Shown here: positions 1-64,000 of the stretch, one piece after another
Numbering within the stretch: the stretch's first letter is position 1
Layout: each line of letters begins with the position of its first letter
The notes under the pieces: model-generated
Databases searched by the model: none
Seen by the model: only the letters and a program-made list of their open reading frames with translations
What the model was told of the DNA's origin: nothing
NCBI RefSeq assembly: GCF_000715075.1
Contig: NC_134095.1
Coordinates: 8,418,722 to 8,482,721, forward strand
Length of the DNA stretch: 64,000 bases
Origin: Nicotiana tabacum
Taxonomy: Eukaryota > Streptophyta > Magnoliopsida > Solanales > Solanaceae
Direction of reading: 5' to 3'
Program-made: the position numbers and the translations under genes

Positions 1-177
1 GGCTTGATCCTATGTATATGATGTTGTTTTGGCGATTTGATCGCACGAGTAAGTCCGTAAGGTGCTTTCGAGATCATATGAATGTTTGGTTTGGAGCACC
101 GAGGGCTCGGGTGAGTTTTGAGTGGGTCCCGGGAGGTCTTAGACATTAAAAATGCAGGTTCATATATTGCAGGCCCC

Positions 178-407
178 AGTGCGGCCGCGGCCATTTCCGC
201 GCGGTCCGCGCTGGCAGCCACGCGGCCGCGGTGCTTTTCTGTGTGGTCCGCGTGGTGGGGTTCAGAGGGTCGACCAGTGCGGTAGCGCACCAAATCAGTG
301 CGGGCCGCGCTGGGAGGGTTCAAAGAAAGCCCACTTCATCCCTCCCTCGGCGCGGCCGCGGTACATTTCTACGCGGTCCGCGCCAGTCCCCAGCAAAGTA
401 TATAAAC
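178..407 (+). promoter_or_regulatory. LTR promoter: GC-rich boxes plus TATA box
   Basis: Three copies of a paired GC-rich motif (GCGGCCGCGG followed about 8-10 bases later by a CGCGGTCCGCG-like box) lie near 180-212, 220-256 and 350-384, in otherwise AT-rich DNA. A TATA box is at 399-407. The repeated CG-rich boxes look like U3 enhancer modules and are rich in CpG and CHG methylation targets. A role in transcription is inferred from position only. Confidence 0.5.
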
Positions 408-1370
408 TCGGAATTTTCAGTCATTTTTCCACTTTTCAAAAAACCCAAAACCTAAGAGGCGATTTTCCAAACAACTTTTCTTCTCCAAAACGATTGGTAA
501 GTGATTTCTAACTTAATTTCTTTATTCCTTGACATCTTTTAACATGATTTCAAATTCAAATAAAAGATTTTCACGGGGGAAATTGGGTGTTTTGGGTAGA
601 ACCTAGGTTTTCTACAAATTGAGAAGTTGGACCTCAATTTGAGGTCCGATTTCAAAACAAATCATATATTTGGATTCGTGGGAGAATGAGTAATCGGGTT
701 TTGGTTCGAACCTCGAGTTTCGACCATGTGGGTCCGGGGTGTTTTTGACCATTTTGGGGAAAAAACTTGTAAAATTTATTTTCATGCATGGGGAGTGATT
801 CATTTAGTAATTATTAATGTGATTAAGTAACTTATGACTAGATTCGAGCGGATTGGTGGTGGAATCAAGAGGTAAAGCTATACTAGAAGCGTGAGTTGAG
901 TTTGGAGCATTCGAGGTAAGTGTTTGTTCTAACTTTGGCTTGAGGGAATAGGATTATGATGTTATTTGCTACTTGCTAATGTGGAGTACGGTGTATAGGC
1001 ATGGTGACGGTTATCTATATACCGGAGTCTAGCATGACCGTGAGTCTTAATTGCTTTTAGTTCGAATAACGTGACACAATCTCCTTGTTTATTTGATGAG
1101 TTTCATATAATGTGAACGGTTGAGGTAAAATTGTGATTGGTGTACTTTTGGAGCGTTAGCTCGAACATGAATGTGTTAGTTGAGGAAGAAGGGATTTAAA
1201 AAAAGAATGTGTTGTGATTACTCCCTTGCCGGGATGTGTAGACCGATATATATACTCTCCCTTGTCGGGATATTTTGGGCTGTTTGTTGTACCCTTGCCG
1301 GGTTAGAGTGATACGTTGTTGATTTCCCCTAATGGGACTCTCCTTACAAAATCAGATGTTTCGAATTATA

Positions 1371-1640
1371 TTATGGGATCGTGTGGCACGCTGTCCACTT
1401 ATATATGATATTATGGGATCGTGTGGCACACCGTCCACTTATATATGATATTATGGGATCGTGTGGCACGCCGTCCACTTATATATGATATTATGGGATC
1501 GTGTGGCACGCCATCCACTTATATATGATATTATGGGATCGTGTGGCACGCCGTCCACTTATATATGATATTATGGGATTGTGTGGCACGCCGTCCACTT
1601 ATATATGATATTATGTGTTCGTGTGGCACGCCGTCCACGT
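1371..1640 (+). repeat. 40-bp tandem repeat in the gypsy LTR (about 6.7 copies)
   Basis: Units begin TTATGGGATCGTGTGGCACG at 1371, 1411, 1451, 1491, 1531, 1571 and 1611 (the last partial and diverged), with zero to two substitutions each. Two further diverged units lie at about 1790-1852 and run straight into the (TA)n tract. There are no unique spacers, so this is an LTR minisatellite and not a CRISPR-like array. Confidence 0.9.
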
Positions 1641-1851
1641 ATGATTTTCCGAAATGGGATCGAGTGGTACGCCTACCACAAATTAGAGTGATTATTGGTT
1701 ATTGACCTCCGTTGCCCGTGACATATTGCGCACTGTGATAAAGATGAAATGGGAACGAGTGGTACGCCTACCGCATGGTATATGAAAATTGGGATCGTGT
1801 GGCACGTCGTCCACTTATATATGATATTATGGGATCGTGTGGCACGCCGTC

Positions 1852-1852
<1 letters not shown>

Positions 1853-1902
<50 letters not shown>
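1853..1902. repeat. (TA)n microsatellite
   Basis: About 25 uninterrupted TA dinucleotides directly follow the last 40-bp unit. The Ile-Tyr open frames across it are artefacts. Confidence 0.95.
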
Positions 1903-1903
<1 letters not shown>

Positions 1904-2569
1904 TGGAAACCAGAGTTTCTTCTATTTATTTCCGATATTTCATTTTTATCTGTTACTCCCCGATAGCATGTCCCCTCCTAGCTTTACTTTGTATTATCTT
2001 GTTATTGTTTTCTTGCACTTGTATATATATCTGTACAGGTTAATTGTGGTAGGTCTTGTCTAGCCTCATCACTACTTCATCGGGGTTAGGCCAGGCACTT
2101 ACCAGCACATGGGGTCGGTTGTGCTGATGCTACACTCTGTGCATTTTGTGCACAGATCGGGGAGCAGCTTACGGACCACAGCAGTAGGACTTCTGGGAGC
2201 TATCTTCAGTCCAGGGACTCTCAAGGTAGCCTAGATGGCGTTCGTAGGTCGAAGTCCCTTTCCATGTTTTTTTCATTTGTTCATCTTGTATCAGACAAAC
2301 ATGATGTATTTCCTTTCAAACATTGATTGTAGTATTCTGTAGTAGTCCGTGAGCTAGTGACACCAGACCTTGGGTAGTGATGTGTATTAAACTTCCGCAC
2401 TTTTGGTTTTCAGTTGCTTTAGATTTAAAGTCTTCCGCTTAAATTTTGTCTCGTTTATTATATTGTTTGAAAGAAAGCAGGAAATGTGTTTTAAATATTT
2501 GGCTTGCCTAGCTCCGATAGTAGGCGCCATCACGACACCCGATGGTGGGAAATCCGGTTCGTGACAAGA

Positions 2570-2582
2570 TGGTATCAGAGCC
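2570..2582 (+). other. Primer-binding site of the gypsy element (tRNA-iMet type)
   Basis: TGGTATCAGAGCC matches the complement of the plant initiator tRNA-Met 3' end, the usual minus-strand primer of plant LTR retrotransposons. It starts three bases after the LTR end, which fixes the LTR boundary and orientation. Confidence 0.85.
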
Positions 2583-2626
2583 AGGTTACTTAGTTCTCAC
2601 AACTCACGGACAAGCTCAGTAGAGTC

Positions 2627-3671
2627 AACGTTTAATGCTCAAGTAAATGATGATGATGAGCACCTTACAAATATGGATTGGTCTAATGTTAAAATGCTTG
2701 TAGATTTTTAAGAAAGATTTCACGTTTCTACAAATGAATTTTCTGGACAATATTATCCGACTATTTCAAACTGTTTAGTTTATCTTGCAGAACTTGCAAA
2801 TTTGTTTGCTTATTTTTCAGAGGGTGGAGAAATTTATAAAGAAGCTATTGATTCTATGAGAAAGAAATTTAAGAAATATTTTTTTCCCTATTCCACCTAT
2901 TTATGATGTTGCTGCCTTGTTAAATCATACTATAAAATTAGGAGGTCCTCAATATTGATATCAATCTATTTATAATAGTTTAGCACTTGAAGATGAGGAG
3001 TTTTCTACACTTTCGGACGTAAAAGCCTCAATTAAAATAAATGCTCAAACTATTTATAGTGTTTATCAAATTGCAATAGATAATGCTAGACAAAATGTTC
3101 CGACTCCTTCTTCTTCTAATTCTCAATCATCTAAAAGAACTGCAGGAGTAAGAGCACTTACTGCTTGGACCAAGTTCAAGGGTTCTCAAGGTTGTCCATT
3201 AGTGATTGTTCATAATTAAATGAGCTTGAAGTTTATTTGTTACAGAGACTCGAGGAAGTTAATTCCGACGGCTCATTTAATCTTTTGGAATGGTGGAAGG
3301 ACAAAGAAAAACACTTTCCGATCCTTTCAAGGATGTCCCGAGATATTTTAACCATTCAAGTTTCAATAGTGGCATCGAAGAGCACTTTCAGTCAAGCAAG
3401 ACTTCAACTCGGTGATTATAGAGCGTCTATGAGGGAGAGCTAGGAAAAATCAGTACTTTTCAGAGACTGGATCCGTTCGGAACGAAGAAATTTTGGACTT
3501 GCTGAATCACAACCAGAGGTAGACGAAGCTTACGAAGAAATGCTAGCTAAACTTGCAGAGGATGCAGCTTCGCCCAGAAGCGGTGATGAACAAGCTTCTT
3601 TTCCGCCGCCACCAACGAAAATTCCTCCGAACCTTGATGGATTTATGAAATTTGTAAGAGATACCATGTAA
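2627..3671 (+). pseudogene. Decayed hAT transposase, 3' half (copy A)
   Basis: This matches, base for base over long stretches, the 3' half of the longer hAT gene at 5965-8377 and is in the same orientation. It begins abruptly where the gypsy leader stops, so everything upstream of mid-gene is missing. In-frame stops and shifts are frequent, for example a TAA just after 2700. The longest surviving frame (3237-3443) is the C-terminal hAT dimerisation block, with the LLEWWKDKEKHFPILSRMSRDIL stretch in part and FSQARLQLGDYRASMRES. Around 3010-3110 it keeps about 75 bp that the other copy has lost. It cannot encode a working transposase. Confidence 0.9.
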
Positions 3672-4260
3672 AATTAATATGTAACTTGTATTTTGGCACA
3701 TCTTGATTAGTTTCTTTTTCTTCTCAATGGTGGTATTAGCACCTTGGTTGTGCTCATTTCATTGGGGGGAGGGGGCTAAGAAAGATTGGGCCTAAGAAAG
3801 ATTGGGCCATGTTTTGTTAATGTCATAATAATAAAAATTATAACGCATTCCTTTGAATATCTTTTTACAATATTTTGTCTTTTAAATTTGAATTAAAAAA
3901 TTTTAAGTCACAACTATATAATATAATTTACAAGAAATTGCCTTAGATAAAAAAAAATAAAAAAAAGTCAGGCCCACTTAAGCCTATATATATATATAAT
4001 TTACAAGAAATTGCTTTAGATAAAAAAAATTTAAATAATAGGCCAGGCCCACTTAGGCCCGTTTAGGATCGGGCCCGACCCACTTAGCCTGGGACCATTA
4101 GTTCGTGGTCCCGGTCCCAGTTCGGTTACCTCCAAAAGCCCACGAAACCCGGGACCGTTTAAGTCCGTCCCACGAAGCCCGGACCCACATAGAATCGGCC
4201 TACTTAGGATCGGCCCACGAGGCTTGTTTAGGCCCGGGCCCGGCCCATTTGCCACCCTTA
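3672..4260 (+). repeat. hAT copy A 3' UTR and GC-rich subterminal end
   Basis: The first 130 bp match the 3' UTR of the second hAT copy. From about 4040 the sequence becomes a series of short GC-rich words (GGCCCGACCCACTTAG, CCCACGA, GGGACC) typical of subterminal transposase-binding repeats of plant hAT elements. It ends GGGCCCGGCCCATTTGCCAC near 4252, the reverse complement of a common hAT end that starts near GTGGCAAATGGGCC. The motif TTTACAAGAAATTGCCTTA recurs at 3928 and 4000, and again in the second element near 18060. Confidence 0.75.
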
Positions 4261-5400
4261 TTTGCGGGTTCTATTGAATGCAGCTTGATTGAAGCGACAC
4301 AAAATAAAATAAAATAAAAGTTGACTTATTACTCCAACTTGAAAGTGAATTACAAGAAAATACACTTGACTTCACACCATAACAAAAATGACCCATATTT
4401 TTAAGTTTTACCCTACCTAGCCCATATTGTACATATTTTAAAAGCACTAGCAAATTCAAAATCTGTTTTCTTGCCACCATTACTTCTAAAAGCTATGGAG
4501 CTAAATCTATGTTCTCACAACCATTGCTTTCACTCTCTTTTCTTCTCACAACTTCTACATATGCTTCAAGGGTCCGTCTGTCAATATTGCTTCTCCCATG
4601 TGTCACCTGGTTGCAATGTAAGAAAATTGAAGATTCAACATTCCACCATTGAATGCCATTCAAAGCTTTGCTTTCAAAAATAAGATTTTTTAAGTTTGTT
4701 AGTTGTTTGGATTGGGTGTTGTTCCAATTGATTGAAAATATCAAAAGGAGTTCAAAATTTAAATTTAAAGTGATTTGAAGTAGATTTGAGTTAAAATTCA
4801 GAAAAAACACAAGGAAGAAGACAAAGTCAGTTTTTTGTATAATTATGTATAATCTTGTATAATAGTGTATATAAGTGTATAACACATCTTATACACTATT
4901 ATATATTTTTATACACCTTTATACAAGCGTCTGTAGACGAACTTCTTCCACGATTTTCAGTTGCAATTCTTGTTCAAAATCAGTCCAAATCTCCATTAAA
5001 TGACTTCAAAGTTTATATACAACCTCCTTATATTATTTCTAACACTTCTAAATAATACCCACTCCAAATGTTTCACAAAATCAAATTCGGAATCTAAACC
5101 CACATATTTAAGCTTGTTAAAAAAGCTAATTTTCACCATCCAAATGGATTTGATTTGTTGAACTAATATTTGAGTTACAGTTACTGATTCGAAAATTAAC
5201 TTAAAAGCTTGAATAATATTTTTTTAAAATTAAATAGTAATTTTGAGAATCTATTGGAGTTGGATATTGAATCTTAGCCAATTATTTTTGTACTAGTTAG
5301 TTATAAATTAAAATATATGTATAAAATTAAAAAGCAGGGATCCCAATTATTCTTTATGTAAAATTTTCCCTTGTATTAATCCCAGCATGTTAGCAGGAAA
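4261..5400. other. AT-rich spacer between two hAT copies
   Basis: No gene is supported here. Between about 4835 and 4925 there is a run of GTATAATnnTGTATAA-like words that could form a hairpin. The rest is plain AT-rich sequence. Weak open frames on both strands share no recognisable domain. Confidence 0.6.
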
Positions 5401-5403
5401 CTA

Positions 5404-5620
5404 ATGCTATACGGTGGGCCGGGCTGGGACCGGGCCCGCGGTCCTAACGGGCTAAACGGGCATGGCGGGCCGGTCCCTAATGGTGCAAAAAGCCCGTGGC
5501 GGGTCGGGTATGGAAAAAAAGCCCACGAGCCCGAGACCGGCTGGCGGGCCTGGGCCGGTCTTACCGGGCCTAACGGCTACTTTTTAAAAAAAAATAGCAA
5601 CGGTCAAAAATTAAAATTAT
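5404..5620 (+). repeat. hAT copy B 5' subterminal region
   Basis: A dense cluster of GGGCCGGGCTGGGACCGGGC-like words, mirrored in orientation relative to the GC-rich words at 4040-4256 and 18120-18300, marks the left end of the second hAT element. The exact terminal inverted repeat and target duplication cannot be fixed by eye. Confidence 0.7.
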
Positions 5621-5715
5621 AGCCGTTGGGCTGCAATTTTGACCATTTGGAAGTTTAAAAAATAGCCATTTGGCCCTCAAACTTTATATAATTACACTTT
5701 TTCCCAATTCTCAAC

Positions 5716-5723
5716 TATAAATA
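5716..5723 (+). promoter_or_regulatory. TATA box of the hAT transposase gene
   Basis: TATAAATA is followed by CCCCCTC and a long C/T-rich leader ending just before the start codon at 5965. The same TATAAATACCCCCTC block and a related leader occur at 17550, upstream of the solo-BED gene. Confidence 0.6.
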
Positions 5724-5964
5724 CCCCCTCATTCTTTCATTTTTACTCACCAATTCATCAATCTCTCTCAATCTTTCTACTATAATTGCTTATTTTATTG
5801 TTAAAATTTCGTGAAAAATTGTGAAGTTGGTGAATTGAAGTATTCAAGTCTTCAACGATTTTCAATTTTCAAGAAGTTGTTCGGCAATTCGGTAAACGCG
5901 TTCCAACTCTTAAGTTTTAATATTATAAGTTTTGTTAGTTTTATTTAGTATAATTATAATTAAT

Positions 5965-8377
5965 ATGGCATTTTCTTTGAAAAATATTTTTGGTGGTAAG
6001 GGTAAAGCTAAAATTGGTGAAAGTAGTGGCCAACCTACTACCCTTCCCCCGGCTCCCCGACCCAGACCTGGTAGACGTCCTGTTGCTCTTATTATTCTTG
6101 ATAGTGATAACCCCTGTTTTCAATTTTCCGATAGTCAATTTTGCCATAATGTTGCACCAGGTGAAAATTTAGATGATGAAACTATGAATGCTCTTTATCC
6201 TAATGAAACTATCTTTGAAAATGAGGATGAAGATGAAACCCAACCGGATTTAGATGATACACCTACTAGTCCTTTTAATAACCCAACTGATGTACCGCCC
6301 GAGCCACCTGTAGAAACCCCTAGTTTTAATAGACAACCTCCTAAACGCCTAGAAACATCATTAGTTTGGAATTTTTTTACTCAAGTAAGAGAACAAAATA
6401 AGGCTAAGTGTAAAACATGTGGGAAATTACTGGCGCATAAATATACTGGAGACCATAGCGGCACGGGTAGTTTGACTAGGCACATAAAAACACACCCTAG
6501 AGATAAAGCTAGATATTTACAAATGAAAGCGCAGCTAGAGGGAACACATGTAGATTCTGATGTTAACCCTAGTACTGGTTCAAATCTAGTTCAACCAGGA
6601 ATTAACAATGTGACCGGAGGTATTTTATATTACGATCCAAATAGAGATCGTGAAGAATTAGCAAAGATGGTTACCGTTATGTGCTTACCCTATTCTTTTC
6701 CCTCTAATCCTAATTTGGTGCATTATATTAGAAGAGTTTTTAATCCTACTTATAAAGGTTGGCCTCGCGCAACAGTTAAGAGCGATATTTATAAATATAA
6801 ACATGAATATGAACAATATTTGCGGTATTTATTTACTCATATAAGTAATCGAATTTCTATTACTACTGATATTGGTAGAAGTGGTAATGATTGTGATTAT
6901 CTAACTGTTACAAGTCATTGGATAGATGAGGAGTGGACAATGCAAAAACGCATTATTGCGTATAGAATAATTAATTCATTTCACACAGGTAAGTTTATAG
7001 CTAACACTGTTGCAGATATTTGTAGATATTTTTGCTTTAGAGATAAAATAATGGCAATTTCTATGGATAATGCTTCTAGTAACACTAGTGCTATATGCAT
7101 ACTTACAACAACACTAAATCCCGCATTTAGGAATATATTCCATGTTAGATGTATTTGTCATATTTATCATTTAATTGTCGGTGATGGTATGCGAATTTTA
7201 AATTTAGAAATTGAAAAGGTTAGAATGGCTCTTAATTGGCTTTTTTATTCAAACCGTAGAAGTAGACTAAGAGAATATTTTAAAAAATATGATGAATATG
7301 GCCTTAGAGAAAGAAAGGTTCCTAAAGCTTGCCCGACTAGATGGAATTATATGTACGAAAGTTTAGTAGTTGCATATGAATATAGAAACCCAATTAATGC
7401 AACGTTTAATACTCGGGTGGGTGGTGAGGATAATGATGAAATGCTTACTACTCAAGATTGGACGAATGTTAAAATTCTTATAGATTTTTTAGAATATTTT
7501 CAAATTGCTACAAATGCATTTTTTGGGCAATATTATCCGACTATTTCAAACTGTTTAGTTTATATTGCAGCACTATGTGATTTGTTTGTTGAATTTTCGG
7601 AGGGTGGGGAAATTTATCAACTTGCTATAAATGCAATGAAAGAAAAGTTTAAATTTTTTTTTCCTTATCCCTCCTATTTATGGTGTTGCTGCAATGTTAA
7701 ATCCTACAATAAAATTAGGAGGTCCTCATTTTTGGTACTCAAATATTTATAAGGCTTTAGATCTTTCAAATGAGGAATTTGCGGTGATAATTTGCGGTGA
7801 TCTTCCAACCCCTACTTCGTCTAGTTCACAATCGTCTAAAAGAACTGCGGGCTTAAAAGCACTTAAATCTTGGACGGAGTTCAGGGGTTCTCAAGGTGAT
7901 AATTATGATAAAACTTCACATCTAAATGAGCTTCAAGTTTATTGGTCGCGGGGACTTGAAAAGGAAAATCCAGACGGCACTTTTGATCTTTTGGAATGGT
8001 GGAAGGCAAGGGAAAAATATTTTTCGGTTCTTGCAAGGATGGCTCAGGATATTTTATCTATTCAAGCTTCAACTATTGCATCAGAGAGCGCTTTCAGTCA
8101 AGCAAGACTTCAAATAGGTGATCATAGAGCGTCAATGAGGGAGAGCTTGGAAAAATCTATACTGTTCAGAGATTGGATTCGCTCGGAAAGAAGAAACTTT
8201 GGAATTGCGGAATCACAACCTGCGGTAGATGAAGCTTATGAAGAAATGATGGCAGAACTTGCGGAGGATGCTGCTTCGCCCGGAAGTGGTGATGAACAAG
8301 CTTCTTTTCCAGCACCACCAACGCAACCTCCTCCGAACCTTGAAGGATTTATAAAATTTGTTAGAGATACAATGTAG
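5965..8377 (+). pseudogene. hAT transposase (copy B), frameshifted
   Basis: The start is the ATG at 5965 (MAFSLKNIFGG), downstream of a TATA box and long leader. Domains in order: acidic, Pro-rich N-terminus (about 1-130); BED zinc finger with CKTC at about 149-152 and RHIKTH about 25 residues on; hAT RNase-H-like core with acidic residues in TTDIGRSGND and SMDNASSN; C-terminal dimerisation block with LLEWWKAREKYF, SAFSQARLQIGDHR and an acidic tail. The frame shifts in a T run at about 7650-7660, so the last 225 residues are in another frame. Next to the shift the gene lacks about 75 bp that the decayed copy A still has at 3010-3110. A length error in the T run is possible; the deletion is not. 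A nuclear cut-and-paste transposase is the ancestral role. Confidence 0.85.
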
Positions 8378-8587
8378 ATTATGGTGTACCTTGTACTTTT
8401 TGGCATATCTTCTTTTAGTTTTTTTCCCCTTTAATGGTGGTATTAGTACCTTGTCGTGCTCATTCCATTGGGGGGAGGAAGACTAAGAAAGATATACCAT
8501 TTTTGGTAATAAAAATTATAAGACATGCCCTTGATTATATTTTTGCAATATTTTTTTGTCTTTAACTTGCAATTATTTATAAGCTAT

Positions 8588-8770
8588 AATATATATACAT
8601 AACATACAATATATACTACAAGAAAATCTATATATATATATATACACATAACATACAATATATACTACAAGAAAATATATATATATACATAACATACAAT
8701 ATATACTACAAGAAAATTTATAAGATAATATATATACATAACATACAATATATACTACAAGAAAATATAT
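8588..8770. repeat. TA-rich 40-70-bp tandem repeat in hAT 3' region
   Basis: The words ATACATAACATACAATATAT and ACTACAAGAAAAT recur four times, separated by (TA)n. A relative of this word (TATATACTACAAAACAAG) reappears at about 17430 on the far side of the pararetrovirus, which suggests that the virus sits inside this array. Confidence 0.85.
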
Positions 8771-8820
8771 AATGAACAGTGTATCTACTGTTTAAGTGGG
8801 TCCTGGCGGCTGATAAGCTG

Positions 8821-9264
8821 TCAAGTCTTCTTTTTATCCATATTTTGCATCTGTTGGAGGAATTCTTCCACCTTGTCGATTTCTCTGTCAGATAATATCA
8901 TTTCTGGCTGTATAGGTTGAGTATCTTCTACGAGGTCATCACCACTCGTCTCACTTCTCATTGAAGTGTCTGATTTTTCACACTGATCTAGTGATTGGAG
9001 CAGATTTCTTTTCAATCCTTCTAAGTATTGATTTATCAAATCCATTTTATCTCCATCTTGGATTGATATTCTTCGAGCAATATGTTTAACAGTGCTTTCT
9101 TCTACTATCCTTTTTTGAGGGGCTGTCACATATAAATGAATTTGTGTTTTTATAGAATCTAATAATTCTTGGCCGTATAACGTCTCTTGCATATTAACCA
9201 TGAAGTATCCAGACTCTTTCAAAATATAAAGAAATTTTAATATAGTTTCTTGGTTTGGTTCCAA
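8821..9264 (-). pseudogene. Pararetroviral ORF4 C-terminal part (copy 1, inverted)
   Basis: The frame of about 147 codons has no ATG at its left limit; upstream it stays open to a TAA near 9312, so it is a fragment. Its last 102 codons are the same as the plus-strand frame at 14167-14475. It is charged and helical and ends in a Lys-rich tail. By position after the polymerase gene it is probably the C-terminal part of the fourth viral ORF (transactivator/inclusion-body protein), an inference only. Its first 25 or so codons are the antisense of the viral leader that also occurs at 14912 onward, so that part may be a fusion product. Confidence 0.55.
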
Positions 9265-9631
9265 GATGGTGGTACAGTCGGTTCTGGTACTACTCTTATT
9301 GGCTTTGCCTTAGTGGCTACGTCTAGCCAGCTGTGACTTTAAAGCCCGCTGAAGTTGTCAAAAGGGCTATCTCTTTCACAGTTAGAACTGCTAGACACAT
9401 GGGCTCAGTAAGAGTATGTATCGGGCTTAGACAGGCCCCTTGCTTGGGTAAAAGGATATAGATCCTTCCATACAGTCATTAAACTATAATAGAATTTCCG
9501 TATATTTCGAATCCTTATTGGTCGTGCGGACTACCGCCAACCTTTAAAAGTGTACTAAAGCAGCTAGATCTGGATGGCCGTGCGGACTACCGCCCGCCTA
9601 CCTAGATCCTGGTATAAATTGGTATCAGAGC
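9183..9631 (+). promoter_or_regulatory. Pararetroviral leader with tRNA-Met primer site
   Basis: This is a copy of the pregenomic RNA leader, ending in a perfect TGGTATCAGAGCC at 9619-9631, which marks the reverse-transcription start and map origin of caulimovirids. It contains GTGCGGACTACCGCC twice (about 9533 and 9579), likely pairing elements of the folded leader. The second leader copy (14912-15350) has lost the primer site. Confidence 0.75.
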
Positions 9632-9697
9632 CTAGGAATTTTCATGGTAATTGTGTAATAGATATGAAAGATTCAACATAGATATGAAACTTTTGGA

Positions 9698-10639
9698 ATG
9701 GATCTGGGAGAAACAAGTACTAAAAGTACTAGACTTGAAGAGGTAGATATACCTCAAAACCTTGATTTGTTAAATAAATGGACAATTCCTAAAGTTTCTA
9801 TAAAAACCATTTATGATTATGGTTGGTTTGATAAACTTTCTTCTAAACAATTGATAAAAACGACTGAACAGTCTTTAGCATTAAATTCATCTGAACAGAC
9901 TATTCGTTTGTTAAACAAGCATGATATTGATTTATATAAACATCATTACCATTATGTGCATATTGGTATGGTTCAAATTGCTTTTAAACCTTTAACCCTT
10001 AAAGGGTTACCAGAGACCTTCTTAGCAGCTCTTAGAGATGCTAGAAATCTGAATTTCAGACAGTCTCTAATGGGTTCGATAGAATCTACAGTGGCCTATG
10101 GTCCAGTATATTTTAATACTCAACCCAATTTGCAACTATCTCTTTCTGATGTTAATATTCTTGATGCTTTAACTTTAAATGTGAAAACGCATGGTTATAA
10201 TTATGCGCCTGGTTCTGAACTTATATGTCTGTCCTATAGGATTTATTTCAAATTATTATCTACTTTAAATCCGAAATGTAAGTTATACGATACTTCGGAT
10301 CAGACCATATTGGTCGAAACCAATTTTGCAAAGTCCAAGGTCACCACTAGGAGACCTATCAGATGGGAGGAAATTAATTTTCCGACTACATGGACTTTAA
10401 ATTCTGTTATATCCCCAAGTCAGATTACTAATGACTTGTCAAATACTGAATTTTCGCATGTCACTCAAAATCCGGATGGTAGGATTTGTATTCAATTTGA
10501 TGATAAGTCTACTATTTATAATAGACATTCTTTTTCTAATCACAAAGTTCTACTAGGGGAAGATCTTCCCCTACCTCTGCCCCGGGTGACCCATGAAGGG
10601 TCCATTCTGCGGAAATTGCAAATCATTATTAAAAAGTGA
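9698..10639 (+). pseudogene. Pararetroviral movement protein, 3' end lost
   Basis: The frame starts at an ATG about 65 bp after the primer site and stays open for 313 codons. The central part (QSLMGSIESTVAYGPVYFN, then SLSDVNILDALTLNVKTHG) has the beta-rich pattern of 30K-superfamily movement proteins, including the conserved Asp of the LSDVNILDAL segment. This is known to let viral material pass through plasmodesmata. The last few codons cross a rearrangement junction (about 10615-10660), so the natural C-terminus is absent; a possible tail lies inverted at 14119-13901. Confidence 0.7.
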
Positions 10640-10894
10640 TTGCAAATCATTATTAATTAAAAAGGATAACATAATTCTAGTGCTGATATCATCTTGACCG
10701 AAGGGACGCACATTTTCAATTAACTGAAGAATATCAATAACTTCTTGAAAATTAGAGTGTTCTTCTTCCCTTGTTTGAATAATGTCAGCCATAATAATAT
10801 CAAGTATAACTTCTTGTAAGTCTCTATTTAATTTAATCACTTTAAGAATAGTGATTAGTACCTTATCAACAAAAAACATGGTATAATAATTCAT
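10640..10894 (-). pseudogene. Pararetroviral ORF4 N-terminal part
   Basis: An ATG at 10894 lies three bases after the stop of the polymerase frame, the tight spacing expected between successive caulimovirid ORFs. About 85 codons look authentic before the frame runs across the rearrangement junction into antisense movement-protein sequence (10639 and below). The matching C-terminal part is displaced to 9264-8821 and 14151-14475. Function is not shown by any motif I can name. Confidence 0.5.
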
Positions 10895-10897
10895 AAT

Positions 10898-13204
10898 CTA
10901 TTCTAAATATTCCCGGGATAGAAAATCCGGAAGGGAATTATCAATTCCTTTTTTGTATTGTATTTCAAAATCGAAAGGTGCTAGCTGAGCCTGCCATCTA
11001 GCAAATATTAATTTTGAAGCATCGTGCTTAAAATCTTTGTCAAACATGTATTTAACCGATTGAGCATCAGTTTTTATCAAAAACTTTTGGTTGTATAAGT
11101 CGTCTTGAAATTTTAATACACACTTAACAATAGTTAACATTTCATGCGCCACAGTAGCGTATTTCTTTTGAGCTTCGGTCCATTTACCAGAGTGAAATCT
11201 TATTAAGTATTCACTCTTATTATTGGGATTTACTTGTTTCAAAATCCCTCCATATCCAACATTAGACGCATCTGTCTCGATAATCTTTTGCCAAGTAGGA
11301 TTGGCAAGGGTTAAACATGGTAAAGATTTAACACGCCCTTTAATACTTTTGACTAACTCAGTATGTTGGTTAGTCCAAGGGTGTTTATGATCTTTTTTTA
11401 GCCGATCGTATAGAGGGGCTAGATCACGTGACAAACTTTTATAAAAAGGGGAAATATAATTTAAGCTTCCCAAAAATCTTTGTAATTGAGTCCTGTCAGT
11501 GATAACATCAGGAAATTTTGAGGCAAAATCAATAGATCTTTGTATTGGGGTAATTTTTCCCTGGCAAATATTATGACCTAGAAAACGAACACTTGTTTGG
11601 AATAGACTCATCTTGGGTTTAGAGATTACTAAACCGTTTTGTATAACAATTTTCTTGAAAATATCAAGATGCTTAATATGCATCTCCAGAGTTTTAGAAA
11701 ATACCAATATGTCGTCAATATAAACGATGATAAAATCCAAATATGAGTTAAAAATATCATTCATAATTTTTTGAAATTCAGAAGGGGCATTTTTCAAACC
11801 AAATGGCATAACATTCCATTCATATTGCCCAAATGGAACATTAAAAGCAGTCCTATAAGTATGCTCTTTAAATATTTGAATTTGCCAATAACCAGATTTT
11901 AAATCAAATTTTGAAAATATATTGGCGTCATATAATCTGGATAGCAAGTCCCTTTTGTTAGGGATAGGATACCTAATCCATTTCAAATGTTTATTTAATG
12001 GTTTATAATTTATGACTAAGCGGGGAATACCTCGTTCCTTTTCTGCCGCATTATTAACATAAAAGGCAGAACATGACCAAGGAGATTTTGAGGGTTTTAT
12101 CAAACCCTTTTGTAACAAACTATCAATCTCGTTTTTGCAGAATTCAACTAGCTCAGCATTCATCTGGCAAGGTCGAGATTTAGTAGGAATATCATCCTCA
12201 GAGAAGGTTTCTTCGTATGGAAGAGTTACAATATGCCTTTTCCTGTTCCAAAAGGCACTAGGGTGATCGGCGCAAACATCAACGGCCATTTTTTTAGCAA
12301 TTAATTTAATCTTCTGCTGAACTTTTGCAGATTGTATAGTATCAAATATATTCATACTAAGAATTTCTAATTGTAGTGAATCAACATGTCTTTGTTTCAT
12401 ATTAATCAAGGCATTAATATCTCTAGTTACGGGATCTGTAACAAAGGAATAGCTTATCTTTTTATCTTGATAAGTAGCAGAAAAACCATGTTTATCTATA
12501 TTATTAAACGGATAAATAGCATTAATAAAAGGTGTTCCAAGTATGATTGGAGGGTATAACTGGTTTTTTACCAAAAAGAAGAAATGTGGAATACAGACTT
12601 TATTCTGGCAAATATGAGTATTAGGCAATTTGTACTCTATATCTAAAGCATGACCAGAAGCGGATTTCACCAAATGAGTAGTCTTTTGAAAATATCTAGT
12701 AGGAATCAATCCTTCCTGAATGCAGCTTACATCTGCACCACTATCAATCATAGCTATATCAGTTATAGAAAAATTATTATCAATTAAAATAGTACATTTA
12801 ATATACCATTTGTGTGCAGTAACAATTTGCATCATACCTAAAAATAAATCAGATTTTTCATCAGAAATTTCTTTTCCTTTATCATTAGAAAAATCAGAAA
12901 ATCCTTTAGTCGAAGATTCAGGTAGAGAATTATTTTTCTCAATTTGAGTAATCCGGTGATCGCAAATCATTTGATTTTGCTTAAGAGACTTAATATCTCT
13001 TTTCAAATTTTCGATTTCTTCTTTTAAATCATCAAAAGAAGTATCTCGACTAGGAGTACTGGACTTTTGAAGTCTTCTATTTATTTCAGATAAAGAATAT
13101 GGTGCAAAGTGTTCAAATTCGTTTTTGTATTTTTCAACAGTCTTTGAACTACTAGAACTTGAACTTGCAGCTAAAGTAATAATTTTTTTCACGAAGTTTT
13201 TCAT
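10898..13204 (-). pseudogene. Pararetroviral polymerase: protease, reverse transcriptase, RNase H
   Basis: An uninterrupted frame of 768 codons. Order: Ser-rich and coiled-coil N-terminal part (1-95), aspartic protease with DSGAD at 154-158, reverse transcriptase with FDLKSGYWQI, PFGLKNAP and YIDDI near 495, and RNase H with ETDAS near 640, ending SREYLE. The ATG at 13204 lies inside the 3' end of the capsid frame (overlap 53 bp, different frame), so the enzyme was made either from its own start or by a shift. The frame itself is unbroken, but it is inverted relative to the flanking promoter and movement-protein pieces, so no viral transcript can span them. Confidence 0.9.
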
Positions 13205-13901
13205 CAGTAACTTCTTTTAAAAGTTCTATTACATTGTCAGACGTAATAGTTTTTATATTAAGATCATCAAATTGTGATTTCAATTTATAAAATTCGTCAC
13301 TATCACAAGCACAAATATCACCTTTGCAAGCAGTGCAAGCAGTATCAACATTTTTATTATTATCAGAAAAATCAATTAACTCAACTTCAGCTTCAGATTC
13401 AGTCTCTGAGTAATAGTCAGATTCTGATCCCGAAGTGTATAACAAGCCATAAACCTTATCGTGTAACTCATCATCGAGTTCTAAGGTTTTTAGCTTTTGA
13501 AGCTTGCAGTTTGGAGAAATATGACCAAACTTTCCACACTTATAACACTTAATATCAGCGAGATCACGTTTGGATCTATTCTTCGCAAATCGAGTAGATT
13601 TCCTGTTCGCTTTTCTAGTATCACGTTCTTCCTTAGGCCTATATCTAGACCTCTTTTTCTTATACGGGCTATCCGGGTTAGGGTACCTATGATATTTGGT
13701 TTTCTTCTTCCTATTTTGAGTGGAAGTTCCGGGTAAACCAAACTGGGTACAAAAGTCACCTACTTGGGACCTTTCTTTAAGCTTATCTATCTTAAGCTGT
13801 CTAGAAAGTCTTAGCTCATTACATTTTTCACTAAAAAATTCTTTTTGAATATAAATACGGGCCCGGGAACCTGGGCTAAAATCAATTTGGTGTGGAATCA
13901 T
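13152..13901 (-). pseudogene. Pararetroviral capsid protein, C-terminal part with CCHC finger
   Basis: About 249 codons: a strongly basic region (residues 60-115), then a CCHC knuckle (CYKCGKFGHISPNC, about 118-131), then an acidic Ser/Glu-rich tail with a Cys-rich CTACKGDICACDSD stretch. This basic-CCHC-acidic order is the hallmark of caulimovirid coat proteins. The apparent ATG at 13901 overlaps the stop of the preceding fragment (TAATG) and lies within what should be mid-protein, so the N-terminal half is missing here; it sits on the plus strand at 16349-17360. Confidence 0.8.
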
Positions 13902-14119
13902 TAAATATTATTGGGGTCGAAATCCATCTCAGATAGAGAAGGAATATCCTTATCTGAAATATTGTCATTATCTTGAACAATATTTGTTTGAGGGTTAATC
14001 TTAACCCTTTCAACCCTCTTATCTTTGGAATCGGGCTTATCACTAGCAATAGTGTGTAAAGAAGCCGCACGATTGCGAGATGGACCGTAAACTGGTTCAA
14101 CAGGGGAAATATGTTGCAT
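13901..14119 (-). pseudogene. Small pararetroviral fragment upstream of capsid frame
   Basis: This 72-codon frame ends in a stop that overlaps the next ATG (TAATG). Its composition (polar, acidic, ending [10 protein letters not shown]) looks coding. It could be the C-terminal tail of the movement protein or a capsid segment; no motif decides. Its left limit is the rearrangement junction near 14121. Confidence 0.4.
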
Positions 14120-14150
14120 AGCATATGTTTAACAGTCCCTCAAAAAAGTG

Positions 14151-14475
14151 ACAAATTCATTTATATGTGACAGCCCCTCAAAAAAGGATAGTAGAAGAAA
14201 GCACTGTTAAACATATTGCTCGGAGAATATCAATCCAAGATGGAGATAAAATGGATTTGATAAATCAATACTTAGAAGGGTTGAAAAGAAATCTGCTCCA
14301 ATCACTAGATCAGTGTGAAAAATCAGACACTTCAATGAGAAGTGAGACGAGTGGTGATGACCTCGTAGAAGATACTCAACCTATACAGCCAGAAATGATA
14401 TTATCTGACAGAGAAATTGACAAGGTGGAAGAATTCCTCCAACAGATGCAAAATATGGACAAAAAGAAGACTTGA
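14151..14475 (+). pseudogene. Pararetroviral ORF4 C-terminal part (copy 2)
   Basis: The same coding sequence as minus-strand 9140-8821, here in plus orientation and directly followed by the viral promoter, as in the normal caulimovirid order (last ORF, then intergenic promoter). The left junction near 14121-14150 contains a small inverted scrap (GCATATGTTTAACAGT) copied from the complement of 14198-14215, a sign of template switching or foldback repair. Confidence 0.6.
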
Positions 14476-14499
14476 CAGCTTATCAGCCGCCAGGACCCA

Positions 14500-14810
14500 C
14501 TTAAACAGTAGATACACTGTTCATCAACAGTAGAAACACTGTTTATCTACAGTAAAAACACTGTGTAGGGACCCAGATGTGGGACCCATTTTACTATTCA
14601 AGATTCTTTTTTTTTGTTATTTAAGAATGCTTCTTCATTTGAAGAAGGAAGGCCGGAACCCCCCCTCTCTCTCTACTTTCTCTCTCCTCTCTCTCTCTCT
14701 CAACCAACCCCCTTTGTAAACACTTAGTTCATAGCTTAGTTTGTAAATCGAGTTCAAGAATTAATAAAAGTTTTGAAGTTCATCTTCAGGGCCTTGCTTC
14801 TCGGCCTACA
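14500..14810 (+). promoter_or_regulatory. Pararetroviral pregenomic promoter and poly(A) signal
   Basis: Three imperfect dyads of the form ACAGTAnAnACACTGT lie at about 14505-14565. A TATA-like TTATTTAAG (14617-14625), a CT-rich start region (14660-14700) and AATAAA at 14763-14768 follow. The TATA-to-AATAAA distance of about 145 bp suits the terminally redundant RNA of caulimovirids, where the signal is skipped once near the cap and used after a full circle. Confidence 0.65.
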
Positions 14811-14911
14811 AGGTACATATTTATTCTTCTTTTAAGTATTTTTAGTCTCTCTCCCTAGCCGTGACTATGTCCGGCTAAACGGATTCATATCTATGTTGAA
14901 GCACTAATTTC

Positions 14912-15350
14912 TCTTGCATATTAACCATGAAGTATCCAGACTCTTTCAAAATATAAAGAAATTTTAATATAGTTTCTTGGTTTGGTTCCAAGATGGTGGT
15001 ACAGTCGGTTCTGGTACTACTCTTATTGGCTTTGCCTTAGTGGCTACGTCTAGCCAGCTGTGACTTTAAAGCCCGCTGAAGTTGTCAAAAGGGCTATCTC
15101 TTTCACAGTTAGAACTGCTAGACACATGGGCTCAGTAAGAGTATGTATCGGGCTTAGACAGGCCCCTTGCTTGGGTAAAAGGATATAGATCCTTCCATAC
15201 AGTCATTAAACTATAATAGAATTTCCGTATATTTCGAATCCTTATTGGTCGTGCGGACTACCGCCAACCTTTAAAAGTGTACTAAAGCAGCTAGATCTGG
15301 ATGGCCGTGCGGACTACCGCCCGCCTACCTAGATCCTGGTGTAAATTGGT
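14912..15350 (+). repeat. Second copy of the pararetroviral leader
   Basis: This is nearly identical to 9183-9624 in the same orientation. The homology stops at AAATTGGT, just inside the primer site, and jumps to coding sequence, so a deletion removed the primer site and the 5' end of the next ORF. Confidence 0.85.
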
Positions 15351-15353
15351 TAT

Positions 15354-16346
15354 TCTCAGGGATCGTCATACGGATCCTCATCAACCTCTCCAGTAATACA
15401 AAAAGGAAAAAAGAGTTTGATAAACTCAAAGGTACCGCATACAGGAGAATCCTCAGGACATTCTATACATCTGGAAGATATTCCAGAAGACAGTCCGTTA
15501 TACGGACATCTGCAGGCTTATTTAGCATCTAAAAAGCAAAGTGATACTTTTGCTTCAATTGCTAAGGAAGAAGACAATGATGATATCAAGTCATATGAAA
15601 AGTTACCAAAAAGAGAAATGATATTTCTCCTTGAAAACTCTGAGATTCAGAGAAAAGAAGAACCGTGGAAAATATTTCAGAGATATCTGATTAATGGATT
15701 ATACTATCCGGGTGAATCATATAAAACCCGTACCTATTATGAAACTATCCTGATCAGTACAGGTAGTGCAGAATTCCAGCACTTTTCAGGTTATAACACA
15801 AATGAAAATGTTTATAACTTTTCAAAAGTCATTATCAAACAGATTATATCTGTTGAAGAATGGGGTATTTCCACAATGAAAGAAAGGCAGATAAGCCTTA
15901 ATAAATCACCAATGAATTTCACTTATTGGGATTATATTCAAGCATTTGATAGAGTGCTTTATTATAACAATGAAAGACATAAGCATACTTGGTTTATCAA
16001 GGTATGCGCTAAGGTATTTACAGGACCTATCCCTAACTGGTTTTTAAACTGGTGGTCATACCATGGTCCTACTACCAAAATCTTGCCTGAACCATTCCTG
16101 AAATTATACAAAGAATGGACAAAAGCCTCTCCGTTCTTAACAAATTTATATCACGCAGATCATATCTGCTATTTAGAAAAAATTGATCAGATTTACTTCT
16201 TTATTGAATTTTCTATCCCCTGGATCCATAAATGGACCCCGGAAATGGGTTATACGGAAGAACAAATCCCTTGTTTATATAGGGTATTCTACAACAATTT
16301 TTGGGACAAATTGATGAAAACTGATCCCAAAACAATGGTTTTTTGA
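15354..16346 (+). pseudogene. Pararetroviral ORF upstream of capsid, 5'-truncated
   Basis: The frame is open from the deletion junction at about 15350 without an ATG at its start, and ends in TGA at 16344-16346, just after a run of six T (16338-16343). The capsid-like frame continues directly in another phase, so the two were once one long ORF broken by a frameshift in the T run. The protein is rich in Tyr/Trp (GYNTNENVYNFSKVII, WFLNWWSYHGP), as in the N-terminal region of solendovirus-type polyproteins; no enzymatic motif is seen. Confidence 0.6.
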
Positions 16347-16348
16347 TA

Positions 16349-17354
16349 CTTATAGTAAAGAGGATTTGAGTAATATATCTCAAGAATTTTATGAAACTTG
16401 TGCCTTACATAATCAAATTATGTATTTTGTTCCTTGGTTTATAACAACTTATTTACCTCTTTATATAAAGGTATTAGAAAGATCTTATAAAGACGGGAGT
16501 GGTAATATTACTAAAGCAATTTATCCGCCTCAGGCTCCCTTTATTTTACCTAATAATACTGGTATTACTTTCACTGCCTTTCAAAAATTTATTGATGATA
16601 ATGTGGCAGCTATTAGTATTGCAGAAATTAATAAATTGATTTCTCAAAACAATTATTTGGGTTTATATGTTAAAATTTTAGGAGAACATATTGGTTCTCT
16701 TGATAAAAAACTTGATGATTTGACTATTTTAATAAAAAAAATGGGTACTAAGAAAGGACCAACTGATATTGCCTCCACTTCAGGAAGTAAAACAGTTGAT
16801 CAAAACATTCTTACCCATATTCAAAGACCTCCTGAGATTCAGGATTTTAAATTCAAATCTCTTGATGACTTAGCTCAGCTTTTAGATAAAAAGCTTTCCG
16901 GTTTAAATATTAGGCCTATTGATTTATCAAAAAATTTTGCTGATAAAATGGAGACCGTTTCTGATTATAAAACTGAGACTTGGTCAGAGTTTAATAAACT
17001 CAAGGGGATTGTTAAACAAAATCATAGGTATGCTGATAAACCGAGAATGCAGACCTATTATTATCCTCGTCCTACTCCTCAAGATGTGTTGATTGAGGAA
17101 CGAGATTGGAATCAGACTAATACGTCTTATAACGGTTCCGAAATTTATGAATGGAATCTTGATGGTCTAACTGATAGACAATTAACCATTCTCGTACACA
17201 GAATGCTCATGTATTCGACTATCTGTAAAAGTGTTAAAAATACAGATAGAACTATTTGCAAAATGATTATTGCAGGTTTTACTGATAATCATTTATCTGT
17301 AGAGGAAAAGGCGTTCGTTATAAAATTTCTTTCATATCTATTACACAATTGGCA

Positions 17355-17360
<6 letters not shown>
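16349..17360 (+). pseudogene. Pararetroviral capsid region, N-terminal and central part
   Basis: The frame is open without an ATG at its left limit and joins the previous ORF across the T-run shift. The middle is helical (Leu/Ile heptads near residues 90-200) and is followed by SYNGSEIYEWNLDGLTDRQL and CKMIIAGFTDN, the style of caulimovirid capsid core. After HNWHEY (about 17357) it runs into (TA)n and host sequence, so the CCHC part is missing here. Confidence 0.65.

Positions 17361-17402
<42 letters not shown>
17357..17402. repeat. (TA)n tract at the pararetrovirus right border
   Basis: About 22 TA units form the right border. With the TA-rich array at 8588-8770 on the left this places the virus within a TA repeat, a known preference of integrated plant pararetroviruses. 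Confidence 0.85.
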
Positions 17403-17407
<5 letters not shown>

Positions 17408-17549
17408 CTATACTAGTATACTATATATACTACAAAACAAGATTTTTCAAAATTCAAAATGAGGGCCCCACCCCCAATGACCACCAACGGCCATATTGCA
17501 CAAATAACCGTTTTTTTTTTCAATTTACAAAACTAACCTTCTCTAACAC

Positions 17550-17557
17550 TATAAATA
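17550..17557 (+). promoter_or_regulatory. TATA box of the solo-BED gene
   Basis: TATAAATACCCCCTC, as at 5716, followed by a pyrimidine-rich leader (TCAATCTC, CAATTTTCAAG words) up to the ATG at 17669. The block looks like a duplicate of the hAT transposase promoter and leader. Confidence 0.55.
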
Positions 17558-17668
17558 CCCCCTCCCTCTTCTTCATTTCAATACTCAATACTCATTTCTC
17601 AATCTAAATTTCTCTCAATCTCCAATTTTCAAGACTTCAAGTCTCAATCTTAATTTTCAAGTTACATC

Positions 17669-17863
17669 ATGCCTCGTTCGGAAAGAGTGCGCTTATTTGT
17701 TTCGCACTACTATGAAGTGCTTGAAGAAAATGAAGAAGGCCAAATATTAAAATGCAAGAACTGTGGAAGAGTCTTAAATTTTCGTTCAGGGTGTACCATA
17801 GGCATTTTAAGGAGGCATATAACGTATTGTGTTGATGGTATTTATCCGCAAATTCGTCTTTAA
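17669..17863 (+). CDS. Solo BED zinc-finger microprotein in hAT element
   Basis: This 64-residue frame runs from an ATG with a leader and TATA box to TAA. Residues 25-50 form a BED-type finger: an aromatic start (FVSHYYEV), CKNC, then RRHITYC about 20 residues later, giving a C2HC ligand set. There is no RNase-H core or dimerisation region, and it ends after PQIRL. A very similar stand-alone protein is encoded at 46568-46762, also next to hAT remains, so the solo form is not a chance truncation. BED fingers bind DNA; a solo finger could compete with transposase at terminal repeats (inference). Downstream are the hAT 3' end repeats, so it sits in the 3' part of copy B. Confidence 0.6.
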   Translation: MPRSERVRLFVSHYYEVLEENEEGQILKCKNCGRVLNFRSGCTIGILRRHITYCVDGIYPQIRL

Positions 17864-18054
17864 GATATTTCAACAATTTGTGTTATTTTAAAATTATTAG
17901 ACGTATTTATGTTTCATGTTGTACTTTCTTATTAATTTATTATGTATGGCAATTTAGTTTTACTATTGTTTTGTTATTTTACTTTTTCGTCAAACACTTT
18001 AATAATTAGATTTCTACATATATATTACATATATATTATTTATATAGCCATGAT

Positions 18055-18310
18055 ATGGTTTACAAGAAATTGCCTTAAACAAAAAAAAATTAAAAAAAAA
18101 ACCCGGAAATAAAAAAATCCGTTAGGCCCGCTAAGCCCACGAGCCCGACCCGTATAACCCAGAACCATATGGACTTAGGCCCGTCACGAACTGGTTCCAC
18201 CCATTGAGCCCACGAAGCCCGGGACCGTGAGGCCCGGGACCGCCAGAGCTTGGCCCGTTAAGCCCAACCCGTTTGACCCATTTAGGCTCGGACCCGACCC
18301 AGAATACAGC
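18055..18310 (+). repeat. hAT 3' subterminal region (right end of copy B)
   Basis: TTTACAAGAAATTGCCTTAA and an A-rich run, as in copy A, precede GC-rich words (CCCACGAGCCCGACCC, CCCGGGACCG, CCCGTTAAGCCCAACCC). The terminal GCCACCCTTA seen at 4255 is not present, so the last bases may be lost. This gives the second hAT a span of about 5404-18310 including the virus. Confidence 0.6.
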
Positions 18311-18945
18311 ATTACAGGAAACACAGAGCAAAGAAGCGAAATAAATGGGCCCTCTCTGATTAATCGAATGTACATTGCATTTGCCCACCAAATGAAATTA
18401 AGGCTGATGAGCCAAGAAGACAAAGGAAAGTCAAAAGTAAAGTTTGACTCTTAAGAATTTTTTGGTTTATCCAAATGAGTCCCAAATGTTTTTGTTATAA
18501 AATGTTGATAATTATGATTTATGACGTTTTCACGTTGGATTATCTACAGTACCTTATGGCTGATGTGTGTGCTTTCGTCACTAGTTCCTTCATTATTAAG
18601 CACTATGTACGTACTCATAACAAAAGTAGTAATTACTCTCTACATTTTTTAACCCCCCACCCCCTCACCTCCCCTCTAAAAGAAAAAAACCATATTAGTT
18701 CATAATTTCGTAACCGCTTTGTCTAAAAGCTACTGCTTTGAAGCAACACTAGAGTTATTTCCGTATGATCAATATGTATGGAATAACAAAAACAGTCATT
18801 AATATTTATATTATGATAGATTATCTACATCACATTTTTTTGGATACGGTCTTTTTTCGTACCTTGCGTGAACATGAAATACTTTCTACACGAGACTATT
18901 TAATAAAAGAAAATCATTACGAAAATAATACTTGTGTTAAGTTCT
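18311..18945. other. Spacer without recognised gene
   Basis: AT-rich DNA with a C-rich stretch at 18650-18680. Short open frames on both strands show no domain or codon bias. Confidence 0.5.
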
Positions 18946-19105
18946 CTAAGAGCTTGTTTGGGAAGCCACGTAGGAATTGAATTTGAATGTAATTGGGTGT
19001 AATTATACAATTTGGCATGTTTATGTGACCAAGTAATTACTTGGTCAGCGTAAAATTGATTGTAATGGGAGAGGTGGAATTATACTCTTTAATTGTCAAG
19101 GGGAG

Positions 19106-19208
19106 TTGGAAACAATGTCTCTATCATCACTACGTAGAAGTAAGGTCTGCGTACGCTCTACCTTCCCCAGACCTCACTTGTGCGAATATACTGGGTTTGT
19201 TGTTGTTG
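19106..19208 (+). mobile_element. 5'-truncated TS-type SINE/RTE tail with target duplication
   Basis: About 100 bp with GTAAGGTCTGCGTACGCTC, CCCCAGACCTCAC and a (TTG)4 tail is the 3' end shared by the tobacco TS SINE and its RTE partner. It is flanked by TAATTGTCAAGGGGA (19090) and TAATTCTCAAGGGGG (19209), a target duplication with one or two differences. Confidence 0.7.
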
Positions 19209-20120
19209 TAATTCTCAAGGGGGAGGTGAGAATTAATGGTAATTAAACTGTGTAATTAGGATGTTACTTTTTAACTTCTTTCCTTTTTTTTTAGTTTTAA
19301 TTCATTTTCTTTATAATTTTTTATTTCCATTATTTTAATTTCTTTTTATTTTAATTTCTTTTATTTTACATCATTTCTTTTTTATTTTAAAATATATTTT
19401 CCTTTGTACATTATGTTTCTTTTATTTATCTCCCTCTACTTTTTGTGATTCCATGTAATTGCTCTTATATTTTGTTTCTTATTTATTTTACTTTCTTCAT
19501 TTAGCGTAACTGCATTATTACTCTAGTTTTTGAAACTACATCTCATAATATTAGAAATAATGAGTCATTGACAAACTTAGCATATAATGAGTGATGACAT
19601 TAAAGTAAATTTTTGTTTTTGAATGAGGTTATAAACGTATTATATTTCCCTAATCTTAAGTTGTATTGGAACTTATTTTTATTATGTTGGAATTTGACAT
19701 ATGTTAAACTTTTTTTTCTGAATTTTGAAATTGTATTATATTTATGGTTCCAATTTACTTATTTTAGTAGTATTGGCTTGTTATTTCACATTGCATGTTG
19801 TTCATTATAATTGGAATTAATAGATTAAATTGGTCAAACATTTGAATATTGTTGTGACATTATATTTATAAATATTAATTTATTTTATCAAACATTCATT
19901 CCATGATGTTTTTACAAAATGTATGTTTTTAGTTTTTATAATTAATTAGACCAAATATTATTAATTTAGAAAATATATATCAATTATTTTTATACTATTA
20001 ATTAAAAATATATGATTACTAATTAATGTATATTCAAGAAAAAATATGCATCTTAAATACCAAATCTAATATCATTTATACTTATAAAAAATTATTTATA
20101 GGCATATATTTATTATATTA

Positions 20121-20806
20121 CTCCCTCCGGTCCAAAATAAGTAATTTTCTAGCATTTTTTTTGTCCAAAATAAGTGATTTTTACAGATTTCAAGAGAGCA
20201 TTAATATCTTTTTCCCTATATTGCCCGGAGTAAATATTGTTGGAATATGTGTTATTAAAGTGTTTATTTCCAATGCAATTGAATTCTTCCATATGATCAG
20301 ATTCACGTTTCCACTTCTCTAGTTCTATTACTCTTCAACTATGGCATACTCACAGTTTACATCAGATTATACAATATCAGATTCACGTTTTGATTATTTT
20401 GTGTTGTAGCCATGCTTATTTCATCATTTTAGAAAATTAAACCTTCTTTTATAAGAGAATTCTTGGTGGAAAATGTTGAAATTTTTGGCTCCATTTTATA
20501 TTTTGTTGATATTTTAAAACTAAAATTCTAGACATATTGAGATTCTTTCTGAAAATTTGAAATCATTTTTCAAGCGTTGCTTCGTCTGACAAATTGAGAT
20601 GGTTGCTAATCATGAATGTTCTGCCGTTGCGTCTTCCATCTGCTTCATTAAATGTTTTGTGAGAGTTGAGAATAATCACATCCCAAATACCAAAATAGAT
20701 AGCAAAGGATAGTATAGTCATTTTTATTGATATTTAATGCTAAAAGGTAATTTTCTTAATCTGTGTAAAAACACCCAGAAAATCATTTATTTTGAATCGG
20801 AGGGAG
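20121..20806. mobile_element. Stowaway-like (Tc1/mariner) element
   Basis: The left end CTCCCTCCGGTCCAAAATAAG and right end TTATTTTGAATCGGAGGGAG are inverted repeats flanked by TA on both sides (20119-20120 and 20807-20808). At 686 bp it is longer than most Stowaway MITEs and has no transposase frame. It lies inside the 2-kb TIR element. Confidence 0.8.
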
Positions 20807-21011
20807 TAGCTTTTAAGTTTTGATAATTACTTCATTTAAAATTCAATATAACTATATAATTATATTTATGCAACCAAACAGTACGCTTGTAATTACACTA
20901 TATTATGATGTGATAAGTAAATAGATCGTCGTAATTACTATATTGTGTAATTACTACCATAATAATTATATCAATTCCAATTACAAGTGGCTTTCCATAC
21001 ATACCCTAAGA

Positions 21012-22680
21012 TGAAGAAGGTGGTACCACGTTCAGTGAAGTCGATTAAGAGTTGACTATATGTGGTTGGTAAACTAGAGATATTCAGTTTTACGAAATCT
21101 GTTTGATTAGGTCAAAACATATTGTAGCTCCTTGAATATTAATTTACGTCTTTTTGCCTTAATCTTCGAATTGAAATTATTTAAAGATTTTTATTCCATT
21201 TAACAAGTGAACCTCACATACCAAACCTAGAATAGACTATATCAAAGCAACAACATCATCATTAAGGCTTGTAGCAAATGGCACCAATAAAGCTCGTAGT
21301 AAAATGATAAATTACTCATTTATCATTATTATTAATCATAAACTTCGAGTTCAGAGTCTTGATATGAAATTTTCATTATCATTAATTTTAGAATACTAGA
21401 AGCTACTCAAAATAAGTTTATTATTCAATCAAAGGTATAAAATCACCTTTATTAGGAAGAAATTCAGATTTAATCAGCTGCTAATTGGCTAATTTTGTCT
21501 TTTAATTCTGGAAATTCCAAAAGGTGTGGCACAAAATATAGAGGCGAACATCACAAGAAACAACATATGAACACCCCCCCCCCCTACCTCAACCAAACCC
21601 CACACCAAGCTGCCTGCAGAATGATGGTTACTCAAAGTCAAAAAGATTACAATTAAGAAATTACCCCATTCTTCAAACATATTTACCAACCTGCCATTAT
21701 TGATTTGTCTGTATTTTGTAAGAGCCCGTTTGACCATGAAAAATATTTCACTTTTTCCGAAATCAGTGTTTGAACATAAAGTTTTCAATTTTCACTTGAA
21801 GACGAATTTTGAAATTTTTCAAAAATTTCAAAAACTTCAACAAATTATTTTCCAAAATTTTTGCTTGGATCATTCACAAAAATTCAAAAACAACCCAAAA
21901 TTATATTTATGTCCAAATATAACTCTAATTTTCAAATACCATTTTCAGTTGAAAATATTTTTTACATTTTTTGAAATTTTACAATTCTTATGTCCAAACG
22001 CCCACTTAATCTTCCTAGCCGTTTTTCTCGTTTTTCATTCCAATGTTTCAAGGTAGTAAGTGCAAATCATTTGAAATGGCTTGAATAATACTAATTACCA
22101 ATTCTCTTTTTTTTTTTAGTACTTCATATACTAATTAAGCTCACAATTCTCTTTCGCGCCATTTATTATGAAATCATTCAAAAAATAAATTTAAAATAGA
22201 TACACATTCCCTAAACGAGGATTCCATTAAGTTGTTAAGCTATCTTTCATATAGAGGGTTGCCCTTTTAAAATTAGTCGAAATATGACCGATTAATGATA
22301 TATTTATTCGAATGTTTTGTGGCTTTAATAATAATATAGGAGTAGATAACATTTTGAGTAGCTTATTTTGGTTGAAATAAGAACGTGGTAGAACTTAGGA
22401 GAATGAAAGTAAATCAGAGGGCAAGAACCCCATTTCCCTTCTTTTTTTTTAGTGAAAAATGATTAAATAGTAAGTAGCATTGAATCAAAAGAGAAGAAGT
22501 TAATATTTTCTTTTCACGTTATTTTTTTCTCAACCTCTCAAACTTGATGGTGAGAAAGTTGATTTGAAAGTTCACTCTCTCTATTATGATAATAATCTGC
22601 TGAATAATGTGAGCAGAATAATATGAGAAATATTAGAACAAATAAAGTTCACTCAACTATAATACTTATTTTAATAATGT
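21012..22680. other. Spacer with one MITE-like insertion
   Basis: At 21721-22010 there is a MITE-like block starting GAGCCCGTTTGACCATGAAA and ending CTTATGTCCAAACGCCCAC, imperfect inverted repeats of a type common in Solanaceae. The open frame across it is non-coding. A run of C at 21571-21583 and otherwise AT-rich DNA complete the stretch; I see no gene. Confidence 0.55.
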
Positions 22681-23760
22681 CATATTGAGGAAATTAAAAG
22701 CTCCTAACAAAGTTAAGAACTTCATATGGCTTCTTGCCCAAAACAAGTTGCCTACTAGAGCCTACCTTCACATAATTGAGGTTAACTGTAACCCCCAATA
22801 CTGCTTCTGTCAGAGAAATCAAGAAACAAGTGACCACATCTTTTTTGAATGTACAAATGCAACTCAATTCTGGCAGGAATTATTATTCAAGGCTTCTACT
22901 ACAATTAGGCAGCTAAACCCCATTTCTCAGCCAACTATGACCATCAACATGGAACAAGCTTAAGAATACACTCTTTAACAGAAACATTCCTCGGGAGAAT
23001 ATCATTCTCTTATGTTTCTGGCACATTTGGCTAACTAGAAATCACAACCTCTTCAAGAACAAAAAAGATAGCATCAGCACCACCAACACCATCTCAAAAG
23101 CAACCGAATACTTTATGTTGGTGAAAAATGGCACCATCAAGAAGTCTTTCTAGACCAATATGAAACAGGAGAGGCCATTACAAACTGAACATGGATCGTG
23201 CTGCTAGGGGTAATCCAGGCATTGGAGGAATCGGTGGAGTATTCAGGAACTATAACGGGGATTGAATTATGGGGTATATAGAGAATATAGTACATACCAC
23301 CAATACCATGCCTGAGCTGAAATCTCTCCTAAAAGGGCTACAACTAGCAGAGCAAAATGGGTGGATCCTTCTGGACATCAATACAGGCTCGGCTGAAATA
23401 ATTCAAATGCTTCTTATAGGTAACTTAATATATGATCCTATGATTTGTGAATGCAGGTTTGTTAATGCAAAGGATGGACAAGGTGACGGTGATGCACACC
23501 TACAGAAAGTAGAATAGGGTGGCTGATGTACTGGCGAAAGAGGCAGCAAAGTCATGTTTTTTGGGACGAATCAGCATACTAGCAGTTCCTCTGATGTTTG
23601 CAAATGATGTATTTTGGGCAGTCATCTTAGGAACTGAAGTTGTTAGAACATTTTTTGCATGTAATATTGATACAGTAGAACAAAACATCGCAGTATTGAA
23701 GGAATTACGGTACCCCGACATAGACAGTACTATGCATTGTATTTCCTAGTTTTTTGTTAC
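22681..23760 (+). pseudogene. LINE remnant: zinc-binding and RNase H C-terminus
   Basis: Frame 22685-22963 has the reverse-transcriptase zinc-binding signature of plant L1-clade LINEs (KVKNFIWLLAQNKLPTRAYL, then CNPQYCFC, then SDHIFFECTNATQFW). After a gap, 23185-23520 resembles the plant LINE RNase H domain (GNPGIGGIGGVFRNYNGD, then TMPELKSLLKGLQLAEQNGW), and 23519-23749 supplies its end (ADVLAKEAA). Frameshifts and stops separate the three pieces, and the reverse-transcriptase core is missing, so this is a dead 3' remnant. Confidence 0.75.
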
Positions 23761-24522
23761 AAGCTTTATATATAAATATCTCTTTAACCAAAAGAAAAAA
23801 GCCACAACTAATTTTTTCTTAAATAATCATATAAAAATAGTTAAGAGGCTACAAGTAAAATTGAGTGAGTTCATATTACAAATGAAATTGAGTTAGTTCA
23901 TGCTCAAATGATCAAATGATAAATACTTATTCGCACTTTCTTAAATTAATGTAAATATTTGATACTAGTAAATTTCACTAATTCCAAATAGTTAAATGCC
24001 GGATCAACCAAACAGGGTGGGGTTAAATACCAGGGCTAAAAAGGAAGTCAAAGGATAAGTGAGTCCAGCGCGTGAGGAGTGGTACTTTCGTAAATTTAGT
24101 ACAACCAAGGGGTAAAAGTCCACACTACAACAAGCCGCCCCCTATTAGACCCAAAAGTCCAGAACCCTTCACAAAATCGTCAATCTTCTCACTTTCCTGG
24201 CGTCTCGCAATTCTCCTCTTTTTCCCGGCGATTTCTCGCCGGCCGTCGTCGTCGTCGGGAGCTAAATCCCTTTCCTATCCCGTTCATAAAACCCCTTTTG
24301 AAAAACAACCCTAATTTCGACACAGTTCTTCCAAATAGCCATTCAGTTTTTCCCTGATACCGTTGACCCAACTTTTCAATTCACCAATTTCTTCACCGAT
24401 CCACTGATTTCTTCAATGCCGATGGCATTTCTTCGCTTCTGTTAGGTTTTTTACAACTCTCCCCGTTAATTACCGAACCTACAATTCTCTACATCTTTCT
24501 CGGTTTATTACAATTTATACTT
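23761..24522 (+). promoter_or_regulatory. Upstream region and 5' leader of the signal peptidase gene
   Basis: The first 240 bp are AT-rich. From about 24040 base composition shifts and the DNA becomes C/T-rich with GTCGTCGTCGTC (24246-24257), as in 5' leaders of plant housekeeping genes. No clear TATA box is seen. The exact transcription start cannot be read from sequence alone. Confidence 0.4.
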
Positions 24523-27316
24523 ATGGCGATTCGATTCACCGTCACTTACTCCGGCTACTTAGCCCAAAACCTAGCTTCCTCGGCTTCTTCAAAAGTTGTG
24601 GGTTGCCGGTTCTTTCACGAATGTAGTACTACTATCCGATCTCGAATTTTTCATCCACCATCTCAAAAACCCGAATCAAATTACTCCGATTTTCGCCGAT
24701 CCAAACCGAAACCCCGGCCGTTGAGTAGCACGTACTCGGCCCGGTCTTTTTCGTCCGGTTCAGTTTGTTCGTCTCTTGCTGCCGAATTCCTCAGTGAAAG
24801 TTGTTCAAAATCACCTTTGGTTGTTGGATTAATTTCGCTGATGAAGTCTTCTTGTGGGCCCTCTGCTACTATGAGTGTTTTGGGGATTTCGCCTTTGAAA
24901 GCGTCTTCAATACTTCCATTTTTTCAGGGCTCGAAATGGCTTCCTTGTAATGTGCCCAGTACTATTGGGTCCTCGGCTGCTCGGCCCGAGGTGGATAAGG
25001 GTGGAACTGAAAAAACTGAATGTGGTAATAAAAAGTTTGTTTGTTCGGAGCCTTTGGTTTCGAATGAATTGAAGGCTGTTTCGAATTCGAAGAGCTGTTG
25101 GTTGTCAAAGGTGTTGAACGTTTGTTCTGATGATGCAAAAGCTGCATTTACAGCATTGAGTGTGAGCATAATGTTTAAGTCATCTTTGGCTGAGCCAAGA
25201 TCAATTCCATCTGCTTCCATGTCACCTACTCTCGATGTGGGTGACCGTATAATGGCTGAAAAGGTATATCTGTTATTCTTTCATTTAAGTCATCTTTTTG
25301 GATGTTTTTGAATTGTATTATCAGTGGTTATAATCATTGTTTTGCACCTGGGTTACTATAATGAATTTGAAGTTTGTTACTGTTTGATTTCTTTTTCATT
25401 TGTAAATGGCGGGACTAAATATGTGATGGGTGGTTATCAAGATCATTTGTGCCTGGAAAATGAAGTTTTTTAGGTGTTGTATTCTCGGGACGTTTGGTTC
25501 AATTGTGGGATAGACTGAGAGACAAGGATTCCCATGGGATTAGCTATCCCACCTTCTATATCGAATGGCTAATACCACCATTTTCGTATAAAATTTATAT
25601 TGGTATTAGCTAATACCCATAACCAAACATGGGATAAATACAATTCCAATTCTATCCTAGGATTAGTATCCTTTTCCTGCTAACCAGACGACCCGTCAGA
25701 GTCTTACTAGTATTAGTTTACCCTTTACCTATAGAAAAAACTACTATTATTCGAACTGATAGTACTTTTCAACTGGTGTGTCAGGCGTATTTTATTAATT
25801 GATTGATTGAATATATTGGCAGAAAATGCTGAGCCTTACCACCTAACTAGGTTATGTTGGTCATTCAATGTTTTAGAGAAGAGCTGTTTTAGTTTCCTTA
25901 CACCGTGGTAATTTTGTTAATCGGGTGATTATTCCGGTTTCCATTTTTGTTATCAATGATTTTATCGTGTAAAAAAAAAAAAGAGTCTGTCGTGTATCCA
26001 ACTTCTGTGTGAGGGTTGTCCTAGTAGTGCCAAATAACCAATCCTCATTTGAGTACATGCTCCTTACGTGCTTGATAGATCAAATGCTCGTTGTGTTTAT
26101 GATTAGTTTGGTCTTTATAACTGGTGCCTTATGTGCAACAGACATGTTTCCTACGATCACTATCTATGTCTGAGCAAATTTAACATGCTGGGGTTCTGAG
26201 CAAAGCATGTATACTCTGTCCTGATTGTTTACCAACCTTGTAAAAGCTTAGCGTGTGTAATGCTAGCTCTTCACTAATCATTATGCTTTCTGCCGCATTT
26301 CGTTTCAGGTTTCATATATTTTCCGGAAGCCTGAAGTTTCAGATATAGTGATATTTAGAGCCCCACCTATCCTTCAGGTATGTTAGAATTGTCTGGACTG
26401 TTTGTAGTGTGAGATTTTTGTTCTGCACATGCATTCAGCAGGTGGCAATTTTCTGTATCTTGCAGCATATTGGTTATAGTGCTGGAGATGTCTTTATTAA
26501 AAGAATTGTTGCAACAGCTGGGGACTATGTTGAAGTAAGTTCTTCTACTCTACCATGTTTTATGGAGTAGTTTTGTCAAGTCTGATGTCTTATTCAAGGA
26601 TAATGTTTTATGCAGGTGCGTGGGGGTAAACTGTTTGTGAATGGTGTTGCTCAAGATGAAGACTTCATTTTAGAGCCCCTTGCATATGAAATGGAACCAG
26701 TGGTAATGCATTTATTCTCTTTATCTTTGAGGATGTCTACAATTTAATTTCATCAAAGATGTAATATTTGCTTGGTCATTTTATAGCTTGTCCCTGATGG
26801 CTATGTGTTCGTGATGGGGGACAATCGCAATAACAGCTTTGATTCTCATAACTGGTGAGCATAGAACGGTTTAATTTATTCAACAGAAAAACAACAATTC
26901 ACTGCTAAAGAAGCGCTGTATTAGTATTCAACCTTTCCTTCTGTCTCTGCCTCTCTCCCTCCGCTCCCTTAAGACCAAACCTTTCATTCTCCTTTAATTA
27001 AGTATATAAAAGAGCCCCTTGTTGTGAATGTGATAATTCCATAGGAATCTCTTGTGCATTTTGGCCTAGGTAGGTGAAACAATTAAAATCAAGCAGATAG
27101 CACTGGTGTATTTTTTCATTTGTCTGTATGCAAAATTGGGATCTCATTAATCTGTATGCAAAATTTGTATCTCATTTATACTGTAATTTTTTCAGGGGTC
27201 CACTTCCCGTTGAGAACATTGTTGGTAGGTCAGTATTCAGATATTGGCCCCCATCCAAAGTGTCGGACACTCTGCATGGCTCAGTATTGGAGAAGAGAGT
27301 AGTTGCAGTTTCTTAA
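24523..27316 (+). CDS. TPP: Thylakoidal/plastid processing peptidase (type I signal peptidase), six exons
   Basis: Exons: 24523-25263, 26309-26377, 26466-26534, 26616-26702, 26787-26854 and 27196-27316, all with GT-AG borders; they give 384 residues ending VVAVS. Residues 1-200 are Ser-rich and basic, as expected for a plastid transit region. The catalytic part has the Ser motif [15 protein letters not shown] (Ser232) and the Lys motif [14 protein letters not shown] (Lys282), then [22 protein letters not shown] and [10 protein letters not shown], the conserved S26 boxes. The family uses a Ser-Lys dyad to cut thylakoid-transfer and envelope signal peptides in chloroplasts. Length fits Arabidopsis TPP/Plsp proteins. 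It could be the Plsp1 or a TPP1/2 paralogue; I cannot tell which. All motifs are intact. Confidence 0.9.
25489..25698. repeat. Foldback MITE in intron 1 of the signal peptidase gene
   Basis: The left end GGGACGTTTGGTTCAATTG and the right end CTAACCAGACGACCC are imperfect inverted repeats enclosing further complementary words (GGGATTAGCTATCCC, TTGGTATTAGCTAATACC). No clear target duplication is seen. Confidence 0.55.
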
Positions 27317-28177
27317 CCCTTGGCCCCTTTGTTCTAAGTGGGGAGGAGTTCAACTGACTTCTTTCATCTCTTTATTCTTTTACTGGTCATTTTCTGCCTT
27401 TTGGCTCATTGGACCAGCTGTACAATCTTTTACTATTCCATCTAGTGTCGTTCGATACATAACATGAACCACTTTGAGGATGGATTGTCTTAATCCGCCG
27501 TGTTAGCTATTTTTTTCTCAAGGGCCCTATCTTGGGCGGTTTCTGCAATTTTATAAAGTCTCACAGATAAAGCTGTTCACTGGAATTTAGCAACTCAGGT
27601 GTGATGATCCGAAGGACGGTTGATTGGTGATGTTCTTGGAACTGGAACATTTTTCTTCTCTTTAACTTTGAAGTGGAGAACCGGACTGGGGTGACTCACT
27701 CGGTGCCTACGTAGATCCAGCAAAGTTCCAGCAGCAAATCGTGACAATTTTTTGAGGCTGGATGTGTTTAATATTTGCTTGTATTCGTGCTGAATGTAGT
27801 GAATTTTTGAAGTATGATTTCCATGTAACAATTTTCTCTGCTGTGTTCGAGGGCGGCTCCACCCCTAGGCCAATAAAGCTCTTGCTTTTGGTCCCAAAAT
27901 TCAAATCCCCTAAAATTATTTGTATTAGCTATAAAAATTGTAATTCAAATATTACAATTCTTATAAGTAATTTGTTTTAACCGTTTGTTGTTAGCTTGTT
28001 ATCAATCATTAATCACTTTATACCATTTATGGGGATTTGGTTGAGGTAATTATAGATCAAAGTGGTAACTAATTATAATTTTAGTCACTTCACGTTTCTT
28101 TCGTCATATTCGTTGAAACTTAATGAATCAATTTTGTTTACAACTTTTGCTTCGTTAAGTTTCTTCTTTTAAGGTCA
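27317..28177. other. 3' flank of the signal peptidase gene
   Basis: Presumed 3' UTR (27317 to about 27850) followed by AT-rich spacer. A possible poly(A) element CAATAAAG is at about 27871. No other gene is supported. Confidence 0.45.
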
Positions 28178-28195
28178 TAATAGACTCGTTTCAAG

Positions 28196-29057
28196 TCAAC
28201 ATTCCAACTCAGTGATGAGAAGCAAGAAGTGGAAGCGAAGATTGATGCTCAAGTCATTTCCAAAGGAGATAGTTTAAAGTATTTTGGGTCTATAATCTAA
28301 GGTAACGGGGAGATTGGCGAGGATGTTACTCACTGCATTGGAGCAAGTGGATGACATGGAGGCTAGTTTCCGGGGGGGGGGGGGGGTATGCGATAAGAAT
28401 GTGCTGCCTAGACTTAAGGACAAATTCTACAGGGTGGTGGTTAGATCGGCTATGTTGTATGGAGCCGAGTGTTGGCCCGTCAAGAAGTCCCATGTCTAGA
28501 AGATACAAGTAGTTGCAATGAGGATATTGAAATGGACGTGCGGACATATCAGGAAAGACAAGATTAGGAATGAAGTTATTAGGGACAAGGTTGGAGTGAC
28601 ATATGTGGAAGACAAGTTGCGGGAATCGAGGTTGCGATGGTTTGGGCATGTGAAGAGAGAAATAGATGCTCAAGTCAGGAGGTGTGAGGGCAGGTGCAGG
28701 CTAAAGAAGTATTGAAGAGAGGTGATTAGGCAGGACATATCATTCTTTCACCTACCCGAGGACATGACTCGCGATAGGAAGGTGTGGATGTCGAGGATTA
28801 AGGTGGTGGGTTGACAAGTAGTTGTGAGTTTCTCCTAGGTTTATCGATAAGTAATAGTACTATTCTTTTATTACTTGTTATGTCACTCGCTTCGATTACC
28901 TTATTATATTACTGTTGTTATTGCTTGTTGATTTATTTTTACCGTTCCTTAAACCGAAAGTCTATCGGAAACAATCTCTCTGTCTTTATTGGGTAGAGGT
29001 AAGGCTGTGTACACACTACTCTCCCCAGACCCTACGTATGAGATTAAGCTGGATTTT

Positions 29058-29108
<51 letters not shown>
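28196..29108 (+). mobile_element. 5'-truncated RTE LINE with 18-bp target duplication
   Basis: The broken frames 28314-28499 and 28518-28715 carry the C-terminal end of a plant RTE reverse transcriptase ([47 protein letters not shown]). They are followed by a 3' UTR with the TS/RTE tail (AGGTAAGGCTGTGTACACAC, CCCCAGACCC) and (TTG)17. TAATAGACTCGTTTCAAG is repeated exactly at 28178-28195 and 29109-29126, the target duplication. A run of G at 28373-28386 and several stops show decay. Confidence 0.9.
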
Positions 29109-29109
<1 letters not shown>

Positions 29110-29126
29110 AATAGACTCGTTTCAAG

Positions 29127-29971
29127 CTGATCATATTTTGGCACACCACTCCATAAGTTGAAAGTAACCTTTTTTTCAGAAGTACTTTTGGAATTTTTGT
29201 CAAATACAAATTGCTTCTCCTAAAGTATTTTTTTCCGAATATTCTTGTGACAAAATCTTTTTCAAAATAACTAAATTTTGAAAGATTGGCATAAACTTTA
29301 TTCTACTTTACAATGAAGCCTCAATAAACCATCCGGTAGAAGTATGCCTCATTTGATTATCTATCTAACTATTCACGAAGTTTAGACTACTATTTTGATT
29401 TGTATACTATATAAACAATAGTTGATTTTTTTATAAAAGAAATAGCTAAAATGTTATTTTGGAAACGAAAGTTTTACTTCAAAACTTAAATTATTAGATA
29501 GATAATCACGCACATATATTTTTAGGCTTAATGATCTAAAAGAATGACATGGTAGATGGAGAGTAATGTATTAAAACGTTGGCTATTAAATTTATATAAC
29601 ACTTGCAAGACAAATAATATTATATGTGAAGGCCGAGCTATTAATGTTCAATATATCTCTAGAATAAGTATTGCAAAGATGCAAATGTTAAGGTGATTGT
29701 GCAGTTATACAAGATTAAGAATGATTATATTTGATATAATGTGTGATCTAATAAAAAATAGGAAAGATCTATATAAGTGATATCAATAAGTTGAGATTAA
29801 AAAAACTTGGGATTAAATTTTAGTCATATAGTAAGTTCACATTATGTCCAATATTTATTAACAGTCTTTTATTGTATCAAAAATTTATATATCGATAAAA
29901 TATACAGACAACTTCTCACTCTCTTTTTAAATTTTAGTTAATATAATATTGGTTGAAACGAGTTTTGATAG
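29127..29971. other. AT-rich spacer left of the MULE
   Basis: No coding or repeat structure that I can support; sequence is about three-quarters A+T. Confidence 0.5.
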
Positions 29972-29981
29972 AGCAAAATAA

Positions 29982-30330
29982 GAGTCCGAAACTTTTTTTA
30001 ATTATTTTTTGGACAAAAAACACTTTTGTATTACTTTAAAAAAAAGTTACATAAATGAGTAAAATGCAGTATTATACTGCGAATTACTTTAACAGAAATT
30101 TTGCCGTTAAAGTAATTCGCAGTATAGTACTGCGTTTTACTTAAAAAATTATTTTTTGTAATTCGCAGTACTATACTGCGTTTTACTAAGATACATTTGT
30201 AAAAAGCAGTATAATAATGCGTTTTACATTAAATAATTGCGTTGTACTCTGATTTTTGCCCCCACCAATAATGAACTGACATAACAATAATTCAATACAT
30301 AAAACGTAGTATTGTACTGCGTTTTACATA
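29982..30330 (+). repeat. Left terminal inverted repeat of the MULE, with dyads
   Basis: This matches the reverse complement of the right end at high identity for at least 200 bp. It contains the 17-bp dyads at about 30066-30081, 30118-30134, 30164-30180 and degenerate ones at 30207-30222 and 30304-30320. The first two face each other across ATTACTTTAAC/GTTAAAGTAAT arms, so 30066-30134 can fold into one long hairpin. Confidence 0.85.
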
Positions 30331-30461
30331 GAAAAATTCTACACCCCAACGTCGGACTTGCCTTATTTAAAGGCGTTTCAATTTTATAAAAATTCATTCA
30401 ATACTTTATTTCAAACTTACGTTCATACTTCTCTCTTCTTCTTATCAATTATTTTTTTACA

Positions 30462-33270
30462 ATGTTTGAAGTGGCAAAAATAAGGGTTTCACTATATTGG
30501 GTTGGGGGGGGAGGTTGTGTTGGAGAATAACTCTGTGAGGTATAGCTCACCTCCACAATATCATGTTAAATTGCCGCTTACTATGAAGTACGATAAATTG
30601 GTATCGTTGTTACGTAAAAAAATGAATGAGAGGAGGCGTTTGGTTAACCTTAAAATAACCGGTAGATTTCCGTATTCAGTGACTCCGCAGGGGTTTGCTT
30701 ATTATTCTGAGTTTAACATCGAGGATGATGAAACTCTTAGAGATTTTTTACTGATTCCGGATGAATATAGGGAATTTATTGTAATAAAATTATTGGAAAT
30801 GTACGTCAAGGTGGAAGACGTTCCCAATAATGAGGGCGTGCATAGTAGGGATAACCCCCAGTCATCGGGTGGTTATTTTGGAGCAGTTTTTGCCGGACAG
30901 ATTGGTGATGAAAGAGCTTGCCTTGATTTAAACTTGTCACCACCGGCGAATGAGCAACCACAAAATAATTTTTCGACTTTAGATAATCAACAAGACGACT
31001 GGTAAACTTTAATTTTACTACGCTTTAGCGATGTTTAATTTATGTTTTAATTGGATTTGTATTAACACTCATATTTTTCATAGGGGGTACCGTCCGGATA
31101 TGAATTTTACAAGTTATGACCCTGCCCCTAGTTGAAATATGTGTAGTTTTGGAGTATTGGACCATGGTGGTCCATCTGGGAGTCATCACCAACAAGAAAA
31201 TATCCATCATGAAACTTCAAGACAATACGACTTGTAAGTAAAGTGATATAGCTATATCTAAAGTATTTATCTAGTTGGGTAACTTATCATTTTGTTCTTT
31301 ATGTGCAGTGAAAACGAGCTTCTTGAAGCTCCTGACCTCACACAGTTGCCCATAGACGACGTATTTACTCGTGATTTGGCAGATGCACGGAGTCAGGAAG
31401 ATGATAGTGATTATGACAACAATGCGGATGAGTCTGGGGATGACACACCCTTCCATGATGAGGGTGATGATAAGGAGGAAGTGAATGTTGAACCTGAGTT
31501 GACGAGGGAGCATGTTCCTCCACCTCCAGTTAGACCAAGAGTGTATGAGTCCCACGTGCCATTTCATGAGCGAAATATTCCCTACCTTGATAATTTGCCA
31601 AGCATGCCGAACGTGGATGCCCTCACAAGGGATGATGATGAATTTCGGTCAGCGATGTGGGATGAGTCTAGACCAGCTGTTCTGACAAAGGGCATGTATT
31701 TCCCCGATAAAGCTCGCCTAATTAGGGCTGTAAAAATCTACAGTATAAGAGAGTGCCGTGAGATGACGGTAAGTGAGTCAACTACGGAGAAATACAAGGT
31801 TGTATGCCGTAAAGACTTTATGGGTTGTCACTGAATGTTGCGTGCCACCAAGAAGAAATCAGGTTTGTGGAAAGTGGGTAAATTTATTAGCGAGCACAGA
31901 TGTGAAATGGACACATACAGTGAGAATCACTTCAACTTGGATGTGGACTTGATTTCTCTTGTCTTGATTCCATATTTGGAAGTGTCCATTAGGTTCAAGA
32001 TTAAAGAGTGTATTACAGCCGTCCACCAGGAGTATGGTTGTACTATAACCAAAAGAAAGGCATATCTCGGTCGCAAACGTGCCTTTGAACTTATTTATGG
32101 CGACTGGGATAAGTCTTTTTCAAATCTGCCCAGGTACATGGCCGCACTGCAATACTTTAACCCCGGGACTGTTGTTGAATGGAGGCGTGAGCGGAGTTAG
32201 GACAGACCCAAATATATTTTCAACTATGTGTTCTGGTCATTTAAACCAATAATTGATGGTTTTGTGCATTGTCGTCCTGTTATTTCATAGACAGTACTCA
32301 TGTCTATGGAAAGTATGATATTAAGCTTTTGATTGCAGTTGCAGTAGATGCCAACGGGCAAATGTTTCCACTAGCTTTTGCCATATGTGCCAACGAAAGT
32401 GAAGAGACATGGACGCTTTTTTTGAACCACTTGAAGCAGCACGTTGTCAAACAGCGTTCAGGTATTTGTCTAATATCTGATCGACATGGTGATATTTTAA
32501 GTTCTGTACGTCACTTGCCTGAATGGCAGGAACCATATGCATACCACCGTTACTGTGTGCATCACCTGAAAGCCAATTTCCAGAAGAAATATCCTGACAA
32601 GGCATTGCATGACTTAATGTGGCTGGCTGCAACTGAGCACCACAGTGCAAATTCACGAGGCGCATGGAAGCGATCCGGTAGTTAGAACCACGAGCCTATA
32701 CTTGGTTGATGGGGCATGAGCTTCATATGTGGACATTGCATGCTGATGGCGGCAGACGATGGGGAGCCCTCACTACAAATGTGTCGTAGTCATTCAACGG
32801 CTTGTTGAAGTCTGCCCGTGGACTGTCTGTCACTGCCATGGTCCGCATGACATTCAAACAGAATGCGGAGAGGTTTGTTGAAAGGCATGCAGCTGCATCA
32901 GCATTGATGGACAGGAGTGTTCAATTTATGCCAATACCCATGAGAAGATTTGAAAGGTCCAGGAGGCGAGCACAGTGGCATTCATTTCTTCAGTACGATC
33001 ATGAACGGGGTGTTTTTGAAGTTAAGACCGCTATCCGCGGACACCGTGGGAATAATCTACAGACGGTGAATGAAAATAGAAGGTTATGTTGATGTGGGAA
33101 ATGGACCATCTACCACATGCCATGCGCACATGCGTTGAAGTGCTTTCAACAAGTTGGATATGGGGCAACAAACTATATCAAGGATACCCCTAGTCTTTTA
33201 TTTTGGTATTGTTTTTTGTAATACATGTTTTTACTTGTGTATGTTGCAATATATATCAAATAAAATTATG
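30462..33270 (+). pseudogene. MULE transposase (MuDR type), decayed
   Basis: The likely start is the ATG at 30462 (MFEVAKIRVSLYW), broken at once by a G run near 30497-30505. Introns 31002-31083 and 31234-31308 have GT-AG borders. Domains: N-terminal ubiquitin-like/PB1-like region; acidic linker; MuDR DNA-binding region (GMYFPDKARLIRAV to HRCEM); MULE DDE core with IDSTHVYG and LISDRHGDIL; SWIM finger (CxC then MPCAHAL, about 33085-33135). Defects: TGA after APS (about 31132), TGA at 31832-31834, TAG at about 32198, a frameshift near 32270-32290, TAG at about 32789 in place of the Glu in the NVSxSFN motif, and TGA inside the SWIM finger. At least three stops stand where Trp is expected. No functional enzyme can be made. 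Confidence 0.85.
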
Positions 33271-33491
33271 TTCCACAATTTGAAATGAGTGAAGAAAAAG
33301 CTATTTAATTGTAGGAAATGTAATATGTAAAGCGTGGTTTGATAGTTTCATATAACAACACAAGCACTTAAACTTAACTTGCACTTCAATTAAAATAAAG
33401 CATTACTACAGCACAAACACAAACATAACAGGCCAACATAATAAAAATACATGAAATATAAAAAATACACTAAACACATACAAGCAAATGT

Positions 33492-33959
33492 TTAGTCCCG
33501 GTTGTCATTTATTCTCCGCTCCAACCACTTAAATCGTTCTTCCATTCGTTCTTTTTCTTCTTCTACCTCTTTCAGTTTCGCCTTCACCTCCGCAAGTTCC
33601 CGTTTATATTTTTCTTTTCGTTCCTTTTGTGCTTCACAATTCCATTGTGCTTTCCATTTTTCTTCACCCACCTCCTTCAGTTTCGCCCTCATTTCTACAA
33701 TAATTCTATCGTTTTCTCTTTGTGTTTCCTGTTGGCATAAACACATATTATGAAGAAACTGCAGTTGTTCTCTGTAGCATTCCTGATAACATGGTTCATC
33801 AACCCATTCCTGAAAATCACAAATAGGTTCGCCGGGAACCTTGTATAACTGGTTCATACAGCAACAGTAGCGACGTCCAACTTTACCATCGTCCCAACAA
33901 TTTTGCATCGAGCATTTTTTTCCACAGTTGCACTTTGGTGCACGAAGAGGTTGAGCCAT
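33492..33959 (-). CDS. GRF-type zinc-finger coiled-coil protein carried by the MULE
   Basis: An intact frame of 155 residues from ATG (33959) to stop. Residues 10-56 fit a GRF zinc finger: C10 and C12 (KCNCGKKC), Arg-Arg-Tyr then C32-C34, and C47 followed by DFQEWVDE. Residues 80-150 are a Glu/Lys-rich coiled coil with heptads (ELAEVKAKLKEVEEEKERME). GRF fingers bind single-stranded nucleic acid in enzymes such as APE2 and TOP3A; plants carry many short transposon-linked GRF proteins of unknown role. It lies tail-to-tail with the transposase, about 220 bp beyond its end. It is the only intact frame of the element. Function within transposition is not known to me. Confidence 0.75.
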   Translation of the reverse strand: MAQPLRAPKCNCGKKCSMQNCWDDGKVGRRYCCCMNQLYKVPGEPICDFQEWVDEPCYQECYREQLQFLHNMCLCQQETQRENDRIIVEMRAKLKEVGEEKWKAQWNCEAQKERKEKYKRELAEVKAKLKEVEEEKERMEERFKWLERRINDNRD

Positions 33960-34080
33960 TTGATGAAATATTTGCTTTTAGTAAAAAAAAAACCTTACTT
34001 TTAATGAAATATTGCTTTTACTAATTTTTGAGCACACAAAATAACTATAATGATGCCATTATTTATAGGCGAGACAAAAT

Positions 34081-34390
34081 ACATAAAGCGTAGTATAGTA
34101 CTACGTTTTATGGAGTTGTCTTGTCGTTCTAAAAAAGAAGAAAACCATGTGAAAAAGTTGGTTTATTGCAGAAAAATTTAACACATAAAGCGTAGTATAG
34201 TACTACGTTTTATGAAGTTGTCTTGTCGTTCTGAAAAAGATGAAAACCATGTGAAAAAAGCTGGTTTATTGCAAAAAAATTTAACACATAAAGCGTAGTA
34301 TAGTACTACGTTTTATGGAGTTGTCTCGTCGTTCTAAAAAAGATGAAAACCATGTGAAAAAAGCTGGTTTTAGTTATCCTTTGTGCAGTG
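34081..34390. repeat. Three 102-bp direct repeats with dyads, inside the MULE
   Basis: Units start ACATAAAGCGTAGTATAGTA at 34081, 34183 and 34286 and differ by a few bases. Each holds one dyad CGTAGTATAGTACTACG, a variant of the TIR dyad (TAG for CAG). Two copies of TTATCCTTTGTGCAGTGATG follow at about 34375 and 34428, and another half-dyad near 34456. The array lies between the GRF and PMD genes, upstream of the GRF gene start, so it may include its promoter. Confidence 0.85.
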
Positions 34391-34504
34391 ATGGTTTTAG
34401 TTCTATTGTTTGTTTTTCTGTGTACTGTTATCCTTTGTGCAGTGATGGTTTTAGTTCTAGTATAATACTACGTTTTGCAATGTTTGTGTTTCTTGTGTAC
34501 TATA

Positions 34505-35278
34505 GGAGGGGCAGAAAACCACATATGTCCACCGCTGGGCCCATGCTCGCCCGACACATTCTCCTATATAGGTATGCGAGAACAGCAACACTCAACTGTA
34601 CTGGGGTAAACCATCCAGCTGCTGAAGATGATGAAGAAAGCGCATACTCACTTTACTCCCTGAAGTGTTCGGGAACAAGACACACCCGAAAAGCAGGAGC
34701 AGCGCCAACCGCGTGTACCTCTCAATGTGGAGATCCTCAGTCTCGCCGGTAATGTCTGGGTGCAAAAATGCCATATGATCTCTGATGGCTGACAAAGCAA
34801 CGCGACTGCCCCCAGCGTCACCCTGAGGTCTATAACCAGTAAGATTCCCCATCATATCCAAAAACTGTGCACGCGTCATGGATCTAATGTACTGGGGCAG
34901 TGCTACGGCCTGTCCATCTACGCGCAGCCCGTACAAAACCTGAACATCCTCCAGCGTGATGGTGGCCTCTCCAGTGGGCAAGTGAAAAGTGTGCGCCTCC
35001 GGTCGCCACCGCTCTACCAAGGCCGTGATGTGAGACCAATCAAGCTGCATCCGTCCAAGCTCAAAAATCGTATAGAAGCCCGTAGCCTGTAGGCGCGCGA
35101 CTACACAGGCATGGAAATGATGCTACCCAATGAACTCCCACAAATCGTCAGGTCTCCTAGGGCGGAGAGGCTGCATCGATAGCTGTCCCTCTCATACAAA
35201 GGAGGACCTATGGTCGCCCTGCAACACTAGTAGCTGATCCTCGGCATGTCCGGAATGCGCAGGCGGAGGAAAGTCCAT
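34505..35278 (-). pseudogene. Plant mobile domain (PMD, MAIN-like) gene in the MULE, decayed
   Basis: From an ATG at 35278 (MDFPPPAHSGHAEDQLLVLQ) two in-frame stops (about 35194 TGA, about 35129 TAG) precede the longest intact part, 35050-34592. That part has the PMD core: SHITALVERWRPEAHTFHLP, GEATITLEDVQVLYGLRVDG, then FGCVLFPN. After a TGA at about 34592 the frame shifts and continues VAVLAYLYRRMCRASMGP to a TAG near 34505. PMD proteins such as MAIN and MAIL1 act with PP7-like phosphatases in transposon silencing and gene regulation, and PMD relatives are known inside plant transposons. This copy is non-functional. Confidence 0.8.
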
Positions 35279-35307
35279 GTCGTCTACTATAATTTAAACA
35301 AAATTAA

Positions 35308-36440
35308 TTGTGTGTGTTAGCTTAATAAATTAAATAATTAATTATGTTTACAATTGGACTGAATAATTATGTATGGGTTCCAGACTCATTTTTTGAGGCC
35401 CAGTAGCACCGAGTTATCATTAATAATTATGCGTGTCAATTCAACATTTTTAGAATTGTGTGTGTTAGCTTAATAAATTAAATAATTAATTATGTTTATA
35501 ATTGGACTGAATAATTATGTATGGGTTTCAGGCTCATTTTTTGAGGCCCGGTAGCACCGAGTTATCCTTAATTATTATGCGTGTCAATTTCAACATTTTT
35601 AGAATTGTGTGTGTTAGCTTAATAAATTAAATAATTAATTATGTTTACAATTGGACTGAATAATTATGTATGGGTTCCAGGCTCATTTTTTGAGGCCCGG
35701 TAGCACCGAGTTATCCTTAATTATTATTCGTGTCAATTTTAACATTTTTACAATTGTGTGAGTTAGCTTAATAAATTAAATAATTAATTATATTTACAAT
35801 TGGACTGAATAATTATGTATGGGTTCCAGGCTCATTTTTTGAGGCCCGGTAGCACCGAGTTATCCTTAATTATTATTCGTGTCAATTTTAACATTTTTAG
35901 AGTTATGTGTGCTAGCTTAATAAATTAAATAATTAATTATGTTTACAATTGGACTGAATAATTATGTATGAGTTCCAGGCTCAATTTTTAAGGCCCGGTA
36001 GCACCGAGTTATCCTTAATTATTATGCGTGTCAATTTTAATATTTTTAGAATTGTGTGTGCTAGCTTAATAAATTAATAATTAATTATGTTTACAATTGG
36101 ACTGAATAATTATGTATGGGTTCCAGGCTCGATTTTTGAGGCCCGGTAGCACTGAGTTATCCTTAATTATTATGCGTGTCAATTTTAACATTTTTAGAAT
36201 TGTGTGTGCTAACTAATAAATTAAATAATTAATTATGTTTACAATTGGACTGAATAATTATGTATGGGTTCCAGACTCGATTTTTAAGGCCCGGTAGCAC
36301 CGAGTTATCCTTCATTATTATGCGTGTCAATTTTAACATTTTTACAATTGTGTGTGCTAGCTTAATAAATTAAATAATTAATTATGTTTACAATTGGACT
36401 GAATAATTATGTATGGGTTCCAGGCTCAATTTTTGAGTTA
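35308..36440. repeat. 149-bp satellite-like tandem array inside the MULE
   Basis: Seven and a half units of about 149 bp. Landmark words in each are GTTAGCTTAATAAATTAAAT, ACAATTGGACTGAATAATTA and GGCCCGGTAGCACCGAGTTA. Unit starts are near 35311, 35459, 35603, 35752, 35903, 36054, 36200 and 36349. Units are highly alike, so the array has grown or been homogenised recently. Confidence 0.9.
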
Positions 36441-36564
36441 ATTTTACAACATATAGGAATTTGTTACTTTTGTAAGTTTATTGTTATAAATTAAATAATT
36501 AATTTTGTAAAGTGTAATTGGATAGAGTTTGCAATTACTACATACTTAAACTACATAGACCCTA

Positions 36565-36725
36565 CGCTAAAAGACTCTACATTTTACTACGCTAAAAGGC
36601 TCTATATTTTACAACACTAACAAGCTCTATATTTTACAACACTAACAGACTCTATATTTTACTACACTAAAAGGCTCTATATTTTACTACGCTAAAAGGC
36701 TATTTATTTTACTACGCTAAAAGGT
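36565..36725. repeat. 26-28-bp minisatellite in the MULE
   Basis: Six degenerate units of the type AGGCTCTATATTTTACTACG with CTAAA, running up to 36725. The rest to about 37080 is AT-rich and holds no gene. Confidence 0.8.
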
Positions 36726-37198
36726 CACTATTACATATAAAAACAACTAACATAAAATACAAATATGAACAACAAACAAAATAAATAATATTAATTTTTT
36801 AACAATACAAATAATTTATCAAATTTTAACAATTTTTTGTACCAAAGCTAATAAATCAATCCGGGTATAAATAAGATACAAATTTAAACACAAACATAAC
36901 ACAAATTAACATGGAAACACATTAAACAATACAAATATGCATGTACTATACGAGTTTCGACATAAACAAAATTGAAATACCTCGATTTAAGTTTTTTGAA
37001 TTTGATTGAAATCGAATTTTTGCACCCGAAAGAAGGAATCCAAAGTTTGTCTTGTATGTGAGACTTACACTCCTTGCTCTTTAGGTGATGGGTGGGGCCC
37101 AAATTTTTTTTAAGTTTGACGCGGGGGTGGGGGGACCAGCAGAATCGAAGGTGTTTGGTTTTCTTCGGTTCAGTGGTCCAAAGAAGAAGAAGAGGCTA

Positions 37199-37501
37199 TA
37201 TTTTATTGAAGTTGTTCGCAGTATTATACTGCGTTTAAGTATAACGCAGTATAATACTGCGAACAGCTTTAATAAAATATAGGTATAGCATCTTAATAAA
37301 ACACAATATAGTACTGCGAATTACAAAAAAATAATATTTTAAGTAAAACGCAGTACTATACTGCGAATTACTTTAACAGCAAAATTTTCGTTAAAGTAAT
37401 TCGCAGTATAATACTGCGTTTTACTCATTTATGTAACTTTTTTTTTAAAGTAATACAAAAGTATTTTTTGTCCGAAGAATGATTAAAAAAGTTTCGGACT
37501 C
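37199..37501 (-). repeat. Right terminal inverted repeat of the MULE, with dyads
   Basis: The reverse complement of the left end. Dyads CGCAGTAnnnTACTGCG lie at 37217-37233, 37245-37261, 37349-37365 and 37401-37417, plus a degenerate one near 37305. Two long hairpins are possible, 37199-37279 and 37349-37417. The end GGACTC is followed by the target duplication AGCAAAATAA. Confidence 0.85.
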
Positions 37502-37673
37502 AGCAAAATAAATATATAACCAACTCAAACTTATTTGAATGGATTGATAAGGAATTATGTTGTACAATATAATGCGGTGTCCCAAATAGTCCCTCTACAG
37601 ATCTGTGTTGTCTCTGCAGAAAGCAAAGCCTTTAATCCCATTGCCATTTGCATAGCAAAATCAAAAGCCAACA

Positions 37674-40155
37674 ATGATCCATACCCATTCTTCTACTTTT
37701 CTCCTAATCTTTGTCCTTCTTTCTCCAATTTCAATTGCCACTTCCTCATCCCCTTTACCCTTCAACATCTCTCACTTCATTTATCCCAGAATCAACTACT
37801 TCGAACATCCCCAATCTTCACCTCACCCTTTTCTCCAGGTTTGTTCAATTACCCAACCGGGTTTTGCTTAATTACTGTAATTAAATAACTATCATGATTC
37901 TCTAATGTGTTTTACGGTTCTCTTTGGTATATATGTTTTCAGGATGTATTAAAAGGGATTGCTGAGAAAGAGAAATGGGATTTGGAGGACTTGAGAGTTT
38001 CCAAATTGGATGTGAAGAAATTAAAGTTTGGAACTTTAAGGAAGTATGAGTTTCGGGTTCGAATGGGGAAGATGGAATTTGTGTTCTTGATGTCAGATGA
38101 AGTGTCTCAGTGGAAAGACTTTAACTTTCTTAACAAGAATGAATCTGACTTTGAGTCATTGGTTAAAGAGATTGGTTCGAAGGCTACTCTTGATGTCTTG
38201 AAAATTCAAGGTCCATTTGAATTGTATGCTACTGGAGATGATGATTACCTCTCTTTGAACTTACCCGTATGTCTATCTTTATTTATTGTTTCACTTTTCT
38301 TTTGTTAAATTTTATATGTATGGTTGAAATTTTTTAAATTTATGCACACACTAAGGCTGCACCTATTGTCACAAAGGAGTAGTGGATAGCATCCTCTATA
38401 CTTTTATAGGTTAGTGCCCAGACCCCACTTATGAGATTAAATTGGGTTTTTTTTTGTTGTTGTTGAGTAGTGGATAGCACCCTGTTTAGCTCGGGTTCTA
38501 TATATATAGTTTAAATTTTTTAACTTGTACCTACTGTTACAAAGGATTAGCGAGTGTAGTGGTACTCCGCACTTGCTGACTAGAAATTGTAGATCCACCT
38601 CAGATTGATTGCAAATTTGGATTGTGTTGTAATTGAAGTGGAAGTATCTTAAAGATGTAGTATTTGGTTTTTGATTCTAATGTTGGAGTGCCGAATGAAG
38701 TAGTTTTCCATAGTCTTTGTGTATCAAGTTATCACAGGGCAAAACCTTTGAAGTCCTTATGTTCAGCATATTTATAAGTGCTAACCTCCTTGAAGTTTCA
38801 GTTGACTTATCAGATCGAACGGAAGCTGCGATTATATCAGCAAAGTTGTTATAGACTTATCTAGGTTTCGTCCAAAATAGAACCACTACATGTATACATG
38901 CAACTTCTTTAGATGCAAAATGTTTTAGAACTTCTAATCTGTCTCAGGGGAAGAGAACATCAAATTTGTGAATGGATGTGATATATTTCTTGTTCAATCT
39001 ATTTGACTGACTTGAAGCTCTAATGGTGAAAAAATGTCAAACTAGCCTATGTGCACCATGATTGGTTTTCTAGCTGTTAAGTTCGATTACATAATGCGAG
39101 GATATGAATATTATCATATTATACCACGGAGAATTGTGCTTAGACATGGTGCGACATAGCCTGTTTGGATGTTGATGTTTGACATATTCCTTTAATCATT
39201 TAAATTATACTCTTGAAGGGGATGGGTATAGATTTGTGCTTTGATCTCTTCTTGCTAGTCTTGCAGCTACTGTTGCTACAATGTGATTTGTCATCACTTG
39301 ATGCCTTCTTTATGTATTCTGTTCGAACAGTGAAAGTAAGATTTATTATAATCATTACATTTTCATATTGGGCTAATGACATTTTGTTGTTTGCCTTTTT
39401 AACAGCTGAACTCTTCCTATACGGGGTTGAAAAGGATCCTTGTTGGTGAGGGCATCACTGTAGAAGTTAAAGGTGCGGATAAAATATCAATTTTCAACAT
39501 TTCTGCGTTGCTTAAATTGGTAAATGGAAGCATTTTGACCAAGTCGGGAGGTTGTGAATTTGGATATGTTTGGCAATCATCCTGCATACCGTTACTTCCA
39601 GTACATGCTAGTGGATCTGCATCAGTACTTGCATATAGGACCAGAAACCCTGGTTTAAGAATTGAAACTGCCTTTATACCGAGAAGAATCATCAAGTTGC
39701 TAGCTGAAAAATGTTATACAAGGCATATTTACAGAAAGCGGAGCTTGTATAGTGATTTTCTGAGTCAGAAGATAACATTACTCGGAAAAGTTCTAAGGAG
39801 TTTTCTAGGTGGCAGGACGAGTCAGATTGCAACTTTAGATCTTTTAAAAGTGAAAGTTGAAGACTTGACCCTTTTTCGCTTCCAGATGGAGTTGGAAAGA
39901 GGTATTCCCAGCAATGACACATACTGGACTGCTTTGGGGCAGTGGAGAACAAAGCCAGCTGTTGAACGTTCATGGTTTGAAGTAACAGCAAGGTTTGAGG
40001 AAGAGGTCTTGAAGCCGCGTTTCATTAAGAAGGTCAGACCTTTTATTGAAGTAGATTCATCGTCATGGAGTAATTTGATGTCGAATATGTCCTTTACCAA
40101 AATTTCATCTTTTCTTGTCCCTCCAGAGCCTTTAACATTGGATGTTAGATGGTAG
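37674..40155 (+). CDS. TIN1: TUNICAMYCIN INDUCED 1-like secretory protein, three exons
   Basis: Exons 37674-37838, 37943-38266 and 39406-40155, GT-AG borders, both introns in phase 0, give 412 residues. Residues 1-24 (HTHSSTFLLIFVLLSPISIA) form a clear signal peptide. The mature part has DVLKGIAEKEKWDLEDLRVS, SKLDVKKLKFGTLRKYEF and a long C-terminal region with no enzyme motif. It fits my recollection of the plant-specific TIN1 family (Arabidopsis At5g64510, about 420 residues, induced by ER stress and affecting pollen wall), but I could not check this. The frame is intact. A Mutator-like element ends 172 bp before the start codon, within or next to its promoter. Confidence 0.65.
38392..38464 (+). 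mobile_element. 73-bp TS/RTE tail insertion in the TIN1-like intron 2
   Basis: CCCAGACCCCACTTATGAGA and a T run ending TTGTTGTTG is the 3' tail of the TS/RTE family. It is flanked by GAGTAGTGGATAGCA at 38377-38391 and 38465-38479, an exact 15-bp target duplication. Confidence 0.75.
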
Positions 40156-41560
40156 GGGAATTACATCTTTTATTTACTTATTAACCAGTCTCAGCGTGCT
40201 GTAGTGTAGATTCTCAATCTTCCTCACTGTGAAGATTGAAAATGGTTGCCGGATTTGTACATCATATCGCTTGTAAATTGAAAGTGAATGGAAAGGAATG
40301 AGTAACTCTATTTTGTAAATCTGAAGGAGTGACAGTTAATCGAGATTGAAAAAGTCCTTGTATTACGTAAGTTTATGATAATAACTGAACACTTGCTCTC
40401 GATATTGCTCTAAATGAAAGCTTGTTTTAAGTATGTGAATTGCTCTAATTACGTAAACTTGCTAAAGGAATCTCTAAGATGGTCTGTCTCGTCTTAGCCT
40501 ATGCCCAAGTTCACATCAAATGATGCTTGTTTTCCTAGCCCTTCTAATTTGTTGCCTCCTAACCTATCTTTTGTGGAGACATATTAGAGAGATATACAGT
40601 CTCTTAGGGTCGATCAGATGAGTTGTTAGGATTCTGCAATTAGCATGTGGGCCAGAAACAGGATCTGACATCATAGCCTCCTGTTTCCTCAGTTCATCCT
40701 GTGGTAACTAGAGGACGAATATGAGATACTGTTCATGTAATATGTGACCTTAAATTCTGTCAGTAGAAAACTGCAGATTTTAAAGTAGGTGGTTCCAGGA
40801 TGTTAATTTTCCGGGTACCCTTGGTTTCTAACACGTTTGCTTCGTCTATGGGATTGTCTGACTCAATCCAATTTCGGCACAGTTCATGGATACTTCAACC
40901 AGTTAGTTGTTTTTTTTGCTACTTTATCCAAGCTCTGGTATTGAAAGAAGTAAAAAAGAAGAAGAAATGCACTTTGCCTTTTTCCTAATAACTAGACATT
41001 CAACATTTAATTAAGCGAGGAATAGTTTAGCAATGAAGAACTTAGAGTGAAGGTTTAATGTATTACATTAGGTTGTCACAGTTTACTTGGATCAAATAAC
41101 AACTCAAGTCTCAAATTTCATGCCCATGTTAATACCTGCTGTTATTGCATTTTACTTCTCCTTCCTCCTCACCCTCTCCCTTCCCAAAAAGAAAAGGGAA
41201 AAATTATTTTATATTGTGATGTATTGTTTAGTTCCTCCGTTCCAATCAATTCAGTTGAGGTAATATTGGAAGACACCAATGCTTGGAAAATGTTCTTCGA
41301 TGGAGCTGTGAACGCAAAAGGTGTATGGGTGTTAACCGTACTTCATATTTGGAGTGCCATGCTGTAGCTAAGCCTAAAACCATATTGCCAGGATTTTTCT
41401 CCTAGATACACTTTGGGTGTGCTAGATACTATGATCATTTGCATTTCTGAACACTTGATCAACTAAAAATACTGAGTGCAGGACTACATGGAGACTAGGG
41501 AAATAAGTACATTGTTATTATATTATATAATTTAGGTCAAACACTAAGGAAGAATATTTC
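40156..41560. other. Intergenic region between TIN1-like and NPF genes
   Basis: Convergent 3' flanks. No further gene or clear repeat; short frames such as 40800-40988 lack any sign of coding. Confidence 0.5.
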
Positions 41561-43444
41561 TTAAACGCCACATGTTTCCATTTTCCCCTTGGCCTTCTTA
41601 TCAGAGGTAGCATCTTCTCGATTCAGTTCTAGCTTCTTATATTTATACCAAGATGCACACAGTAAATAAAACCCAAAGTTCAGCACACTGACTCCTGCTA
41701 GCAACCAATAGAAGTAGTCGAGCTTGTCTCTGTTCAAGTTGTTATTAGCTAACCAGCCACCACTCACCTTGTTAATTACACTCACCACCAATGAGCTTGT
41801 GAAGTACCCAAATGCCAGAGAAGACCAAGAAATGGCCATACTCAGTGATTTCATGCCTGATGTGCTCTCTGCATAAAAGAAATCAAGCAACCCCACCAAT
41901 GTAAATATTTCAGCTGTTGCAAATATTACGTATTGGTATCCGAGCCAGAACACACTCATAGGTAATGGACTGGCTGAATCAACCATGTTGTGCTCAATGG
42001 CAACTGATTTCCTGTGACTTTCTACAACTGCAGCTACTGCCATAGAAACTGCTGTAATTACTAGTCCAACACCTATACGTTGGAGTTGTCGAATCCCAGA
42101 AGGGATCTCTGTAAGTTTTCTTGCTATTGGAACGAAAATACGATCATAGACTGGGATCAGGAAGAGTTGGAACAATTGTGGAATTACAGTTATTGAAGGC
42201 CCTGGGATCTCAAAGTTTCGGATTTTTCTGTTCATTGTTAGACTTTGCTGAATAGTGAAGGTCTGGAGTTGAGCCATGCAAGTGTTCATGAAGACAGTGC
42301 TCAGTATTATTGGGAGCATTCGGACTACAATCTTTGTTTCTTCAACTTGTGAAATAGTGCAGAGGCTCCATTGTCCATGTGCACTTGATGTAGATGCTTC
42401 TTGTTTTGTCCTCAGTATGGCTGCCCTGTCCAAAAATCTGTACATATTGTGGGAATTTGGTTAGCTGGAGCAATATATCAACCAAAAGATCAGAAAAAGA
42501 GTGATGTTAAGTACTTGAATTGATCAGTCCTTTGAAGAATCTCTGTTCCATTTTCAGGTTCTCTACTCTTGATCTGATGTAAATCTTCTTTGTTTTGTGG
42601 TAATGGGAGATTTCTGTTTCTAAAAGCTGCAACAAAAACCTGCGTGATACGCATAAGAGGGCTTCCTTTAGGAATGTTGTTTCTGTAAAATGGTTTTCCC
42701 ATGGTTAAGAGCAGGATTGCCAAACCAACTGCTATACAGCAGACACCAAAAGACCAATCCCATCCTTGGCTATCACTTATCCAGACTAAAAATGTAACAC
42801 CAAGCATGACTCCAACGGTGATAAAGAACAGTAGCCAATTGAAGTAACTTGATAACTTAGCAGCCTCTTTCGGATCCTTTTCATCAAATTGATCGGCACC
42901 CAAAGATGGCAAAGCTGCTTTGACACCACTGTTTCCGAGTGCTATTAGATAAATGCCTCCATACAAGATTGCCAATTGGCCTATATCTGCAGATTCACAT
43001 TGATTGCTTTGGCTTAAGGGTACATTCTTGCAAGGAAATGGTCTCAGTTGGCTGAAATGTGCTTGAACAGCTAGAAGTGCATATCCCTAACAAATGAAAG
43101 AATGATCAAAGTCAAATCTTGATTCTGCATAGACTCTTTTTATTTTCTTGCTTAGCCAAGAGGTAGAAATAAGAAATACCAAGACTTGAATGCTGCCAAA
43201 CAGAACATAAGTCTTGAATCTGGAGAAGTAAGTATCTGAGAGAAAGGCTCCAAATAATGAGAGCAAGAATGCGGTTCCCATGAAATTTGTGACAGTAGTG
43301 GCAGATTTTGTTAAGCTGAAGTTCATATACCCATAAAAGTAAGTCACCAGGCTTACACCAATTGAAGTAAAAGCCATGGTATCAATCCCTGCCACAGCTG
43401 CATGATCAGAAGCTAAAATATCAAAACTCAGAAGTTTGGATGAG

Positions 43445-43628
43445 CCTTAGAGGGGAGCGTTGGAGCAACGGTAAAGTTGTTTCTGTGTGACCTATAGAAC
43501 ACAGGTTCGAGTCGTGGAAGCAGCCACTAATGCTTGCATTAGGGTAGGTTGTCTACATCACACCCTTTAAGGTGCGGCCCTTCCCCAGACCCTATGCGGG
43601 ATGCTTTGTGCATCGGGTGCACTTTTAA
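43445..43628 (+). mobile_element. Au-like tRNA-derived SINE in NPF copy 1 intron
   Basis: It has a pol III A box (GGAGCAACGGTAAAG), a B box (GGTTCGAGTC, about 43504), and the Au-family body (TTGCATTAGGGTAGG, TCACACCC, GGTGCGGCCCTTCCCC). It is flanked by AAGTTTGGATGAG (43432) and AAGTCCGGATGAG (43629), an imperfect target duplication. It is antisense to the host gene. Confidence 0.85.
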
Positions 43629-43837
43629 AAGTCCGGATGAGGACCCAACATTAGGTAAATCAAGAATAAAGATAAATTTGACTCTACCATATTAAGAGCA
43701 GGCCTGAATTTTGCTTTTAAATAAACACAAAAAACAAGCTCATCAGGTGAGGATTGACCAAAACCATATTAGGAGACAATAGCTAACACCTTTTATCTAC
43801 ATATCGTGATTCGTGAAGGTAAGACTTTGTGGGAACA

Positions 43838-43997
43838 TTTTATTTTGTGTCTCATACAACTGACACTAGTTGTATGAGACAACTTTTTTGTCTCATAGTT
43901 TTGTGGACCCAGAAGTGTAAGATTGGGGTCCACAAATTTGTGAGACAAAAAGGAGCCTCATACAACTAATGTAAGTTGTATGAGACACAAAATAAAA
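43838..43997. mobile_element. 160-bp foldback MITE in NPF copy 1 intron
   Basis: TTTTATTTTGTGTCTCATAC at the left end is the exact complement of the right end GTATGAGACACAAAATAAAA. Inner words (GTCTCATA, GTGGACCC/GGGTCCAC) also pair, so the whole element is almost one hairpin. Confidence 0.85.
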
Positions 43998-44634
43998 CTT
44001 CTAGACTTTCTTAATATACAGGTGTGAGTCAGCCTAACCCCTACTAGTGTAAGGAGGTATTATACCTAAATTTTTGTAAAGGAATACTGTTCAATTAGAT
44101 ACTTGAACAGTTGAAAGATATGCTTACCATACACAAAAAGAGCTGCTCTAGTTCCGCCCTTCCTTGGTAGTTGCTGTGCTTCAGTCTTGATATCTCTGCA
44201 AATTCCCTGCAACATGCAACAAGTAACAAATGAAACTACTTAGCCAAATATTCGTAAGACACAATTGCAAAGGCAACTTACCATTTCGATCGTAGCTTTT
44301 GTATTGCAAGCCAAACGCAAGACTTGCAAGCTTAAATGCTATTGCTCTCCTCTTATAAGTATAGGGAATGGACGTAAAATATCTTTTCTCACAGAGTAAC
44401 AAATTAATTCTGTGAGAAGGAATCAGATAATCTATGTATTTGATAAACTCAGCTGAGAGTGTTTTTGTAATCTGTCTGCCATAAATAAAGTACTACTGAT
44501 AATGTTAACATTACATCTTTTTATAACTTGACAAGTTGACCTAAACACGTACGGATAATCACATTAATTATTTGGTTTGGTTTTATGATGCCGTCCCTCA
44601 AAGCGACCTTCGTAAGAAGTAGTACTAGATACTA

Positions 44635-44905
44635 CTCCATCTGTCTCATATTATGTGTCATGTTTCTCTTTTACACGCATTTAGGAAAGGGATTGGACTA
44701 TTATACCCTTATTTATGTCTTAAGATATAATCTCTTTTCATTGAATATTTATTTTATGTACGTGTTATCTCAATCTTCAAGAACAGTTATTACTAAGGGT
44801 AAAAAAGAAAAAAAAACAATCAATTTTGTCTTGAACTTCTAAAATGACAAAAAATTGAGACAACTATTTTTAGTAACCATGACTATAAATATGAGACGGA
44901 GGGAG
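44635..44905. mobile_element. Stowaway MITE upstream of NPF copy 1
   Basis: The left end CTCCATCTGTCTCATATTAT and right end TATAAATATGAGACGGAGGGAG are inverted repeats, flanked by TA at 44633-44634 and 44906-44907. It lies about 350 bp upstream of the start codon of NPF copy 1. Confidence 0.88.
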
Positions 44906-45579
44906 TAATATTTTAAACAAACTTTAGAGTTTAGAGCTTGCATAAAATAGTCAAGTTCTGAAAATTAGGTAACCTTAACTTTTATTCGTTTATGATCTCA
45001 AGATGGAGCTTTTTCTCAATCATTATAATGTAAATTAATTTTTCATACAAATCATTGTAATGTGACTTTTTTCAAAAAAAATAAAATAACCATGGTATCA
45101 AGACCAGCTTGCACGTATATGGACTAATTTTATGGGTACCAACTACCTCGAAGGTATTCATACAAAAAATATTGAGGGTAAAAGCAATGATTTTATAACT
45201 AAGGGGTCGTTTGGTAGGGTGCATAAGAATAATGCTGAATAAAGTGTATTAGTAATGCTGGTATTAGTTATGTTTGCATTAGTTATGCTGGTATTATCTA
45301 TACTGACATATTTCTTATCCATTGTTTGGTTTGATGTATTAAAATATTGCACAGTTTCTAAAAGAATTGTTTGTTTACAAAAATGCCCTCAAAACTAGTC
45401 CACACTCTAACTTTTTAAAAGAAACATATATTGAGAAATGTTTTTATATGAAAAAGTTAAAAAAAAATTGAGAAATATATTGAGAAATGTTTTTTAAAAG
45501 AAACATATATTGAGAAATATTTTATTTGTCTATTTATTTATAAAAAAGGAAATATGTCATTTGAAAATGTGTTTAGTTG

Positions 45580-46301
45580 CTGAGGATGGGCATTTGAGAA
45601 AAATGGCTGAGCGAATGCAAGAAAAGTTCAAGAAGTATTGGGGTGAGCCTGAAAAGATGAATAAAATGATTTTTATTGCTTCCGTCTAGGATCCACGTAA
45701 CAAATTTGAATATGTTGAGGGAGCACTTGAAGAACTTTTTGGGGAGGAAAAAGGAAAGAAAATAAATGCTGAGTTGTATGCTTATATGAATTCTTTGTTT
45801 GGAGAGTATCTAAAAAAGTATTCAACCGAATCTTGTCCTCAATCTCCATCTAGTTCTACTTCATCTAACAACACACCTAATACATCTAGTGGGAGTGTTA
45901 TAAGTGCAACTTTAATAAGGACAAAGCTTCACTTGAAGAAACAAAAGGAAGACAATGGAAGTGGGGGTGCTAAATTGGAGTTGGATAAATACATTAGTGA
46001 AGAACAAGAGCCTTTTAATGAAGAATTTGATATCTTAAATTGGTGGAAAACACATGCTCCTAAATTTCCTATTCTTTCGGAGTTGGCTCGTGATGTGTTG
46101 GCCATTCCAATTTGTAGTGTGGCATCGGAATGCGCGTTTAGCACCGGTGGCCGTATTCTTGATTCATTTAGGAGTTCATTGACTCCTAAATGTGTGCAAG
46201 CTCTTATTTGTGTTCAAGATTGGCTTAGAGAAGAGAAGAATCCTATTAGTGTTGAAGAAGACTTGAAGTATCTTGAGGAACTCGAGCTTGGTAAGCTTTA
46301 A
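45580..46301 (+). pseudogene. hAT (RICESLEEPER-like) transposase, C-terminal third
   Basis: The frame reads KMAERMQEKFKKYWGE, MNKMIFIASV, then a TAG (45688-45690) where the usual L of LDPR should be, then on to the dimerisation domain: FDILNWWKTHAPKFPILSEL, ARDVLAIPICSVASECAFST, GRILDSFRSSLTPKCVQALI, and stop at 46301. The N-terminal BED and catalytic core are missing. This is a different hAT lineage from the 5965 gene (DVLAIPICSVASE against DILSIQASTIASE). Confidence 0.85.
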
Positions 46302-46567
46302 TATTTTGTGTGTATTTTAGTTCAAAATAATATATCATGCTTTTTCATTTGTATGACATATTTGGTCGAATTATCTTTAGATATGGAAAATAATGGAAGC
46401 ACTATTACCATTGTTTGATGTATATTTGCAACTTGCATCTTGAGTGGTAAGTTTAATACTCTATTTGTTTGGTGATATACTTAATACTTTTGTAGTTTTG
46501 TTTTATTATCATCAAAATATAATATTCTAACTTATGATTTATATTTTTTTTAGGTTCAAGTGCAATC

Positions 46568-46762
46568 ATGCCCCGTGCTCCTAAAGTACACTCCGATATT
46601 TGGGAACACTTTGAGGTGAAAGAAGATAACGGAGAAGTTCACAAAATAGAGTGCAAGCATTGTGGTCAAGTCTATAATGTTAATCCAAAGAGGAATGGAA
46701 CAATTGGTTTAAGGAAGCATATTAAGCGTTGTCTTGCGCGTCTTCCCGGAATCCGTATTTAA
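46568..46762 (+). CDS. Solo BED zinc-finger microprotein, second copy
   Basis: 64 residues from ATG to TAA, 266 bp downstream of the hAT dimerisation domain and on the same strand. DIWEHFEVKEDNGEVHKIEC begins the BED finger, then CKHC and RKHIKRC complete a C2HC set; the end is ARLPGIRI. It has the same length and plan as the frame at 17669-17863 (MPR start, CKxC, H-x3-C, IR-hydrophobic end). The ATG is preceded by TTTTTTTTAG, a good 3' splice site, so the small frame may be the last exon of a longer hAT transcript. Role unknown; DNA binding is likely. Confidence 0.6.
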   Translation: MPRAPKVHSDIWEHFEVKEDNGEVHKIECKHCGQVYNVNPKRNGTIGLRKHIKRCLARLPGIRI

Positions 46763-46782
46763 GAATTAAGACTGTTTTTGTT

Positions 46783-47110
46783 GAGGGATGCCCTCTCTAT
46801 TTTTGTTGCACTATGTTTAAGTGTTAAGACTGTTGCAGTTGGCCAGTTGCACTATGTTTAAGTGTTAAGACTGTTTTTATTGCACTGTGTTTAAGTGTTA
46901 AGTGTTAAGACTGTTGCACTGTTAAGTTAATTCTACTACAGCTGCTGCATCTGTTAAGTGTTAATTTTGTTAAGACTGCTGCATCTGTTGCACCTTGATA
47001 ATTTATTGTTTTTATTGTTAATTTTGTTAAGTTGTTGCATCTGTTGGTTAAGACTGTTGCATCTGCATATGTTAATTGGTAATGCAGCCGGTAGATGAGC
47101 TATGTAGGCG
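46783..47110. repeat. Degenerate GTTAAGACTGTTGCA repeats
   Basis: Words such as AAGTGTTAAGACTGTTGCA and TGCATCTGTTG recur about a dozen times with irregular spacing directly after the solo-BED stop. It is a non-coding 3' region. Confidence 0.75.
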
Positions 47111-47429
47111 CTGCATCTGTTGCATCTTTGAGCCTTTGAATTTTGAAATTTGAATTGTGCATACTGCACTATTGCACAGAATTGTCACTTGTTAAAATGG
47201 CCTGGTTTGGAAAGATTTAAATAATTGTGGACTTGAGTAGTAATGACCATGGTTTTTTATTTATTTATAGATGGCTAGAAAAGGATATTGTTAATGGCTT
47301 CTTTAGCCTTTTTAGCTTTTGCTTAGCTGCAGTTACATTAGAAAGTGACAGAACTATTACTAGTGTAAATTCACCAGCCTCAATTGGTTCTGACACTGAA
47401 ATGCAACAATCTGAATGGGTCTTGGTTAA

Positions 47430-47530
47430 ACCGAAACCATACCGTACCGAAACCATACCGAACCAAAATAAAAAATACCGAACCGTACCGAAATAATTTG
47501 GTACGGTATTTGGTACCGAAAATTATTTTA
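47430..47530. repeat. hAT terminal words (ACCGAACCG/CGGTACGGT)
   Basis: AAACCGAAACCATACCGTAC, ACCGAACCGTACCGAAATAA and TTGGTACGGTATTTGGTACC form imperfect inverted words of the kind found at the ends of Ac-like hAT elements in Solanaceae. It probably marks the right end of the nested hAT. The exact boundary is not resolved. Confidence 0.55.
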
Positions 47531-47928
47531 TTTGTCTACCTATATTGTAAAATAAAATCAAATATTTATTTATAAAAAAGGAAATATGTTAAGTATTTAT
47601 TTATTTACTAGGGATATAATTTTATTTTTCACTATTTGGATTATTTTGAACTTGCATTAATATACTAACTAGCATATTTTAATCAAGTATAAATTTTGAA
47701 GGACAATTTTGTCTTTAACTAAGCTAATGCATGCATTAAAACCCATTGCATTGCTAATACCATTGTTTTCTATGCATTAGTTATGCATAAGATAATACCA
47801 AATATGATGTATAACTAATACTTGCATAACTAATGCATAAGTTTAAAATGTCTACCAAACAATGTATTATTAATACACAAAGCTAATGCATGCATTAGCT
47901 TATCCAATACATCCTATCAAACGACCCC

Positions 47929-48435
47929 TAATAGTATTGTGGGCAATTAGTGGACAATGATGTGACTAATCTTTTCGGGTCATCCTTTTCTTGGGGCCCA
48001 AAGCGTGCGTCCAATGTAATATTTCTATGATAAGCGACATTAACAAAAACAGAAATCAATAAGAAGGATTTTTATATTATTGTCCTTAGTTATGGGGTAG
48101 GCAGATGATATCATAAGCTTTTGGAGTTTCCACTAATTCGGTAGTTCTGTGGTTTTCTAGCAATTTCATGTTCAGCCACTAATACAATATTATATTGCTT
48201 ATTGTGGAGTTTCCATAAGCCATTTATGACTTCTCAATTGATTCTCGTTAACCATACCTGTCATTTCTCTGTTTTCTTTTCCCATTTGAGTCTTTTGTCT
48301 TCGAAGGAGAGTATGATCAAACACGAGCAGTCATATTCGCAAAAGGATTCAGAATTTAAACTTGATATATTCAGCCTTAATGTTCTTACCGTTGAACTCA
48401 TTGCACTTTTAAAATTATGAATTCATAATTTAATA
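47929..48435. other. Spacer without recognised gene
   Basis: AT-rich host sequence between the Tourist-like element and the Stowaway/copia nest. Confidence 0.5.
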
Positions 48436-48447
48436 CTCCTTCTATTT

Positions 48448-48798
48448 TGTTGCGGAAGCCAAATGTATATAGTGTGAATAAGTCACAATTACTATACCAA
48501 AAATTATGACAGCCACCAAATAATAAATAAGACAATAAAACAACAATAAAGGGAACACCAGAATTTACGAGGTTCGGCTAATTTTGCCTACTCCTCGGAC
48601 ACAACCAATATTTTATTTCACTCCAAAAATACAAGTGAAATAATACTAAAGAGAGAAGATACAAATGCCTTAAACAGATGAGAAGGCAAATGAGAGGTGT
48701 TTTTAAATCCTAAACATTAAGCCTTCTTTTATAGGGGGAAAATCCCCCAACTTTTGTTTTCCCACCGATGTGGGACAAACATTTTGCCAATTTCAACA
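48448..48798 (-). repeat. Copia 3' LTR
   Basis: 351 bp, 3' with respect to the element. It contains TTTACGAGGTTCGGCTAATT, a word also seen in variant form in the solo LTR at 57005-57497. Confidence 0.9.
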
Positions 48799-48876
48799 AA
48801 TCTCCACCTTGGCAAAATTTCACATCTTCAATTTTCTCTCAATAACAAATTTTGGTTGTGTCTTCATCTTCAATCT

Positions 48877-51800
48877 TCAGTGTTCAACAATGTTGATCAA
48901 ATCCAAACAATGTTGAAACTTGATCGCAGTCACCACCTTTGTCAGCATATCAGCAGGATTCTCCGTAGTATGAATTTTCTTCACTGTGACTCCACCTTCT
49001 TCTATGATTTCTCGTACGAAATGATACCGAACATCAATGTGCTTCGTCCTTGCATGATACACTTGGTTTTTCGCTAATTGAATAGCACTTTGACTATCAC
49101 AAAAAATTGTGATACCTTTTTGTTCAACACCAAGCTCCTTTAGCAATCCTTGAAGCCAAATTGCCTCTTTCACAGCCTCTGTAATAGCCATGTACTCTGC
49201 CTCTGTTGTAGACAAAGCAACTGTTGACTGCAAAGTAGACTTCCAACTAACTGGTGCCTTTGCAAAAGTAAACACATAACCAGTAGTTGATCGTCGTTTG
49301 TCCAGATCACCCACAAAATCTGAGTCACAATATCCAACTACAGACTGATTGTCTTCCTGCTCAAAAACTAACCCGACATCTACAGTATTATGAATATACC
49401 GTAGAATCCACTTCACAGCTTGCCAATGCTCCTTCCCTGGATTGTGCATATATCTGCTAATAACTCCAACAACTTGTGAAATGTCAGGTCTTGTGCAAAC
49501 CATTGCATACATCAAGCTACCAACAACATTTGCGTATGGTACCTTTGACATATACTCTCCGTTCAGCTTCATCCATTGGCGACATATTAGTACTTAGATT
49601 AAAATGGGGAGCAAGTGGAGTACTAACTGGCTTAGTCTTGTCATCTATGCCAAAACGTTGTAGTACTCTTTTCAAATATTCTTTCTGAGATAAACAGAGT
49701 TTCTTTGAACGTCTATCTCTTATTATCTCCATGCCAAGAATTTTCTTTGCCTCACCCAAATCCTTCATCTCGAACTCCTTCTTCAGTTGAATTTTCAACT
49801 TATCAATTTCTTCTGAATTCTTGGAAGCTATCAACATATCATCAACATATAGGAGAAGATATACAAAGGAACCATCTTTAAGCTTGTGCAAATACACACA
49901 ATGATCGTATTTGCTTCTCTTGTACCCTTGCCGCAACATAAACTCGTCAAATCGCTTGTACTATTGTCTAGAAGATTGTTTCAATCCGTACAACGATTTT
50001 TCAAGTTTGCACACCACATTTTCTTTTCCAGCAACTTTGAATCCTTCTGGCTGAGTCATGTAGATTTCCTCCTCCAAGTTTCCATGTAAAAACGCAGTTT
50101 TTACATCCATCTGAACTAGTTCCAAATCCAATTGTGCTACCAAAGCCAACATAATTCTAATGGAGGAATGTTTTACAACTGGAGAAAATACTTCATTGTA
50201 ATCAATTCCCTCCTTTTGAGCATATCCTTTGGCCACCAATCTTGCTTTGTAGCGAACATCTACTTGGTTAGGAAATCCTTCCTTCTTTGCAAATATCCAT
50301 TTGCACCCAATTGCTTTCTTTCCCTTCTGGAGATTGGCCAATCTCCATGTATGATTCTGATGAAGGGACTGTATTTCATCATTCATGGCAATCCTCCACT
50401 TATCTTCTTCTGAACTTTGGACTGCGTCTTTATAAGTGATCGGAATATCATCAGCTACAATTGAGGTTGCACAAGCAACTGTCTCTATGAGACGAACAGG
50501 TTTCGTTATTGTTCTTTTTGGCCTGCTGGTTGCTATTGATTCAAGTTGTTGTTGAGGTTCCTGAGTTGGAATCTCCTCTACTGGCTCTCCTTCCAGAGGG
50601 TAATCTTCATTTGTTTCCTCCTCTGCTTCTTGTGTAGGAAAAATAAATTTTCCCTCAAACTCCACCTGCTTAGAAGCACCTTTATTTTGTTTGGTGTCTT
50701 CTGTTACCTTATTTACCATAGCAGATTCATCAAAGGTAACATCTCTGCTGAATATTACTTTCTTTGTCATAGGACACCATAAGCGATATCCTTTGACTCC
50801 AGAAGTAATTCCCATAAAAATAGCCTTCTTTGCCCTTGGATCCAATTTTGACTCCGTCACATGATAATATGCAGTTGAGCCAAACACGTGCAAAGAGTTA
50901 TAATCTACAGCAGGTTTTCCATACCATTTTTCAAATGGTGTCTTGCCATCAATAGCAGCAGATGGTAGACGATTAATGAGGTGACATGCATATGTAATTG
51001 CCTCAGCCCAAAATTCTTTGCCCAAGCCAGCATTGGACAACATACACCGTACCTTCTCCAGCAAGGTCCGGTTCATACGTTCTGCCACTCCATTCTGTTG
51101 TGGTGTATGTCTAACAGTGAAGTGTCGGACGATGCCATCATTTTCACAGACCTTATTGAAATGATCATTTTTGTATTCACCTCCATTGTCTGTGCGAATA
51201 CACTTGATCCTCCTGCCTGTCTGATTCTCCACCATCGTCTTCCATTTGAGAAAAATTCCCAACACTTTATCTTTGCTCTTCATTGTATACACCCATACTC
51301 TTAGGAAAAAATCATCAACAAAGGTTACAAAATAGTGCTTCCCACCCAATGAAGGTGTTTTGGAAGGACCCCAAACATCAGAGTGTATATAATCCAAAAT
51401 GCCTTTAGTATTATGGATCGCTGTACCAAATTTAACCCTTGTCTGTTTCCCTTTAACACAATGCTCACAAAATTCCAAGTTGCAAGCTTTTACTCCTTTT
51501 AACAATCCTTGATCTGATAGAGTTTTCAAGGATTTTCCTCCAGCATGTCCCAAGCGCATGTGCCATAGCTTGGTTGCTTCTGCCTCTTTGTCGTCACTGG
51601 ATGTCACTGTCGCTGTCCCAATAACTGTACTGCCACGATAGCGGTACATATTATTATTCTTCCGATTAGCCTTCATTACCACTAGTGCACCGGAGCATAC
51701 TCTCATCACTCCATTTTCTGCAATGATTTTGAACCCTTTTGATTCCAGGGCTCCCACAAAGATGAGATTCTTCTTCAAATCCGGTACATATCGAACATCT

Positions 51801-52897
51801 GTTAATGTTCTGATCATTCCATCATGGTTCCTTAATCGTATTGAACCAATGCCATATGAGGTAAGAGGGCTGTTATCCGCTGTGTGGATGACTCCATATT
51901 CTCCTTCTTGAAATTCCACAAACCAGTCCATGTTGGGACACATATGATAGCTACAAGCCGAGTCCATCAACCATATGTCTGATGATGTTAATGACTCTGT
52001 TGTAACTAATGAGAAGTTTGAATCATCACAATCAGCTACATTTGAATCCATAATGGCCTTTCCATTGTTATGTTTGGCCTTATTCTTCAACTTCGGACAG
52101 TCTTTCTTCCAGTGCCCCTTTTCTCGACAAAAGGCACATTCATCTTTGCTGGGTCTGGATCTTGACTTGGATCTTCCCTTCTTTGTCCTCGTTTGATTTT
52201 GAGGACGACCCCTTACAAACAGTGCTTCTCCTTCTCCGCCCTTCTGTTTTTCTCGCTTTCTTTGTTCATAGCTGTACAAAGCCGAACAAACTTCTCTGAG
52301 AGAAACTTCGTCATTTCCATGGAGTAGAGTAGTTTCAAGGTGCTCGTACTCATCAGGAAGTGACGCCAACAACATCAAGGCCAACTCACCATTATCATAA
52401 GTTGTATCCATATTTTGCAAATCTGTGACCAACTTATTGAAACTGGTGATATGTTCATTCATCGTGGTACCAGGAACATAGGTGAAGTGAAACAGTCTCT
52501 TCTTCATGTACAATTTATTTTGACTGTTTTTCTTCAAAAATTTATCATCCAGTGCTTTTTATAATTTACTTGCAGAAGTTTCCTTTGTGTATGAATATTT
52601 CTGCTCTCTAGCAAGGTAGGATCGAATGGTACCGCAAGCAACACGGTTGATAATTCTCCAATCTTCTCCTCCAATAACATCTGGTTTCTTTTCTTCAATG
52701 GCCAGATCTAGCCCTTGTTGAAAAAGGACATCTAGAACCTCGCCTTGCCACATCCCAAAATGTCCGGACCCGTCAAAAATTTCTACCGCAAATTTCGCAT
52801 TTGACACAATTCTTGTCATAAGCGAAGATGCCAATGATGACGTATTGTTGACACTTGATGTAGATTCTTCTTGTTTATTGTCTCCCATATTTGACAC
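48877..52897 (-). pseudogene. Copia gag-pol polyprotein, two stops and one frameshift
   Basis: Start ATG at 52897 (MSNMGDNKQEE). Gag with CCHC knuckle CAFCREKGHWKKDC; protease region with MDSACSYHM; integrase with HMRLGH...CEHC finger and D-D-E core (HSDVWGPS, DNGGEY, NGVAERMNRTLLEK); reverse transcriptase with LYGLKQ and YVDDMLI; RNase H with STTEAEYMA and KHIDVRYHFVREII. Breaks: TAA at 52559-52561 in gag, TAG at 49961-49963 after LKQSSRQ where Trp is usual, and a frameshift near 49570 between the two frames 49939-49517 and 49572-48877. All domains remain recognisable. It cannot yield a full polyprotein. Confidence 0.9.
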
Positions 52898-53096
52898 AAA
52901 TATTATTTAATAGCTGACGACACAAATCAAGATTATTTCCTTTCTGATGTAGAAGATCAGACTAAGCTGCAACCACAGAGCATACTCAGACAGAACCTTG
53001 ACTCAGTTACCAAGATAAATCTTTTCTGATGTGGAAGATCAGATTATGCTGCAACCACAGAGCATACTTAGACAGTACCTTGGCTCTGATACCAAT

Positions 53097-53448
53097 TGTT
53101 GCGGAAGCCAAATGTATATAGTGTGAATAAGTCACAACTACTATACCAAAAATTATGACAGCCACCAAATAATAAATAAGACAATAAAACAACAATAAAG
53201 GGAACACCAGAATTTACGAGGTTCGGCTAATTTTGCCTACTCCTCGGACACAACCAATATTTTATTTCACTCCAAAAATACAAGTGAAATAATACTAAAG
53301 AGAGAAGATACAAATGCCTTAAACAGATGAGAAGGCAAATGAGAGGTGTTTTTAAATCCTAAACATTAAGCCTTCTTTTATAGGGGGAAAATCCCCCCAA
53401 CTTTTGTTTTCCCACCGATGTGGGACAAACATTTTGCCAATTTCAACA
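53097..53448 (-). repeat. Copia 5' LTR
   Basis: 352 bp, nearly identical to the other LTR. Adjacent to the primer-binding site at 53082-53094. Confidence 0.9.
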
Positions 53449-53767
53449 CATTTCAATTTAGATGGGGTAGTTCAACTCGGGACGGAGTTTAAGACAAAAA
53501 AAAAGACTTTTAAAACTTGTGGTCTTAAAAGCTTAAGGGATAAAAACTTTGTAGGGCCATAACATTTATGTGGTTATAAAAGCTTCTCGTTAAGGGTAAA
53601 ATGAGTAAAATAAAGCGTTTAAAGTTGAATTATTTTTAATTGTAGAATGTGTCATTCTTTTTTGAACGGACTAATAAGGAAAGTGTATAATCTAAATTGA
53701 AACAGAGGGAATAATGTTTATTGACATTTTCGTAGTTTTCACATTCAACACTATTTTGTAGCAATTC

Positions 53768-56126
53768 CTAAACTATGTTCGTCTCAATCTTCCCCTTGGC
53801 CTCCTTACTAAGGAGAACATCTTCTGGATTCACATCTACCTTCTTGTATTTGTACCATGAAGCACAGAGTAAATAAAACCCGAAATTGAGCACACTCAAT
53901 CCTGCTAACAACCAATAAAAGTAATCAAGCTTGTCTTTGTTCAAGTTGTTATTATCCAACCAGCCACCACTTACTTTGTTCACTATACTCACCACCACTG
54001 AACTTGTGTAGTATCCAATTGCCAGTGAAGACCAAGAAATCGCGGTACTTAGCGCTTTCATGCTTGATGAGCTTTCTGAATAGAAGAAATCCATCAATCC
54101 CACAAATGTAAACATATCAGCCAAACCAAAGATTGCATATTGATAGCCTAGCCAAAAGACACTCATTGGCAATGGAGTGGCGGATTCAACCATGTTGTGT
54201 TTAATAGCAACTGTTTTCCGGTGTTTTTCTACAATTGCAGCTACTGCCATTGACATAGCTGAAAGTACTAGGCCAACACCTATACGTTGCAGCTGTCGAA
54301 TACCTGTTGGAATTCCTGTGAATTTCCTTGCTATTGGAATGAAAACGCGTTCATAGATAGGAATCAGGATAATCATAAATAATAGTGGAATTGCTGGAAT
54401 TGAAGCCCCTGGAACTTCAAACTTGTGGATTTTTCTGTCCATTGTTGTGCTTTGTTGGATAGTGAAAGTTTGGAGCTGAGCCAAACAAGTGTTCATGAAA
54501 ACAGTACTCAATATAATTGGGAGCATTCTGACTACAATTTTGGTCTCTTCAACTTGTGTTACTGTACAAAGTTTCCATGGTCCATGTGCACTTGATGTGA
54601 ATGTGTTCTGGTCAGTCCTCATTATCGTTGCTCGGTCCAAAAACCTGCAAATATTTCAGGGCTTTATCATTTCTCTTATATCAAATATCAACTTGAACAT
54701 AAGTTGAGAGTGTCAAATGTCTTAACATACCTGAATTGGTCAGTTTTTCGAAGAATCTCTGTATCGTTTCTAGATTCTTTATCATGAATCTCATGTTCAT
54801 TCTCTGGCAAAGGTAGATTTCTGTTTCTAAGTGCTACAACAAACACCTGCATAATACGCGTAATGGGGCTTCCATTTGAGACATTGTTTCTGTACAATGA
54901 TTTCCCCATAGTTAGGAACAGAATCGCCAATCCTACAACAATACTGCAGGCAGCAAAAGACCAATCCCATCCCTGATTCTCACTTATCCAAACTACAAAT
55001 GTGACACCAAACAACGCGCCAGTGGTGAGGAAGAACATAAGCCAATTGAAGTAGCTTGATAATTTAGCAGCCTCTTTAGGGTCCTTCTCATCATATTGAT
55101 CAGCTCCTAAAGGTGGTGTAGCTGCTTTAACTCCACCGGTCCCTATTGCAACTAGATAAAGTCCCGCGTATAAGATTGCCAATTGGCCTTTATTTGCAGA
55201 CTCGCATTGATTCAGTTGGCTCAAGGGTACATCCTTACAAGGAAAGGGTCTTAATTGCCTGAAATGTGCTTGCACTGCTAGAAGTGCATACCCCTGAAAG
55301 TTAAGCATGCACTTTAGCGTTCGTTTGACTTAGCTCATTAAAGTAGCTGATAAGCATTAAGTGCCGAAAAACACTTTTAGGTGCTGAAGTTGCTTGTATG
55401 CAGTTGCATGATTAAGATAGAAGTGTTGAAGCTGAAATTGGGGGGGGGGGGGGACTAATTAAACTTAAACCTAACACGGAGAAATTAACTTACAACAACT
55501 TCAAAACAGCCAAATAGAACACAAGTCTTGAATCTGGACAAGTAAGTGTCTGAAAGGAAGGCTCCAAATAATGCTAGCAAGAATGCTGTTCCCATGAAGT
55601 TTGTAACAGCAGTGGCTGATTTTGTTATGTTGAAGTTCATAAATCCATAAAAGTAAGTCACCAAGCTCACACCAGTTGCGAAGAAAGCCATGACATCGAT
55701 CCCCGCCATAACTGCATGGTTAAAAGATCACAATATTATTAAGAAGAATTAACCAATAACCGCCCACCTAATTTCCTAAACTAAAAATAGCCCCAAATGT
55801 ATAATATATATATATATATATATAATTCACGTATAATATGTGTATAACTGTGTATAATCTATGTATACCGGCTAAAAAAAGTAAACAATAAATTTGGCCG
55901 GCTATTTGGATAACAATCCCAGAGTCACAAAATATTTACCATATACAAATAAAGTTGCTCTATTTCCCCCTACCCTTGGTGGTTGTTTGGGTTCAGTGTT
56001 GACATCTCTGCACATTCCCTGCATATAATTAACACAAAAAAAAACTAATTAGCCATAAATGCCATACATGATTTTGAGTCATTGAAACATTTTTCTTTTA
56101 GACATATTCTTAGTGGACCTTACCAT
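53768..56126 (-). CDS. NRT1/PTR-family (NPF) transporter, copy 2, five exons
   Basis: Exons: 56126-56124 (ATG only), 56018-55940, 55711-55494, 55293-54731 and 54644-53768; GT-AG borders; 579 residues. Exon sizes equal those of copy 1 except exon 4. Motifs: GGNRATLFVYVMAGIDVMAF, FMGTAFLLALFGAFLSDTYL, the YDEKDPKEAAKLSSYFNW loop, and FFYSESSSSMKALSTAISWS. These are the PTR/POT family boxes of 12-span proton-coupled carriers of nitrate, peptides or hormones. The usual first-helix Glu motif (ExxER) is replaced by AGIDVMAF, so coupling may differ. The subfamily is uncertain, perhaps NPF4. It is a tandem partner of copy 1, 9.5 kb away, with the copia element between. Confidence 0.85.
55441..55453. 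repeat. Poly-G run in NPF copy 2 intron
   Basis: Thirteen G in a row inside the intron between exons 3 and 4. A (TA)n tract lies at about 55803-55825 in the previous intron. Confidence 0.9.
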
Positions 56127-56449
56127 TTTGATGTTGGAGTTGTCCTTCAACAGCCAAAATGCGAAATGTATATTTTTAGCTTGAATGGTTCAATCATAAC
56201 CCTGACTTTATATGGAGAGTGAATAGATATAATCTCTCACATAGGGAAAAGAAAAGATAAAAGGAATCAAATTGCATCTGCACATTTGAATAACATAGTC
56301 AGAGGATCTTTTTGTTCCTTATGATTAAACCCTTCCTATTATGATAAATAAACTAAAAAAACTAAGTGTTATACTCTGACTTTATTAGTTGACATAAGCA
56401 TGAGCAGATGACTTAATGCCTAATATTTTGAAAAACTTAGATTTCCGAA

Positions 56450-56620
56450 GGGGAGGCCTTGGAGCAGTGATAAAGTTGTTCTGTGCGACCTATAAGTCAC
56501 GAGGCCGTTGGTACTTGCATTAGCCATTAGGGTAGGCTTCCTACATCACACCTTCTTGGGGTGCGGCCTTTCTCCGGACCCTGCATAAACGCATGATGCT
56601 TCATGCACTGGCTTGCCCGG
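56450..56620 (+). mobile_element. Au-like SINE upstream of NPF copy 2
   Basis: GGGGAGGCCTTGGAGCAGTG (A box), TATAAGTCACGAGGCCG (B box decayed), TTGCATTAGCCATTAGGGTA, TCACACC and GGGTGCGGCC, ending near CTTGCCCGGCC. It is more diverged than the copy at 43445-43628. Confidence 0.75.
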
Positions 56621-56954
56621 CCGAAAATGAGATTCAATTATTTAGTCTCCAATTTCTGTATGTCAAGAACCACTCAAAACAAACACTTTAATCACAAAGA
56701 GTAATACTCATAATTAGTGAAAACAAGGCAGTACATTCCAATTACTTACAACAACAAAATTTCTTTTTCATCTGCAACATGGAGTTAATTAAGCAGATGG
56801 TTGTAATATTTTAGCTCCAAACAGTGATGTTTTATGGACATCTCCATTTTATTGTTCTCATTTGGTCAAATGGTATCTTAACCTGAGCAAAGAGACAATA
56901 AGTATCAGACTAGTATTTGGTCCAATTTGCGCCAAATTTGTTATTTCTGCGGCT

Positions 56955-57631
56955 CCAAATTTGGTGTAACTGGTAATGTTGCTGCCATGTGACTAGGAGA
57001 TTACTGTTAGGATCGTAAAAATCAGGTGTCATACGGAAGCTAGCAAAACAAACCTTGAGCGACGATAAATCATACAACAAAGGAGAAATATACCAAAAGA
57101 GACACAAACATTTAACGTAGTTCGGTCAACTGACCTACGTCCACCGCGGAGATGAGCAATCCACTATATAAAAAGAGAGTACAAAATATCGAGAGAACAA
57201 CCTCACGAAGAGGAAAATACAAGTGACTCACTAACACTTGTCCCGTAAAGTTCTTCTCCTAAACACGACTCTCAAACCCCCTATGGCTACATTGTGGATG
57301 CTACTGAATGAGAAGGACGAATCTTCAATTTATAGAACTCCAAACCTTTTCCTACAAGAAAAAGTACTAGCCAAGTATAGGAGAATTATAATTTCCTTCT
57401 ACAAAAAGGAAAACCCAATTAAAGTAATTATATTGCTCTTTCCTTCAACAAATAGGAAAACCAAATATGGTAAGAAAATTATGACAAATACCTAACAATT
57501 ACGGGTTCGAGCCGTGGAAACAGGCTCTTGCAGAAATGCAAGGTATGTTTGCGTACAATAGACCCTTGTGATCCGGCCCTTCCCCGGGCCCCGGACCTAG
57601 CGAGAGCTTAGTGCACCGGGCTGCCCTTTTT
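56955..57631 (+). mobile_element. SINE interrupted by a solo LTR
   Basis: The 5' part (about 56955-57004: TTTGGTGTAACTGGTAATGT, GCCATGTGACTAGG) and 3' part (57498-57631: GGGTTCGAGCCGTGGAAACA, CCGGCCCTTCCCCGGG, GCACCGGGCTGCCC with a T tail) are the two halves of one tRNA-derived SINE. They are split exactly at the B box by the LTR. Confidence 0.7.
57005..57497. mobile_element. Solo copia LTR, 493 bp, with 5-bp target duplication
   Basis: Begins TGTTAGGATCG and ends ATACCTAACA; flanked by ATTAC at 57000-57004 and 57498-57502. A solo LTR arises by recombination between the two LTRs of a full element. ACGTAGTTCGGTCAACTGAC resembles the ACGAGGTTCGGCT word of the 48448 element, so it is probably a related copia family. 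The open frame within it is not a gene. Confidence 0.88.
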
Positions 57632-59221
57632 TTCCTGAAGCTGATCAAAATAAACTTGTTAAAACCTTAAGCGTGCTTTATCTCCACATTGTTAATCCCT
57701 TATAATAATTGATTTGAAATGGAATTCAAGTCAGTGTAAGCAAATTATTAGAATGTCAACTGAGTTCTGATGCTGAATTGCAACTTAGCATTTTGACACT
57801 CACTTTAGGACAAAGACATTATTATATATGCTAGAGCTATGTAGATGGCAACATATATATTAGAATAACTCCTATTTGCCGATCATTTACACAGTAAATT
57901 TGATTTACTATAATGAAGCATTACAAAGTTGGCTCATGTAGAGAGGTGTCATATGCGGCCACTTATGAGCTGGGCAAAAAATACCAAAGAGTTTTATTCT
58001 AAAAATAATAATTTATTTACCCGTTTAACTGGCTTAGATATTGGGGCAAAGTGCACCAGTAGCTACTTTTTAAGCTTGTTATTTAAAATATATTCATAAT
58101 TTATAATGTATTTAAAGATTAACCAATTCATTTAAACTTCAGGACTAAGTATCTTGAATTTTTGAGCTGCTAATTTGAAATTCAGGCTTAGTGTCCTAAA
58201 TTTTTAAGCTGCTAATTTGAAACTTGAGACTAAGTGTCCTGAATTTCTAAACTGCTAATTTGAAATACATGACTAAGTGTCCTGAATTTCTGAACTGCTA
58301 ATTTAAAATTCATGACAAAAGATTCAAATTTCTGGACACAATTTTCGAATTTTAGGACACAATGTCCTGAAGTTTGAAGATTGCTTTGCTTGTTAACTAC
58401 AAAAGTTGACTTGATGTTGATGAACCATTTAGGCAATATAGTTAGCTCTTGTGCTAATCTCTCAAAAAAACTCTCATGGGGGAATTATGTTAACTTTATA
58501 AGAAATGAGCCAAAGAATGTCAAAATGAAAAAAAGAAAAAAAGAAATTTGGTATATTGCCGGCTTTGGATTCTTTCAAAGGCATAAACTCTTGAAGGTCC
58601 ACTGGAATATCCAAGAAGCTCAACTTGATCTTAGTTTAACAAATAAATATCAAAAGTTGACCGGCGTATATATATACAACTTTACAAGACACATTAAGCT
58701 AATTAAGTGTTAGACAGAAACGTCTTTACTAAAACTGAAGTATTTCAGAGTTTGGTGAAACTGATGGATCTAAGGGTGTGTTTGGTAAAAAGGAAAATGT
58801 TTTCCGTGGAAAATATTTTCTTGGAAAACAAGTAGTAATCTTATTTATTTTCTGGTGTTTGATACGCAAATTAAGGAAAATAACTTCTTAAGAATATTCA
58901 TAAATAATTTTACAGGTAATTGTTTTACAATATTAGGTTACTCAAAATCACTTACAGGTAATTGTTTACTTCAAAAATGGACTGGCGTCCGGAAAAAAAT
59001 GATAAATGAATCGTTACATCAATTAAAACAACATTGATTGTATCTGTAAGCATATAATTTGACCTTTCCCTCAAGTTTGGGTTCGTAATACTAATATCTC
59101 TTGTGGTTTACAATATCACTTGCATCCTTTGTTTCGAAAAGCTGATATTTATAGCAAAACCAGCAGCGAGTAAGAGTTTGTGTTATAGCTTTCAAGTATC
59201 TACAAACAATCACAAAGAAAT
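57632..59221. other. Spacer with a 54-bp tandem repeat
   Basis: At 58145-58320 four units of about 54 bp share GCTAATTTGAAATTCA and TAAGTGTCCTGAATTT. At about 58776 a MITE-like start (GGGTGTGTTTGGTAAAAAGG, TTTTCCGTGGAAAATATTTT) is seen. No gene is supported. Confidence 0.65.
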
Positions 59222-60437
59222 GGCTACAAAGAATTGAGAGACTCCTACAAAGAATTAGTCAACACTGTCTATAGAACTGAGGCTAAAGTTGTTGATTTTA
59301 GACGCAAGGTGCATGCTCTGTTTAGTCTTTTGAATACTTTTATTTTCTTTTGTATCTTGTCTCTTCTTCATCTTTTGAAGATCACCTCACTTTCTTGATT
59401 CTGCTGGATTTTGAACCGCTTTACTCTCCCATAATTTTCAGACCAATTTCATGGATCGCTAGACCATACTCTTAGGTTCCTGTCTCAACCTTGTTGCCTT
59501 ATATATAAACTATTCCGTGTACAATACTGAAAACCATAAATAAATTGAAAAAAGGCAACCCGGTACACTAAGCTCTTGCTATGCACGGGGTCCTGGGAAG
59601 AGTCGAACCTCAAGGGTCTAAAGTACGCAGTTTTACCCTGTATTTCTGCAAGAAGTTGTTTCCACACTGATTACATGACATCAACTTTATTAGTTATTGA
59701 GTTTAGTATAAGTTATGCATGTATTTGTGCATAGGAAATGAACACAATGAATTCATTATGCTGCAGGAAGAGTACGTAGAAGAAGCTAACTTATGGGCAA
59801 AGTCTGCATCAAAAGGACTTATCATAGAAGTTCTAAAGACCAAGCACCTCAACGACTTTGCAGCGGTCATTTCGGCAAATGCCTTATATTTTATGGATCA
59901 TATGAAGGTTATCAAGTTGCTAAAATTTGATATGGAATTGGAGAAGACAATAAAGAGATCTCTATGTTTATTTTCCTTCCAAATGAAAAAGATGGATTGC
60001 CTAGTCTATTGACAAAAGTGAATTCTAATCCAAAATTCTTTACCCAAAAATTCAGGCTTTGGAAGGAAAAACTTGATGCATTCTACATTCCAAAGTTCAA
60101 ATTCTCATACGCTGCTATGGATCAAGTGATAGAAACAATGAAGGAAATGGGATTGACTCTGCCTTTTGACGAAGAATTCAGAGAGACAACTGAGATTGTG
60201 GAAGATAAAGGGTCATTCTTTATCAACAGGATATTACAAAAAGCATTTGTGGAAATAAATGAGAAGGGTACTGAGGCAGCAGCTGTTACTTTTGAGTCAG
60301 ATGATGACCTGGGATTTTCATTGGAGGATTTAAGTTTTGTAGCAGATCACCCTTTCTTATTCATGATAAAGGGAAAAGGTTTCAAGATTGGTGATATTCA
60401 CTGGAGCTGTACTAAATCCTTTGAGTTCGTCAAATGA
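59222..60437 (+). pseudogene. Truncated serpin (serine protease inhibitor family)
   Basis: Left fragment 59222-59308 (YKELVNTVYRTEAKVVDFRR) has the helix before the serpin VDF box and ends at a GT. After an intron holding a SINE, 59766 onward gives EYVEEANLWAKSASKGLIIE and AAVISANALYF, then a deletion of roughly 40 residues, a frameshift near 59965, and 59964-60437: FIFLPNEKDGLPSLL, KFKFSYAAMDQVIETMKEMG, the hinge EINEKGTEAAAV, and ADHPFLFMIKGKG close to the C-terminus. The first third is missing. Intact plant serpins are about 390 residues and inhibit proteases by loop insertion; this copy cannot fold as one. Confidence 0.8.
59545..59672 (-). mobile_element. 5'-truncated SINE within the serpin pseudogene
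   Basis: Read on the minus strand: GTGTGGAAACAACTTCTTGC, AGGGTAAAACTGCGTAC, TAGACCCTTGAGGTTCGACT, AGAGCTTAGTGTACCGGGTT and a T tail. It is the same subfamily as 56955-57631. Confidence 0.7.
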
Positions 60438-60506
60438 TTCAGATGACTAAGAAAGAGACATGGGATTTTTTTTTTTTGTGTGTGTGTGTGTGACATTGGC
60501 TATTTG

Positions 60507-60694
60507 TGGAGGCGGATCCAGAATTTAAAGTTTATGGGTTCCTATAGCGACCTTAAGTAAATATACAATAAATTACATGGGTTCAAAATAAAAAATTATG
60601 GATATTTGGTGAATTTTTAAAATATATATACAGGATATGTACAAAAGCTACTAGGTTCACGGAACCCACATGTAATAGGTTGTATCTGCCCCTG
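60507..60694. mobile_element. Tip100-like hAT MITE with 8-bp target duplication
   Basis: The left end TGGAGGCGGATCCAGAA and right complement CAGGGGCAGATACAACC are related to the CAGGGGCGGA end of Tip100 elements. GCTATTTG is present on both sides (60499-60506 and 60695-60702), the hAT-type 8-bp duplication. Confidence 0.8.
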
Positions 60695-60702
60695 GCTATT
60701 TG

Positions 60703-62164
60703 TATAAGAACTTTGACGGTCTCCTATTGGTAAAGCCTTGTAACTGAGGGACATCCCTCAGTAATTCGCATCGATAAAAGGTGGATATTTGGTAGTGATA
60801 TTAGTGTTAAAACACAATCATTCTATCTTGTTTATCCTCCAACTTTACTGTTAACATGTCACTACTTTACTGGTCAATTGGTTTTGTGGCTCATTACAAA
60901 CTTGTTTTTAATTTTATGACCCCATCTCTATTTTTACACGTCAGAGATTTGCATTTACATACGAAAGATCTATCTTTTACACGTAAGAGATCTAAAAAAG
61001 ATATTTTGTTAAATTCAACATTGTAAAAAGCCGTGAAAGCCTAAAACCCCACATGAAAGACGATAATGATTTTCCAAAGTAAAATATCCTCTACATGAAA
61101 ATATTTCACGTAAACCATTTTACATTATCCTACTAAACATAGTATAGTCGATACACATTCTTGTTGATGCATTGATCCATTCTTGTTGGGCTACGTAGTA
61201 TAGTCGATACCCATGTTGGGACATGCTCTTCTTTTCTCCATGTGAGTTTTAAATTTTATGTATTGACGTATAAAAATATTTATACAATCATGTTATTTAA
61301 AAGGTAATTGTACATAATTCTATTTAATATCATTGATTTGTTAAACTATAATAAATGGTAAGTAACATATTATAAGATGATGGAAGAAGTTATATTACTC
61401 TTAGGGGCGGACCCATGTTGATTCAACCGGGTTCAGTTGAACCCTCTTCGTTAAAAAATTGAATTAATTTTTAGTGAATTTATTTTTCTAAGAAACAAAT
61501 TGTATAGATAAATAAAGTTGAACCCACTTGACATATGGAAGGTGTGATAGCTCATGTGGGTTCATTATGAATGAAAAGTCTTGAGTACGATTCTCCTGCA
61601 TTACATTTTGACTAGTGCTTTATTCTACTCTTTCCAAAAAATGGATCACCTTTGTTGCTCTTATTGTTTCTTCCTAAACCCCACGCCCACTTTATCTATA
61701 TGTACATGTACTTTTTTTTTCTCTTTCAAATATTCTTCTGTCTCAATTTTACACATTTTTTATTTGAAGTGTTTCAAATATTTTGTACTAGTCTACTTAT
61801 GCCGCTCCCTCACCTTTTTTTTTTAATTATTTGTTCTCATTTAGCTTATTTTCATAGTTCCAGAATTATATACTATTAAATTATTAATTTACTTTAGTTT
61901 ATAGTCTATTTTATTATTATTGTATCCACTGATTCATTTGTTACAATAAATACTTGAGCGCTTGTTAATTTGTTAAAGTTAATAAACAGTTTAGTATTTT
62001 AGTATAGATTGAACTGAATTTTATAAGTAAAATTTCAAAAAGTTGTGAAGTTAATATATTGTCAATTTGGGAAAGCAAACAGAGTTATTGTTATTTTATT
62101 TTCTTAAGAACACGACCTTAAAATAAAATAAAGAGTAGGGGGGGGGGGGAATTCTTTGAAGTTA
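60703..62164. other. AT-rich spacer with a second Tip100-like fragment
   Basis: At about 61402-61590 TTAGGGGCGGACCCATGTTG and CAACCGGGTTCAGTTGAACC are hAT MITE sequence without a clear far end. AGTATAGTCGATAC is repeated at 61141 and 61198. A G run lies near 62140. No gene is seen. Confidence 0.55.
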
Positions 62165-62640
62165 TTGTCACGACCCATTTCCATAACAGATCGTGATGGC
62201 GCTCAACACCATTGCCGGGCAAGCCAACACAGAAAATACTAAATAAGTTCTCACTTACTTTTACCAAAATAGTTGCAATAATTCTCTAAGTTAAAGTAAA
62301 AACCAGAAATGAACAGTAAGGTGCCAAAAATAATCATACAACCCCAAAATATCAGTCTACTAATGTGCGTGCCAAGACCTGGTGTCACAAGTTGTGGGCA
62401 ACTAGTGGAATATACAAAATAATCAATCTATCCTACTGTCCGAAATAGAATAGACAACAAAAATAAATAAGAGAGACTCCTTCAAGTTGCTGAACGGCAT
62501 GGGAAGGGAAACAACTCACCGTAGAAGTCTCGAAATATGCTCAGGGATGCGCACCAGACTGATAGCCAGAGACACCTGCCTCAGATCCTGTACAATTAAG
62601 TACAGAAGTGTAGTATGAGTACATAAACAATATGTACCCA
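62165..62640 (-). repeat. Ty3/gypsy LTR fragment, inverted
   Basis: TGTCACGACCCATTTCC at the left is the complement of a gypsy LTR end; GACCTGGTGTCACAAG and TACGCAC-like words match complements of the 1-2566 LTR (ACCAGACCTTGGG, ATGGCG region), so it is a related family in opposite orientation. It stops near 62640 without reaching the other LTR end. Confidence 0.6.
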
Positions 62641-63400
62641 GTAAGTATCTCGTCTAAACCTCCTTTTTCCGCCCCCGCGAGGGGTGAAGGAGTTTTTTCC
62701 AATTAAAGGACAATCGAAACGGGATTTATTTATTTATTTCAGAGTCGCCACTTGGGAGATTTAGGATGTCCCAAGTCACCAATTTAATCCCGAACCGAGG
62801 AAAAGAATGACTCTGTATTACAGTCCGCGAACCAAAAATCCGGATAAGGAATTCTGTTAACCCGGGAGAAGGTGTTAGGCATTCCCGAGTTCCGTGGTTC
62901 TAGCACGGTCGCTCAACTGTCATATTCGGCTTGTTTATCTGATTTTATACAATTATGCGCTCATGTGCAAGTTTTAACTCTTTACCGCTTTTATCATTAT
63001 ATTTTTTAAAAGAATGTGAACATCGTTTAAAAACATGTCTTTGGATTGCGTCACATAAAATGCACCCACGATCCGGAACGTATTTTTATTCAATGTTTTG
63101 GGATTTGGATTTGGGTCGCATAAATGCGCACCCGTGTTTAAGAATGTATGATTATTAAAATCGTGCCTAAAACAATTAGCGTATTATTATTTATGGGTAA
63201 GACCGTAGAATTCACTAAACAGTCCATCCCAAATTCTAAATACTTAATTAAACATTTATTGAGGGCCCCGCAATTGGTGCATTTTATTGGGCGAGACTCA
63301 TCTCATTTTATTTTTTAAAGGACAGTCCTAAAATGCCTACATTTTTCTATTGAAATTTGTCTCTACAAAATTAAAAAAAAAAATATCTTAATTTATTTAC
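62641..63400. repeat. Unclassified dispersed repeat
   Basis: The stretch with CAGAGTCGCCACTTGGGAGA, AACCCGGGAGAAGGTGTTAG and GAGTTCCGTGGTTCTAGCAC has the uniform base content of a high-copy repeat, and I recall it as frequent in Nicotiana genomic DNA (not checked). It may be LTR sequence. No coding frame is seen. Confidence 0.4.
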
Positions 63401-64000
63401 ATGTTATTACCTAGTTACATTATACTAGGCATGTTCTCAGTTTGTCAAATAAAAAAAAACATAGCAATCTAATTTTAATCCTAGACCATTTACATGCTGA
63501 AATTAACCAATATTATTTAACTAAACAATATTTCTACCAAGTTCCTATTAGATGGCCTATTCGTTTGATTTTTGACTCGACGGAGTTACTACACCATTTA
63601 TTTATTTTTAGGCAATATATGTAGATAGTTCATCTGTTAAGCTATCGTCGGATGTTCCACTATATGTATTAAATAGCTACATGATTCTGATTTTTGCAAG
63701 CTAAATAATTTGTACATACAAATAAAATTCAGAATATAATTAAAACAAATTTAGAATTTCAACTCTTCATTTTTTCGTATTCATGCTTCATATTTCGGAT
63801 TACAATAACCAGCGTGTCAGTTGTGTACCTGATATTGGAAGCAAAAGAAAATGAAGATGAGAATCAGCAGCAGTAATAACAATACAGTACAGCAACAACA
63901 GTCCAGCAACAGTAACAACCCAGGAACAGAGTTTGCAAACCAGTGGAGCAGTAATCCCAAAAACAAAAGCTTCAAGCTTTGATGAAACAACAACAATTAA
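63401..64000. other. AT-rich end of window with CAA/CAG-rich tail
   Basis: No gene is supported. From 63865 the sequence is rich in CAGCAGCAG, CAACAACAG and AACAACAAC, a simple-sequence tract. Confidence 0.5.

What the first reader, a model, noticed from the sequence alone, without database searches (positions are those of the whole stretch)
29982..37501. Complete MULE carrying DDE/SWIM transposase, GRF-finger gene and PMD gene between long TIRs
The sequence shows a 10-bp flanking repeat (AGCAAAATAA), inverted ends beginning GAGTCCGAAAC, and three protein-coding units in two orientations. GRF fingers and PMD domains are each known in plant transposons, but having both as separate minus-strand cargo with a MuDR-type transposase in one bounded element is unusual. 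PMD proteins act in transposon silencing, so a transposon-borne PMD could be an anti-silencing or self-regulating module.
Basis: partly seen in the sequence, partly recalled or inferred. Interest (0 to 1): 0.8.

Follow-up and report, generated by a model that had tools for sequence, protein, structure and literature searches.

The report
Broken copy of three-gene tobacco transposon
This is a decayed copy of a common tobacco jumping gene that carries two extra genes besides the enzyme that moves it; related families keep the same three genes together, and each family marks its ends with its own DNA motif, which hints at self-regulation.

Summary
The element is real: exact 10-bp target duplications, ~210-bp inverted ends, MULE transposase (plus), GRF-like/coiled-coil and PMD genes (minus). 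It is not complete: transposase and PMD are interrupted by stops and frame changes, and compared with copy L070 the window lacks 305 bp of transposase and 2,034 bp with the PMD 3' exons. Only the GRF frame is open.

Of 23 loci with these ends, window included, 8 carry all three genes, 11 transposase plus one cargo gene, 3 transposase only, 1 none. Five loci picked by divergent GRF copies alone (three further families) all carry the trio. Between families dN/dS is 0.18-0.57 (transposase), 0.29-0.37 (PMD), 0.42-0.86 (GRF). GRF was exchanged between families A and B.

Not noticed before: a family-specific dyad motif at both ends and, in A, C and D, upstream of GRF (family A: 159 sites in 16 elements, 1 in 43 kb of flanks). 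It follows the transposase/PMD trees, not GRF, so its reader is probably the transposase. PMD anti-silencing is untested, and was already proposed for MULE-borne PMD (Ikeda 2017).

The parts
29972..29981 (.). left target-site duplication AGCAAAATAA
   Evidence: exact match to 37502-37511
37502..37511 (.). right target-site duplication AGCAAAATAA
29982..30192 (+). left terminal inverted repeat, with motif sites at 30065, 30118, 30164 and one further in at 30305
   Evidence: conserved in family copies
37290..37501 (-). right terminal inverted repeat; motif sites at 37349 and 37402 inside it, 37217 and 37245 just inside the element
30462..33200 (+). broken MULE transposase: exon 1 to 31001 (frame changes in the G run near 30501-30508), exon 2 31084-31233, exon 3 from 31309; end approximate; stops and frame changes; 305-bp gap near 33177 against L070
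   Evidence: relatives P0127, P0129
33492..33959 (-). GRF-like zinc finger / coiled-coil gene, open, 155 aa (P0001)
34089..34472 (.). four dyad-motif sites (34089, 34191, 34294, 34456) upstream of the GRF start, three of them in a 103-bp tandem repeat (34081-34370)
   Evidence: internal sites in 9 of 9 GRF-bearing two-ended copies and 0 of 7 without GRF
34503..35278 (-). 5' part of a PMD gene: exon 1 with two in-frame stops and a frame change near 34595; further exons deleted (gap of 2,034 bp against L070)
35306..36437 (.). 149-bp tandem repeat (7.6 copies) between PMD and the right end
   Evidence: also present in L070 and other copies
36562..36724 (.). 25-bp tandem repeat (6.5 copies)

Best explanation
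Shown: the window holds an internally deleted, broken copy of a high-copy tobacco MULE family (A). Full-length relatives (about 8.3-9.8 kb) carry a transposase, a GRF-like/coiled-coil gene and a multi-exon PMD gene with an RG-rich tail. Three further families carry the same trio, and the genes differ between families with dN/dS below 1. GRF was exchanged between families A and B. Each family has its own short dyad motif, concentrated at both ends and, in A, C and D, also upstream of GRF. Inferred: an element protein reads the motif; the transposase is the likeliest reader, since the motif follows the transposase and PMD trees and not the GRF tree. The motif would then serve both end recognition and joint control of the genes (transposase from the left end, PMD from the right end, GRF from its own upstream sites). 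PMD and GRF would be lasting accessory genes that help the element act or escape silencing; which of these is not shown.
For: Trio in 8 of 23 loci chosen by end similarity, and cargo never without transposase among them; trio in 5 of 5 loci chosen by GRF. Between-family dN/dS 0.18-0.57 transposase, 0.29-0.37 PMD, 0.42-0.86 GRF. Within family A, PMD variants shared by two or more copies are 20 N: 21 S against a neutral 2.83:1 (p=6e-4), singletons 102:40. Tree conflict GRF against PMD/transposase, AU p 2e-8, 3e-9, 5e-4. Motif: 12 sites in the element, 0 in the rest of the window; 159 in 16 elements against 1 in 43,151 bp of flanks; in the shared inverted repeat, outside CpG, motif columns vary 1.9% against 3.6% (p=0.0019); family-specific motifs in B-D.
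Against: No binding, expression or methylation data. Families C and D rest on two and one loci, B on two. Within family A the selection test is not significant for transposase (49:23) and has no power for GRF (9:1). Close pairs give dN/dS up to 0.85 (transposase), 0.62 (PMD) and 2.4 (GRF). Upstream of GRF the motif columns are not more conserved than their surroundings (8/301 against 101/3502, 7 of 9 copies used), nor at the left end when CpG is counted (3.2% against 3.0%). Family B has one (L080) or no (L081) site upstream of GRF. The right end lies about 2 kb from the PMD start in the window, so a PMD promoter there is a guess.
Confidence: 0.55

Rival explanations
1. The GRF/coiled-coil protein, dimeric through its long helix, is the dyad reader and regulator, a VANC-like role.
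For: Dyad motif and a confidently predicted ~94-residue helix after a hairpin (mean pLDDT 73.8); motif sites upstream of GRF in families A, C and D.
Against: A and B share a recently exchanged GRF yet have different motifs; B and C share the motif yet have distant GRFs (GRF dS A-B 0.12-0.17, B-C 0.70-0.76). The zinc-finger part of the model is of low confidence.
Confidence: 0.15
2. GRF and PMD are passively captured gene pieces (Pack-MULE-like cargo) without a role for the element.
For: MULEs are known to capture genes; many copies of both genes carry stops.
Against: The same trio in four families; dN/dS below 1 between families in both cargo genes; relatives of the window PMD include 25-member and intact 278-aa Nicotiana proteins; full coding capacity of GRF in two of nine family-A copies beyond the window's (L066, L070).
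Confidence: 0.15
3. The palindromes are repeats of the ends without a protein reader: by-products of tandem duplication or hairpin/small-RNA sources.
For: Some lie in tandem units (46-bp and 103-bp arrays) and form hairpins with neighbours; the internal sites are not more conserved than their surroundings.
Against: Confined to ends and GRF upstream region; motif columns of the inverted repeat half as variable outside CpG; motif differs between families while the end sequence and a TTAACGG...CCGTTAA stem persist.
Confidence: 0.15

Closest known systems
MULEs with PMD-C fused to the transposase (grasses, Amborella; Ikeda et al. 2017, PMC5418596, passages read)
   Same: A MULE carrying a plant mobile domain; an anti-silencing role was suggested there
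   Different: Here PMD is a separate, oppositely transcribed multi-exon gene in a eudicot, beside a GRF-like gene; the PMD clade was not determined
VANDAL21/VANDAL6 of Arabidopsis with VANC anti-silencing proteins (PMC5735166, PMC10398659, passages read)
   Same: Multi-gene MULE-type element; family-specific short motifs in non-coding regions, often in tandem repeats, that differ between related families
   Different: Long TIRs with dyad motifs; accessory genes are GRF-like and PMD; no homology to VANA/VANB/VANC tested; motif follows transposase/PMD and not the small accessory gene; the VANC21 motif YAGTATTAY occurs 5 times in the window element but is not the repeated unit
MuDR of maize (recalled; MULE survey PMC6446971, passages read)
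   Same: Long TIRs, SWIM-type MULE transposase, an extra gene
   Different: Two extra genes, GRF-like and PMD; mudrB homology not tested

Membership tests
Mutator-like element (MULE) | 8-11 bp target-site duplication | tested here: met
   10 bp exact in the window and 8 of the 16 other two-ended family-A loci; one with a mismatch, one 9 or 11 bp, six none found
Mutator-like element (MULE) | long terminal inverted repeats | tested here: met
   about 210 bp, 92%
Mutator-like element (MULE) | MULE transposase domain | tested here: met
   PF10551 E=7.8e-17
Mutator-like element (MULE) | intact transposase (autonomous copy) | tested here: not met
   stops and frame changes in the window copy; L059 has a 642-codon open stretch and L069 is open apart from one stop over the same part
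Plant mobile domain protein | PF10536 match above its cut-off | tested here: met
   114.1 bits, cut-off 34.9, profile 1-144 of 347
Plant mobile domain protein | clade PMD-C (MULE/genic) against PMD-A (Gypsy) or PMD-B | not tested
   no named reference PMDs were at hand
GRF zinc finger | PF06839 match above its cut-off | tested here: inconclusive
   none for the window copy; relative P0003 E=3e-4, below cut-off
VANDAL | VANA/VANB/VANC proteins | not tested
   no VAN protein sequence was at hand
VANDAL | YAGTATTAY as the repeated non-coding motif (VANC21 target) | tested here: not met
   5 in the element, 8 elsewhere in the window; the repeated unit is a different dyad and B-D have other motifs
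Pack-MULE | captured gene pieces without a transposase | tested here: not met
   transposase sequence in 22 of 23 TIR-chosen loci, and in each of the 19 that hold cargo

The most novel reading that the evidence does not exclude
A group of Nicotiana MULEs has independently evolved a VANC-like, sequence-specific self-protection circuit: each family writes its own dyad code at its ends and, in most families, before GRF; an element protein reads the code, PMD with its RG-rich tail counteracts the host MAIN/MAIL1 silencing branch, and GRF is a module traded between families.
Probability: 0.2. Interest if true: 0.85.

Novelty: new variant of a known kind. Interest (0 to 1): 0.6.

Why it matters
If it holds, PMD and GRF are lasting parts of a transposon group and not chance cargo, which makes the open idea that transposon-borne PMDs counter silencing directly testable. 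Motif change on a conserved end scaffold, together with exchange of one gene between families, would be a second, independent case beside VANDAL of how transposons specialise their recognition code.

Tried and rejected
(1) GRF as dyad reader: set back by the tree conflict. (2) Identity with the VANC21 motif: YAGTATTAY occurs 5 times in the element (0 of 500 shuffles reach that, mean 0.46), but those sites sit inside the dyads, 8 more lie elsewhere in the window, and families B-D have other motifs. (3) PMD structure: AlphaFold mean pLDDT 53, so no fold search was run. (4) CGCAGTANNNTACTGCG in IMG/VR: 49 stretches, one place each, read as chance. (5) GRF selection within family A: 9 N: 1 S shared variants, no power. 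(6) Genome-wide linkage of PMD with GRF: the PMD search of the own genome did not complete. (7) PMD clade: no named reference sequences. (8) A decay pattern made only of C-to-T changes behind the stops was considered by eye and dropped, since several stops do not fit it. (9) Literature: searches listed no paper on a MULE with separate GRF and PMD genes; the 20 papers shown in each have zero occurrences of the GRF terms. The library is open-access PMC papers; Repbase and subscription journals were not searched.
Full report
OBSERVATION. The two 10-bp direct repeats (29972-29981, 37502-37511) are exact, the ends are inverted and start GAGTCCGAAAC, and about 210 bp at each end are inverted copies. 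Pfam finds the MULE domain in 32257-32682 and PMD in 34595-35122. The minus-strand ORF 33492-33959 is open for 155 aa; it has no Pfam GRF hit itself, its relative P0003 a sub-threshold one. The transposase has three exons by GT-AG borders, with stops and frame changes. PMD has two in-frame stops and then a frame change.

THE FAMILY. The window lies in a 3,996,098,646-base assembly at C16:8418722-8482721. Contig lengths of C1, C8 and C22 equal those listed for proteins named Nicotiana tabacum, so I take the species to be tobacco. The left end as query gave 843 candidates; the 40 that were scored match at 94-100% over nearly the whole query. I fetched 20 stretches by end similarity alone and later two more. 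With the window that makes 23 loci. Cargo by tblastn: all three genes in 8 (window, L060, L063, L066, L069, L070, L077, L078); transposase and PMD in 8 (L059, L061, L062, L067, L068, L071, L072, L075); transposase and GRF in 3 (L058, L073, L079); transposase only in 3 (L064, L065, L076); none in 1 (L074). In L065, L067, L075, L076 and L079 the second end was not seen or is partial, so genes beyond the stretch may be missed. Sixteen two-ended elements (L074 left out) were aligned with L070: they are colinear, and the genes that are lacking fall in internal gaps. The window lacks L070 positions 3198-3503 and 4723-6757. TSDs among 17 two-ended loci: exact 10 bp in 9 (window, L058-L063, L066, L070), one mismatch at L071, 9 or 11 bp at L072 depending on the end taken, none found in 6 (L064, L068, L069, L073, L074, L077).

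OTHER FAMILIES. A GRF search of the genome (P0001) gave 3,892 candidates, 150 scored, 75-100% identical; one with the distant relative P0005 gave 2,965 candidates, 150 scored, 65-97%. By GRF alone I fetched L080 and L081 (family B, GRF 82% to the window), L084 and L086 (family C, 41%) and L085 (family D, 45%). All five carry transposase and PMD in the same order. In B, C and D GRF has the transposase orientation; in A it is inverted. This fits the Nicotiana gene models P0006 and P0131, which join transposase and GRF-helix pieces in one orientation. Ends: L081 about 8.7 kb with a similar but not exact duplication, L084 about 8.6 kb with an 8-bp one; L085 has inverted repeats of 94 bp (88%) but its left end is degenerate; L080 and L086 were not resolved at both ends.

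SELECTION AND EXCHANGE. dN/dS between families: transposase 0.18-0.26 (A against B, C, D) and 0.28-0.57 (among B, C, D); PMD exon 1 0.29-0.37; GRF 0.42-0.86. Within families it is 0.85 (transposase, B), 0.33 and 0.62 (PMD, A and B), 0.33 (GRF, B) and 0.97-2.4 (GRF, A). Copies decay after insertion, which should push these values up. Within family A, PMD variants in two or more copies are 20 N: 21 S, singletons 102:40, neutral 2.83:1 (shared against neutral p=6e-4, against singletons p=0.008); transposase 49:23 and 233:81, neutral 3.18 (not significant); GRF 9:1 and 31:11, neutral 3.66. For A against B, dS is 0.12-0.17 in GRF, 0.96-1.08 in PMD and 0.79-0.97 in transposase. The GRF tree joins A with B against C and D; the PMD and transposase trees join B with C against A; each rejects the other grouping (AU p 2e-8, 3e-9, 5e-4). 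GRF was therefore exchanged between the A and B lineages; the direction is open.

THE MOTIF. In family A the core YAGTANNNTACTR, mostly inside CGYAGTANNNTACTRCG, occurs 12 times in the window element and not in the other 56.5 kb; shuffles of the element give a mean of 0.04, maximum 2 of 500. Sixteen elements hold 159, their flanks (43,151 bp) 1. Sites lie at similar distances from both ends, and upstream of GRF in 9 of 9 GRF-bearing elements and 0 of 7 others. In the shared inverted repeat, outside CpG and the first 11 columns, motif columns vary 1.9% against 3.6% (p=0.0019); homopolymer runs in the rest may add to this. Counting CpG, the left end shows no difference (3.2% against 3.0%), and upstream of GRF (7 of 9 copies used) there is none outside CpG either (2.7% against 2.9%). 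CpG columns vary about 8% in and outside the motif at the left end, three times the other columns, which suggests methylation. Families B and C have CGCTATATATAGCG at the PMD end and TATAGCG half-sites at both ends; D has GCGCTCTTTAAAAGAGCGC and TATAGCGC. The GAGTCC end and a TTAACGG...CCGTTAA stem recur in all four families, though the stem is mutated in C and not seen at the right end of D, whose left terminus is degenerate. TATAGCG on either strand: L081 (B) 11 sites, all at the ends; L084 (C) 16, 14 at the ends and 2 upstream of GRF; L085 (D) 14, 12 and 2; none elsewhere; L070 (A) none; mononucleotide shuffles average 1.1-1.4. L086 (C) has four at the end seen and two upstream of GRF. L080 (B) has one site upstream of GRF, L081 none.

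MECHANISM. Long MULE TIRs hold transposase-binding sites and promoters (abstract of PMC3310237 in the listing). Host PMD proteins MAIN and MAIL1 are needed for transposon silencing (PMC5418596 and PMC7156037, passages; PMC9899485, abstract and outline). A transposon PMD could interfere with them; this is untested here and was suggested before (PMC5418596, PMC8616336, passages). The full PMD gene of family A continues into an RG-rich tail that the window copy lacks. The GRF relative is predicted as a hairpin and one ~94-residue helix.

NOVELTY. PMD on MULEs is known as fusions in grasses and Amborella (PMC5418596), and eudicots are said to have mainly genic PMD-C (PMC7156037, passage). My searches listed no paper with PMD and GRF as separate genes of one MULE. 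I rate it a new variant of a known kind.

Noticed in passing
8821-17607: ORFs on both strands that by eye resemble an endogenous pararetrovirus (movement-protein-like 9668-10639, reverse-transcriptase-like 10898-13216); seen in the ORF list only
   Followed up: no
5929-8377: Overlapping ORFs that by eye resemble an hAT transposase
   Followed up: no
48877-52558: ORFs that by eye resemble a Ty1/copia polyprotein, minus strand
   Followed up: no
41561-43086 and 53768-55329: Two similar gene pieces that by eye resemble NRT1/PTR transporters, minus strand, with the copia-like ORFs between them
   Followed up: no
1368-1642: 40-bp tandem repeat, 6.9 copies, 95% matches
   Followed up: no
P0128, P0004 (Nicotiana gene models): Public gene models join pieces of this transposon group to host exons: P0128 has a TAZ zinc finger ahead of the transposase, P0004 a GRF-like start ahead of an unrelated tail
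   Followed up: no
G000, GRF copies: GRF-like genes are very numerous in the tobacco genome (3,892 and 2,965 first-look candidates with two queries; only 150 of each scored)
   Followed up: partly
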